Part shown: positions 1 through 64,000 of the stretch, in pieces
Layout of the letters: every line of letters begins with the position of its first letter
Numbering within the stretch: position 1 is the stretch's first letter
Assembly (NCBI GenBank): GCA_037447655.1
Contig: JBBHKE010003181.1
Span: 83,495-147,494, forward strand
Length of the DNA stretch: 64,000 bases
Reading direction: 5' to 3'
Source: Zygnema cylindricum
Taxonomy: Eukaryota; Streptophyta; Zygnematophyceae; Zygnematales; Zygnemataceae
The notes under the pieces: generated by a model
What the model was told of the DNA's origin: nothing
What the model saw: the letters and a program-made list of their open reading frames with translations, nothing else
Database searches by the model: none
Position numbers and translations under genes: made by a program

Positions 1-616
1 TAACTGGTGTTCACGTGCCCTTCAGTAGATTTCGGTTGCGAGTTTGTTGGCTTTTAGAGTTATGCTTTAGTACCCCACTTTTTTAATCTGCGTCCACCGT
101 TTTTTAGACTACGACTTTTCTTATCCCAACAACTCCATCGTCCGTATACAATACCGATAGACGTGCCCAATTTTGCCACAAGTTTTTGTTTTAACCAGAT
201 AACTAATGTTATTTGAGCAAGTAGCGTGATTGTGCATGTTATTGAATATTTTATTTTGATGACCATTAAGATTTTCGGTTGTTTGGGCGTTGGCTTTATA
301 TGACTTCCCGTGCACTTGTGGTCGATGATTTTTTGAGGGAAAGGGCCCTAGGAACCCTCCCCCTCCTTTCCTCCCCCTCCTTTCCTCCCCCTCCTTTCCT
401 CTCCCTTCTTTCCTCGTGTTTATGTATCGTTGCGCTTACACGTGGTTTCATAGCATGTGCAAGCTTCCATTATTCCCCGTTCCGCTATTGTGGTCATGAA
501 ACGTGTTCCAGATCTCCATCAACTTGCTCTGTGAAGTTTGGAGGGTTTAGCAAGGTCGCTTTTAGTAGCTTTTTTATGTGTTGGGAGTTGTTTGTGTAAT
601 TATTTATTGTTTGTGA
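1..616. other. non-coding left edge with CT-rich minisatellite
   Basis: I see no supportable gene here. Between about 348 and 413 the plus strand is a degenerate tandem repeat of CCCCTCCTTTCCT-type units. Similar pyrimidine tracts occur near genes elsewhere in the window (58934, 31480). The open frames crossing it are low-complexity and show no family resemblance. Confidence 0.6.
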
Positions 617-1271
617 ATGGTACCACGTAAGATAAGATCGTATATTGAAAATCGTCAAATGTTTTTCTCACCGACCAGCTTCAACTTTAAATCTTCATTT
701 GCGTACCATGTACCTGTGGACCAGGTCATCGTACGACATAACTTTTGTACTCTTTGCAGACGCCTTGTCAGATACCAGCTCAATTTTTTAGGAATTCTGA
801 CTTTTCTGTTTTTTCGCGTGACGAATGAGCGATGCCACAAATAGTGGGACGAATGGGCGCTAACAAAAATAGCGTGACGAAAGTTCGCTACGAGATTACT
901 TTTGTGATTTCGGTTGGATTTTTGAATGGATGTATCATTTGCGAATTTTTTCGATTTCCGTTGGTTGCTGTCTTGACACGTATGCTCATTATCCAGCGTG
1001 TTGCGGCTCAAAAATTTCTGTAAATGGTGATGTACCTCGACGAGGTACATCACCATGGTGATGTACATCGCCATTTACATAAATTTTCGAAACGAATGCT
1101 TCGCGAAAACAAATCTAACGGTCATTGTTACCTCCCATACCTTTGGAGAATTTTGGCAAGATTCTCTGTAATGTTGTTCGCCGATAAAAACAAAACAAGC
1201 GGTACGGACGAGTACGGATAAGCGCTGATTTCTGTAAACTACCCGACTTTTCGTCTGATGGAACGCCACCC
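617..1271 (-). mobile_element. 5'-truncated PIF/Harbinger-like MITE, second copy
   Basis: This stretch is the reverse complement of much of the complete MITE at 57536-58252. Shared segments include GGTACCACGTAAG (617), the CACCGACC region (670) and the GTGATGTACCTCG palindrome (1024-1070). Its right end reads GATGGAACGCCACCC followed by TAA, which matches the terminal inverted repeat and 3-bp target site of the complete copy. The left terminus is missing, so the copy is truncated. The frames on both strands here are shadows of the repeat. Confidence 0.6.
1022..1076. repeat. palindrome at the MITE centre
   Basis: Arms built from GTGATGTACCTCG and CGAGGTACATCAC face each other, followed by a further GGTGATGTACATCGCCAT arm. 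The complete MITE has a cleaner version of the same central palindrome at 57733-57776. Confidence 0.75.
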
Positions 1272-2356
1272 TAATCCGGGAAGAAACTGACCGTACATTT
1301 GAAGGAAAAAAGAAGTCCTCGTCCTCGTCACATAACACGAGAGAACGACAAATTACAATAAACGCTAATTGCAAAGGGATATTGACTAGACCGACATTAG
1401 TGTTGATAACAGTATCGGCGACCCTAAACTACGACCCTTTAATCAATAATGAAGTTAATAATAATTTGTTTTACTTTACGCTACACCGCGAATCCTTATT
1501 AGGGTACAAGTTAAATTAGCGTACAAGAATAATTACCGTTATTAACGCTAATTGGGAATTTGGATATTTTCAATGAAATCATTTACTCGAATTATAAATT
1601 AGGGTTGTTTTGAAATAGTATGGATAATTCTATTTGAGAATTTGGGAAAAAATTGGGGGAACCGAATAAGCATTCAATAAGCTAATAACGATTCGCGGTG
1701 TATTGTATTGTAGGTACGGTTTAACTACACCGCGAATAGTAATTAGAGTAAATAAATAATTAGAGTAAAAAAACGAAAAATAATAATTAGAGTTATAAGC
1801 TCTATTTTGGGTAATCAAACCTTTTCAAACAAAAAAAATTACTCTAATTTATCAATAACTCTAATTTGGGCGCAAATTTGGGCGCTGAATATATCTAATG
1901 TAAATTAGGTGAACGTAAAAAATCTGACAAAACGTGCAGTTTCACGTCATTATGACGTTTGCAATATACGGTTTGTTAAAACGCAGTTACATGATAACTG
2001 CATGTATTAAGTCATTATTTGTACTTATTTACTTAATAAAGTAAAATTTTGCGTGGTCAGACACTGACCGTATGCCACACTATTTAAAATGAGACTGTAT
2101 TAGATTTATTAACACTCATTCAAAAATTACCATAAATAATGTAAAGAGTAATTTGGAATAATGTACTCTATTTATGGTGATAGAGTCAAGATTTGGGGTG
2201 ACGCAATTAGCGTACATAACTCTGACTACAATTCGCGTTGTAGTGTTAAATAAAAAATCATATAAATTGTGTAATGTCCAAAATGTGTCAATTCCTACGA
2301 AACAGTTTGATCTTTGTTACAATTGTAGTGTATGTCCGAAAAATGTGTCACAAAAC
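1272..2356. other. AT-rich non-coding DNA with short repeats
   Basis: I find no gene. The sequence is AT-rich and carries recurring AATTAGCGTAC and ACCGCGAAT motifs (1515, 1725, 2204). These also occur at 32880-33560, so both may be decayed copies of one non-coding element. I could not define termini. Confidence 0.4.
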
Positions 2357-3217
2357 TGATGAAAGTACTAGATATATAGGGTATTTTCGAAGTCTAAATA
2401 TATCAGCAAAATAGGAAAATAAAAGGGCAAACAGCCTGCATCCACCTCCTCTCTTTAGCCCCCATACTTGTTGTAGTCACTGAAGGTTAGAGAGGGTGGT
2501 TGAGCCATGGTTCCCTTAGCTCCATAGAGAGGACTAAAGAGTGGCATAAGTCACTCTCAACAAAAGGTTGAGTCCGGCAGGACTCGAACCTCCGACATGC
2601 ATTGCGAGGCGTAGCCGTCAAATGTAACCGGTCTGTCGTAGAAGTTCGTTACAGTACATAGGGTAAGATATTTATTTAAACATTAATATGAACATTAGTT
2701 CGATTAACGGAACTACAAATAGTGAACAAAGAGACATACTAGATTCAGTGCATGCATCAAATCCGCCGCACGAAACAAATGAATCGAACATTTAATTCGA
2801 CGTTATATATCAAAAGCCGATATTCATCCAACGATGCTAATTATCGCCAAGGTCCTGTAATGGTCACTTTGGCAGGTTTTGGACATGGCGTGACCTGGTG
2901 ATACGTGGCACGATATAATTGAGCAGCACAAATCCCGAACGACATGAGGATGAGTTCGAAGGCGACACGCGTCCACTCGATGGCCTTGTCGTACACATGC
3001 CGTACAGATAGTACATCGGCCACTGTATTTTTCTGTAATTTACAGTCTCCTGATTGGAGCCTACCCCAGTAGATAGGGGTTGTGAGGGTGGAGGGATTCG
3101 GACTTAGGGTATTTGGGGAAATAACACCTCTCTCCCAGAGAGCTTGTATAAAAGATTAGCATAGTCGACGATGCACAAAGGTGCAGTCAGACTATCAATT
3201 TGTTTGCTTAGGCATCA
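2357..3217 (+). mobile_element. LTR 1 of tandem copia pair A/B
   Basis: The boundary is set by comparison with 7197-8983 and 13587-14522. It starts TGATGAAAGTACTAG (canonical TGTTGAAAG in the middle LTR) and ends near GGCATCA. It contains a TATA box, TATAAAAG, at 3147, conserved in position in the other LTRs of this family. At 2576-2596 it carries a tRNA T-arm-like segment on the minus strand, matching the B-box consensus. The 5-bp left flank AAAAC is not found after LTR 3, so the outer target duplication is lost or the array was rearranged. Confidence 0.85.
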
Positions 3218-3308
3218 GTGGTTGTGGCTGAAAATGGGTGAGTTTAAAACTATTTAGAGGCTTCTTGAATTCTGTAGTCCAATAGAGGACACAAAATTGG
3301 AGGTTATG

Positions 3309-5477
3309 GGCCCACCCTCTAGGGTACCCAACTTCAATGGATCTGGCCCACCTTCAATGGATCAGGGTTCATCTATTGGGAAGCCAAGATGATGGGGGCT
3401 TTGTGCCAAAAACGATATTGGGGTATTGTCAGTGGACAAGTGAAACGTCCACCTCAGGGAACTCCACCAGGGTTTGGTGGAATAAGGTTTGCTGCAGCAA
3501 CCTCTGCTGCAGCTGGGAGGGAGATGATGGGGACAGCATTGTGTCTGAAAAAGGGAAGGAGAAGGAGATGCCTCTTACTCCTATTGAGACACCATTGAGA
3601 TTAAGAGGGGGGGAGAGAGCATCCAAGCTCTAGCTACAGGAGGAAACCGATGGGTGAAGGATCCGAAAAAACCATTCAAAGGAGAGAGAGATCATCTAGA
3701 GGACCGAGGCCCCCAAAGGGTCTTTGCCATTTTTGCAAAAAGCTGGGACACTTCATAGAGGATTGTGTCAAGCTGTCGGAGCTGAGGCTTTAAGAGAATC
3801 GTGGAGGGGGTTCTTCCGGAGGGAAGAAAAGGCACTTGTGGTTACAAGAGTGAAAAGAGAAACCGAGGACAAATCCTCTGAGGAGGAGGATGGGGAGCTT
3901 CTTCTTTACGAGAGTTTGGAGGAGAATGAGATCCTTCGCAGAAAGAAGTGTGCCCTTGGAGCAATTCGGGAAGCCCCACAGGAAGGATGGATTATTGACT
4001 CAGGTGCATCCTTGCATATGTGTCCTGATAAGGAACTCTTCACTAAGCTAAGAAAAATCCCTACTGTAGAGTAGAGTAAGGGGATAGGAGAGTGGTTACT
4101 ACAGATCTAGTGGGATTAGTAGATCTGAAAGTCTTAGAGGAGGGTAAAACTTCTATACTCATATTCTCAGATGTACTATACATTCCTCAGCTGAGTAAAA
4201 TCCTTGTCACTACGTCTGTGTTAGATGACAAAGAGTTTGATACCTTCAATAGAAAGAGAGTCTTTACAGCTAAATATGGGGATGAAGTCTACTTCACAGC
4301 AGATAAGGGTAGCCAAGGAATGTTTAGGCTTAACCTGAGTAATGAAAAGAAGAATGCTTACTACGTTGGTGTTCCAAAGTTGATGATTTGGCATAAGCGG
4401 TTGGGGCATGTGCATTTTGATAGGTTGAGGGAAATGAAGAAGCTTGGTGTAATAGAAGGCATTCAGTTTGGGGATAATGAAATTGTGGATGATTGTAGTG
4501 GTTGTGCCCAAGGTAAGGCTCACAGACTTACCTTTCCAAAAGCCGCCACATATAGAGGTGAGAAAGTACTAGATCTAATCCACACACATATCTGAGGATC
4601 GGCAAAAGTACCCTCGGTCAGAGGGAAAAGGTTTATGCTGATAATAACTGATGATTGGTCCAGATACTCTAGAGTCTACTTCCTAAAAACAAAGTCTGAA
4701 ACACCAATTACTTCAAAGAATATATGGCTTAGAGTGAGAAGTTGCACGGAACCGCCATAAGAGAATAACGAGTTATAATGGGGGAGAGTAACCTCTATCC
4801 ATATTGAGGAATACTTGAGGGATGAGGGAGTTCAACATCAAAAAACTGTGCCTTATAATCTAGAGCAAAATGGGGTAGCTGAGAGGTTAAACTGGACTCT
4901 AGGCGATAGTGTATACAATATGTTCGCCGACAAGAAGATAGGAAAGAGATTTTGGGCAGAAGCCAACAACTGTGCTAACTACATTAAAAATAAAGTCCTT
5001 ACCTCCGCCGTAAAAGGAATGACACCTTATGAGAGATGGGTTGGAAGGAAACCAAATATTTCTCACCTGAAAGTATTCGGTAGTCAAGTTTACAGTCTTG
5101 ATACGGATATGAATAACTAGAAACTAGATGATAAGGGAAAATCGGGATATTTTGTGGGATATGATGAGGATGTCAAGGGATATAGGGTCTATGACTTAGC
5201 AAGTCAAGATATCATTCTGGTAAAACACCTAGTTGTCATGGATGAAGGGAAGTCATTTGATTCCTTCAAATATACCAAGAAGATAAGAATCAGTTTTGAG
5301 TCCGAGAGTGAGGAGGACTCGGTTCTTCCTAGAAGGGGCATAAGTGAAACAATGATTGCAGATTCATGGGAGATTAAAGATAGAAGAGATATACCTGAAC
5401 CTCCTACGAACTCCGACGAGACAAAAGAGGAGGAGCAAGAACCGACTTCCATGAGAGGGGAGCAGATGAAACAGTGA
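3309..5477 (+). pseudogene. copia A gag, protease and integrase remnants
   Basis: This is the decayed 5' half of a Ty1/copia polyprotein, which packages RNA (Gag), processes the polyprotein (protease) and inserts cDNA (integrase). Gag starts around the MGPPSRVP motif (3309). Compared with element B, about 400 bp of Gag is deleted near 3640. A CX2CX4HX4C zinc knuckle reads CHFCKKLGHFIEDC at about 3727. The protease active site is the DSGA of IIDSGASLHM (about 3990-4020). The pre-integrase zinc domain follows at 4380-4540 (HKRLGH, then CSGCAQGKAH), then the end of the catalytic core (QNGVAERL, about 4866) and the integrase C-terminal region. Frames change repeatedly and stops interrupt it, so no functional protein is expected. 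Confidence 0.85.
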
Positions 5478-7050
5478 GGAGAAATCCGAGACTTCCCTCC
5501 ATTCCATCCTCGGATTTTGAAAGAGGGCAAAGAAGCCGCAAAAAGATACAAGAAAAACAGGTCACTCACAAGGTAACTAAATTGTCTCACCCAGATGAGC
5601 CTCAGTCATACTCGGAGGCAGTGAACAGTCCTGACAGAGACAGATGGGTTAGAGCCATAAATGATGAAATGGCTTCCATCATGGAAGCAAATACTTCGGA
5701 ACTAGTGGCCTGTCCCCCGATTAAAAGACTGATTGGGTGCAATTGGTGTTTAAACTAAAACTCAACTCAGATAATACCATTGAAAGATATAAAGTTCGGT
5801 TAGTAGCAAAGGGGTTCACTCAAAATTAGGGGATTAACTATGAGGAGACTTTTGCTCCTGTTGTTCGGTTCCCATCAGTAAGGATTCTCCTCAGTTTAGC
5901 GGCAGCGGAAGACATGGAAATAGACCGCCTTCCTCAATGGTGAGCTAGAGGAAGAAATCTTCATGCGACAACTAGAGGGGACTGTGGAGGAAGGATAGGA
6001 GAGCAAAGTCTGCAAGCTTATAAAATCCTTATATGGACTGAAGCAAGGTCCCCCACATTGGAACAAGAAACTAGATGAGTTTCTCACCGGTCTGGGATAT
6101 ATCCAGATAAGTTCTGGCCATTCTATCTATATGTTTGAGGATGAGAATGGCGTCATTTTTATTGCAGTTTATTTGGATGATTTGTTGGTATTAAGTAAGT
6201 ATTTGTATAAGAACAATAAGTCACAAAAGGATCTTAGAAGCATATTTGACATGAAGGATTTAGGGGAGGCAAGATATATTTTAGGAATTCAAATGGAAGG
6301 AGATAGGAAAAAAAAGATCATCAAACTTTCTCAGAAAGAAGCAATAGGAAATATGCTTAGAAATTCCAGATGGATATGGCAAATAGTTGTACCACTCCCA
6401 TAGACGTGAAAAAAGTAAGTGATAGGAGTGAAGAAGGAGGAGTGGTAATCTTAGATGATCCGAAGAGTCCAGAAGAGGGAGAAATAATGAAGCCTATTCC
6501 TTACAGGCACGTTGTAGGAAGTTTAATCTACTTTATGAACTGTACCAGGCTAGACATAGCGGCACCAGTTGGAGTGCTTAGTAGGAGTCTTAATGAACAT
6601 AGGAAGAGAGACTAGGAAGAGAGACTGGGAGGCAGCCAAGAGAGTCATGAGATATCTGGTGGGAACCACAGAGTTATGGTTGCATTTGGGAGGGGAGCAC
6701 ACTGACATCACTACTTCGAGTGATGCCAGTTATAGGGATGCACCTATGAGAAGATGTACTTTTGGGTATGTTTTGTATGTGGGGAAAGGTGCTTCCTCTT
6801 AGAGTAGCAAGCAACAAAAGGTCGTTGCTCAGTCTACTATGGAGGCTGAGCACATGGCCTCTTGTTTTGCTGTGAAAGAGTTGATGTGGGTTAAGTCTTT
6901 GAAGGAAGAACCAGGGTATATAAAGGAGGGAGTTCATGAAGTGTTTTGTGATAATCAAGCTGCCATTACAATTGCAGCTAATCCAAAACATCATTTCAAA
7001 TCTAAGCATATGGACATAAGATAAGGTTTTGTGAGAGAAAAATTTGAGAA
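5474..7050 (+). pseudogene. copia A reverse transcriptase and RNase H remnants
   Basis: The 3' half of the same pol copies RNA to cDNA and removes the RNA strand. The RT N-terminus is visible at 5640-5750 (RAINDEMASIME). The YVDD-box equivalent is YLDD at 6169-6180. The DIAAPVGVLSRSL segment near 6550 and the RNase H pieces STMEAEHMAS (about 6836) and DNQAAITIAANP (about 6950) follow. There are stops at about 5755, 5827 and 6612. The sequence runs into a polypurine tract AAAATAAAGGGAG just before 7197, immediately upstream of the middle LTR, as expected for plus-strand priming. Confidence 0.85.
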
Positions 7051-7196
7051 TAAGATTATGAATCTTCTATAAAAATCTGATCAGGAGATGGTGGCTGATA
7101 TGATGACAAAACTAGTGCCTTCTCCCAAGCTAAATTATTATAGAGAAAAGTGTGGACTAAAACTAAAGTTAAAATTAGACTAGAAAATAAAGGGAG

Positions 7197-8983
7197 TGTT
7201 GAAAGTAATAGATTTATAAGATATTTTCTAAGTCTAAATATATCAGCAAAATAGGAAAAAAAAAGGGCAGACAACTTGCCTCCACCTCCTCTCTCTAGCC
7301 CCCGTACTTGTTATAGTCACTAAAGGTTAGAAAGGGTGGTTGAGCCACGGTTCCCTTAGCTCCACAGGCAGGACTAAAGAGTGACATAAGTCATTCTCAA
7401 CAAAAGGTTCAGTCCGACAAGACTCGAACGTTTGACCGGCAGAGTGAGGCGTAGCCAATCAGCTTTAATCGATATGTCGTAGAAGTTCGTTAGAGTACAT
7501 GGGGTAAGATATTTATTTAAACATTAGTCCGATTACGGGGGCTACGAACATTGAACATAGAGACATATTAGATTTAGTGCGTGCATAAAATCCGCCGCAC
7601 GAAACAAATGAATTGGACATTTATTTCGACGGCGTATATCAAAATCCGATCTTCATCTAACGGCGCTAATCATTGCCTAGGTCCCGGAATGGTCACTTTG
7701 GCGGTTTCGAACGTGGCGTGACCTAGTGATACGTGGAATGATAAAATTCAGGAGCATGAATCCCGGACGACATGAAGATTAGTCCGAAGGCGACACGCGT
7801 CCACTTTATGGCCTTGTTGTACATATGATGTATAGAAAGTGTTGTTCTGAGACAACTGCTGGCACTGAAGATGAAGAAGATGCAGCAGTAGTCATCGTAT
7901 AACAAATCAAAAGAGGAAGCTTCCACAAATACCGATGGCTGAACAGAAACTTTGACAGACTATAACTTTCAGAAAAACGCCCCAATGGTCCTGAAAATGT
8001 ACCACAGTGTAGATAACAAACAAAAAAACACACACACAAAATTTCAATGATTTCCGATCACAAATATGTGAGATATGCAGAAATGAAATTACATAAAACT
8101 GAGTGTACAGTTTTCATATCATTTGTTCCTAATGAATCAAATTCACTAAGTCCTACTTCTATACACCGAAACTACACTAAGCTGTACGGAGGCATTCCAG
8201 CCGTACATCTAACATTCTAACACAACAAATACTGTGAGTATACCTGTGTACTTAATGTATGTCATAAACCACATTCTCAACACTAAACAACTAATTCACT
8301 ACATACAAAATTCTGTTCTACCAAATATTTACACCAAAGTTCAGACAACGTAAAGTGATAGTGATCTAGTCTCGCCGATAGTGATCTAGTCACGCCTCTT
8401 GAGTATTTGTTGGCGGCGGCTGTCAACCGTCCGATTAGAGGATTTGGGACCGTATAATTGACTTCACGAATTCCCGTTGTCCTGCCGAATTTCTGTACGT
8501 CCACGGAAAACATACTCGCGCATTTCTCTCAAGTGACGACGCGTGTCCCAAGTGTGAATGAACCGTGAACTCCCAACTTCACTGTCACACTAATTTTGGT
8601 AAGTACTGAACCGAACTCAACCAAAAATAACTTAAGTCCTCAACAGCTCTCTCTCCCTCACAGCTGATGCATAGAGAGGACTAAAGCTTTATTAAAAACA
8701 ACAAAAAGTACGTCGACCACTGTACTTTTCTGTACTTTACAATCTCGTGATGTGAGCGTACCTCAGTAGATAGGGGTTGTGAGGGGAAGGGGGTTTAGGA
8801 CTTAGGGTATTTGGGTAGGTAGCGCCTCTCTCCCAAAGAGCTTGTATAAAAGATTGGCATCTTTGCTGCCTCAAAACTAATCGGCTAGTTGGTCATTTTC
8901 AGTGATTCTTTTTTCTACGGACTTTGACGATTCCACGCTGCACGAGGGGTTGTCCGCGTGTCAATTTGTCTGCCTGGGCAGCA
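7197..8983 (+). mobile_element. LTR 2, shared middle LTR of the A/B tandem
   Basis: It begins TGTTGAAAG directly after element A's polypurine tract and ends GGCAGCA before element B's leader. The same LTR therefore serves as the 3' LTR of A and the 5' LTR of B. Without the 864-bp inserted solo LTR (7840-8703) it is about 920 bp, like LTR 3. TATAAAAG lies at 8845. The tRNA T-arm-like segment is at about 7411-7440. Confidence 0.85.
7840..8703 (-). mobile_element. solo LTR (D-type family) nested in LTR 2
   Basis: The insertion interrupts LTR 2 between bases that are contiguous in LTR 1. It is bounded by TGTTGTT and AACAACA and flanked by GAAAG (7835-7839) and AAAAG (8704-8708), a 5-bp target duplication with one mismatch. 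The family is the one bounding element D. Read on the minus strand, its last 56 nt form an open frame starting ATG at 7895 and ending in the codons for E-Q followed by CA, the LTR-encoded Gag start described in the findings. Confidence 0.8.
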
Positions 8984-9039
8984 GTGGTTGTGGCTAAATG
9001 TGGGTTAATTAAAAATTATTTATAACCTTCTTGAATTCT

Positions 9040-9421
9040 GTAGTCCAATAGGGGATACAAAATTGGAGTTTATGGGCCCACCCTCTAGGGTGCCCAACTT
9101 CAATGGATCTGGGTTCATCTATGAGGAAGCCATGATGATGGGGGCTTTGTGCGAAACACAATATTAGGGTATCGTCAGTGGACAAGTGAAACGTCCACCT
9201 TTGGGAACTCTACCAGGATTTGGAGGAGTAGTAGTCCAATAGAGGACACCCAATTGGAGGTTATGGGCCCACCCTCTAGGGTGCCCACCTTCAATGGATC
9301 TGGGTTCATCTATGAGGAAGCCATGATGATAGGGGCTTTGTGCGAAACACAATACTAGGGTATCGTCAGTGGACAAGTGAAACGTCTACCTTCGAGAACT
9401 CCACCAGGATTTGGAGGAGTA
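9040..9421 (+). repeat. 191-bp tandem duplication in the gag 5' region of copia B
   Basis: Units 9040-9230 and 9231-9421 both begin GTAGTCCAATA and contain the MGPPSRVP coding stretch, the TATGAGGAAGCCATGATGAT stretch and the GTGAAACGTC segment. Element A has one copy (about 3280-3480). 191 is not a multiple of three, so the duplication shifts the gag frame. Confidence 0.85.
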
Positions 9422-11672
9422 AGGTTTCCTGCAGCAGCGACTGCTTCAGCGGAGGAGGCACATGATGCGGACACCAGTGTGTCCGAAAAGGGGAAAAGGA
9501 ACGAGACACCCCTCACTCCTATTGCCACGGCACGTGGAGCGGCGGTCGTGAAGATTGTGGAGAACGACACTCAAATGTGGGAAGACGTAAACATTGCTGC
9601 TAAGAACTTCATTGTAAGGCACCTCACTCTAGCTTTGGCCACCCCTCACCTTCACATTTACAAGGCCGAGGAGTTGTGGGTGAGTTTGGTGGAGATCTAT
9701 AGAGTTGGTACTATTCAGGAGCTCCAGTTGGCTGAGCAAAAGCTAGTGAATTAAACTTAATATGGAGGAAAAATGTTAGATTACTGCAGTGATCTCTCTT
9801 GTTTGTATATGAAGATGGAGAGTGCCGGGTGCAGATGTGCAATGAAGATGAGTTAAACACTCTCATCATAAAGTTACCAGGCGAGTAGTAAAACATAGGG
9901 TAGCGAGTAGAGGAAATGACTGATAGTTCATGGAAGTGGAATATAGTGGTCTTGATGATACTTGTGCAGGAAAACATAATGGAGATTAGGAGAGGAGGAA
10001 AGAGAATTGAAGCTCTAGCTCTAAGAGCGGACCAATGGGGGAAGGACCCGAAGAAACTAGTCAAAGGGGAAAGAGATCAGTTTGGAGGACCGAGGCCTCC
10101 GAATGGTCTTTGTCACTTTTGCAAAAAGTCGGAACACTTCATAGCGGATTCTGTCAAGCTGTCGGAGCTAAGGCTCCTAGAGAACTGTGGAGGGGGTTCT
10201 TCCGGAGGGAAGAAGTAAGCACTTGTGGTCACAAAAGTGAAAGGGGACACCGAGGACGAGTCCTCTGAGGAAGAGGATGGAGAGCTTCTTCTTGACGAGA
10301 ATTTGGAGGAGAAGGAGATTTCTTAGAAACAAAAGTGTGCTCCTGGAGCCATTCGGGAAGCCCCACACGAAGGATGGATCATTGACTAAGGTGCATCCAT
10401 GCATATGTGTCGTGATAAGCATCTTTTCACCAAGCTAAGAAAGATTCCCATAGTAGAGATTAAATATGGGGATGGGAGAGTAGTTACTACAAATGTAGTG
10501 GGTTTTGTAGATCTGAAACTCTCAGTGGAGATTAAGACTTCTATATTCACCTTCTCAGATGTACTTTACATTCTTCAACTGAGTAAAAATCTTTTCTCGA
10601 CGTCTGTATTAGATGACAAAGAGTTTGATACCTTCACTAGAAAAGGAGTCTTTACTGCTAAGTTTGGGGATGTGGTCTACTTCACAACAGATAAGGGTAG
10701 CCAAGGAATGTTTAGGCTTAACCTAAGTATTGAAAAGAAGAATGCTTATTACGTTGGTGTTCCAAAGTTGAAGATTTGGCATAAGCGGTTGGGGCATGTT
10801 CATTTTGATAAGTTGAAGGAAATGAAGAAGCTTAGTGTAGTAAAAGGCATTCAGTTTGGGGATAATGATATAGTGGATGATTGTAGTGGCTGTTCCCAAG
10901 GTAAGGCTCACATACTTCCCATTCCAAAAGCCGCCATATATAGAGGTGAGAAAGTACTAGATCTAATCCACACAAATATCTGATGACCGGCAAAAGTACC
11001 CTCTGTTGGAGGTAAAAGATTTATGATGATAATAACTGATGATTGGTCCAGATACTCTATAGTCTACTTCCTAAAAACAAAGTTTAAAACACCAACTTAC
11101 TTCAAAGAATATAAGGCTTGGAGTGAGAAGTTGCACGGAACCCCATTAAGAGAATAAAGAGTGATAAAGGGGGAGAGTATACCTCTGATCAATCTGAGGA
11201 ATAATTGAGGGATGAGGGAGTTCAACATTAGAAAACTGTGATTTATAATCCAGAGCAAAATGGGGTAGGTGAGAGGTTGAACCGGACTCTAAAAGATAAT
11301 GTATGCAGTATGTTGGCCGACAAGAAGATAGGAAAGAGATTTTGGGCAGAAGCCATGAACTGTGCTAACTATATTAAGAATAGAGTCCTTACCTCAGCCA
11401 TGAAAGGAATGACACCTTATAAGAGATGGGTTGGAAGGAAACCAAATATTTCTCACTTAAAAGCATTCGGTAGTCAAGTTTACAATCTTGATACGGATAG
11501 GAAAAACTGGAAACTAGATGCTAAGGGAAAATTGGGATATTTTTGTGGATATGATGAGGATGTCAATGGATATAGAATCTATGACTTAGCAAAGCAAGAT
11601 ATCATTATGGTAAAACACCTAGTTGTCATGGATGAAGGGAACTCGTTTGATCCCTTCAAATATACCAAGTAG
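9231..11672 (+). pseudogene. copia B gag, protease and integrase remnants
   Basis: B is the second copia element of the tandem, the same family as A and slightly better preserved. The Gag core runs 9377-9754, with an RHLTLALATPHLH and LWVSLVEIYR region typical of copia Gag. The zinc knuckle CHFCKKSEHFIADS (about 10110-10155) has lost its last cysteine (Ser). The protease active-site segment precedes 10399; the codon after the Asp is a stop (GACTAAGGTGCA at 10384). The 194-codon frame 10399-10983 covers the protease tail and the pre-integrase zinc domain (HKRLGHVHFDK, CSGCSQGKAH). Frame 11238-11672 covers the end of the integrase core and the C-terminal DNA-binding region. Several stops separate the segments. 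Confidence 0.85.
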
Positions 11673-12010
11673 ATAAGAATCAGTTTTGAGTCCGAGAATG
11701 AGGAGGACTCGGTTCTTCTTGAATGGGCATAAGTGAAACGATGATTTCCGATTCAAGGGAGATTCCAGATAGAAGAGATATACCTGAACCACCTACGCAC
11801 TCCGAGGAGACAGAAGAGGAGGAACCGGAACAGACTTCCTTGGATAGGGGAGCAGATGAAACAGTGAGGAGAAATCCGAGACTTCCCTCCATTCCAACCT
11901 CGGATTTTGAAAGAGGGTGAAGAAGCCGCAAAAAGATACAGGAAAAACAGGTCACTCACAAGGTAACTAAATTGTCTCACCCAGATGAGCCTTAGTCATA
12001 CTCGGAGGCA

Positions 12011-13440
12011 GTGAACAGTCTTGAGAGAGACAGATGGGTTAAAGCCATAAATGATGAAATGGCTTCCATCATGGAAGCAAATACTTGGGAACTAGTGGAT
12101 ATTCCCCTGATTAAAAGATTGATTGGGTGCAAATGGGTGTTTAAACTAAAACTCAACCCAGATAATACCATTGAAAGATATAAAGTTCGGTTAGTAGCAA
12201 AGGGGTTCACTCAAAATGAGGGGATTAACTATGAGGAGACTTTTTCTAGTTGTTTGGTTCCCATCGGTAAGGATTCTCCTCAGTTTAGCGGCAGCGGAAG
12301 ATATGGAAATACAATAGATGGAGATTAAGACCGCCTTCCTCAATGGTGAGCTAGAGGAAGAAATCTTCATGCGGCAACCAGAGGGGTTTGTGGAGGAAGG
12401 AGAGGAGAGCAAAGTTTTCATGCTCATAAAATCCTTATATGGACTGAAGCAAGCTACGCGACAGTGGAAAAACATACTAGATGAGTTTCTCATCAGTCTA
12501 GGATATATCCGGATAAGCTTTGGCCATTCTATCTATATGTTTGGGGATGAGAATGGCGTCATTTTTATTGTAATTTACGAGGATGATTTGCTGATATTAA
12601 GTAAGTCTTTGGATAATATCAATAAGTTAAAGAAGGATCTTAGAATCATTTTTGACATGAAGGATTTAGGGGAGGCAAGATATATTTTGGAAATTCAAAT
12701 GGAAGGAGATAGGAAGAAAAATATCATCAGCCTTACTCAAAAAAAAGCAATAGGAAATATGCTTGAGAAATTCCAGATGGATATGGCAAATAGTTGTACC
12801 ACTCCTATGGACTTGAAGAAAATAAGTGATGGGAGTGTAGAAGGAGGAGTGATAATCTTAGATAATCATATGAGTCTAGAAGAGAATTTATGAAGTTTAT
12901 TCCTTACAAGTAGGTTTTAGGAAGTTTAATCTACTTTATGAACTGTACTAAGCCAGACATACCGACAGCACTAGGAGTACTCACTAGGAGTCTTAATGAT
13001 CCTAGGAAGAGAGACTGGGAGGCACCCAAGAGAGTCGTGGGATATCTGGTGGGAACCAGAGAGTTATGGTTGCATTTGGGAGGGGAGCACAGTGACATCA
13101 CAACTTGGAGTGATGCCAGTTATGGGGATGCAGTTATGAGAAGATGTACTTTTGGGTATGTTTTGTATGTGGGGGAAGGTGCTTCCTGTTAGAGCAGCAG
13201 GCAATAAAAGGTGGTTGTTTAGTCTACTATGGAGGCTAAGCACATGGCCTCTTATTCTACTGTGAAAGAGTTGTTGTGGGTTAAGTCTTTGTTGTAAGAA
13301 CTAGGGTATATGAAGGAGGGATTTCATGAAGTGTTTTGTGATAATCAAGCTGCCATTACAATTGCAGCTAATCCAAAACATCATTTCAAAGCTAAGCATA
13401 TGGACATAAGATAAGGTTTTGTGAGAGAAAAAGTTGAGAA
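12011..13440 (+). pseudogene. copia B reverse transcriptase and RNase H remnants
   Basis: The RT starts at RWVKAINDEMAS (12031). It passes the fingers region (GCKWVFKLKLN, about 12127) and the palm TAFLNGELEEEIFMRQPEG (about 12330). In the catalytic box the usual YVDD reads YEDD at 12576-12587. The connection region with CTKPDIPTALGVL follows at 12946 and RNase H at 12990-13420. The sequence STMEAKHMAS at about 13216 matches the RNase H motif in A. A frameshift near 12300 and stops at about 12890 and 13191 disable it. The polypurine tract of this copy sits at 13574-13586. Confidence 0.85.
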
Positions 13441-13586
13441 TAAGATTATGAATCTTGTATAAAAATCTGATGAGGAGATGGTGGCTGAAATGATGACAAA
13501 ACTAGTGCCTTCTCCCAAGCTAAATTATTATAGAGAAAATTGTGGACTAAAACTAAAGTTAAAATTAGACTAGAAAATAAAGGGAG

Positions 13587-14522
13587 AGTTGAAAGTACTA
13601 GATTTATAAGGTATTTTCTAGGTCTAAATATATCAGCAAAATAGGAAAAGAAAAGGGCAAACAACTTGCCTCCACCTCCTCTCTCTAGCCCCCATACACT
13701 TTGTGGTCACTGAAGGTTAAAGAGGGTGGTTGAGCCATGGCTCCCTTAGCTCCACAGGTAGGACTAAAGAGTGACATAAGTCATTCTGAACAAAAGGTTC
13801 AGTACGGCAAGACTCGAACGGCCGACTGACAGCGCAAGGCGTAGCCATCAACTCTAACCGGTCTGTCGTAGAAGTTCGTTACAGTACATGGGGTAGGATA
13901 TTTATTTAAACATTAATATGAACATTAGTCCGATTAACGGAACTACGAATAGTTAACATAGAGACATATTAGATTCAATGCGAGCATCAAATTCGCCGCA
14001 AGAAACAAATGAATCGGACATTTATTTCGACGACGTATATCAAAAGTCAGTGTTCATTCGACGACGCTAATAATCGACGAGGTCCCGGAATGGTCACTTT
14101 GGCGGTTTTCGGACGTGGCGTGACCTGGTGACACATGGCATGATAGAATTGAGCAGCTCAAATCCCGCACGACATGAGGATGAGTTCGAAGGCGACATGC
14201 GTCCACTCCATGGCATTGTCGTACACACGCCGTACAGAAATTACATCAGCCACTGTACTATTTTGTGCTTTACAATCTCCTGATTGGAGCGTACCTCAAT
14301 AGATAGGGGTTGTGAGGGGGGGGGGGGGGGGTTAGGATTTAGGGTATTGGGGAAGGTTGCACCTCTCTCCCAGAGAGCTTGTATTAAAAATTGGCATCTT
14401 TTACTGCCTCATAAATAATAGGCTGGTTGGCCGTTTTGAATGATTTTTTTTTCTACGGACTCAAGGGAGTCCACGCTGCACAAGGGTGCAGTTAGATTAT
14501 CAATTTGTCTACTTAGGCAGCA
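13587..14522 (+). mobile_element. LTR 3 of tandem copia pair A/B
   Basis: It begins AGTTGAAAGTACTAG (TG mutated to AG) after the tract AAATAAAGGGAG and ends GGCAGCA, where similarity to LTR 2 stops. It has a poly-G run at 14318-14330 and a weakened TATA box (TATTAAAAA, 14382). The tRNA-like segment is at about 13801-13830. Its last 32 bp from GTTAG (14491) are repeated at 17220. Confidence 0.85.
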
Positions 14523-14814
14523 GTGGTTTTCGAGCGTGCCTAGGAAACATAGGAGAAGGGCCCACCGCCCGAAATAGAGTGCATGGGGGTCCTTGAAACT
14601 GGGAGGTTTAGGGGAGATGTCCGGGAAGGTGTGCATAGAAAACCTGGAATCCATCCCAAATGCGGATGCGGTTCCGGATGCATGAACATGCCCTTCTCTG
14701 TCCCTCCTTCCCCGGATGTATGCATGGGTAATAATGAGGGATCGAGTGAAAAGAGGAAGAAGTACTCCGAACCCCCCCAGATTTCCCCCCCAGGTGCTTA
14801 TCGGCTAGAAGCCC
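14491..14814. repeat. duplicated junction block, copy 1
   Basis: This 324-bp block contains the last 32 bp of LTR 3 and then a CGAGCGTGCC...GAAGCCCA sequence. It is nearly identical to 17220-17544. The non-LTR part also resembles 18713-18975, which lies just downstream of the gypsy relic's 3' end, so it is probably a piece of the gypsy LTR. Confidence 0.8.
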
Positions 14815-16225
14815 AAACTTCTTTTCTCACTCCGATTTTCTGAACAGTTTTTCTTTATTCTTCTCCTAGTTCACCAATTTTTACTGCCACCTTATTTCTA
14901 GTTTTTGCTTCTAAGTGTCCATATCTTCCTTCAACTCCTCTTGCTTCAGTTAACAAACTTTCTTGTAGGCAATTTTCACTCACAGATTTTGTCATCTGAT
15001 AAGGTCACAGAAATCATGTCCTTCTCTCTTTCGTCCTTCACCACACTATCTTCGGTGACATAACTCCTTCCACCAGTTTCCACATTATACACCTCATTCC
15101 TAATTCCAGTTTTCTTCATATCTTCGCCTTGTCCTTCTAGATAAATTGGGTTTAGTTTATTAGTCTTTATGTTTAAGTATTTTTCGGCTTCCACTTCCAA
15201 GTGACCTTCACTTCCTCTAATTTTTCTTACTTCAAACAATTTTCCTCCTGTAACTCTTTGTTACTCACCAATCTAACGTCTGAAAAAAGGACAAGCACCA
15301 ATTCCTTTTCTGTCACCTCCTCCTTTACTCCATTCCAAACACCACAGAAGGTTGGTAAATACATAAATTTGTCAACACACGGTGTATACCTTTTGTCATT
15401 TGTCGAGTCTTGTCTCTCACTCACAAAAGCACTGGATTCCTTTCTTGTTGGGGTTCGAACTAGGGTGTTGTCCCATCTATCTCTAAACTTCCCTGTAACA
15501 CATGCACTTTTATATGATGGACATACCCTGAAGGTATGTCCTAAATCATTACAGTAAAAACAATTCTTTGGCCGATCTCCGAACTCACTATTACCTTTAA
15601 CTTTCTCAAACTGAGACTTAGATTCCTTTATATTCCATTCACTTGATAAGACCTTTCTATTAGCCTTTTCATCTAGAATAACTCGTCTAGCTACAGTTAC
15701 GCTCCAATCGTTTTTATCAATTAAAGTCAATCGATCTAGTGCACTCTTATATTCTTTGGGTAGACTTCTCATTAACAAGATAGCTTGTTGAGCATCTGTA
15801 AAGTTTCCCCCTGCCAAATCATTTTCTACAAATAATACTTGTAAGTCAATACAGTGTTTCTCCATACTACCTCCTACATACTTGTGTTCAACTATTTTGG
15901 TAACACTACTAAGCCAATGATATAAAGACGTCTTTGCATACATACATTCTAAGCTCTTCCATAATTCAGCTGCTTTTTTAAAACTTAGGTATGACATTAC
16001 CAAATCCTCAGTCAAGGAGTTCTTGATAACTCTTAGACACTCATGATTTTTCCTTTTCCATTCATTTGATGTTTTGGCCAAGGTACCATCCACCACATCC
16101 ATTAGCTCCATCATCTCGAAGTAGCTCTCGAGCGCACACTTCCAGTAGTGATATTTTGATCCATCAAATATAGGTAGCCATGGGTGTGGGCCCATAACCT
16201 GTTGTCCATAGCTTATTTCAGCCAT
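14815..16225 (-). pseudogene. gag of truncated gag-only element E
   Basis: The 332-codon minus-strand frame 16225-15227 is a copia-type Gag. It starts within the LTR (ATG at 16225) and runs through the GQQVMGPHPWLPIFDG motif. An alpha-helical Gag core (LWKSLECMYAKTSLYHWL) follows, then a CX2CX4HX4C zinc knuckle, CFYCNDLGHTFRVC. The coding sense continues in another frame (15239-14976) as a charged Lys/Glu-rich tail like that of element F. No protease, RT or integrase is seen. The element is cut at 14814/14815, where the duplicated junction block replaces its distal part and 3' LTR. Confidence 0.8.
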
Positions 16226-17219
16226 GGATTACTCACGGAAACACCCACAGACTACCTAAAAAACAGCTGTGTTTCAGACGACACATATTACTCCAAAATA
16301 AACAAAATGATCTCAAACTGCACCAATATGCAGTATACCATATACACTATAAACTCCCAAAGTTACAGCCAAATCCACCACGGCATCTAGAAGATATAAG
16401 CTCCAGAGTTTCCCAAAAATAGCTGACAGCTTCACAAACTAACCACTTAGACTGTTCGCGGAATCTTACAGAGAAACTGGAATACAATGAAACTTCACAC
16501 ACATATAGATTATATATCGTAGAATAACTCCACAAAGTTTCAAATGAAAGCACCAATCAGAGTGATCACACCAACAGGTCAAAGATGCAGAAAACAGTTT
16601 GCCATTACTTTGATTAACTTGACTGCGATACATAAAATAATCTAAGTCCTGCAAGTTATACTCATAGTACGGAGGCATACCAGCCGTACTGTATCTACTC
16701 TAATTGCCTAACTAGTCAAAAGGACAAACCTCTATTGTACAGAATATTTACACCGTACTAATAGCCTAACTAGTCAAAAGGACAAACCTCTGTTGTACAG
16801 AATATTTACCCCGTACCCTTCGTATGTCAAAAACTAAGCTACCACTAAGCAACCACTAAGCTACCACTATCGTTTAAGCATCATTACTTGAAATCTATCC
16901 TATTCATATTATCCGTAGTTGCGCTGGCTACGCTGGCTGCGCTTTGCTTATGGATCATAAAAACAACCGCAACTGCGTTGACTTAACTGCGTCGCAGCTG
17001 CTCCGTACCGGCAGCGCCTATTTCAACATTCCGTTTATTTTACATCGGATCGCTTCGCGATCCGCCGTCCATTTGTCATTGCTTGTTCACACCTTTCAAT
17101 GAGTCTTTTACGTAACTTTAATTATCAATCCGTTCGCTCCCCCAATCCGTGAATCTATTCAAACCTCCATATCAAATCCAATTAGTAGCTACGCACGAAA
17201 CTGATTTTTCAAAACAACA
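16200..17219 (-). mobile_element. 5' LTR of element E
   Basis: On the minus strand this LTR starts TGTTGTTTTGAAAA (17219) and ends GGACAACA (16200), the termini seen in element F and in the solo LTR at 19965. It contains the hairpin GGATCGCTTCGCGATCC at about 17046 and an internal 58-bp tandem duplication (16706-16821). Its last 26 nt encode the Gag start. The adjacent GTTAG (17220-17224) is the presumed target duplication; its partner lies at 14491, displaced by rearrangement. Confidence 0.8.
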
Positions 17220-17544
17220 GTTAGATTGTCAATTTGTCTACTTGGGCAGCAGTGGTTTTCGAGCGTGCCTAGGAAACATAGGAGAAGGGCCCACCGCCCG
17301 AAATAGAGTGCATTGGGGTCCTGGAAACTGGGAGGTTTAGGGGGGATGTCCGAGAAGGTGTTCATAGAAAACCTGGAATCCACCCCAAATGCGGATGCGG
17401 TTCCGGATGCATGAACATGCCCTTATCTGTCCCTCCTTCCCCGGATGTATGCATGGGTAATAATGAGGGATCGAGTGAAAGGTGGAAGAAGTACCTCGTA
17501 CCCCCCAAGATTTCCCCCTCTGGTGCTTATCGGCCTGAAGCCCA
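17220..17544. repeat. duplicated junction block, copy 2
   Basis: This is the second copy of the block at 14491-14814, including the last 35 bp of the copia LTR (GTTAGATTGTCAATTTG). It starts exactly at element E's LTR end. See the findings for the proposed exchange between occupied and empty alleles. Confidence 0.8.
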
Positions 17545-18712
17545 GCAAATGGTACACTCCTGAATATTATCCAAAGGATGGAAAGGGAATGCTAGTCCTC
17601 CGATCCGGCCCACAAGACTTCGGACGGAAAACAAGGTATATCACAACAGTGCGCAAATAACTCCCACGTTGAAATATAGAAACAATAAATATCAGCTATT
17701 TCAGATTAAACAATATCACCTTGCCCCAGAAAATAGAAATAAATATAGAAATAAATGAAAATGGTGAAGCAAGCTCACATACCCCGGAGTGCAACGTAGA
17801 AAAACTTAGAGGAAAAAACCTCTCCACATTGCCTCGAAGACTGATATGATTCTCCCTCAACCCTCGGTTCCGCCGTACGGATCCGACCAAACTTTTCTAA
17901 GTTTTAAATAACGAAAGTCCAAACGGCCCAAAGAGAGGATAGTGCCAACCATCCCCCCGAGCTACGATTTCCACAAAAGACAATCCAAAACAAAGATGGC
18001 AATAGAGTTCACGACACAATGCAACAGTTCTCCAATAGAAAGATTGATTGTATTTCTCTGGGGGTTTTCTCATGAGACACTACTGAAAAAGCAACCTGTC
18101 CCCTTCGGCCCCAAGCGCCTTATACCAACCAAGTTTGTCCTACTTCAAGTGCCAAGTCAAAACTATACCAGAAGCCAATCAGCGGCCAAAAATTGTTATC
18201 GTACGGGCATAAGACCAAACAGGCTGTACTACACTTAGGGCAAAAAGTTAGGAGACTAGCTCTGGGTGGATTTGAAGCCAAATGTCCTCTTATGATACAC
18301 TCATGAGCCACAAAGTCTTGAAATGACGTGAAACGCCTAACTTTGACCAAAAGTTATAAATGCTTTGCCCGTTTGGTGGACCTGAACTAACATCCTACTG
18401 ATAGCTAACAACAAAATCTACAGGTCTATCCCAAAAGTTACGTGGCGTTCCACAATGTACCCCCCACAAGGACAAGTGGAAACCAGTAGCACGTAACAGA
18501 ATGGAAATCTTTGAAGCGAAATAACTCTGCGTCTGACCTCCGTTAGGCGTGAAATAAAGTGCTTTCCGTTCAGTTTGGTAAGTAAAAAGATTTTCTCAGG
18601 CGGGGTGCACTCACGCCTCCGTACTTTGAGGACGATACTGGTTCAAAAGGGTTCGGAAATCCTTGGTGAAATAAAGGTGTGTCGGAAACGAACACGAGCC
18701 TGATAGTTGTCG
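17545..18712. other. non-coding DNA, probably decayed repeat
   Basis: I recognise no gene, RNA or element terminus here. The frames are short and unlike any family I know. The position between two pieces of the presumed gypsy LTR suggests retroelement leader or LTR debris. Confidence 0.4.
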
Positions 18713-18976
18713 AGCGTGCCTGGGAAACTTATGAGAAGGGCCCACCGCTAGAAATACAGTGCATTGGGGTCCTGTAAACTGGGAGGTTTAGGGGAAGGTG
18801 ATGTCCGAAAAGGTGTGCATAGAAGACCTGCAATCCACCCCAAATGTTGATGCGGTTCCAGATGCGTGACCATGCTTTTCTTTGTCCCTCCCTTCCCCGG
18901 GGATATACATGGGAAATAATGAGGGAGCGAGTGGAAAGGGGAAAAAGTACCCCGTACCCCCCCAAATTTTACCCCC
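18713..18976 (-). repeat. presumed gypsy 3' LTR segment
   Basis: It is a third copy of the CGAGCGTGCC...CCCCCC sequence also found in the junction blocks. On the minus strand it directly follows the gypsy coding region, after a purine run GACTAAGAGGGGGG that could be the polypurine tract. LTR ends could not be fixed. Confidence 0.5.
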
Positions 18977-19001
18977 CTCTTAGTCCCACGTGACTAAGAG
19001 G

Positions 19002-19187
19002 TTAAGACAAATAAGCCGCTAAACTTGTTGTCCCCACAGAACCACGGATTTGTGCTTTGAGAGCAAAACTGCGAAGTCGGCGGCAGGTAGAAGTCATGCC
19101 ATCCTTGATGAAAGTGATCTCACACCGAGACGAAGCTGGGCAAAAATGACACATTGCAGGTAGAGGAACACGGGGGTGGATTTGCAA
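19002..19187 (-). pseudogene. PHD-finger-like tail of the gypsy polyprotein
   Basis: Two overlapping minus frames hold fragments that together resemble a PHD zinc finger, a module that reads histone tails. One frame gives MCHFC near 19164. The other gives HQGWHDFYLPP (about 19110-19078) and PWFC (about 19045-19034). These match the spacing of the consensus C-x-x-C, then C-H-x-G-W-H, then L-P-P, then W-F-C. Several zinc ligands are mutated and a stop falls at 19120-19122. A plain decayed spacer is the alternative. Confidence 0.35.
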
Positions 19188-19189
19188 AG

Positions 19190-19356
19190 TAAGTGAGGTG
19201 GAAAGTGGGTTCGTCCTCTAGCCCTCGTAAATGGCAAAGAGCCACATTGATCTGGTTCTCCTTAATTTTGTGGCCATCCTTTCTTTCCAAGATCAAAACC
19301 CCTTTGTTGAAGACCTCCACTACTTTTAGAATCACTCGTCCGGCCGAAATGTCCAA
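19190..19356 (-). pseudogene. gypsy integrase C-terminal region
   Basis: The frame reads RVILKVVEVFNKGVLILERKDGHKIKENQINVALCHLRGLEDE. This resembles the small beta-barrel domain following the integrase core in plant Ty3/gypsy Pol, which helps bind target DNA or chromatin. I do not see a typical aromatic-cage chromodomain. Confidence 0.55.
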
Positions 19357-19532
19357 ATGAAGTATGGGCTATAGGAATGGAGGGAGGCTTGCCTAGTGAA
19401 TCTGTATCCCATGGCAATCGAAGGCACCCGTCTATCCCATTCCCCTAAATCTTCCTCCAGTGCATATTTTCGTAGTGACTGCTTCACTTTCTATACCCAC
19501 TTTTAGGCCAAACCGTCGGCTTGGGGGTGGTC

Positions 19533-19964
19533 TTAGCTGGTCAACCGGTGGTTAATGAGGCACTTCTTGAGAAGGTTAGAAAATTCTCTAGCAAACTCGG
19601 ATCCTTGATTAGTCACAACTTCGGTTGGGGCTCCAAATTGGGACAGCACCCTCTGCAAGAATGCGTCCGCGATTGCTTTAGATTCCTTTCGAGGGAGGAC
19701 AACCACTTTGATCCATTTGGAGAAGTGTTGAATCATTACCAATATAATACAGTTTCCCCTTCGGCTGGTAGGAAGTGGTCCTAGTAGATCAAATGACCAT
19801 CTATATAACATCCCCCGGATGGGTAGGTAGTGAAGTTCAGTTCCACCCTTCTTGTCAAAAACAACCTTCACGTGGTCATAGGAAAGACACGTCTGCACCA
19901 CACGATTGACCTGGGCCCGCAACCCATGCCACTTATACGACCCTGTGACCAGTGAGGTGGTCCG
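19533..19964 (-). pseudogene. gypsy integrase catalytic core
   Basis: The frame 19922-19533 is a retroviral-type integrase core. It has the first catalytic Asp in YRWSFDLLGPLP (about 19800-19765), the ILVMIQHFSKWI strand, and the second Asp position in EVVTNQGSEFA (about 19620), where the usual D reads N. It joins its N-terminal part on the far side of the solo LTR 19965-20891. The third catalytic residue (Glu) would lie past the end of the frame at 19533. Confidence 0.8.
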
Positions 19965-20891
19965 TGTTGTTTTGAAAAGTTAGTGTCATGCATACGCGAC
20001 ATTTTGTGCGTACGCAAAATTTCGTATGCAACGTATTAATTGGATTTACTGTGGAAGTTTGAAATTAAAGTGGCGTGAGCGGCACTTATTGGAAAAGGAC
20101 GCCGACAGTACGGACTAATTTGGTTGAGGTGAAGTCAGCTCGTCAAGTGGATTGTGTGACCACTCGACACGACATCAAGGATGTCGAATAGGATCTACGG
20201 ACGGCGGCGCCGTCAGTTTGGTGAGGGACGCGAAATCGCGTCCATCACATGATATATATTTTGGACGGCTCCGATTGGTTTGACGGAATTCGTAAATATT
20301 TGACAATGTTTTGTCCTGTGTATTATTTAATAGTGTAGATCTTAAATTCACTCGCATTAATAGAGGTAATTGATTGATTACGTACGGCTGGTATGCCTCC
20401 GTACAGTTAGTTGTAAGCTGTAGTGTATATTTGTAGAACTTAGTCATTTTTAGACTTAGGAACTTTTTGGACAAAAACTGTTTTGCTCCTTTTTTGGTAA
20501 TTTTTAATTGAGGATTGCTCTCAAATGTATCGGCAGAATTATCTGAAATTTTGCATGTGCGTTTCTCCTTGTATTGGCTAAATTGTGGCAAATTTGCAGA
20601 CTTATTGTGCGTGTGGTTTGCTTGGGGCTTCATTGTGAAGTTGGTCAGATTTATCAAAGTTCTGGCAGGCAGTTTTTCTGCAACTTTGACTGGGTGATGT
20701 GGGAATTCTGGTTTGTATATTTATATGAAATTTGGTGGGAATACTAAGTGGCCTAGAAAATATCTGTTTGTGTAGTTTCATATTGTTTTGGTAATTCTGT
20801 AGAATTCTGAGTGGAATCAAAGTAGGCTGTTTTGGGTAGTCTGTGGTGCTTCCGAGGGGAAATCCATGGCTGAAAACGGCTATGGACAACA
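19965..20891 (+). mobile_element. solo LTR (E/F family) inside the gypsy integrase
   Basis: This 927-bp LTR begins TGTTGTTTTGAAAAG and ends GGACAACA. It is flanked by perfect 5-bp direct repeats GTCCG (19960-19964 and 20892-20896). Removing it rejoins the gypsy integrase coding sense. Its 3' end carries the ATG (20867) of the LTR-encoded Gag start, here with a 1-bp deletion relative to E and F. It is the product of recombination between the two LTRs of a gag-only element. Confidence 0.9.
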
Positions 20892-21220
20892 GTCCGTTTT
20901 TTTCCAAAGTACCCGCATTGGTGGTGAAGACGAAAAATGAGGGTTTCCCAATCTGCCGTAGGAGGAACCACTTTCCTCGTACCATCGGCCATTTTTTGAG
21001 AAGAATGCCTCAGTCCCATTCAAACGTCGCCATCTGGGTATGAACCTGGGATAAGTGAATTCCGGCCAGGCGGGGAAGAGGGGAACCTCTCTAGATAGAC
21101 CCAAGGGAATCGGGGTCATTCCAAATATCCTTGAGGCCGGCTCCAATGGGAGCCTGCCCCTAAACGTATGCAGCAAAGATTGACAAATTTCCTTCACCTC
21201 GAGGCAACCAAATAAAGGCA
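20892..21220 (-). pseudogene. gypsy integrase N-terminal zinc-binding domain
   Basis: Minus frames around 21019-20892 show TRKVVPPTADWETLIFRLHHQCGYFGKKRT. This is the His-His part of the HHCC zinc domain that precedes gypsy integrase cores (normally HxxxGHxGxxKT). The solo LTR then interrupts it. A frameshift separates it from RNase H upstream. Confidence 0.75.
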
Positions 21221-21792
21221 TAAGAAGCCCTGATAAGTCCCAGGCTCAACTTGGGGTCTTTATCGTGCCGCGCCTTTGTAGAGTCTTTGGTGGAAGGGTT
21301 TGGATTCTTGCTGAGTCTATCTGCATTCCCATGGATCTCCCCGGCTCGGTGGATAATGTTGAAGTCGTATTCTTGCAAGATGAGAACCCATCTGGCCAGC
21401 TTGTCGGTCAACTTACTGTTCTCCATTATCCATTTGAGGGGCTGATGATACGTAATAAGGGGGAGGTATACTCCATAGAGGTAAGGCTTGAAATAATAGA
21501 TGGCCCACATCGCAGCAAGTAATTCCCCATGGTAACTGCTATAATTCCCCTCGGCTCTGTTATTACTCCGGCTTGCGTAGGCCACAACGTACTCAGCCCC
21601 TGCATCGTCCAATTGAGCCAAAACTACTCCCAATCCGAACGTGCTCCAATCAGTATAAAGGAGGAAAGGCCGCTGGTGATCAGGCATCCGAAGCACAAGA
21701 TGCTGCTTGAGGAAATCTTTCAGGAATTCAAAAGCAGTCTGCTGTTCTTCCGCCCATCGCCACTCTTGGTCCTTTCGCAATAATTGATTCAA
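21160..21792 (-). pseudogene. gypsy RNase H domain
   Basis: The 210-codon frame holds a Ty3-type RNase H. The first acidic residue is in LLYTDWSTFGLGVVLAQ; then YASRSNNRAEGNYSSYHGELLA, where E is the second catalytic residue; then ITYHQPLKWIM, where the third (usual TDH) reads TYH; then the HRAGEIHGNADRLSKNP end. It is nearly uninterrupted, with its active site damaged at one position. Confidence 0.85.
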
Positions 21793-21795
21793 TGG

Positions 21796-22509
21796 CTAGG
21801 CGTGGCTAGTGAATTTGGGAATAAACCTACAGTAATAGTTGGCTAGTCCCAGGAAAGTAGGAAAAGCTGAAATGTCTTGTGGGGGTGGAAAGGCGTCAAG
21901 GGCTGCCACCTTAACCATGTGGAAACCCACTGTCCCAAGAGTCACCTCATGTTCTAGATAAATGATTTTCTGCACCCCAAAAATACCATTCCCTGAGTGA
22001 CCCTTCAAGCCTGCTGCTTGGAAAGCCCGTAGAACGATCTGTATATGCTCCAAGTGTTCGTCGAATCTCTTATAGAAAATAATCACATCGTCGATTTAAC
22101 ACCCTGCGCAATGGATTCCCCGAAAGGCCTCGTCCATAGCCCGTTGAAATTTGGCAGGTGCATTTTTGAGGCCAAATGGCATGTATAGCCATTCATACAA
22201 ACTCGATCCGGCCGAAAAAGCAGTCCTCTCTCGGTGCTTCGGCTCCATTGCAATCTGGTGAAACCCATTCTTCATATCCAACGTAGAGTAAATGTTAGCC
22301 CTAGCAAGAGAGTCCAAGATCTCTTTTGGGGTGGGCATGGGATAACGGCCGGAGACATTTGCCGCGTTGAGCATCCGATAGTCCCCACACATCCGAAAAT
22401 TTATTGTTTTCCTGGATGAGTCTTTCTTTGGCGGGAGCACTGTTGGAGAGGCAAACCCATGTAGCCCAGCACGTTCCTGCACCTGCCCCGTGTCCACCAA
22501 AGTATCCAC
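21796..22509 (-). pseudogene. gypsy reverse transcriptase
   Basis: The RT lies in two frames. 22509-22096 carries FASPTVLPPKKDSSRK and FRMCGDYRMLN, then YSTLDMKNGFHQI (first catalytic Asp) and YMPFGLKNAPAKFQRAMD. 22086-21796 carries the palm-to-thumb part ending FLGLANYYCRFIPKF. The invariant Y of the Y-I-D-D box is a TAA stop (22096-22098); I-D-D follows intact. The copy is therefore inactive. Domain order RT-RNase H-integrase identifies Ty3/gypsy rather than copia. Confidence 0.9.
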
Positions 22510-22551
22510 CTTTACGGTGATGAACTCCTTCTCCTTAAAGCTTAGAGGGTA

Positions 22552-22990
22552 CTATTTCTGCGAAACAGTTGCCGTCTCGTCCATCACGTCAATGCGAAAA
22601 GGGGTCCACTTATAGATCCCTACATCTTTGTCAGACCAAGAGATGACCTGCACGTTCTCCTCTAATAGCTTGGAGAGCCGGGCCTTCTTTTGTGGGTCTA
22701 GGTGTTCCCCTAAAGTCCAGTCCATCTTCCCGGGTTCCACTGCCGCCAAGGCTTTCGGTGGCCGACCCCAAAGGGAGATGTCCAATTCCAGTTCTACTTG
22801 TGGGTTTGTCCCTTGCTCAGCTGCTAAAACGCTACTGCTGACAACTTCCAATAAGCTGCTCGTTCGGAGCCTTCGCTCCTCCCCACTGAGGAAACTCCTG
22901 GGTTCGGTTTTTCCTCTGAATGTAATTTGCTGAATTTTTCCCTTCTTGCCTCTCTCCCCCTCTTAAGCTGTAGAGTTGCTTGCAGGCCAA
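22552..22990 (-). pseudogene. gypsy linker upstream of RT
   Basis: This is the hydrophilic segment before RT, reading VELELDISLWGRPPKAL, then KKARLSKLLEENVQVISWSDKDVG. In plant gypsy Pol the corresponding region, with its HxxVFAWSxxDMxGI-like motif, links the upstream domain to RT. No protease D-S/T-G motif is visible between it and the methyltransferase region. Confidence 0.65.
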
Positions 22991-23705
22991 CAACTGTGGA
23001 GCTTGAAGGTATCTTGCCAGTGACTTTGAAGACTAGAGGCTTGAGAATGCCATAGAATAATGCAGCACCCATGAAATTGTATTCAAATCCATACTTTGCC
23101 CGATTAAACTACACCCTTTTGAGGCCAAGACCCTGTGTGCTGTTGTGGTTGCCGGTCGAAATCCCATTGCTTGTTAGCGTTCCTCAATACTTGGTGCCGT
23201 CCAAGTAGCGGTCGTTTTGTCAAAGATAATCCGTGGTGTGCCTTTTTGGTAATTATGGCTGTTAGGGAAAGATACCATGGTCGGTAAGGCCCTTCGTGGG
23301 TTCTCGGGTTTATTGCAACTGAAAAAGGGGGTACGGTCGGCTGTGGTCACAAGGGTGGCCATTCGCCCTAGACCGAGAATTTGTTGAATTGTAATGTTCC
23401 GATCCGGAACATGTGTTTTCAATAGTTGTAGGAGGATGGGAAGTGGAGCCAAGGTGGTCCAATAAGCCCGAACTCGGTGGGCTCTTGTTCCGACATGAGC
23501 TGCATCAAACACTATGGGATTCTCGAAAACCTTGGACACTTGGTTCTAACTGTTGAATCTTGTTTCCTTTTATCATATATGGGGTGAACATTTTCCAAGA
23601 CATACCCTATTGGTGTGTCCTAGCGAACATGTAACCATGTTATCAGTTGAGTCATTTGAAAAAATGTTTTGCTACGGACATCTTGGTGTTCCCTGCCCTA
23701 TCCTG
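22991..23705 (-). pseudogene. C-5 cytosine DNA methyltransferase-like domain in the gypsy Pol (N-truncated)
   Basis: A DNMT3/DRM-like cytosine-5 methyltransferase C-terminal half. Such enzymes transfer a methyl group from S-adenosylmethionine to DNA cytosine. Motif VI is GYVLENV (ENV codons at 23595-23587). A DAAHVGTRAHRVRAYW segment (about 23507-23459) matches the motif VIII arrangement of DNMT3, aromatic after R-x-R. GRMATLVTT, MVSFP and EER/AMGF segments (to about 23155) follow, then a motif-X-like GQSMDLNTISWVL (about 23100-23063). A frameshift lies between 23587 and 23539, with stops near 23620 and at 23174. The catalytic Pro-Cys motif IV and SAM-binding motif I would lie beyond 23705, where copia C's LTR cuts the element, so it is inactive here. 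It sits in the sense and order of the gypsy Pol, directly upstream of RT. Confidence 0.78.
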
Positions 23706-24602
23706 TGTTGAAATTAAAAGGTTTTCTTATGTATTTTCTAGGTTTTTTAAGTAATCTACAATGAGGAAGGAAAATGCAGAGGCAGCATGCTTGTAACCTC
23801 TCTTTCTAGCCCCCATACTTGCCGTAGTCACTAGAGGCTGAACAAGAAACTAAAGCCATGGCTGCCTATAATTCTCCTAGAGTCAGGGGGCAACTCTTTG
23901 TTAAACTTATCAAAAAGGTTAACGGACCTAAGATTTGATCCTAGTACTTAGCGTTCGTCCAATTAGCCCAGCGTGGTTACCATGTAGCATAGCACCTGTG
24001 TTGAATTATATAGGGTACGATAGCTACTTAAAGACGCGGAAATAGGAAAGTTCATTTAACTGACTAATGGACCATAATCACATAGACATAGTTAGATAGA
24101 ATCACATCGAAAAGTAATGCTTGTATTTTAACGGCTATAAATTAAGACCGATATCAATCGGACGGCGGAGAAAGAAGCATGCATCGCTGAATGGACGATT
24201 TGGCGGTTTGCGGTCACAGCCACGCCAGGTGACACGTGGCAATATGACATTCGATGGCGGCATCTCCGGGACATACCATGGCAAACCCGGATAAGGCAAA
24301 CGTCATCTTCTTGGCCATGTCGTACAATGGCCGTATAGAAAGTCTTCTAGACAAAGTATTTTTCTATACTGTACACTGAATTGATTAGTTCCGTACTTCA
24401 GTAGTAGAGGGATAAGAGAGGGGTTCAAGACTTAGAAAATAATAGGTAGCAGCCTCTTTCCCAGAGAGCTACTGTATAAAAGGTCATCTTTGACCATTGA
24501 TAAGTAACTACTCACTGGAGCAATTTCAAGGATTTTTTTTGTGGCAGACTCAAGGGAGTCAACTCTTTCAAGGGGTAGAATTTGGTCAGTCTGTATTCTG
24601 TC
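23706..24602 (+). mobile_element. 5' LTR of copia C (LTR 4)
   Basis: It starts TGTTGAAATTAAAAGG, the family terminus of A/B, and follows the same internal order: AAAATGCAG and TAGCCCCCATACTTG segments, TATAAAAG at 24475, CTCAAGGGAGTC near the end. Divergence from LTRs 1-3 is clear. The right boundary near 24602 is approximate. Confidence 0.75.
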
Positions 24603-24707
24603 AAGGTGTCAAAAATACTCATACAAAGACTAAGGGATTGAGGTTATCCTTGAGGCTTTTGGTAAGCTGCCTACTCTGAGTACCAATAGAGGTCTCACAG
24701 TTGCATG

Positions 24708-26750
24708 TTATGGGCCCACCCTCTAGGGTGCCCATATTCAATGGGACAAGGTTCATCTACTGGGAGAGTATGATGATAGGAGCCCTATGTGAGAAAAGAT
24801 TTTGGGGAATAGTGAGTGGACGAGTAAAGCCCAGCCGGTCCTGCTATCCCTCCAGGGTTTGTGGGAAGCAGATTTGGTAGGAAACTAGATCCACCGCCAT
24901 CAGAGGACTCAAAAGACGGAGAAAGCATCGTGATGGAAAAGGGGAAAGAAAAAGAGAAAACCACACCTATAGCAACCGGATCTTTTTTCATGTCTCCTAT
25001 TTTGAGGAATGAGGGGAATGACATCGATACATGGGACTACAACAACATGGCGGCCAAGCATTTTATCCTTCGTCATCTCACAGAAAGACTCGCAGGTCCT
25101 CATTTGCAGGTGGAAAGGGCATCCGATTTGTGGGATGCGCTTATAAAGTTTTACCGTAGCGGTACTTTTCAGGAACAGAAGCTAGCAGATCAAAGGATCA
25201 ATGGATATTTTCACAAAGGACAGAAGATTCTTGATTTCTGCAATGAGTTAGCTATACTCTTCATGGAGTTAGAGTTTGCGGGAAAAGTAGAAACCGAGAA
25301 GGCAAAGGTTCACTGCTTACTCATGAAACTACCCGATGAGAATGAGAACATTGTGAACTGGGTATAGGATCTGCCGGACTCCAGGTGGATATGGAATTCG
25401 GTAGGTTGTATGATCCTCGTACGAGAGAATACAATCGAAATCCGGAGGGGAGTTAAGAGTGGACAAGCCCTGGCGGCCAGAGCAAGTTGGAGAAACAAAG
25501 ATTCACGAAAACTCTTTGGAAGTCATGGAGGGGAAGACTAGAAAAATCAATCCGATGAGTCCGGAATCAGGGGATCTATGGGACTTTGTCATTTTTGGAA
25601 GAAACCCGGGCATTACATGCCAGAATGTACCAAACTGAGTGAGCTTCGGATAAAGGAGGGGCAGAACGCGGGTCAGCCACGAGGGAAGAAAAAAGCACTT
25701 GTAACACAGGTTCTCGAGGAGGAATCCGACGAGGAGGACGACGAACTTCTTTTGGATGAGGAGATGGAGGCAAAGACAGAAGTCGAAATCCACGGAAGCA
25801 AAAATGTGCTTTCGGTGGACTAAAAGGTGAACGAGGTTGGATTGTGGATTCAGGTGCCTCCATGCACATGTGCAAGGACAAGCATCTGTTCACTAAGCTG
25901 AGAAAGATCCCTACAGTAGAGATTAAATATGGGGATGGGAGGGTAGTTACCACTACTTATGTAGGATCGGTAGATATGAAACTCACAGTGGAGGGAAAAG
26001 CCTCAATAATTACGTTTTGCGATGTATTGTTTATTCCGGAGTTAAACAAAAACCTTATCTCTACATCTGTATTAGATGATAAAGGATTTGAAACTAGCAC
26101 CAGAAAAGGAGTTTTTACAGCTAGTTTTGAGGAAAATGTGTATTTCAGCACTGAGAAAGGTAGCCTAAGAATGTTTTGACTTTCTTTAAGTAATGAAAAA
26201 CTCAAACTTTACTATGCTAGTGTCAATGATATTATGTTGTGGCATAAGAAACTTGGGCATGTGAATGTAGAAAAGCTAAAATGAATGAAAAAGATGGGAG
26301 TAGTTGAAGGGATATGTTTTGGGGAAAATGAGAATTTAAGTGATTGCAGCGAGTGTGCTCATGGTTAAGCACACAGATTACCATTTCCAAAAAAAGCTAC
26401 TTATAAAGGAGAAAAAGTTCTTGATTTGGTACACATGGACATTCGGGGACCGGCAAGAGTGCCATCACCCGGAGGAAACATATTTATGCTAGCCATTACC
26501 GATGATTGGTCTCGTTACTCTTGGGTATACTTTATGAAAAACAAATCTGAAACTCTAGAGTATTTCAAACAATATAAAGCATGGGCCGAGAAGCTTCACG
26601 AGACCTCAATAAAGAGAGTAAGAAGTGACAATGGAGGGGAATATACCTCCAATCAGTTTGAAGAGTTATTAAAAGAGGATGGTGTGCAACTTTAAAAGAC
26701 AGATCCAAAAAACTCGGAACAAAATGGTGTTGCCGAGAGATTGATACCTA
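24708..26750 (+). pseudogene. copia C gag, protease and partial integrase
   Basis: This third copia element of the A/B family ends abruptly in integrase. Gag begins at the MGPPSRVPIFNG motif (24708), and the main Gag frame is 24861-25367 (LILRHLTERLAGPHLQ, ASDLWDALIKFYRSGTFQ). The knuckle at about 25587 reads CHFWKKPGHYMPEC; the second cysteine is Trp (TGG). Protease active site: IVDSGASMHM (25838-25870). Integrase shows VHMDIRGPARVP and RSDNGGEYTSNQFEELL (26426-26695), including the first two catalytic Asp. It stops after QNGVAERL (about 26740); RT and RNase H are absent. Confidence 0.85.
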
Positions 26751-26789
26751 AGGTCCGCCAGATTAGCTGGTAGCCGGTAGCTTTATCTT

Positions 26790-27438
26790 ATAGTCTAAGA
26801 CCAGTACTAGATTATATAAGGTAGGATACCTATATAAACATTGTCAAAGAATTATGCTTTATTCAACAGATTACAAAACGGACTATACACGGAAATGAAT
26901 TAGACCGCATGAATTCCAGACCGCACGGAATTTAACGAAACGACATTTTATTTCGACGGTCAGTATTAAATGTTGGTCTTCATCGACAGCTGTGGTACGA
27001 GCCAAAATTCCGGATTGACCACCTTGGCGTTTTCAGACATGGCGTGACCTAGGGACACATGGAGAGAAAACATTTAATCGGGAGAATTCCGGGGAACATA
27101 AGGACGAGTGAAATGCGGACACGCGTCCACTTAATGGCCTTGACGTACACCAGCCGTACAAAAAGTACATCGGCTGTAGTAACTTTTGTATGGTACAGTC
27201 ATGTGATTGGTTCGTACCTCAATACTAGGGGGCTTAGAGAGGGGTTTTAGGACTTAGAATATTTTGGTAGGTAGCCGCCTCTCTTTAGAGAGACTCTACT
27301 ATAAAAGGTTAACTTTGGCCAGCCATATCTAACAACTTAGTTCACCAAATTCAGTGATTCTATTTGCTGCGGACTCAAGGGAGTCCACCCTACATAAGGT
27401 TGTAATTGGTCAAAGTGTTTGCCTACCAGGATGGCTGC
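26790..27438 (+). mobile_element. partial 3' LTR of copia C (LTR 5)
   Basis: It matches the 3' two-thirds of the A/B-family LTRs: GGTAGGATACCTATATAAACATT, CGACGGTCAGTATTAAA, GGACACGCGTCCACTTAATGG, TATAAAAG at 27300, CTCAAGGGAGTCCAC. Its 5' third and the pol 3' half are deleted together. I find no target duplication of the left flank TCCTG. Confidence 0.75.
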
Positions 27439-28511
27439 ATTTCTAAGGGAAAGTCAAAGTGGGGTATGTTATCGAAAACGCATATTCTAACTTTGCATTC
27501 TGTGGTGTAACTGAGCACACATAAAGTCTTATTTCACAGAGGTGAAGCTTTAATGATGTTTTGATTGTCAAGGGGTCAATCACTTGGGTTAAGTATAAAC
27601 TTGGAATCGACACTATCTAGATTAGCTTATTTCGACTTGCCAATTCAATGTGGCAATAGAGCCCCTAGGATTACAACTAATTGATTCATATGGGACGTGA
27701 CACTTCATACATAGACGTACTGCTTAAGGTACGGAAAGGATGAGGGCAGGAGTAAACTCGGTACGGCATTGTAGGACAAGAACTCCACGGCTTCGAACTT
27801 GACAAATGTCAAAAATCATGAACCCTCGAAGGTTCATGCATTATTATTGCTTAGTTTAGGAAGGAATTTTATTCGTGAGGTGTAGATGTAAGACATCTCG
27901 AGGCGGCCATACAGCGGCTGTCTCCAAAAACTAGCAGCGTTAGAACATACAAACGTGCATGCTCACAGACAATTAAGAATTACTGTAGTCGTACTGTTAC
28001 TAAATGCAATAGATAAATGCCATTTGGCAAGTTAGAGACTTTTGCAAATTAAACACGGGAATCGAACATTCGAAGATTGTCGTTTTCTCGCAAGCATTAT
28101 TCTCGGGATTTGTCAAACTTTGTGATAAGTTAAGGTTTCACTTGAATACTTAGCGACAGGCTAGTGTTTAGGTTAGGGTTTTTCTCAAGAACCATAGTTT
28201 CTTCTGGTGAGTGTCTCTAGGCTTTCTCTTATTTTTTATACCAAGTCCTTACCTAATATACCAGCGCAAGCGAGCCTTTAAGGATTCCCTCTAGACCATC
28301 GTCTACTTGCTGTGGTGTGTGAATGGTGTTCTGTGGACAAGGAACCTTCTGTTGTCAAAACGCAGACTATATGGCCGGTTGTCGTCTACATGCAATGGTG
28401 TGTGAATGGTGTTCTGTGGACTTGGAACCTTTTATTATCACAACCCACATTGTAGGCCTGGTTCTCATTGTGACTGGCCTTGATGGAATATCGGCTATCT
28501 CGGCTCCTTCG
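27439..28511. other. non-coding DNA with an 80-bp imperfect duplication
   Basis: I recognise no gene. I searched the minus strand for the missing N-terminal part of the methyltransferase and did not find it. Near 28311-28432 a GTGTGTGAATGGTGTTCTG segment occurs twice, followed each time by GGAACCTT, an imperfect tandem duplication of about 84 bp. Confidence 0.5.
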
Positions 28512-29606
28512 TGTTGTTCTACAACCACCGTTGCAGGAGGAGGATCAGCAGTAGTAGTGGAAGTAGACATAGAAAACAACAGAAGCTATCAACCACCTAC
28601 TCAACAGCCAACGTACAGCTTACACAAAATATGACTTAAAAGACTAATATGCCTCAAATTTCTTAAAATAATACACAACAGAGTAAACGGGCAATTCCCA
28701 AAATTGGTTCCCAAATGACCCAATAAACCATAAGATATGACTCCTAGAAGTTTCCCAAAAACTACGCTTAAAAATATCATAATCCCAAAACTAGATGATA
28801 AAAAATTGTCTAAGTCCTAAACTATATACTCACGGTGAGTATCTACTGGTCACACTAATACGGGTGACTCTAAAACAGTACTATCTTGAATAACGACAAA
28901 GTATCAAGCCTGTACTTTAATGTACCGTGAGTACCTCCAAAAACCTAATAATAAAATTCCAAAAACCTAATTAATGAAACACTAATTTTTATTACACTAA
29001 ACTAGAAAAAAATGTTCTCAAATATTTTCAGATGGCGAACCGTACAATAAACGTTCCAGGTGCTTAGTCACAATGGTCGCTAAAGTCCAGCCGACTGTCC
29101 TAGTGTAGTACGAAGCACCTGATTGCTTTGTTACTTGTGGTCCCACGTGAATCATACTTCGTCACTTGTGGTCCTACGTGAATCACGCTTGTGGTCCTAA
29201 GAGAATCGCGTCTGTTGACACGACTTGAAATTAATGATAATATTAACGTACCATACCAAACATTTCCGAAATATCCGGACGTTTCCAATAAAATGATCAT
29301 AAAACAACCGTAGCATACAATTCCAAAATATCTGTATAATTCCAAAAATACTGTACCATATATTTTTCAAAGTATCCGGACCAGGTTCATTCCGTCTGAT
29401 CCGGCAATTCCAATTGTCAACTGGGTGACGCGTGTCGGTCGCTACTCTGTAAAACGTGCAAAGGTACAATACACTCTACTATAATTTTGCTACTGTAATA
29501 CCAATAAAGGTAAGTATTACATAAAACTACTTGGTAAATATTCTAATTCTTTTTGGTCTCCTCTGACAGCCTTATCTACTGAATATAAAGATTTTAATTT
29601 TTAACA
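28512..29606 (-). mobile_element. solo LTR (D-type family)
   Basis: Begins TGTTGTTCTACAACC and ends TTTTAACA; flanked by CTTCG (28507-28511) and CTTTG (29607-29611), a 5-bp duplication with one mismatch. On the minus strand it carries an intact open frame from ATG (28570) to its edge, 19 codons ending V-V-V-E-Q then CA, homologous to the solo LTR at 36220. No internal element sequence is present. Confidence 0.7.
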
Positions 29607-30218
29607 CTTTGTTCAGCTAAGGAAGGGTTCTCGCATGTTGGTTAGACTCTTGTAGGGAATATTAAAGACTTCAGGGCTTAGTGGTTACTGTCGCAAATAT
29701 AGAAATCCCATCCTTATTTACCTATCCTTGTTTTATTTTTGTTTTTGCTGAGTTGGTGATGTTTGTCATGTCGCACTTTTTTAGCATATTTATGTATTAT
29801 TTTTTTGTAGTATCTTTGTTTTGTAACTCTGGTTATACTGTACATATGGAACATTCATTCATATTTTGGTGTTTATGGGCGACTCAAGCTAGATTAGATG
29901 CATGCCATTCACGTTTGTATTGCCATGCACGACAGGGTATTGAATATTAAAATCTTTTGAAATTTGAATGTCAAAATAAGGTACAAATTTTAGAAAATTT
30001 TGAAATCATTTAATGTGCACTGTATGTAGTAATCTTAGTTTAATCAGTGCTTGTTATGCGCATAGGACATCAATATTTTTAGTTTTTAAAAATCACTTTT
30101 TTCTTATGAATTGTCAGCTATAGGCCGGGTACAACAAGTATAATATGGATAACAACGATATGAGATGCCGGACAACCAATAATTATGCATAGTGTACACG
30201 TCATATGCACGATTTTCA
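29607..30218. other. non-coding DNA
   Basis: AT-rich. The 89-codon frame at 29681-29950 is hydrophobic and low in complexity and shows no family resemblance. I cannot support a gene. Confidence 0.45.
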
Positions 30219-30990
30219 CAAGAAATAGATGATGAATGAGATGAGGAAATGATTTTTTTTTTTTGTTTGGACGTGAATCACCCTTGACATCATCCCACGT
30301 CAACAAAAATGTCGCGATGAGATCCATATTGCCGTAGGATTAGGCGGCGATGACTCAAATCCGTCCGTACCAAACCATCGTTTTTCACTCGTAAGAAATG
30401 GGGAGGACGTTTCGTCAAAGCTCTAAATAAGTTTTAAGTTTACATTTTTTTATGATCTATTTTAGATGATTTTGATTGGCTGTTTGAAAGTGGGTTAGCA
30501 TTTTAAAAAGTTTCGTTACAGTACGGATCATTCATTCGGGATACGACTTCTCGTTTTTTCAAAGTCGAATTTATGCATTCCGAAAAGTTTTTCCGAAAAA
30601 GAAGATGATTTACCATAGTTGTCAAGTTTTGACGCACTTGACCTTATGTTTTGTCCGTCCCTACGCTACAAAAAGGTTGACAGTCGAGCGGTCGACCTGT
30701 TTGGCGCCTATGTTTTTGTTTTTTTGCGGAAGGATTGGTACTAGATTATTCGTTTCCTCATCTCATTCATCATCCATTTCTAGTGTGAATCGCGCAATAT
30801 GTTGCATTCACACTAGAAATGGATGATGAATGAGATAAGGAAACAAATGTCTTTATTTTTGTTTGGACCTGAATCGCCCTTGACGTCAACCCACGTCAAC
30901 AAAAACATCGCGATGTGATTTATCTTGTTGTACGATTAAGTGCCGATGACTCAAATCCGTCCGTACCAAACCATTGTTTTTCACCCGTAC
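30219..30990. repeat. direct repeats around a 39-bp-arm palindrome (possible MITE)
   Basis: About 165 bp at 30225-30400 recurs at 30820-30985 (GAATGAGAT, CCACGTCAACAAAAA, TGACTCAAATCCGTCCGTACC). Between them 30751-30836 is an inverted repeat. Arms of about 39 bp (CATCCATTTCTAGTGTGAAT and its complement) have a single mismatch around a 15-bp loop. The palindrome end also matches the start of the first direct repeat, as when terminal inverted repeats of a small DNA transposon are juxtaposed. Confidence 0.65.
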
Positions 30991-31469
30991 AACAACATAT
31001 AATTTTTCCTAGGTGACCGCTGAAGACCCCCGAACAAAAAGGGACGCTTAAAAAAAAAAAAAAACCCAAACAAACCTCACCCAAAAAGAAAAGTGGCGAC
31101 AAAATCAAGCAACGTGCAAAGTCTTGATTGATCTAAAGCGATTTGTTTATACCGAATCCTTACGGATTCGACGCTGAAAGATCACGCCGGATGGTTCTCT
31201 TTTACGCGACCTGGTTTTATTACCGTCGAGCGCAATCGGTATTTTAATTCAATAGCCACAGGATTTGATTATGATCTTTCCCCTTTGTCCTCTTTTTCCT
31301 TTTTTTAAGCGGTCTTTATCCCTCGCCTCGATTTGAAGTTTCACGCCCACGCCTCTATTTTGCCGGAAGCCTCCTCCCTCTCCTTTATCCGGATCCAAAT
31401 TTTATGATCCCAGCCTTTGATCCATACCCCCATTCCGCAAAGTTCTTATCTATCCGCAGATCTGCCCGC

Positions 31470-31580
31470 TCCTTTTATCCCTCCCTCCTTTCCTCCTTCC
31501 CAGGATGCCCTCCCCTCCCTCTCTCCCTCCCTCTCTTCCACCCTCTCTCCCTCTCTCTCTCCATCACTCCCTCCCTCTCT
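31470..31580 (+). repeat. pyrimidine-rich CCCTCTCT tract
   Basis: A C/T-only run of CCCTCCCTCTCT units, like the leader of the DUF952 gene at 58934. No credible start codon with a conserved frame follows it, although a TTTGTTTGCAG acceptor-like sequence stands at about 31705. It may be a relic 5' leader. Confidence 0.5.
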
Positions 31581-31803
31581 TTTATTTCTTCCATTACTTC
31601 TTTATTAATTTATTATTAATTCACTAATAAACTGATTGACTAGCCGAGCGAAGTACTCAATCCGCATTCACCAATCATTTCATTTTTTTTGTCTTATTCT
31701 TCTTTGTTTGCAGGGTATCCTCCCACGTTATCCGCCGGTCCTCCTTACACGTGTCTGGATCCCATGTGTCCCATGTGTCCCGAGTGCTACCAGTGCTAGG
31801 GGA

Positions 31804-31877
31804 AAGGCTGCTATTGGCGACCTGGCACAAGGCTGCTATTGGCGACCTGGCACATGCTGCTATTGGCGGCCTGGCAC
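31804..31877 (+). repeat. 25-bp minisatellite, three units
   Basis: Units 31804-31828, 31829-31853 and 31854-31877 share GGCTGCTATTGGCGACCTGG; the first two are identical. The open frames across it are repeat-derived. Confidence 0.85.
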
Positions 31878-32590
31878 TGGCTGGTACGCCAAAGGCACGC
31901 CTGCGACAAGCTCAAAACGAAATCATCTTTTTCGTCAAAAACCTTTTGTGTCAAAAACCCTTCCCAGTGCAACTACACTTTTAGCGCACATATTTAGAGC
32001 GCTGGGGAAACGACGAGACAAAGATGACGAAAGGAAGATGGGAAAAGGAAGATGACGAAAGGAAGATGACAAGAAAGATGACGTTGTGGTCCGTATTTAG
32101 AAAATGATAAAAGGCAAAAAAGAAAGCCAAGAAGCCATGAATAGATGAGGATGGTGAAGTTTGTATTGTTTTTAGTGCGATTCCGGGCGATTATTTGATG
32201 CAACAATTTGTACGATTTCATTGGTACCACGAAATAGTATCGTCACAGTATCATCAGTGAGTTTACTATGGAAACATTAAATCATGTGATAGACAGACGT
32301 GCAGACGTTCCTATGATGTATTATTGTTTGTAGGCTTGTACACGTGGCATTTGGTCATTTGACTGCCGCTTACTTCTTCTTTGTTTGAACTAGCATAAAT
32401 AGAGTAGAATTAGACGACATGAATTATCATTCACAGACAAATTACGCTTGGCAGCTTTTAGCATTCAAAATCAGTGGCAGCTTTTAGCATTCAAAATCAG
32501 TGTATTACTGGACATCGTCCATTCATTACAATTGTATTCATTTTTACTATAATGGAATCTACTTGCTGCATGTCCATCTTATCTATGCCT

Positions 32591-35327
32591 TGTTGTTCTT
32601 TGGTCTAAAATAGATCGCAAAAGCCACCCAAACTATCACTCAAAAAGCTAAGAAAAGCTAGGCCAATGAATAATCATTTGAAATGCATCCTCTACATGCG
32701 TGCACAGACGCAACAAACATGCATACACAGATGCATCAATCATCCGTACACAGACGGAGCAAGCATGCGTACACAAACGCATGAAATTATTTAGGGTTTC
32801 ATGGAATATAAGCTTAATATATCTCCATCATCATAACAAACCCTAAGACAATGCATGACATAACAAACAAGTTTTTTTAGCGTATAAAAATAATTACCGT
32901 GGTGTACGCTATTTAAGAATTTGAAAATTTTGGAAAAAAACATACATTCTAATTGTTTGGTTATGGTAATTTGGATCTTTGAAAAAAAAAATGTCGGTTG
33001 CAAACATGCTTACACTAATATAGGTCTCCGTACAAAATTTGACAAATCGTACACAAATCGTACATTCACACGGTCGAAACGTGGCTGTCAGACGAATATG
33101 TGGGAACGGGATTTTTTTTTACGACCTGGTTTTTTTTACGCACATTCTCATGCGTCCGCGGTTACTAAAACTATTTTATTGTACTTTTTAAGTTAAAAAG
33201 GTACATTTATGTACGGTATGGCATTGAGCGTACACCACTCTATTTAAGAGACAACGTATTGAAAATAACCCTAAATAGAATAAAGAAAAAAATAGAATGA
33301 ACTACACTAATGGAGAATAAAAAAAAAAAAATGCGGGACGGAATTAGCGTACACAACGCTAATAACGATTGGCGTTGTACACTGCGAATCGTTATTAGAC
33401 TTATGTACTCTATATTGTCGCCCCAAAATTTTGACATTGATACCCGAAATACAGTGACAAATTCTAATTTATCCGTGACGTTAATTATGGTTCTTGTGAA
33501 TTAGCGTCAATGGTGTCGCTGTACATATTTATTGAATAGTGTGGTGTACGAAGGGTGGTTGTTCGTACATCATTGTATTTCATTTCCGAAAATTGTACGG
33601 AAATGGTTGTTTACTTATGTCGGTTACATACAAAACTGCGCTTAGAATAAACTCGTACCTATTTTAGTGTATAAGTATGAACGGTGTAATAATTGTTCAT
33701 CCGCAAACCTATATTATAATTGTGGTTTCATTACAATGGAAGGACGAGACGTGGTGCGGATTGTCTGATTTTGTACTTCTACCTATTTTAACGTGTATGT
33801 CATGACGGCAGATCCTGTACACCTAAATCAGCGTTAAGGAGAAATTACAATTAAACATTTTTTTGACGACGGTATTGATATCAATCCCATTCTCAAAAAA
33901 ATGTTTAATTGTAATTTCTCCATAACGTTGATTTAGGTACACCAGATCTGCAATCATTACATATACAGTAAAATAGGTAAAAGTGTTGTTCTTTGGTCTA
34001 AAATAGACCGCATAAGCCATCCAAACTATCAAACAAAATGTTAAGCAAAGCTAGGCCAATGAACAATCATTTGAAATGCATCCTCCATTTAACATACATG
34101 CATACACAGATGTAATCATTCATCCGTACACAGACGGAGCAAGCATGCGTACACAGACGCATGAAATCATCTAGGGTTTCATGGAATATAAGCTTAATAT
34201 ATCTCCATCATCATAACAAACCCTAAGACAATGCATGACATAACAAACAAGTATGTATAACATATATAAATAATAACAAACGAATGCATCACACATAAAC
34301 AAAAGTATAATCAAAGTATAATCAAATAATCAATATATCATTCAAAGTGCATGACCTAATTGACAACCCTAAAATACTACATCTTTGGTCCCTACTTTTC
34401 TAACCAGCATTGATTATTTCTCAAACAAAGCTCATGGCTATATATACACTTGTGAGCTATCAACAAATTACAAATTGTAAAAATATACAGCATAAAATCA
34501 TGTAACTATCATTAAGTCCTATTTAACCATAATAACCTATTATTAGGAATAAATTGATCGTAAGCGTACAGCAGAAAGTCAATCAATCGTAAGCGTACAC
34601 TTGTTTGCAAGTACTACACAAAAACACACACAATTTAAAATGTCTAAACCCTAAATGATCACCTAAAAAGAAACTATCATAATCAATGCTAAATTATTAA
34701 TACACATAAGAAAAGAAAATGTTTCTTCAAATATTTACACCGACGCGTCCACAAATCCGCGTCATAAATGACAACTTGCTTAGTCACTTGTCGATAAGTC
34801 CACTCAGCAAGCCGTCATCACATACGATACGACCCACTTGATGATACATCCTCAAAAATATCGCAAACCACTTGCCCAAAAGAAATTGTACCTTCGAAAT
34901 CTTTTCCGTACCAAAATCGCGTCCTTTATAATAAATGCGCCTCGTCACATTTTGTTTCGTACGGTCGACATACTTTTTCAAACACTTCGAATATTTCAAA
35001 TCGGATTGCTTCGCGATCCGCCGTCCATTTCTTTAACGCATTCCTTATTTTTTGTACGCTTCTTCATGTCACTTAATTTGTACTTCCGTACGTTTCAACT
35101 AATTCAAATATTTCATATTGGATCGCTTCGCGATCCGCCGTACATTACCAATGCTTGTTCGCTCCACTCAATTAGTCCTTTACGTCACTTTGATTTCACT
35201 CGAACATTAACCCCCCAATCCGCAACTCCATTCGCACCTCCATTCGAACCACCACATTACTTCCAATAATTACGTACGCACGCAAATACGCGCACGCACG
35301 TACGAAACTGAATCTTCAAAAACAACA
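32591..35327 (-). mobile_element. 2.7-kb LTR insertion in G's 5' LTR
   Basis: It begins TGTTGTTCTTTGG and ends CAAAAACAACA, flanked by exact 5-bp repeats TGCCT (32586-32590, 35328-35332). The segment 33984-35327 is an LTR of the E/F family on the minus strand, sharing the GATCGCTTCGCGATCC hairpin region and CGAAACTGAATCTTC end with E. The first 280 bp (32591-32872) duplicate 33984-34252. Between the copies lies 1.1 kb of unrelated AT-rich DNA ending in a long hairpin. I see no gag or pol. Confidence 0.7.
33776..33983. repeat. long imperfect hairpin
   Basis: Arms 33776-33867 and 33892-33983 are inverted copies, about 92 bp each, best conserved in GGAGAAATTACAATTAAACA and its complement, around a 24-bp loop. 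This is foldback or MITE-like structure abutting the LTR start at 33984. Confidence 0.75.
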
Positions 35328-35496
35328 TGCCTTGCTATATGTGAATGCCATAACTCTTCCCACGTACACTTTTGTCTTTATCTCCTTTGTGATTTATCAA
35401 GCTCGTCGCTTATGCGAATCCTGTCTTCTAATTAGGTTTATGTGGTCCTAGAATCCTTAAAGTTACCTGAAACGTTTGACAAAGGTCAACAGGTCA

Positions 35497-36219
35497 TGGA
35501 CCAACTAGGCGCTCTTGATAAGTTCGAATGATGTAATTATCAGTTGTAAAGGTGTCAGAACGAGGCAACTCTTGAGGAGAGGAATTTCTTGGGGTTGTTA
35601 CTCGAGTAGAAACACATCTAATTCCTGCGGATGAATACAACGTTAAAGTGGATGAGACAAAGGGGATAAAAGATTGGGATATGAAGGAGATCCGAGCCAA
35701 AAATTGTTTGATTCGTGGCTTGGCAAACAATCAACTGAGAAATGTGATGAGACTCAAAACTTCTTCAAAGATTTGGGAATCCCTAAAAGTGGCACACAAA
35801 CTTTTAGGTGTAACAGTAAGAATCAAGCTTGGAAAGACACTCATGACGACTGTCTACCAAGATGGCACATCAATGGAGGCTTACACCTCTAACTATGCTA
35901 AACTCTTGGCTAAAGCCGACGTTGTCGGCTTTACACTCCCCATTGACACCAAAATTACCCTTCTCATGCTTTCTCTCACAATCGAGTATAAGCCCATACT
36001 CACATGGCTGGATCAAATAAAAGTCTCCACGTGGAAGTGGAACGAAGGTTTTGGGGCACTCCTGAAAGATGAATTTAACACAAAAATCATGACGAATCGA
36101 AATATGAACTGTGCAAGCTCCGCAAAATGCGTATAGGAACACAATCAACAATTGAGACAGAAGAGGCAGTCAGAACAGCTATAAGAAGGATGACAAAAAG
36201 TGTTTATATTGTTACAAAG
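35497..36219 (+). pseudogene. copia G gag, 5' part
   Basis: Gag of the large copia G. The start region MDQLGALDKFE (35497) stands 6 nt past the LTR end. The main frame 35648-36136 reads DWDMKEIRAKNCLIRGLANNQLRNV, then SKIWESLKVAH, the helical capsid core of Ty1/copia Gag (UBN2-type). A frameshift precedes 35648 and another follows 36136. It ends inside the zinc knuckle (KKCLYCYK), interrupted by the solo LTR at 36220; the remainder, AGHFISVC, is at 37181. Confidence 0.85.
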
Positions 36220-37175
36220 TGTTGCTCTACAACCACCGGTGTAGGTGGAGGAGTAGCAGTTGTAGTAGAAGTTGACATGATACACTCTTATAAGTTATCA
36301 AGAATCCTACCGAACAGTTGTTTTCTACAGCTCACTAAATCTGACACAATGATCCAAAACTGCTTCGAGCTATACCACAGTATAGAATATCAGAAAGACT
36401 GACAACTCCCAAAGTTTCGGTCCAATTAATTCAATATACACCAAGATATGCAATTCAAAAGTTTCCTAAAAACAGTCTACAGATTACACAGTCTAGAAGT
36501 GTGGATACATAAAATGTTCTACGTCCTAAGTCTTATACTCGTTGTGATTTTTTGCTCTTAGTTGTCTAATTACATAGTGTTGTAGCTCTAATACAAGTGT
36601 TCCTGAGAGATACGTCCATGAAACAAAGTGCCACTAAGATCTAAGTACTTCTAATCACGTTAAAGTTAATCTATCACTCTACAATCAATATTATTGAGAG
36701 ATCACCACTAAGTGATTGTACAATTAATTGCCGCCAGCTTAGTTATAAATGTCCGGATACGCCCATTTAAATGTTAGGAAAACACCTACCAGTAAATCAC
36801 TTGTGATCCTTTTATGAATCTCGTCCATGGACTTGATTCATATCAACCCCAGCTGCGATATCCCGTTCGGGTCATATTCAACATCACCCTAGCTTCGTCA
36901 AAGTTGCATCGTCCCGTACCGAATCATATCTCAAATAACACCAACTGTTTTGTCTCGTCTGTATCGCAGCTGCTTTGTCCCATTTGCGTCGCAGCTGCTT
37001 TGTCCCATCTGCGCCGCAGCTTCTTTGTCCCATCTGCGTGGCAGCTGCATTGTTCCGCGTATGTAGATGTCGGTGCCATTCCAACATTACTTGTTCTGTT
37101 TGACGCGTGTCCCTATACGCTATATTTATGCCGTCACACTAATTTACTGAGATGTAAAGCTTTCCAAAATCAACA
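36220..37175 (-). mobile_element. solo LTR (D-type) inside G's gag zinc knuckle
   Basis: Bounded by TGTTGCTC and AATCAACA and flanked by CAAAG (36215-36219) and TAAAG (37176-37180). On the minus strand an intact frame from ATG (36278) runs 19 codons to the LTR edge (V-V-V-E-Q, then CA). It contains four 25-bp tandem units (TGCGTCGCAGCTGCTTTGTC type) at 36960-37059, which could be enhancer repeats. Confidence 0.8.
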
Positions 37176-38220
37176 TAAAGCAGGTCATTTTATCTCAGTT
37201 TGCAGGAAATACGATCAAGACAAATAGAATGGAAAGGTGGATACGAAGTTGAAAAGGGGGAAAGGGAAAGCAATGAGGTATTGAGCTCACAAGCGATGAT
37301 GGCATCGTCCCTCGCAATCGACACCAACGACTGAATGATCAATACCGACGCGTCAAAACACGTGTTAAAGGCGTGAATGGTTCACAAACTTCAAGCAAGT
37401 AACCCCATCTCGATTTTTCATGGGAGAGAATTACTCACCCTCGCAACAAAAACAGGAGAGATTTAAAAAGAGGCGTTTGTGGATGGAAAACTAACTTTTC
37501 GGACATTCAAAAATGTTTTGTACGTTCTTGATTTTAAGAGGAATCTCTACTCTATCCCTGAATCCAAGGATAGTGGTATCATACCAGTATGGTAGAATGG
37601 AGAAAAGATCAAACTAATCAGAGAGGGACTAACCATTGCAGAAGAAGAACGGATGGCAGACCACACTTACTGTCTCAACTGCAACCCAAAGATGAAGTCC
37701 CTTGCGCTCGCCGCAAGATCAACACTCCACCCAACAAACTCATCACCCGCAAATACAAAAGACACAAAGATTAGCGCTAACGAAAGAGTGGTCACTGAAA
37801 CTAGAATTCCAAACCTTTCAAATAAATTTTTGTGGCATTGCAAATTCCGTCACTTACACACAGAGAGGATGAAGAAAATACTCAAATGGAACATGGTACA
37901 TGGGATCAAACTCACGTAATCCATGTCACAGTTGCGAGATGGGAAAGGCTCATCAACTACCATTTCCACAAACAGGTGCACAAAGAGCTAGCCAAACACT
38001 CGAGGTCTTGCAATCCGACGTTTGGAAATCCGAGAAAGTCCCTTCGTTCAGTGGCAAAAATTACATGGTCACATTCATAGATGACTTCACCAGAATGACA
38101 CGGGTTTTTTTAATGACTCACAAAAGTGAAGTTTTCACTCAATTTAAGGTATAAAAGGCAGCAGTCAAAAAGAAACACGGTGCGTCAATCACTTGCTTGC
38201 GAAGTGACAGTGGAGGAGAG
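37176..38220 (+). pseudogene. copia G zinc knuckle end, protease and integrase, 5' part
   Basis: The coding sense resumes with GHFISVC of the knuckle. A decayed protease follows (INTDASKHV in place of DSGA, about 37345), then LTFRTFKNVLYVLDFKRNLYS. The pre-integrase segment is FLWHCKFRHLHTERMKKILKWNMVHG (37830-37905), then a zinc-domain piece reading CHSCEMGKAHQLPFP. The integrase core has TFIDDFTRMTRVFLM (about 38073), ending at the SDSGGE motif where element F is inserted. Frames change several times. Confidence 0.85.
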
Positions 38221-39186
38221 TGTTGTTTTGGAAACTTTTCTTTCGTGCGTACGCTACATTTCGTGCGCTAGCGACAGTTCATGCGTAATGGAATTTAATA
38301 GGGAGGTTTGAATGGATTCACCTATTGGGGGAGCGAACTTACGGATAAAACTAAAGTGACGTAAGGGACTCCGTGAGTGGCGTGAATAAACATTGAGAAA
38401 TGGACGGCGGATCGCGAAGCGATCCGGTGTGAAATGAACGAAATGTTGAAATATAGGTCGCGAGTACGGCGCAGCTGCGACGCAGACAAGACAACGCAAC
38501 TGCGGTTATTTTGGATATGATGCGTACGGACAACGCAACTGCGATTAGTATGAATCAAGTTGGTGGACGACGACTCATAAGAAGATCTAAAGTAACAAAG
38601 CAAGTCGACGCCTAGTATGCGGATTTTGCAAAGGTGTCGGTGTAAATATTTTGTACAACAACGGCTTGTCTTTTTGGTAAATAACTAAGGTAGATGGCAA
38701 ATACACTACAGCCAGTATTCCTCCGTACAATCAGTTGTCAACTCTCTGAGTATAACTTTTAGGACTTAGATTATTTTGAGCAATACAGCTAAGTTAATCA
38801 AAGACATGGCAGACTGTTTTTCTGCAACTTTGACCTGTTAGTGTGATGATTTTGGTTGTTTTTTTAATGTGAGACTTTGTGGATATCTTCTATAATATAC
38901 AAAATATTTGTGTGTTTAGTTTCATTTTGTTCTGTCGTTTCTGTAGAATTCTGTGAGCAGTCTACCTGGTTAGTATTAATAAGCTGTCAAATGTGTTTGG
39001 GAAACTCAACAGCTTATATCTTTTGGATGCCTTTGTGGATTTGGCTATAACTTTGGGAAGTTACAATGTCTAGAATATACTACATATAAGTGCAGTTTGA
39101 GAAGATTTGATTTTTTGTGGAGTAATCTGTGTTGTCTAAAACACAACTGTTTTTGAGGTAGTCTGTGGGTGTTTTTGTGAGTATCC

Positions 39187-40471
39187 ATGACTGAAATAGG
39201 CTATGGACAACAAGTTATGGGCCCACACCCATGGCTACCCATATTTGATGGATCTAAATATCATTACAAGAGGTGTATGTTGGAGAGCTATTTCGAGATG
39301 ATGCAGCTAATGGATGTGGTGGAAGGTACTTTGGCCGAAACATCAAATGGATGGAAAAAAAAGAACCATGAGTGTCTAAGGTTTATCATAAACTCCTTGA
39401 CTGAGGAATTGGTAATGGCATACCTAAATTTTAAAAGTGTAGGTGAATTATGGAAGTGCTTAGAATGTACGTATGCAAAAACTTCAGTATATCATTGGCT
39501 TAGTAGTGTTACCAAAATAGTTGAATACAAGTATATAGGAGACAGTATGGAGAAACATTGTATTGACTTACAAGTATTATTTTCAGAAAATAATTTGGCA
39601 GGAGGAAACTTTATAGATGCTCAACAAGCTCTCTTGTTAATGAGAAGCCTACCTAAAGAATATAATAGTGCATTAGATCCATTGACTTTAATTGATAAAA
39701 AGGATTGGAGCTTAACTGTTGCCAGACGAGTTGTTCTAGATAAAGATGCTAATAGAAAGGTTTTATCAAGTGAGAAGAATATAAAGAAATTGAAGTCTCA
39801 GTTTCAGAAAATTAAAAGTAATAGTAAGTTCGGTGATCAACCTAAGAATTGATTTTACTATAATGATTTAGGACATACCTTCAGGGTATGTCCGTCTTAT
39901 AAAAGTGCATGTGTTACACGGAACTTCAGAGATGGATGGGACAACAACCTAGTTCAACACTTAACAAGAAGTGAATCAAGTGATTTAGTAAGTGAGAGAC
40001 AAGACTCTATCGATGACAAAAGGCATATATCTTGTGTTGACCAATTTATTTACTTACCCGCCTTCTATGTTGTTCGAAATGAGGAGAAAGAGGTGACAGA
40101 AAAAGGATTTGGTTGCTGTGAATATGTCCTATGGAAGATTGGTGAGTGACATAAACTCACTAAAGGAAGAGGTTACTGAAATAAGAAAAGTTGAAGGAAG
40201 TGAAAGGCACATAGAAGTGGAAAAGACTGGAAAAATTATTGTCACCAAACATAGTGAGGAGAAAGAAGAGAGTGAAAAAGTCTCAGCTTGTGTGACTCCT
40301 TCTCGTGATAAATTGGTGTGTGAGAATGACTTACAAGGAGAAAAGATTTTTGAAGAAAGGGGAGCCAAAAAAGTAAACTTCAAATTGAATGAAGAATATT
40401 CTTTAGATATAAAGAACACTGAACTGAAAAAAGAACTTAGAGAAAAGATAAGAGAAGATGATGAGATATAA
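39187..40471 (+). pseudogene. gag of element F
   Basis: The 221-codon frame starts ATG at 39187, 26 nt inside the 5' LTR. It reads GQQVMGPHPWLPIFDGSKYHY, the helical Gag core (LWKCLECTYAKTSVYHWL), then SLPKEYNSALDPLTLIDKKDW. A TGA (39850) ends it exactly where the first zinc-knuckle cysteine of element E's Gag stands, and the second cysteine codon is Tyr; the rest (NDLGHTFRVC) follows in frame. A Lys/Glu-rich frame (40109-40471) corresponds to the acidic tail of E. It is close to E's gag in sequence and shape. Confidence 0.85.
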
Positions 40472-41716
40472 AATGGTGAATTCACACAAAATGGGGATTT
40501 AGCATCAGAAGTGGAAAATATTGTTGATTTAAAAATTATTGAACTCAGTGAAAAACTGATAAAAGCTGTTAAGAAAATGAGTTTCAGGAAGAAGGTTTAT
40601 GAGAGCGGAAAATGTCATAAATTTTAGAGGAATATGGAAAATAAGAAAAAATACTAGGAAGAGGAAAGAGCAGCTAAATGAAAAGGGGATCAGAATGAAT
40701 ATATTAAGAATGCATACACTTAAGGGAAGTGGCAGATCTATGGAAAAAGACCAAAAATTAGTGAGAAAACCACACTTTATAGAGGTAATGGGAAGACAAA
40801 CCATGGAAAAACTACAAAGTCTATGAACAGAACAGGAAGTCATAAGAAAACAATAAAAGATATAGATTTGGGAAAATCAGTTGGAGAAGAAACATGTTAC
40901 AAAATTGATCCCACCGAAGAACGCAACGAGCAACGTTGAGAGGATGTGTGACGAGAAAATGGAGGGACGTGAGCAAATTTTCAGGAACTTTTAAGAGAAT
41001 TTGGTGCAGTAACTTCAGTAACATATATGGAAGGAAACGGAAGGCGTGGAAGTATTTAACAGGGGAGAAGATGCAGCAATTCTTTGATGAAAGTTTGTCG
41101 GAGATAGCTTTTCGATAAATTTGATAACATGGCTAAGTGACGAATACGGAAGGAAATTCGGAGTTACTGGAGGGGTGTTATAGCATTAGTGAAAGGATAG
41201 TTTGGCGTTTAAGAAATAGGGGGAGCTATTACAAGACGAAAGAAGGCAGTTTTAAAGAAGAAGAAGGGTTGAAAATGGTTGGAGGGAGAAGGAGCAGTAG
41301 CGACATTAGCAGATATAGTGGTGATGTGTTATTTTAAGTTTTTGAATGTTGAGTAGTGGAGGTTGTGAAAGAAAATCTTCGATCTCTAAATAATTTTTAC
41401 GTCCTTGCTTTTATATGTACCTCCATTAGAGTAAAAAGATCTGCAAACAGAGTGGAGTACTGAGTTTAAATCTTTAGGGGAGTGTTGAATTTGAAAGCTT
41501 TAGTTCTCAGTAGATGAGGCTTTGAAATGAAGTTGAGGGTAGAATGGAGCAGCTGCTAGGGCTGTGATGTCAACTAGCGCAGGATGGCAGCATAACAGTA
41601 CACGCTGCTTATTGTATTCAAACTGGGTTGCGATGTCAAACTAGCGAAGCATAGCAGCATAGCAGTACACAGTGCATATTGCATTCCAGGTGCACGAAAT
41701 TACATTTTTGGGGGAG
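40472..41716 (+). other. element F 3' interior, no pol
   Basis: Purine-rich sequence with short charged frames (40599-40826 and others) and nothing resembling protease, integrase, RT or RNase H. It ends at the polypurine tract before 41717. Two ACTAGCG/GGTACACG-type segments near 41570 and 41640 (AACTAGCG, CAGTACAC) recur. Confidence 0.7.
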
Positions 41717-42706
41717 TGTTGTTTTTAAAAGTTTGTTTCCTGCGTACGCGACATTTCGTGCGCTTGCAACAATTCGTGCGTAATGGAATTTAATGTGGAG
41801 GTTTGAATGGATTCACGTATTGGGGGAGCAAACGTAAGCATAAAACTAAAGTGACTTAAGGGACTCGGTGAGTGGCGTGAATAAACATTGAGAAATGGAC
41901 GGCGGATCACGAAGCGATCCGATGTGAAATGAACAAAATGTTGAAATATACGCCGCCGGTACGGCGGAGCTACGACGCAGACAAGACAACGCAACTGCGG
42001 TTATTATGGATATGATCCTTACGGACAACGCAACTGCGATTGGTATGAATCAAGTCGGCGGACGAAGATTCATAAGAAGATCTAAAGTAACAAAGCAAGT
42101 TGACGCCTAGTATGCGGATTTTGTGGAGGTGTCGGTGTAAATATTCAGTACAATAGAGGTTTGTCTTTTTGCTAAATAGCTTAGGTAGATGGTAGATACC
42201 GTACAGGTGATATGCCTCTGTACAATCAGTAGTTAACTCTCTAAGTATAACTTGTAGGACTTAGATTATTTTGAGCATTACACTAAGTTAATCGAAGGCA
42301 TGGCAGATTGTTTTTCTGCAACTTTGACCTGTTAGTGTGATCACTCTTGTTGTTTTTTTGATGTGAGACTTTGTGGATATCTTCTATGATATAGAAACTA
42401 TTTGTGTGATTAGTTTCATTCTGTTCTGTTTTTTTTGTAGAATTTTGTGAGGAGTCTATGTGGTTAGTATTGATAAACTATCAGATGTTTTTGGGAAACT
42501 CAGCAGCTTATATCTTTTGGATGCCTTTGTCGATTTGGCTATTACTTTTTGAAGTTTCAATATCTAGGATATACTGCATATTATTGCAGTTTGAGGTGAT
42601 TTTATTTTTTTTGGAGTAATCTGTGTTGTCTTAAACACAATTGTTTTTTAGGTAGTTTGTGGGTGATTCCGTGAGTATCCATGGATTAAATAGGCTATAA
42701 AAAACA

Positions 42707-43476
42707 GAGAGACACTTTCAAATGAATTTAAGGATTTCCTCACATATAAAGGTTTTTAATACCGCTTGATAGCACCTACGACACCCGAATAGAACGACGC
42801 CGCATGGAAGATGAATCGCACACTTCTCAAGATGACAAAAAAGCATGATGGTGGTCCACAATACTAAGCCGCAGTATTGGGGGGAAGCTATGAGCACCGT
42901 TTTGTACCTGTGTAATAGATGTCCCACTTAAGCATTAGACAACTCCACACCGTTTGAGCAGTGGTATGGGTTCAGACCGGACCTATCCCACTTGAAAGTG
43001 TTTGAGAGCAGGGCCTATGTGTTCAACCACATCAACAAAGGAGAAAAATTAGGACCAAAGGCCATAGAGGGGACATTCTTGGGGTACAATGAGCACAGTC
43101 AGGCATACAAAAAGCTAAAAAGCAACATAAAGACAATCATGATTAGCAAAGATGTAAGAAATGGTGAAAAACCACAGTCTAACGACAATGAGAGTGAACA
43201 AGGAGGGGAGCATTTACCTTTGACAATTAGGTGAAACCAATGTCTTCAAACCAATCCAACATTTTGCCACGAGATGTTGATTCGAAGGAGGATTAAAATG
43301 AGTTTCCTCCATATCCAAAGACTCCTGAAAAAGTATAAGCCCAAGCACAAACATAGTTGGAGTTACAATCAGAGATCACCAAAACTGACGAAGAGATCAT
43401 TGCACAGGGTAAAAGAGGCGACGCTAAGAAAGCAGCAGAAGCAATGGTGGAAAAGGAAAAAAAAAAAAAACCAATT
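42707..43476 (+). pseudogene. copia G integrase, 3' part
   Basis: The coding sense continues from the SDSGGE motif across the F insertion. SNEFKDFLTYKGF, then a PTTPE segment with the third catalytic Glu region, MNRTLLKM, and the frame 42992-43234 KVFESRAYVFNHINKGEKLGPKAIEGTFLGYNEHSQAY, which is the C-terminal DNA-binding part of copia integrase. Several single-base losses and stops occur. It ends at a poly-A stretch (43456-43470) where the D cluster is inserted. Confidence 0.85.
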
Positions 43477-43639
43477 TGTTTTCTGGATACTACACCAACT
43501 GCATGCATCAGTTTTAGCAAGAGTGCCTTCTACTACATCAAAGAGTTTAACTTGAATAAAATAAGACTCAACCATATCAGACCAGTAAAAATATTTCCTT
43601 CCTTCAAAAATTGGTATCCGTGAGGGCGGGCCTGTAACT
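43477..43639 (-). pseudogene. remnant of a second D-type element: LTR end plus gag start
   Basis: On the minus strand, directly after the LTR at 43640-44478, a gag start reads PPSRIPIFEGRKYFYWSDMVESYF (to about 43505), then jumps to an LTR-end fragment (TGTTTTCTGGATACTACACC, 43477-43496). It is an internally deleted element sharing its 5' LTR with element D. Confidence 0.7.
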
Positions 43640-44478
43640 TGCTGTTCAATGGATACTACACCAACTCAAGATGAAGATGAGGCAAGAGTAGTCATTACAG
43701 CACATATGATCATAAAAGGATACAACTTTGGAACACAGCCAAAGGCATATTAAGCACCTAAATGGCCTACAAATCTGACACAATGCAGAGAATACAAAGA
43801 GGAACACAAGTGCAAATTTACACATAAATCTGCAAATAGATGTGAGAGAAACTCTCAGTCAAAAGATATCAAAATGCTAAAGCATAATTCGATACAACAA
43901 GTTCCTAACTTCTGAATAGGTTAAGTCCTACTCTCATACCTAAAAGATCTATCCTTTTGAAAGCTAGCAGCCACTCACTATCCTAATCAAGGTAAGAAAG
44001 GGTATCAACCATGCATCAATAATATCTACCTGAGCTAAGGAGGATACTTGAATATATCAAGGTATATCATACAGAATGAATCTGAACTGAGTCCTTAATC
44101 AAACAAAACATGCCTATGTACAAAACAAGTATATGTTATGTCACACTATACTATGTAAAACACGTTGGATTATCATAGACGTGGTCTCGGTTGATAAGCA
44201 TACATCGGCAGCAAATCTTCGCCGTCCATCTTTCAGAAGTTTCATCTAAGATGAAATTTTGTTTGTGACACCTCGGTCTTTTGGTGAATATGAGTCGTCG
44301 AACCAAGTCTTGCGAAATGTCTCATTTCAATTTGCTGACGCATGTCCGGCTAATGTGATACACAGTATAATCCGTCTATGTTCACTACCACACTAATTCT
44401 AGTACATACTGAACTGACTTTCACAAAATAGACTAAGTACTGAAAGACACTCACCCTACATAGAGACTTCAAACAACA
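43640..44478 (-). mobile_element. 3' LTR of element D, shared with the truncated neighbour
   Basis: It matches 48493-49374 throughout (AGTGCAAATT, GAGAAACTCTCAGTCAAAAG, AGCAGCCACTCACTATCCTAA, CGCCGTCCATCTTT). Forward ends are TGCTGTTCAATGG and AAACAACA. The LTR-encoded Gag start on the minus strand (ATG at 43695) has one in-frame stop. Confidence 0.85.
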
Positions 44479-44509
44479 CCACCTAAAGTTTTGACTCTAC
44501 AAGCCACTA

Positions 44510-46420
44510 AGACCACATGCCTCTTTACATAATTTCAATTTCTGCCAGCATTTCCTCATCTGGTAAGTAGCTAGGCTTCAAAATTCTAGCCATCACGTTT
44601 TCCCTCAGAAAGTGTAACTTACTATCAATATGCATACTTTTGAAGTGATAAGTGGGATTAGAAGCAATTGCAATAGCAGCTTCATTCTCACATCATATGA
44701 CTTATGGACCAGACTGCATAAATTTCAATTCTTATAAAAGAGATTTTACCCAAAAAAAATCCTAGACAGCTGAGTTGGCGGCCATGTTTTCTGCTTCCAT
44801 GGTTGATTCAGCAGTCACCTTTTAAAGCTTGTTGGTCCAACAGCAGTAACCATCTCCGATCTTCAAAATGAATCTAGTGGTAGAGCGTCGGCTTGGCATA
44901 TCACCATAACTCGCATCGCTCCAGGTGTTGATCTTCACTTCATCTCTTCCGAGAGAAAGTCGAAGATCTTGTGTTCCTGCAAGTTATTTGAGAACTCGTT
45001 TTGCTCTCTCCCAGTCTGATCTGTTTGGGTTTTGAATGCTTCAACTCAATACTCCAACTGTAGCTGCAATATCAGGGCGCGTGTAGTTCATAAAATGGAT
45101 AAGACTCCGAACAACTTGTCTGTAGAGGATTGTGGACATGAACTCTGACTCCCCTGGTTCAATGTCATCCTCAAGTAGCATTTCTCCATCTATCTTATTT
45201 CCTTCCACCTTTTGCATAAACTCCATAGGAGTGGCACTCCCTTTCGCCTAAGCCATTCCAAATTTTTCAAGTACATTTCCAATGGCCTCTCTCTGAGTTA
45301 GATAGATCACCTTCTGACTCCTATTTCTCTCTCCTTGATTGCTTAAGATATACTTCGCCTCGCTTAAGTCTTTTATTTCAAACCTGGCATTCAGAGATGC
45401 TTTTAACTTTTTTATCTCATTTATAGACTTACTAATAAGCAACAGATCATCCACATATACTGCTACATAGATCACTCCATCCTCTTCTTCCATTATATAA
45501 ACGGAGTGATCTGAGCTGATCCTTGTGAAGCCTAAACTAGTAAGAAACTCGTCTAATTTCAGATTCCACTAACGTGGAGCCTGTTTTACACCAAACAGTA
45601 ATTTCAACAGTTTACAGACTAGATTTTCCTTTTTTTTTTCTGCATACCCTTCAAGTTGTTTCGTTTAAATTTCTTCCTCTAAATCTCCATGCAAAAAGGT
45701 AGGTTTTTACATCCATTTGATGCTGATCCATATTCTCTATTGCAGCTAAGGACAACAAGACTCTAATAGTGGGAAACCTGATAACAAGAGATAAGGTTTC
45801 CTCATAATCTATTCGTTCTTTTTGACTAAAGGCCTTTGCAACCAGACGAGCTTTATACCTTTAAATATTGTTGTCTGGGTTGAGCTTCACTTTGAAGATC
45901 CACTTGCAACCAATGGCTTTTTGATTTGGTGGGAGCTCCACAAGTTCCCACGTCTAAGCTTCCATAATCCACCTCATCTCATCATTTGCAACTGCAATCT
46001 AGTGATCTTTTTCAAGAAAAAAAAATGCTTCCTAAATGGTAAGAGGCTCCCCGGTACTTGCAGAAAAAACAATTGAACTTGTTCTCCCTTTAAGCGAGAA
46101 CTCTCTCATCTTCCCCCTCAAAAATCTGAGGCTCGAACTATTGGATCTTGACTTCGATTTTGGGGTCGAGGAAGATTATTGTCAGGTGATCTTTGATGGT
46201 CACTAGCTGATGCTATTCTTGTATTTTGCGCTCCAGGAAAAGAGGAAGTAGAAGCAGGTGAATGAAAATGAATATGATCCAAAATAACATATCAAATACA
46301 TCTATCGACTCACTCTCAACCTTCACTAGAATGTTTTTCCCAATCTGAAAGGTATATTTATTTGGAGAATAAACCTTATCTCCTACAAATTCACCATCAT
46401 ATCCCATGAAGATTTATGGT
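44510..46420 (-). pseudogene. copia D integrase C-terminus, RT and RNase H
   Basis: This is the 3' half of a minus-strand copia pol. The integrase end (MGYDGEFVGDKVY) is at 46407-46213. The RT fingers and palm run between about 46000 and 45500 in broken frames. The frame 45493-45248 holds the catalytic box AVYVDDLLLISKS (YVDD at 45457-45446) and SLNARFEIKDLSEAKYIL. 45226-45041 holds YRQVVRSLIHFMNYTRPDIAATVGVLS. RNase H remnants, including a STMEAENMAANSA motif near 44800, follow to about 44520. The forward frames in this stretch are shadows. Confidence 0.85.
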
Positions 46421-48492
46421 TTAGACTTGAGACTCAGTTTCCAATTTGGTAATTATCTAGTACAAATACTTCCTACCAAAAACTTTGAAGAATCTGACAT
46501 CCGGTTTTTTGCCTGTCCACACTTCATAGGGTGTTTTTCCTTAAACAGATCTAGTTTCTGATCAGACCCTAGTATAGGTTGCAGTTTGATAAGCTTCAGC
46601 CCTAAACTTAATATCTACTCCTTTATCTACCATCATAGATTTAACACTCTCAGTAAAAGTTCTTTTCAACCTTTCTAAGACTCCATTCTGCTCAAGAGTA
46701 TATGGAACGCTAAACATATGAGAGATACCATTTTCCTTTAATTAAGATACAAATTCATTTGAAGTAAATTCACCTCTATTATCAGATCTTAGAGAAAAAA
46801 TTGATATGCCGTGAAGCCTTTTTGCCCGGATCCCAAAGTGTTGAAAGTCAGTGAAGAACTCATTTTTTTCCTTCATAAAATAGATCCGGCTGAATTTGGA
46901 GAAGTCCTCTGTGAATATAACAAAGTATTTGATGCCTGCTAGAGATGGTTATTTTGAGTGTCCCCACACATCTGAGTGAATAACCTCTAAGAGGTTAGTT
47001 GCTCAAAAATCTACAAGTTGAGGTAAAGGAAGTTTATGAAGCTTACCTAAAGCACAGCCATCACAAATATTTGACTGTTGCTAACCAAGTTTAGCTCCTT
47101 CTACCATATCATTATTTTCCATCTTTTCCAACCTGTTGTTATGAACGTGACCCATTCTTTTATGCCACAAAACATTATTAGATAAGACATTGGAGTAAGC
47201 AAAAGAAGTTGTATTCACCAAGTCCATCCGGTACAAGTTGTTTGGGCTACTAGTTCCCATTACAGCTACCCTTCTCTCTTATTTGACTATTTTCTTTCCT
47301 TACTTTCTGAGGTATTTCAAAGCCTCTACTTTTTGCAAATGAGGTAGAAAACAATTTCTTTTTAAACTGAGGGACATATAATAGATCATAGAGAGTTCTA
47401 AGAAATGCCTATCAATCTATCTCACACATAAGGATGACAGTTCTTTAAGCATTTGCTTCAATGTGGCACCTCAAGCATTGTAGATCTGCCTAGTTGGGAT
47501 AGGTTGCATATCTGTGAAGGAAGCCTTTTTCCAACACATATGACAAGAGCTTTCAAAGTCCATGATCCATCCGTGTCTTTGTCTCCTTCTATCAGTTTTG
47601 CAAAAGCGAAGAATTATTTGTCGTCAGTTTTTGGAAAACTGACAACATCTTGCACATTTCCATTGTTGACCGAATCAGGCTCTGGTGTGTCAACTAAACG
47701 CCTCAGTTTTGGAACGAGCTGTCAGTGGTGTAAAAGGTGACATTTGTGGTGTGTAGATCCCTCTCAGGTTCCATCCATTTTTGAACACACGTGTCTCACA
47801 AGCTTTGAGAAACTTAGGACATTGTTTGTGCAAATGTCCTTTAATCTAACAATAGACACACTTGTTATATAAATAATCACCCTAAGATTTGTTACCTTAA
47901 TACTAAGCATTAAAAGCTACAAAAGACTTTCCTGGATTAAGAGCAATAATTGTGGACTCTTCCTCTAGTACCAGTTCTATAGTTCTTGCTAGATTCCAGA
48001 CTGACTTATCCAATTTTTTCAAATTTGTTGAGGCTCTTTTATATTTTTTAGGAAGACCTCACATAAGAATCATAGCCAGGTGATAAGGTGTGCAGTTCCC
48101 CCCCTAAACATGCATTCTCTGTTAATAAAAGCCGAAGTCCATTACAATATTCAGCCATGCTACCACCACTATACGCAGAGTCCCAAATGTTCCCAGCTGT
48201 AATAATCTCATGCTAAGCATTAGCTTTCAAATAGATAGTTTTCAGTGAAGTCCAAATTTTTGATGCCTTTTTCATCTCGATATGTGATTTAAGTAAATCC
48301 TCTAAAATCATTAACTTTAAAAGATGCAAAGCCTGCTGATTTTTCCCACCATAGGATGCATGAGTTTCAACAAGACTGCGTTCAACTATATCAAAGAGTT
48401 TAACCTGAGTAAAATAAGACTTAACCAAATCAGACCAGTAAAGGTATTTCATTCTATCAAAAACTGGTATTTGTGAGGGCAGGATAGTAACC
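46421..48492 (-). pseudogene. copia D gag, protease and integrase
   Basis: The gag start comes from the LTR and continues QIPVFDRMKYLYWSDLVKSYF (48492-48400); the frame 48452-48213 is the Gag N-terminal half. The zinc knuckle is decayed (GHLHKQC, about 47840). Protease shows MDFESSCHMC in place of DSGA...HMC (about 47570-47540). Pre-integrase and integrase core pieces follow between about 47300 and 46450, including a QNGV-like segment near 46690. Every domain contains stops. Confidence 0.75.
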
Positions 48493-49374
48493 TGTTGTTC
48501 AGTGGATACTACACCAGTTGAAGATCAAGATGAGGCAGGAGTAGTCATCATAAAATTAATAAAAGCAAAATGCTCTCACATATGATCAAAAAACATACAA
48601 TTTTGGAACACGCCTACATACAGATTACGCAACCAAATGGCCTACAGATGTGACACAATGCAGATAATACAAAGAGGACACAAGTGCAAATTAACACCGA
48701 AATATGCAAACTAATCTGAGAGAAACTCTCAGTCAAAAGATATCAAAATGATCAAGCATAATTTTGGTACAACAAGTTCTTAACTTCTGAAATGGTGAAG
48801 TCCTACTCTTATACCTAAAAGATATATCCTTCTAAAAGCTAGCAGCCACTCACTATCCTAATCAAGGTGAGAAGGCATATCAGCCATGCATCAATAATAT
48901 CTAACAGAGCTAACGAGAATACCAGAATATGTCAAGGTATTTCATAAAGAATGAATTTGAACAAAGTCCTTAATCAAACAAAACACGCCTATGTACAAAA
49001 GAGCGATATGTCATGTCACACTATATTGTACAAAACACGTCGGAAAATCATAGACGTGGTCCGGGTTGATAAGCGTACCTCGGAAGCAAATCTTCGCCGT
49101 CCATCTTTGAGAAGTTTCATCCAAGATGAAACTTTGTGTGTGACGCCTCGGTCTTTTGGTGAATCTGAGTCGTAGAACCGAGTCTTACGACGTGTCCCTT
49201 TTCAATTTTCTGACGCATGACCCTCTAATGTGATACACAGTATAATCCGTCACTGTTCATTGTCACACTAATTTTGGTACATACTCAACCAGACTTTCAC
49301 AAAATAGACTAAGTATCGAAAGACACTCCCCTCACATTCGAGACTTAGTGAGGACTAAAGCTTTTAAAACAACA
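48493..49374 (-). mobile_element. 5' LTR of element D
   Basis: 882 bp, bounded by TGTTGTTCAGTGG and TTAAAACAACA; direct repeat of 43640-44478 by eye along its length. On the minus strand its last 56 nt encode the Gag start (ATG at 48548) with one in-frame TGA, at a different codon from the stop in the 3' LTR. No clean target duplication was found (left CAATT, right CCCAA). Confidence 0.85.
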
Positions 49375-50200
49375 CCCAACAGCAAAACCAGTTGACCGGG
49401 CGAGTAGAGTAAAAAACTCACCTAACAAGTTCGGTGATTGGGTAAAGATGTCGAAGACTCCAAGGAAAAAATTTGTAAGGATGGCGATGGTTGAGGAACC
49501 ATCAACTCTCACAAGTGTTCTTGTAGGTGAAGACTCCCATAAGTGGAAGGCCACCGCTAATGAAGAGATGGCTTCCATTCTTAAGAATGGCAAATAGACA
49601 GACTATGATAAGTGGAACGTTGCCGCTAATGATGAGATGGCTTCCATTCTCAAGAATGGCACACAAACAGAAGAGGACCTGCCAAAAATGATAAACTCAA
49701 TTGGGAGTAAGTGGACCTTTAAGATAAAAAGAAACGCAGATGGAAAAATAGAACCCTACAAAGCAAGGTTGGTTGTTAAGGGTACACTCAGAAAGAAGGT
49801 CATAGAATATAAAGAGACATTCGCATCGGGCGTGAAATTTACCTCGGTTCGGGCACTTTTGTGCCCTCGCCGCCATCCTCGACTTAGAAGTTGAGTTGAT
49901 GGACGTGAAAACGACCTTCCTCCACGAAGAACTGGAGGAGGAACTCTACATGACTAAACCGAAAGGGTATAAGGACCCGATGAAACCCCATAAGGTTTGC
50001 AAACTCTCAAAGGCTCTTTACGGCCTTAAGCAATCTCCAAGATTATGGGTATTAAGATAAATGAATATCTACAAGGAGAGGGATTCATAAAACTCCAATC
50101 AGATCACTTAGTATATTATCACCCACAAAGCAAGATAATCATAGCAATCTATGTAGACGATCTGATGATCCTAGGAAAAAACCAAAGATGAGATAGCAAA
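49375..50200 (+). pseudogene. copia G reverse transcriptase, N-terminal part
   Basis: G resumes after the D cluster. EPSTLTSVLVGEDSHKWK leads into the RT: ANDEMASILKNGT, then INSIGSKWTFKIKRNADGKIEPYKARLVVKG (to about 49790), the [36 protein letters not shown] stretch in the next frame, and IAIYVDDLMILGK with YVDD at 50150-50161. A 69-bp in-frame tandem duplication (49542-49610, 49611-49679) repeats the ANEEMASILKNG segment. Frameshifts at about 49870 and 50050. Confidence 0.9.
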
Positions 50201-50210
50201 AGTCAAGTAA

Positions 50211-50930
50211 ATGCTATCACATGCATTTGCAATGAAAGATCTAGGTGAGATTAAGTGCGTACTTGGTATTGAAGTACTTAGAGACAAAGAGAACAGGAAG
50301 ATCTGTCTCAGTCAAAGAAAGTACATAGGAGAGCTTTTTACTAGATTTCGACTTCAAGACGCAATTGGCATCTCCTCACCCGTAGAGCAAGGGAAAAAGT
50401 TTATTAAGGACCTTGAAATTCAGGACGAGCCAGTCAAGGCTCCATACCGTGAAGCACTGGGAGCACTCATCTACGCGATGAACTGCACCCGTCCAGACAT
50501 CGCCACCGCCATTGGAATCCTCAGTCGATTCCTAAACAAGTCAATTCCTAAACAAGCCAGGGAAACAACATTGGAGAAGCAAACTCCAGATAACGGTGAC
50601 AGTTTCAACTATGAAGGCCGAATACATGGCGGCCAACGCCACAGTAAAGGAGGTCTTATGGCTCAGAGCATTTTTGAACAAGCGGCTCAGAGCATTTTTG
50701 AACAAGCTAGGGTTTGTGCAGAAATCCAAGACAACTATCTATACAGATAGCCAGAGTTGTCTGGCTTTGATAAAAAATCATATCAATCATCCTAAGGCCA
50801 AGAACATTGATATGTGATATCATTTTATTAGGGACACGACAATTGTCGAGGCCGTGGCATTTGAGTACAGGCTAGACAAGGAAAACGCGGCCGACATGCT
50901 AACACAGGCTATTGGAAAATAAAAATTGTT
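50211..50930 (+). pseudogene. copia G RT thumb, connection and RNase H
   Basis: The frame 50211-50750 reads FAMKDLGEIKCVLGIEVLRDKENRKICLSQRKYI, then YREALGALIYAMNCTRPDIATAIGILSRFL, typical copia. The middle of RNase H is deleted after 50530. The end is in another frame (50596-50817): STMKAEYMAANATVKEVLWLRAFL, then YTDSQSCLALIKN and HPKAKNIDM. A 24-bp exact tandem duplication (50661-50684, 50685-50708) repeats RAFLNK in frame. Confidence 0.9.
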
Positions 50931-51042
50931 GCTCTGTGTAGGTAAAGCAGGACTCTCTAAGGTGAGAGGAGCAAACTCCAAGGAGAAATGAGAGGAACCT
51001 AAGCAAGTTGCATCAAAAGCAAGAAAAGAAAGATTGGAGGAG

Positions 51043-52080
51043 TGGAAGGCGCAAACGCCTAAAGTACTTGAAGTAATTTTCCCAACTTGGTCCTTCGGTA
51101 GGACCACCATCGCTCTGCAACGACTCTATTGAAGGACGATTCTTGATCATTGGATTTTGATGTACGAGGCTGCATCTGCACGTTGGTAGCCGCCGCATAC
51201 GCTTTGAAATTTTACGATCGAATCAAAGTGTCACAGGTGTTCCGTTAAATTTAAAACGGTCATGATATTGTACGTGGTATTTAATTTACGCCACAGGTGT
51301 CAAAGTTGATTTCGAAACAGTCTTTTACGGACGACATTTCAAAACTAACGACGAAACTTACATTATTCAAAATGACGTAAGTAAGTCTAAAGGTTACAAG
51401 TGTATGGCTAAGATTGTGTTCATTTGCCTCGGGATTTACCGAAGTGGACCGTGGATCATTTCCATAAAAGTTTGCGGTCAAACCTAGTCTTAGTCAACGG
51501 AAATTACATATTGCCGCAGAATCGAGTGGGATAATTATTTTTAGTGCGATTCCGGGCGATTATTTCGTGTGGCGATTCGTACGATTTCATTGGTACCACG
51601 AAATCGTATCGTCACACCATCATCGGCGATTCTACCGTGGAAACATTAAATCATGTGATAGACAGACGTGCAAATGTTCCCATGATGTATTATTGTTTGT
51701 AGGCTTGTACACGTGGCATTTGGTCATTCGATCGCCACTTACTTCTTCTTCGTTTGCACTAGAATAAATAGAGTAGAATAAGACGACAGGAATTGTCATT
51801 TACAGACAAATTAGATTTGGCACCTTTTAGCATCCAGAATCAATGTATTACTACACATTGCCCCTTCATTACAATTGTATTCCTTTCTACTATAATGGAA
51901 TCTACTTGCTGAATTTCTATCTTATCCATGCCTTGCTACATGTGAATGCCATAACTCATCCCATTTACACTTTTGTCTTTCTCTACCTTTGTGATTTATC
52001 AAGTTCGTCGCTTTTGCGAATCCTAACTTTTGATTAGGTTTTCGTGGTCCTAGTTACCCGAAATGTGTGACCAAGGTCAT
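51043..52080 (+). mobile_element. 3' LTR of copia G
   Basis: It starts TGGAAGGCGC after a purine-rich tract (AAGAAAAGAAAGATTGGAGGAG) and ends near ACCAAGGTCA. It matches the split 5' LTR from about 51536 onward. The 5' half (51043-51535) has no partner because the left LTR is truncated. Start and end are inferred. Confidence 0.65.
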
Positions 52081-53764
52081 TACTTTGAAGAATGGACGAA
52101 ATTTTGGTTTTTTTTAAAGATAGAAGGAGAAATTGCAAAATGTATTGATGTAGAAATTAGTTGCTGAAATATTGAAGTTTTACAATAGAGGTTGTGTTTT
52201 AGAATGAAGTTTATGGTGGGGATTTCATTTTTTTCCTTTTAGGGACCTTTTAGTAGATTTTAGTTAGAAATTTGAGCTTATATGATTTTACTTTATATTA
52301 TCTTTGGTTTTATTTATTTAATCGCGAACGAGAAAGTGATTTTTTTTTCTATTGAGGTTTGCCTGGCTGAAACATTATCCTTCATAATCTGTTGGATAAG
52401 TAATCAATACAAGTGAAATTTGTCAGAGATCGTAAAATGGATGTGCATAGGATCTATAGGAACATGTCCTAATTGCCGAGCTTTCGGCTTTTTTTTTTTT
52501 GATGGAGGCATAAGACTTGATGATATCTCCTTATAATGTCGCTTCTTTGGTTTAATTTCCTTCTTTTTCTGGAAAATCCTTAAGCACAAATAGATGGAAT
52601 TTTTTATATCTGTGTTATTATTAAATCTAATTTAGTCCAAATGGGTGAAGTGAAATTGATGACTGGCGGGTAAGTGATTAATTCACAAAATCTAATAGCG
52701 CTGGTATATGTAGTCTAGGGGGAGAGAGTCTAGAGAAAAAAAAGGGGGCAAAAGGAAGGTGAGAAATGTCACACAAGATGAAACACACGAAAAATCAAAT
52801 ACAGTGTGTCAACAGGAAATGACAGACTAAGAACGTTCAAACATTGTTCATAATGGTGACTAAGAACGTTCAAACAATGTTCATAATGGTGGTCTGATAA
52901 TGTGTAATGGTGCTACCTTGCAAATTGCTACTAAGTGTACAAAATTTATTAGTTTGGTGTTTGTCATTATATGGAGAAACGTTATATAAACATAAAAGAA
53001 AGTCTACAGAGTATAGAGACAAGTCTGTTTATTCTTTGCCTACTTTTAACAGAAAGTTTAATAAACATTGCTTTCAACATCAGGATTAAATAAGTAATTT
53101 TTTCAACAAAAAGATGAAAGATTATTACCTTCAATAGAAAGGTTAATAACTACTTTCAATGGAAAAAAAGAAAAAAACATGCTTTATTTGCTGAGAATCT
53201 AGCATTTAAATAAGAAAAGGATTAAGCGTTTGATATTATGGACTTCTCCCCCCCCAAAACTGGCACAAGAAACTACAAAAAATATTTCTTTTTCAACTCA
53301 ATTTGACGATACTAAACAATCAACGCTCTACAAAATTTTTGCCCTAATTTTTTTTTGCCATAGTGTTGTCGGTCTTCTACCACCTATTTTCAAACCACTA
53401 AACAAATTAAAATTTAAAAAATCAAACCTAAAAGAACTTAAGGAGGACCTTGACAGAGGTGAAAAAAAATGTACTTTCCAAGTTTTAAACTGGTCAACTA
53501 GGTGTTAACAAAGGTGGAAAAGGAAAAGGACAGAATAAGCAAAAAAAGAGATAGTATCGGCAAGTCAAGCTTGACTGCACGAAAAGTGATCAAACAGTAG
53601 CCAGTCCTGCGAAAACGTCCGATCCCCTCCTCCCTCCCTCTCCCTCCCTCTCCCTCCTCCCTCCCTCTCCCTCCTCCCTCCTCTCTCGTTCCTTCCCTTC
53701 CTCCCCCCCTCCCTACCTCCCTATCCTCCCTCTCTTCCACTTCCTCTCCCTTCCTGAGTTGAAC
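52081..53764. other. spacer without recognised gene
   Basis: AT-rich sequence with a 33-bp tandem duplication (GACTAAGAACGTTCAAACA units at about 52827 and 52859). A CT-rich run at 53620-53755 reads GGGAGGGAGAGG on the other strand and lies just downstream of the gene at 53765. Frames across it are low-complexity. Confidence 0.5.
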
Positions 53765-56673
53765 TCAGTATGATCTTTGGCACTGCTCTTTTTCCTTGGG
53801 GGTTACCACACAGTCTGGAACTCCCTCCGGTTTCGTCAACACTAATTCGTAGTCAAACAAAGCCACGGCCCTTCCGAATGCCTCGAAAAACAAAGGATCC
53901 TGCAAGTACCAGGATGTATGAATTCCCATGAGAGTGTTTGAAAACATTGGATTAACAAACAAGATACCGTGTACTTCAATACACCTGTTGTTTAAACTTT
54001 GCCAAAGAGCCAACCCAGTTATGCTTTTGACAAAACCAACGATGGAATCGACAAAAAGTAAAAAAATGTTAAAACCACAAATACAGGAGACCTCCTGGAA
54101 ACCCACTGGTACAATCCATACCTGAGGTTGCAAAAATGCAGCTCGTCTTTTCTGAGCTCGAACCTCATTTGGGCCAACTTTTTGGAAGCAGTAAATTGTC
54201 TCCGAGTCAGAAACGATCTCTTCACGTACTCCAATACTGACACTTCGAAATAGCTCAGAGCAAAGGAAATCTCCATTTTCAGCCACCTCACTTTGCCTGT
54301 ATTGGCAATTGAGACATTTGTTATCAGAGCAGTCAACGACAAAGATTACGAGCGGGGAGGAAAGAGGAGGGAAAGACAAAGTCGAATACTACACCGCCAA
54401 TTGCAATGGTCAATAACTCCACTTTGAGTTCACCTGCTTTTTTTTACCCGAAATCATTAAGTAGTGCGTATAACACTATTTGTTTAAGTGGTCCATAACG
54501 AGCCATGTTGCATAACATAATTTAGTGTAGTTAATACTAAATCAGCTTTAACACTAATAATTCACTAACTCTAAAAGAGAGGGGAATGTAATGTCCAAGC
54601 CGACAGTAAAATTACTGTTTGTGAAGTTTGACGTTGCAAATTTACATTTTGTCATGTTACTTCCCTTGACAAGTTCGGACGAAATCTTTCAATATTCATG
54701 GAGATCTTAAAATAGCCAATACCATAGTACATGTCAGAACATAGGGATCCACATACTGATAGTAATTCCCTTTTCTTAAAGTGTACAGGTTGTATCACCT
54801 GACAAATGTTCAAAATCAACTGTGGGTTACCACGTCCACAGCTAGTAACCACATTGCATCAACTGCTTAGATTCTGAAACTTTATGAAACTCAATACAAT
54901 GAAATGTGAACTTCACCTGTTGGTTATAAACAACTCTTGTCTCCGGGGAGGGATAGGTGTTCCGTCTTTCCCGACGGGACGATAGAAAACTTTTTGTCGA
55001 GTGGGATCTTTTCGTGGATCATATTCCACTCTTTCTACGGCATCATAGCCCAAATAAGCATTGTAAGCAGACGTAGAATTGAAGGCCCTATGAGCCACCA
55101 CCTGGCTCTGAGGGAGAGTTCCCAACGCGACTCTCACCTGGAAAAAGGCCTCAAAGGTTATGATCAGCCTCGTTAAAATCTGTGACACCTGCCTAGTAGT
55201 TTTTGCCAGTTGCAACACATCTCATAAAATTGAAGGGATAAAATATTTTACGTCGGCAATTTACTGGACAGAATTTGTGGACGTAAAATATTTTGTCCCT
55301 TAAAATTTTGTGGCACGTGTTACAAGACATTCTGAAGAACGAAGTGACAGCAAGGCCTTGTACGATTGTATTGACCAGCACAATTATTGTGAGTCTGGAT
55401 CAAGTCTGATTGATGGTTTTCTAAAGAGAAGTAGAAAATTGGTTGACTTATGGAGAATGCATGAATTGGTGAGTTTGTGTTGAGGACATTTAAATCGAAG
55501 GGATTGAGCCAAAAATAGTGTAAATTAGCAATATCAAATTACACGTGAACTTCCCAAAATAACCAGAACCTTCAATGCTATGCAATAAAGAGGTTTCATG
55601 CATATGAATTGTAACAATGTCAACAAAGTCATGGAAAGTTTCTCTTTTTCTGGATAAAGTCCAATTAATTCTGTACAACAGTTGAACATTTTCTCTGTGA
55701 TTTCACTCACTGTATGTTGGAATACCTTCCCTTAAGAGCCTTCCAAAAATGAGCAAAAACCATAATTTCCTTGATAGATTTTCCAACTGTTGAACTTACC
55801 GCCTTCTGACAAACGCCAAAAGATTTAAACCACACTAAATTTGACCATTAAAAATTTGTTTTCCGCCTTGAACAACACAAATCCCTAAAAACCTGATCTT
55901 ATCTGATCCCTAAAAGATAGTGCTTTCTCATAAGGAAAACTCACCTGGTTTTGCCACGTGTCAGGAAGAGTGCTATAAAACCGGACGTCGTATTCGACCG
56001 TTGTTTCCAAACCTAAATTCGTATTTGAATAAACGTCACGTCGCGTAGCATCGGTCACAAACCTATCCCCCAAAGGCGAACTAAACCCTAAAAACGTTTC
56101 TTTAACATGCCAACTTCCAAATAACCAGTCAGGATAGTACAGCTGGTTTGGTCCTAATATTGAACTTCCAGGATTCCGTACAACAGTACTCGTTAATTGA
56201 TCAGCAAGTGTAGGAGGTGACGTCAGGAAAGGGATATCTGCTGCCAAAGCTGACGTATGTTCCAAAGGGAGAGGGAATTGGTTTAAAATAGTTGAAGTTA
56301 AAAGAAAAAAGGATGTTTGTCGTCTTGATGATGAAAGTTTTTGCGGCAAGTTGAGTTTTTCAAAAGATTGGATGCTATTGTTTCCTAAAGTGATAAGAAA
56401 TTCTTCTCCCTGAGCCTCCAGTTTTTCCTCATTTTCCTTTTTATGTGAACGGACTTTTGAATGGATCAGGAGAGCCGGTAGTCGTAAGTAGTGTTGACTT
56501 TTCGTGTTTCCTTTTTGAAAATTTATTTTGTAAGAAAGATTAACAAGTGATGTTGGTAATTGTGCAGTTGCTGGTGGTCTTAAAACGTTTAAACTGACGC
56601 CATTTTCTGGTGAAGTTACTGAAAAATAAGATTGCGAACTTCCGACACAAATAGATGTAAGAGAAACTGACAT
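53765..56673 (-). CDS. thylakoid-lumen DUF6816-like protein, four exons
   Basis: A 419-aa protein from four exons: 56673-55945, 55137-54917, 54296-54122, 53899-53765. All introns are GT-AG (807, 620 and 222 bp), phases 0, 2, 0, and the joined frame is open to TGA (53765-53767). Residues 1-110 are Ser-rich and basic, like a chloroplast transit peptide. At 117-118 a twin Arg (SRRQTSFFLL) precedes a hydrophobic run and an ALA site at 142-144, which fits Tat-pathway import into the thylakoid lumen. The mature part begins ADIPFLTSPPT and has YPDWLFGSWHV (180-190), then YDAVERVEYDPRKDPTR and AFFDYE-like AVALFDYELVL near the end. This order recalls cyanobacterial and plastid DUF6816 proteins; the family name is from memory and the function is unknown. 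It appears intact. Confidence 0.85.
55203..55325. repeat. foldback element in intron 1 of the DUF6816-like gene
   Basis: The arms GGATAAAATATTTTACGTC (55228) and GACGTAAAATATTTTGTCCC (55271) are inverted. Similarity continues outward (AACACATCTCATAAAATT against AAAATTTTGTGGCACGTGTT), giving about 48-bp arms. It looks like a small intronic MITE. Confidence 0.7.
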
Positions 56674-57535
56674 TTTAAGCCAAATTTAATTGATTTTATT
56701 GCAGAAAACTGCATGCATTCGTTAGCTTTTGGAGTTAAAAGCCGAACTTAAAAAAACATGCGGAAGACAGATTATAATGTATCTGTTTGAAACTACTACT
56801 GTAGTCTTTTGAGGATGCCTGAATGGTAAATAGTTAAATAGTTTGGAAATTGTGAAAAGTGAAAACACAGTTTGAAATTTGAATTATGTCACAGTTTCCC
56901 ACACGTGTGAAACGTGTCTTCTATATTCGACCATCAGCGTCTTACAGAAATCTACGCTCATCTCGATTCACGGCCAAGATTTACATTTAAAGTACGACTT
57001 TGACTAACATCGTTTACTGAAAATTCGTTAAGTCATTGACTCCATTCCATTCATTTGTTGGGTACGTGGCGCAAACAGAGACAAGGATTATAAGGCGAAT
57101 AAGTGAAGTGCCGTACAAAGATCAGTACAATTCGTTCAGAATGGACCATAGTTCAAAAGTAGGCGTTTTTATGGTAGGCTTTTGGTAGGCGCACAAAACT
57201 TGGCACAAAACTCGCGCAAAGTAGGCACTGTATGAGTGTGCGTTGTGCACAACCCTGTACGAACGTACGAATCTGACGTATGATCATAGTACAGCGCACG
57301 CCGCCGGACGATATTTTTTAGCGAACTGACACGGCGCAGGATGACATTCCGCGGGAAAAAAAACCCGGAAAAAAAAAACGTGGACGGGCAACTTTTTTGC
57401 ATATTTTTGGCAGTGTGGAATATTTTTTTTTTATCGTCCCATACTACCTGGTTGGTCAATTTGAGGCTTTATTTAGTGTGGCCTTCAAAATTGCAGACGC
57501 TAATATGACAGATTGTCCTATCGTAAGTTGTGTTA
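56674..57535. other. upstream region of the DUF6816-like gene
   Basis: It presumably holds the promoter and 5' leader of the minus-strand gene. I see no coding sequence. A CACGTG E-box/G-box core occurs at about 56902, which plant bZIP and bHLH factors can bind. The minus frame at 57169-57459 is a shadow. Confidence 0.4.
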
Positions 57536-58252
57536 GGGTGAAGTTCCATTAGACGAAAAGTGAGGAAGTTTACAGAAATTCGGACCTCTCCGTACTACGT
57601 CGTACTTCTTATTTTGTTTTTATACGGAAAAACAACATTACAGAGAATCTTGCCAATATTATCCAAAAGTCTGGGAGTTAACAACGACCGTTGGATATTT
57701 TTTCGCGAAGCATTCGCTTTGAAAGTTTCTGTAATTGGTGATGTACCTCGCGAGGTACATCACCAATTACAGAAAAAATTGAGCCACGTCACGTTGGATA
57801 ACGAGCATACGTGTCAAAATGACAACCAACGGAAATCAAAAAATTTCGCACACGATATACGCATTGAAAAATAAATAAAAAAATACAAACGAAAAGTCGT
57901 AACACACTTTCGTCACGCTATTTCTGTTAGCGCCCATTCATCACACTATTTTCGGCAACGCTCATTCATCAAGCGAAAAAAGAGAAAATGATGTGGTATC
58001 TGACAAGGCATCTACGGAGATACAAAATTTGTGTTGCACGATGACCTGTACGCACGTACATGGTACGCAAATGAAGATTTTTGGTCGGTGTGAAAATCAT
58101 TGACGATTTTTAATATCCGATATTGACTTACGTGGTACCACTCAGTTTCAAGCACGTGGATTACAGACTCTGCGCAATGGAACTTCGTTCAAATTGTAGC
58201 ATTCTGTAATGTTGGCCGTACAATTACAGAATGTCCTAATGGAACTTCACCC
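57536..58252. mobile_element. PIF/Harbinger-like MITE, complete
   Basis: The terminal inverted repeats are GGGTGAAGTTCCATTAG and its exact complement. They are flanked by 3-bp direct repeats TTA (57533-57535, 58253-58255), the target size of PIF/Harbinger transposons. It is 717 bp with no transposase frame. The centre has a perfect palindrome, TTGGTGATGTACCTCG and its complement inside CTGTAAT/ATTACAG (57729-57776). The truncated copy at 617-1271 is in the opposite orientation. Confidence 0.85.
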
Positions 58253-58907
58253 TTATTGGCTTTTCATGTGATCTTCTTAGATCGCTACTTTTATCAGAGA
58301 CCGTCAGATTGTCTAAATCTGACGGTTTAAATAAAAAGTACGTCAAAACTCACAGAAAAATAATCTTTTGTCCGAATGTTTTTCAAAATTTAGACATGAC
58401 GTTTAATTCTCTATCGATCGATGTGCAACTCAACCCTGTTACTATTTTTTTTTCATTTTGCGGCCAATACAATATGGGTCTTAAGGTCATATTGTATGTT
58501 TTGCGTACAATAGGCATATTGTATGGGCGTACTTTCACCTACTTTTGATCCATTCAATGGACGGATTTGTGGATTATCGCAGTAATTTTAGGAAAGAAAG
58601 CCCGTACGATTAGTACAGAAAATCCTTCAAAATTTCGTACAGTTACAGCCACCGTACTGCAATTACTGGCCACTTACAGTACTGTAGGTCTGTAGGTCTG
58701 TAGCGCCAGCAATCCCGTAAATATAAGTTTTTCTGGTGAAAATTTAGTAGAGATTACCTTCATTAGCATGGATTTGGTCACAGTATTTACTGTTCGACCT
58801 CCCTTACAGTACACTGCAAACTGTACGAATGTACAAACATTACAGTACTGTACTACAAGTCTACAAATGTACAATAGGTTATGACTTTCTCCTCACAATA
58901 AAGTGTT
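58253..58907. other. intergenic with small hairpins
   Basis: No gene seen. Hairpins: CCGTCAGATT...AATCTGACGG at 58299-58325 and AATACAATATG...CATATTGTAT at 58466-58498. Several TACAGTACTG-type short repeats lie at 58676 and 58844. Confidence 0.5.
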
Positions 58908-58909
58908 TA

Positions 58910-58980
58910 CATAAAATAGTTACATGGTTTTTGCTCTCTCCCTCTCCCTCTCTTTCTCTCTCCCTCTCTCTCTCTCTCAT
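58910..58980 (+). promoter_or_regulatory. core promoter/leader of the DUF952 gene
   Basis: An ATAAAATAG TATA-like box (58911) is followed by a C/T-only tract (58936-58978) that runs to 5 nt before the ATG. Pyrimidine patches near transcription starts are common in plant promoters. The start site is inferred. Confidence 0.5.
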
Positions 58981-58982
58981 CC

Positions 58983-60211
58983 ATGGCGGGTTCTTTCCTC
59001 TACCGCATAAGTCCGGAGGAAGAATGGCGCGAGACACAGGTCACAGGCGGTCTCTTGGGAGGCGATCTCGACCGGAAGAGTGGATTTGTGCACTTAAGTG
59101 ACGAGCAACAAGTGATTCTTTTTTTCTATTTATTTTTGTACGCATGTTAAAAAATGAATTGAAATCTGCTAAAATAGAAGGAACATGAAAACTTGTGGAA
59201 AAAGACGTTGCTTAGTTGTTGTTTTTTGCTCGTACATTTTAGGGTTTTTCTGAAATTTTTACGACTCTCATGGATCAAATGAATGTAAGGCTAATGAATT
59301 GAGGATCACAAACAAAGTTTATTGTAGTAAATTATTTTTTCCCTCTGTGACACGTGCTTTTTATTTATTGCACCTCTTGTGTATTACTCCAAGTTCTGAA
59401 AACTTTAGCTCTAATAATCCTAGGCACTGAAGTGAATAAATCCTTCTTGTTTTCTTAGAGTTTTTAGGTCCTGTAAGGTGAATTATTTCCCGTTTATACT
59501 GTTTCTAGGAGAATGTCTTATTTTTGTGCGCGAGGAAATTACAGTATTTTGTGTCTTTCAGAGCAACCTTGAAGATTGTCTTCTCCTGAAATACCGACTG
59601 ATACTCATAAACCGTAAACTTGAAAGACAGACATTTCAAAACAGTCTATTGGAGCCCGTCACGATAAATTAAATTACTTTACATTACTTTTTATTACTTT
59701 GCTTGTGATTGAGGACGCAACCATAATAATTGTTTTATTTGCAAATGTGACAGGTTCCAAGCACATTGGCGCTATTTTTCGCAGGAAGGACGGACCTTTA
59801 TCTTCTAAAGATAGATTCCTCTAAGGTGCACTCCCTTATTATCCAGTAAATGTTTGTCTTATGTGGACGACGACAGACACTTCCAAACTGTTTTATTTCT
59901 TTGTTCCGTGGTATGCGCTCAATCAAACTCATTGATGTACGTTTTTATCTGCTTCATTTTTGTAATTAGATGTGCCCATTTCGTACATTTATGACAACCG
60001 TTGCATTCACATGTGCTCATTTTCGTACATTTCTTTTCCTGGTTTTTGGTGTAAGTTGGGAGACGGAGTCAAATGGGAAAGTGTACCCGGAATGGAAACA
60101 AAATTTCCTCATTTTTTTGGAGCCTCGGGCGAACATGCGCCGATTCCCCTGTCGGCCGTAATCGAGGCAGTCAAGTTGAGAGTGGTAAATGGCAAACACG
60201 TTCTAATTTAA
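58983..60211 (+). CDS. DUF952 family protein, three exons
   Basis: A 118-aa protein from exons 58983-59111, 59754-59825 and 60056-60211, joined by GT-AG introns of 642 and 230 bp, both phase 0. Exon 1 gives FLYRISPEEEWRETQVTGG and KSGFVHLSDEQQ. Exon 2 gives VPSTLALFFAGRTDLYLLKID. Exon 3 gives LGDGVKWESV, then KFPHFFG and IPLSAV before the stop. These are the signature blocks of DUF952: YRISxxEEW, GFIHLS, the DLxLLxID strand, and FPHLYG. The family is small, single-domain, about 110-120 residues, found in bacteria and plants, with no known reaction. Length and all blocks are complete, with no stop. The splice from exon 2 to 3 (TCTAAG|GTGCAC, GTGTAAG|TTG) is supported by the continuous domain. 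Confidence 0.9.
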
Positions 60212-61119
60212 CACGTTTTAGAGTAGTACGTGGCAAACATCTTCAAGTGATAAACATGTTTTGCTTCCCGTAGGAAATCTATTTCTAGGCATTTAGAAGT
60301 TTGAAAGTACTACATAGACTCATATGAATTTATGGGTTATAAGTTTCACGCGTGACAAAAGTAGTTTCTAAAAGAAAAGATGTTCGACCTGTGATATAGA
60401 TTATACTCTCTGTTGATACTCGAGAACTTTAAGTGTTCAATTGTAAAATCAACTTTAAGTATTCAATTGTACGATCGATCCCTTTCAACTCTCTATTCCT
60501 TTGGAATTTATTGTTAGGATACGTCTATATCTATGCTTTGACTTCATGCTTTTTTCCGGGCTATCTTACTCAATTTCCATTCTATTTACGATTCAGGACA
60601 TCTCTTCCACACCACGTTGTGAACTCTAAAGACATCGGTCGTTCGACCATGCATGTCAAAATCGATGGTACATACGATACTTTGATGACTCGAAACAACA
60701 TTCATAAATCAAAAATTTGTAGGGTCTCAAAGGAATTATTTCAGACTTCTCAAGTTGTTAGGAGATTTGAGCACATTTTTCATAGGACACAAAATTCAGT
60801 ACGTGCACAACGTATCTTTGAATGAGTCTCCATTGAAGCGTGGAGTCACGGCATATTCCACCCCCTACAGTGAAGTACAACGGCAATCAAAGCCGATCAT
60901 CTATAACTAATCAGGCAATGTATTTGGTCTTAATATGTACGAAGGACAGCAAAGTACGATACCTAGATCATTACTAAATACAGGTCTACTACTTTCTACT
61001 ACATCAGGTTTCGGTATTCTATAATACATCTCTCAAACAATTACTGCTTGTGTAAGTGAAACCACACAAATGACATGCTCATGTCCTTGCCTCGAAACCA
61101 CCTGGCGAGATTTAGAACA
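60212..61119. other. intergenic between convergent genes
   Basis: 3' flanks of the DUF952 gene (plus) and the LEA-like gene (minus). The 130-codon frame at 60433-60825 has no recognisable domain and no splice support; I do not call it. Confidence 0.45.
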
Positions 61120-63931
61120 TTAGACGGTTTTCAACCACCCGAAGCAACTAGGAGACTTGCGCCGATATTTCTTCTTTGCCTTTTGCTTTTTGCCCTTCTC
61201 GGAAACTTCGGGAGCAGTCTGTCACCCAAATATTTTTATGAAAACCAAGGAAATGTCACTCCAATCCAATCTTGTGAGACATTGTTTCTCTCAAACTCAC
61301 AGACTTTATCCTCCTATTCTTGCAATAGGAAACACCTTTTTCAAATACAGTCTGTAATTTTCAAGTGTGCAACAAACACAAATCAAAAGCATAAACTTTG
61401 TTGCAATAAAAAATTAATTTAACTATATAACTGCTTCCAGGTGACTCCGACAACTATTTATGTATAATTGTGAGCATTAATTAAAACATTAAGTTGACTG
61501 CAATTTAGCCTTCTAGTGGTTAAACTTCAGCCATAAAAAACATTTGAGACCATTGATATTTGGTGGCGGTCCAGTAAACAGGTAAAGGAAGATCTCAACT
61601 ACAGTTTTTTAACAGTCCGATGGTTTAACTTCGTCTATACTGAACTTATACGACCTTTTAAATTTGATGGCGGTTCCGGTAAACAGGTATCATCCTGGAA
61701 AACATATCTCAACTAACCTCTTTTGGTGGGACTTCAGTTGCCTCCGTCTTTTCAAGGATGGGTTTCTCTTCACGGGTCTCAGACGGGATTGCCTTTTCTT
61801 CTCGACCCTCTGGCGGCATTTCCTCCGCTTTAGCGCCCTCCAACTTCTGCGATTTCTGCAAATTCTGAGATTTCTGCAAAGAATGCTGTTTGGAAAAAAA
61901 CACACAAACGTCATTTAGTGCAACAAAAACAGAATACTCAAGATTTAAGTATGTTACTATACTACATATTATATAATATACTCTATTATATAGAATATCA
62001 TATATGCGATAATATGGTATAAAATTATGCACTAAAATGTACATTTAAAACATACATTTATGCATTGCAATAACATAAGCTATTTTTTCTGAAAATTTGT
62101 GGTCTAAAGGCATTTGGCTGTCACCGGATACAAGGAAAAACGTCAAAGAGATGAGTGAAAGTTGTCTAGTGCGTTAATATCTTCTAAATGATGTATTTAA
62201 GGTCTTATCTTCTTCAGAAGGATATTCCATTCAGCATGTATCATTGAGTGGACCGTCTTTATGTGGCGCTTTCAACCACCTCTACCTCCAAGCAAAAAAT
62301 AACAATAAAATATAGCTTATTCTCAGTGTTTCTTATAATTTAGAATATTCTGTTTTTGTTCCACTTGACGACGCTAAACGCCATTTGCCTCATTTCCTTC
62401 AAATAAAAAGCATACGTCGCAGAAGCAACAAAAGTTGAAAGGCACAAAAGAAAAGGTGTCATCATCGAGTTTTGTCTGGATACAAACCGCTATTGAGATG
62501 TAATACTCTTCGAGAACACTCAATCGATCCAAAACGGACAGTTTTCCAGCCGGATGCATGAGCGAGGGAGGGGTGGGAGGCATGTCGATGCCCACTTTGG
62601 ACATGGGACCTTCCATATTATGCGTCTGTATTCACCCTCGAAAAGACATAGCAGACAAAAAACAGTTCATGTGAACATACATCGTTTATGTCGTTATATT
62701 ATTGTTGTTTATGTTTATTGTACACGATCTAAAACAGAAAGCCTCTAACAAACACGCCTCTGAATCATCTATGTCTCATCCAAAGGAGAACGACACACTT
62801 GTCTGAACGCACTACATACAGGCAAAAATCTTTGTCGATTTACATTTAAAAATTTTCTGCACATATCGGCTGCGCACGTTAATGAAATCAAAACAGAGTG
62901 GGTTATCAAAAGAGAACGACGTCACCAAAAGAGAGCGAAGTTCACACTAAAGGTGGACACTAACCTTGTCTTCCAGAGCCGAGAGTCGGGGGAGAATCGG
63001 CTCATCCTTACTTTTCTTCTCCCCGCCCAACCCGGGAACATACTCTTTTAAGGATTCGGTTGTTCCTTTGCCACGTTCCTCGAACTGCTTAACTTGATCT
63101 TTGACCTTTTCACCAGCCCCTGACGCCATGTCTTTAGCCTTTGATATTATTCCTTTGGACTCCTCAGTCTCAGCTCCAGTTTCACTTTTTTTTGGTGTAT
63201 GAATCTGGAACACATGAAATAGACTGTATTTCGTTCATTATTTTTACAGCCCGAAAGTGGTTAAAAACCCATTTCAGCAAGAAAAATCTGTTATGTTGCA
63301 CTTTATCAGGTATTGTAAAGTTTCCAACATTTAGCCAACACTTTGCTTAACCTCTCAAATAAAAAGAGCAGTTTTTTCAGTGTTTTGTAGTTTGATTCAA
63401 TGTGATATTTTCACCTTCGTTTTGCCATTTTTCCACTCCGATATTTAGATGGTTTGCAATTGCCCTTCTTTTAGCATAGATTCTAAAACTTATATGTAAA
63501 TTAAAAAACAAACCAGATGGTTTTTCGTCGTGCTTAAGTTTATTATTATTGCATAAAAAGTAGAAAAAACATACAAGGTCATAAAAGCAGACCAAACCAA
63601 ACGTTTATTACGACATCAAAAATCTACACAGATAGAGGGAGGAGAGGAGGATGGGACGGAGGGGAGGCAGAGAAATAGGGAAAGAGAGATGGAGGTCGGA
63701 AAGTAGGGACAGAGCAGATGGAGAGGGGAATGGCGAGAGGAGGGAGGGAGAGAGGGAGTCAGGAAGAGAGGGAGTTGGGGAGAGAGGAAAAGAGGGAGAG
63801 AAAGAGGGGAAAAGTGGAGTGTACTGCTAAGTTAATTTCAACACGGATGCAATTTAGCCAATTAAAAAATTAATTAGCGTGACTATTTACACTGCATTCA
63901 CCTGCGTTTGAGTATCGGAAAGACTTGCCAT
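61120..63931 (-). CDS. charged LEA-like protein of unknown family, five exons
   Basis: A predicted 220-aa protein. Exons: 63931-63902 (MASLSDTQTQ), 63204-62965, 62625-62488, 61873-61718, 61218-61120 (ending CFGWLKTV and TAA). Every intron is GT-AG and phase 0; exon lengths 30, 240, 138, 156 and 99 all divide by three. Exon 2 is Lys/Glu-rich (SKAKDMASGAGEKVKDQVKQ, then GTTESLKEY), like amphipathic LEA group 3/4 repeats, and ends PRLSALEDK. Exon 3 has MPPTPPSLMHPAGKLSVL and DRLSVLEEYY, echoing the exon 2 end. Exon 4 is acidic and Pro/Glu/Lys-rich. The last exon has a Lys/Arg cluster (KKQKAKKKYRRK) that could be a nuclear signal. I do not recognise the family. The exon 3 donor (GCG|GTTTGT) is the weakest junction, and a missed exon between 62487 and 61874 is possible. 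Confidence 0.7.
61500..61735. repeat. diverged ~115-bp tandem duplication at intron 4
   Basis: The segments GGTGGCGGTCCAGTAAACAGG (about 61562) and GATGGCGGTTCCGGTAAACAGG (about 61668), each preceded by GGTTAAACTTC/GGTTTAACTTC and followed by ATCTCAACTA, form two diverged tandem units. The right unit ends at the exon 4 donor of the LEA-like gene. Confidence 0.6.
63625..63815. repeat. purine-rich GGAGAGAGGG tract in intron 1
   Basis: A nearly A/G-only stretch on the plus strand, CT-rich in the sense of the minus-strand gene. It lies within intron 1 of the LEA-like gene, about 90 bp downstream of the first donor. It is the complement of the pyrimidine tracts at 31480, 53620 and 58936. Confidence 0.7.
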
Positions 63932-64000
63932 CGTTGCGATCTGTAGAAATTATTATTTGTACCCCAAATGGTTTTGTAATACTGCCGTCTGCCCACCGCC

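What the first reader, a model, noticed from the sequence alone, without database searches (positions are those of the whole stretch)
22991..23705. Ty3/gypsy relic carrying a DNMT3/DRM-like cytosine methyltransferase upstream of RT
Seen: on the minus strand, in the same sense as and directly before the gypsy RT, the sequence has a motif VI ENV, a DNMT3-type A-H-R-x-R-x-Y-W block, the TMVSFP/AMGF region and a motif-X-like GQSMDLNT. Known: C5 methyltransferases inside retrotransposons have been described in a few lineages such as charophyte algae and dinoflagellates; ordinary plant chromoviruses lack them. Inference: this plant genome has, or had, a gypsy family that encodes its own de novo methyltransferase, perhaps to silence or shield its copies. 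The catalytic motifs I and IV are cut off by copia C.
Basis: partly seen in the sequence, partly recalled or inferred. Interest (0 to 1): 0.85.

Follow-up and report, generated by a model that had tools for sequence, protein, structure and literature searches.

The report
Broken retrotransposon carrying a DNA methyltransferase
This stretch is the decayed tail of a jumping element that carries its own DNA-methylating enzyme next to its copying enzyme; the same genome holds many relatives, some with unbroken reading frames, of a family first described in a green alga.

Summary
Confirmed, with corrections. Minus strand 23706-22955 encodes the C-terminal part (from motif VI on) of a DNMT3-type C5 methyltransferase (MTase), directly upstream of a Ty3/gypsy RT. 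Alone it scores almost nothing (no Pfam family; DNMT3A E 0.29), but it matches an RT+MTase metagenome protein at 5.6e-39 and an uninterrupted 1520-aa Pol frame of the same genome at 7e-88. The relic begins at Pol 168 (catalytic Cys is Pol 162), where a copia LTR appears to start, and runs through integrase and PHD to terminal repeats at 17320-18962. An MTase-only search scored 111 places in the genome. Of 89 copies scored by RT-RNaseH alone, 57 have an MTase within about 3.5 kb upstream; 32 are undecided. Median Ka/Ks is 0.25 for MTase, 0.18 for RT. The family includes Klebsormidium KnitGypsy-Dnmt3 (de Mendoza 2018), with the same domain order and, in two copies, the same A-coding-B-A-B repeats: a new member of a known kind. 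Additions: many copies, a PHD finger, named liverwort proteins with the MTase, and a second domain order in other relatives. Function (self-methylation) is inferred.

The parts
23560..23706 (-). DNMT3-like MTase, motif VI part (Pol residues 168-216 of the C1374 copy); the catalytic Cys is Pol 162, so it is cut off
   Evidence: tblastn 71% identity; PCQ at Pol 161-163
22955..23554 (-). DNMT3-like MTase motifs VIII-X and following linker (Pol 219-418), other frame
   Evidence: tblastn 70.5%, E 6.9e-88; P0001 43%, 5.6e-39
20989..22821 (-). gypsy RT and RNaseH (Pol 471-1081), with stops
   Evidence: tblastn 82% identity; Pfam RVT_1 6.5e-17, RT_RNaseH 4.8e-30
20891..20998 (-). RNaseH-integrase linker and start of the zinc-binding domain (Pol 1079-1114)
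   Evidence: tblastn 78%
19977..20890 (.). about 0.9 kb without Pol match interrupting the integrase; parts are repeat DNA
   Evidence: gap between tblastn pieces; parts repeat elsewhere in the window
19356..19976 (-). integrase (Pol 1109-1315)
   Evidence: tblastn 83%; rve 2.9e-11
19015..19356 (-). C-terminal tail with the PHD region (Pol 1407-1520); Pol 1316-1406 has no match
   Evidence: tblastn 71%; PHD named on the C1374 and C544 frames
18801..18962 (-). B repeat (internal copy)
   Evidence: blastn 72% to the C1374 B repeat
17530..18466 (-). A repeat (LTR-like), no match to its first ~240 bases
   Evidence: blastn 81% to the C1374 A repeat
17320..17480 (-). B repeat (outer copy)
   Evidence: blastn 71%
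23706..27402 (+). copia element whose 5' LTR appears to begin at 23706 (TGTTGAA, boundary assigned by eye) and cuts off the MTase; right LTR apparently truncated; no gag, protease or N-terminal MTase match on its far side
   Evidence: LTR pair 71% over 24301-24566/27124-27391; alignment with other LTRs; tblastn of gag, protease and Pol on the window; frames 27300-31000 looked at by eye

Best explanation
The feature is the 3' part of a dead Ty3/gypsy element of a DNMT3-carrying family of the KnitGypsy-Dnmt3 kind. Shown here: copies in the same genome have one Pol frame MTase-RT-RNaseH-integrase-PHD (C1374, C544), preceded in C1374 by an aspartic-protease frame and a long frame called gag by its place only. 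A-coding-B-A-B repeats were found at two of the four places examined for them (C1374, C1974). The MTase keeps its catalytic motifs and shows purifying selection. Inferred: the element protease releases the MTase or leaves it on Pol. It then methylates cytosines de novo on the element's own cDNA or fresh insert, while the PHD finger on the integrase tail reads a histone H3 tail and steers integration or the writer. Early self-methylation would restrain harmful expression of new copies, or mask the cDNA, and so favour the element's persistence.
Against: No activity is shown. In de Mendoza 2018 the KnitGypsy-Dnmt3 domain gave no detectable methylation in yeast (called inconclusive). CpG observed/expected in eight copies (0.53-0.68) is not below that of three copia stretches of the window (0.50-0.69), though below most 10-kb flanks (0.65-1.01), so there is no footprint special to these elements. 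32 of 89 RT copies have no listed MTase; the lists were capped, so this is undecided. Ka/Ks is simple counting on partly dead copies picked from the top of a ranked list; single pairs reach 0.82 (MTase), 0.61 (RT), 1.15 (RNaseH) and 1.16 (integrase). MTase diverges faster than RT (Ka 0.18 against 0.025 for L009/L011). The C544 protease frame gave no Pfam match.
Confidence: 0.6

Rival explanations
1. The MTase acts outside the element's own DNA: it methylates host chromatin, competing transposons or infecting DNA viruses, so that the element (or host) gains by suppressing rivals.
For: Morozov 2019 proposes antiviral use of transposon-encoded methylases (passages read). Retrotransposon DNMT3 domains of dinoflagellates methylate CGs of the yeast genome and plasmid when expressed there. 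Two of four loci picked with PF00145 showed no RT within the 3.3-3.5 kb fetched (L033, L035), so MTase pieces without RT are not excluded.
Against: The copies studied in depth hold the MTase in one frame with RT, though they were picked with a query holding RT. K. nitens has an ordinary plant-like methylome despite such elements.
Confidence: 0.15
2. The MTase acts on RNA (genomic RNA, primer tRNA) rather than DNA, as DNMT2 does.
For: Its position just before RT in Pol would place it in the particle with RNA (inference).
Against: Sequence and fold lie nearest DNMT3; DNMT2 is far weaker (2e-5 against 8e-22).
Confidence: 0.08
3. The MTase is a passenger: it stays because it is in frame with RT but gives no benefit.
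For: It evolves faster than RT; most scored copies carry stops (53 of 59 single-stretch rows); 32 of 89 RT copies have no listed MTase.
Against: Ka/Ks median well under 1 and similar to RT; catalytic Cys kept in 17 of 18 copies; near-invariant motif residues over 29 relatives.
Confidence: 0.12
4. No methyltransferase: chance resemblance of a degenerate frame.
For: The fragment alone finds no Pfam family and only E 0.29 in the PDB.
Against: E 5.6e-39 to an RT+MTase protein and 7e-88 to an intact Pol frame of the same genome.
Confidence: 0.005

Closest known systems
KnitGypsy-Dnmt3 of Klebsormidium nitens (de Mendoza et al. 2018, PMC5890265; outline, section 9 and passages read)
   Same: DNMT3-type, unrearranged MTase inside the Pol ORF of an LTR gypsy element; DIRS-like A-coding-B-A-B repeats with gypsy domains; purifying selection on the MTase. 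A K. nitens protein (P0095, KFL_009030040) is a family member with order MTase-RT-RNaseH-integrase; that it is the very element of the paper was not checked.
   Different: The element here has a C-terminal PHD finger (the word PHD does not occur in the paper's main text; none found in P0095, a partial protein), an extra B repeat in C1374, and at least 111 MTase places in the genome. K. nitens and its metagenome kin form their own branch of the MTase tree.
SymbioDIRS-Dnmt3 and SymbioLINE-Dnmt of dinoflagellates (same paper, passages)
   Same: Retrotransposons with DNMT domains; SymbioDIRS also has two domain orders.
   Different: DIRS (tyrosine recombinase) and LINE backbones, not gypsy with an rve integrase.
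DNMT3A/DNMT3B catalytic domain (PDB)
   Different: Embedded in a retroelement Pol; the PHD finger lies at the far end of Pol.
Chromoviruses (chromodomain gypsy; recalled)
   Same: A histone-reader type domain at the C-terminus after integrase.
   Different: PHD finger and no chromodomain in the two Pol frames scanned, and an MTase upstream of RT.

Membership tests
KnitGypsy-Dnmt3 kind | DNMT3-type MTase in one Pol frame upstream of gypsy RT | tested here: met
   C1374 and C544 copies, Pfam domains in one 1520/1525-aa frame; relic colinear
KnitGypsy-Dnmt3 kind | MTase motifs unrearranged (not DRM) | tested here: met
   Motif order I-IV-VI-VIII-IX-X at rising Pol positions in the copies; DNMT3 far ahead of DRM2 chains
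KnitGypsy-Dnmt3 kind | Gypsy RT, RNaseH, rve integrase | tested here: met
KnitGypsy-Dnmt3 kind | A-coding-B-A-B repeats | tested here: met
   C1374 and C1974 copies; coding-B-A-B end in the relic. Not found at the other two places examined: C544, and C161, where the pair found is another repeat.
KnitGypsy-Dnmt3 kind | Common descent with a K. nitens element | tested here: met
   P0095: hit at 8.8e-50; in the MTase and RT trees among the MTase-before-RT rows, though these are quick trees without outgroup and the RT tree does not join all such rows
KnitGypsy-Dnmt3 kind | Purifying selection on the MTase | tested here: met
   Median Ka/Ks 0.25 over the 50 of 190 pairs with enough codons and Ks 0.02-1
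KnitGypsy-Dnmt3 kind | De novo cytosine methylation | not testable with these tools
   Needs enzyme assay; inconclusive in the paper too
DRM (rearranged plant MTase) | Circularly permuted motifs | tested here: not met
   Motif order
Chromovirus | C-terminal chromodomain | tested here: not met
   PHD (PF00628), no chromodomain listed, in the C1374 and C544 Pol frames
DIRS | Tyrosine recombinase | tested here: not met
   rve integrase instead

The most novel reading that the evidence does not exclude
An old gypsy lineage, spread over charophytes, liverworts and probably other green algae, carries both a writer (DNMT3) and a reader (PHD) of chromatin marks in one Pol, has moved the writer between two sites in Pol (before RT; between RNaseH and integrase), and uses it to set the epigenetic state of its own new insertions, at a copy number that could shape the host methylome. 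That would overturn the printed statement that transposon-encoded methylases are absent from land plants, and the view that the K. nitens capture was local.
Probability: 0.3. Interest if true: 0.75.

Novelty: new member of a known kind. Interest (0 to 1): 0.52.

Why it matters
Retrotransposons that carry the enzyme used to silence them are a puzzle stated in 2018 for one charophyte and dinoflagellates. The window's genome holds a large set of such elements, some with uninterrupted frames and one with a terminal-repeat divergence of about 2%, so selection, age and methylation can be compared copy by copy. Named liverwort proteins of the same family (six of Marchantia, one of Calypogeia; [quoted passage not shown]

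Tried and rejected
DRM-like origin: rejected. Chance frame: rejected. Missing N-terminal MTase, protease or gag on the far side of the copia: no match in the window with the C1374 and C544 proteins, none seen by eye. CpG footprint special to these elements: none. A viral source: one IMG/VR scan with P0001 confirmed no relative. Naming the host: the PsaA/PsaB search found only four short fragments, one of which matches PsaA of many lineages alike, and 5S rRNA positions gave nothing usable; host not named, land-plant status not shown. Target-site duplication at the A-start and B-end of two copies: none clear. Host DNMT3 genes as an outgroup: not obtained, so single versus double capture of the MTase is open. 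DRM is not among the 50 rows of the fold comparison, which excludes nothing. Literature: eight answered searches listed no paper whose title or shown abstract describes these elements in bryophytes; supplements and subscription papers were not seen.

Lower bounds: the genome search scored 65 of 3967, 123 of 782, 89 of 4556 and 111 of 1918 candidates. The script printed 57 plus the relic because one copy (C902) was counted twice; the corrected figure is 57 of 89 including the relic. Some open-frame lengths in those tables may be swollen by masked bases (C961, 5743 aa; not checked); the C1374 and C544 stretches read hold no N.

Full report
Observation. The open part alone has no Pfam family and a DNMT3A match of only E 0.29. 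A database search scored on the 172-aa MTase stretch returned one protein, P0001 (685 aa, JGI metagenome), with both RVT_1 and DNA_methylase, at E 5.6e-39, 43% identity and 99% coverage. P0001 carries the motifs the relic lacks, including motif I and PCQ (motif names recalled).

The family in the window's genome. With P0001 as query, the genome (352.8 Mb, 2689 contigs; the window is C2387:83495-147494) gave 71 rows for 65 scored copies, each with MTase and RT adjacent (59 in one stretch, six as neighbouring pieces); 6 of the 59 have no stop inside. Two copies were scanned with Pfam. C1374 has a 594-aa frame without Pfam match (called gag by place; it resembles part of P0066 at 6e-9), a protease frame (PF13650, 2e-4, under its cut-off), then a 1520-aa frame with DNA_methylase (8.2e-13), RVT_1, RNaseH, H2C2, rve and PHD (0.0044, under its cut-off). 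C544 has the same Pol domains in 1525 aa (PHD 2.4e-4, under its cut-off), but its upstream frames gave no match. A PDB search with the C1374 tail gave the MLL3 PHD at 3.5e-4 and ATXR5 at 0.0026.

The relic. Pol of C1374 on the window: residues 168-216 at 23706-23560, 219-418 at 23554-22955, 471-1081 at 22821-20989, 1079-1114 at 20998-20891, 1109-1315 at 19976-19356 and 1407-1520 at 19356-19015; then B, A, B repeats at 18962-18801, 18466-17530 and 17480-17320. The catalytic Cys is Pol 162, so the cut, at the apparent start of the copia LTR, lies just downstream of it. Gag, protease and the N-terminal MTase gave no match in the window. The relic is itself among the RT hits (C2387:104846-106282, 84%).

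Repeats. In C1374 the A repeats (20612-21797, 35682-36866) are 97.8% identical, and B copies lie at 31308-31632, 35349-35680 and 36868-37084; C1974 has A repeats at 94.5% and B copies on both sides of one A. A starts TGTCAAGC and B ends GCTCGACA, near-complementary ends; no clear target-site duplication was seen. This is the arrangement that the K. nitens paper describes as DIRS-like repeats around gypsy domains. It was not found at C161 or C544.

Is the MTase a constant part? With RT-RNaseH alone as query, 89 copies were scored; 46 have an MTase hit or 68 within about 3.5 kb upstream on the same strand, 10 more from the MTase-only search, and the relic makes 57. 32 are undecided because the lists are capped. 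Pfam PF00145 gave 123 scored places, 103 of them not near a copy. Of four of these places looked at, two show RT in the stretch fetched and two do not; whether some of the 123 are host genes was not checked.

Selection. For 19 copies plus the relic, pairwise Ka/Ks (Nei-Gojobori, Ks 0.02-1) has medians MTase 0.25 (50 pairs), RT 0.18 (50), RNaseH 0.23 (57), integrase 0.20 (34), of 190 possible pairs; maxima are 0.82, 0.61, 1.15 and 1.16. The motif IV Cys is kept in 17 of 18 copies that cover it (L014 lost it). The copies came from the top of a ranked list, so these figures lean to better-kept copies. CpG depletion resembles that of copia.

Relatives. Searches (64 proteins, query included; 43) include Marchantia polymorpha, Calypogeia fissa, Closterium and Klebsormidium nitens KFL_009030040. 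Domain order over 103 proteins: MTase before RT (K. nitens, Closterium and others, as in the own copies) or RT-RNaseH-MTase-integrase-PHD (13 proteins, plus fragments); 51 showed the MTase alone. In the 100-row MTase tree all 20 rows of the second order lie on one branch (SH-aLRT 99, quick tree) with ten MTase-integrase fragments and two MTase-only rows; the relic groups with three own copies at 100, and two other own copies branch nearby. In the 35-row trees the two orders separate by one change on the MTase tree (support 71) and two on the RT tree, with many weak forks. Of six Marchantia proteins, five showed only the MTase of these domains and one (P0045) also RNaseH and integrase.

Literature. 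de Mendoza 2018 (outline, section 9 and passages read). [quoted passage not shown] A 2025 survey mentions DNMT3 in retrotransposons of streptophytes, citing de Mendoza (passages). Marchantia and bryophyte papers (passages) do not mention them in the passages seen.

Verdict. It is a new member of the KnitGypsy-Dnmt3 kind with a PHD finger and high copy number. What the enzyme does for the element is inferred.

Noticed in passing
P0074, P0078, P0081, P0082, P0083, P0088, P0089, P0091, P0092, P0093, P0096, P0097, P0098: Same MTase family placed between RNaseH and integrase instead of before RT, with a C-terminal PHD; a second Pol architecture.
   Followed up: partly
L036 (G000:C2678), P0035, P0057: Motif IV reads ECQ rather than PCQ in a divergent own-genome copy and in some relatives; L036 is nearest P0069 (39%).
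   Followed up: no
G000:C1344:90357 and C1407:188074: PF00145 matches inside open frames of 2395 and 1757 aa, perhaps a second lineage with more of the element in one frame; letters of C1344 could not be fetched.
   Followed up: no
P0101: 1608-aa protein with a C5 MTase and a Dam N6-adenine MTase domain.
   Followed up: no
P0004: Family member deposited under a bacterial MAG name (Obscuribacterales); probably a contaminant contig.
   Followed up: no
P0093: Pol with both a chromodomain and a PHD finger beside the MTase (precomputed Pfam).
   Followed up: no
window 3594-7838 and 9979-14240: Two copia copies 88% alike, with further LTR pieces; window is dense in nested copia.
   Followed up: no
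window 14591-14752 (within 14489-14815, 94% to 17218-17544): An extra B-repeat copy of the MTase-gypsy inside a short duplication.
   Followed up: no
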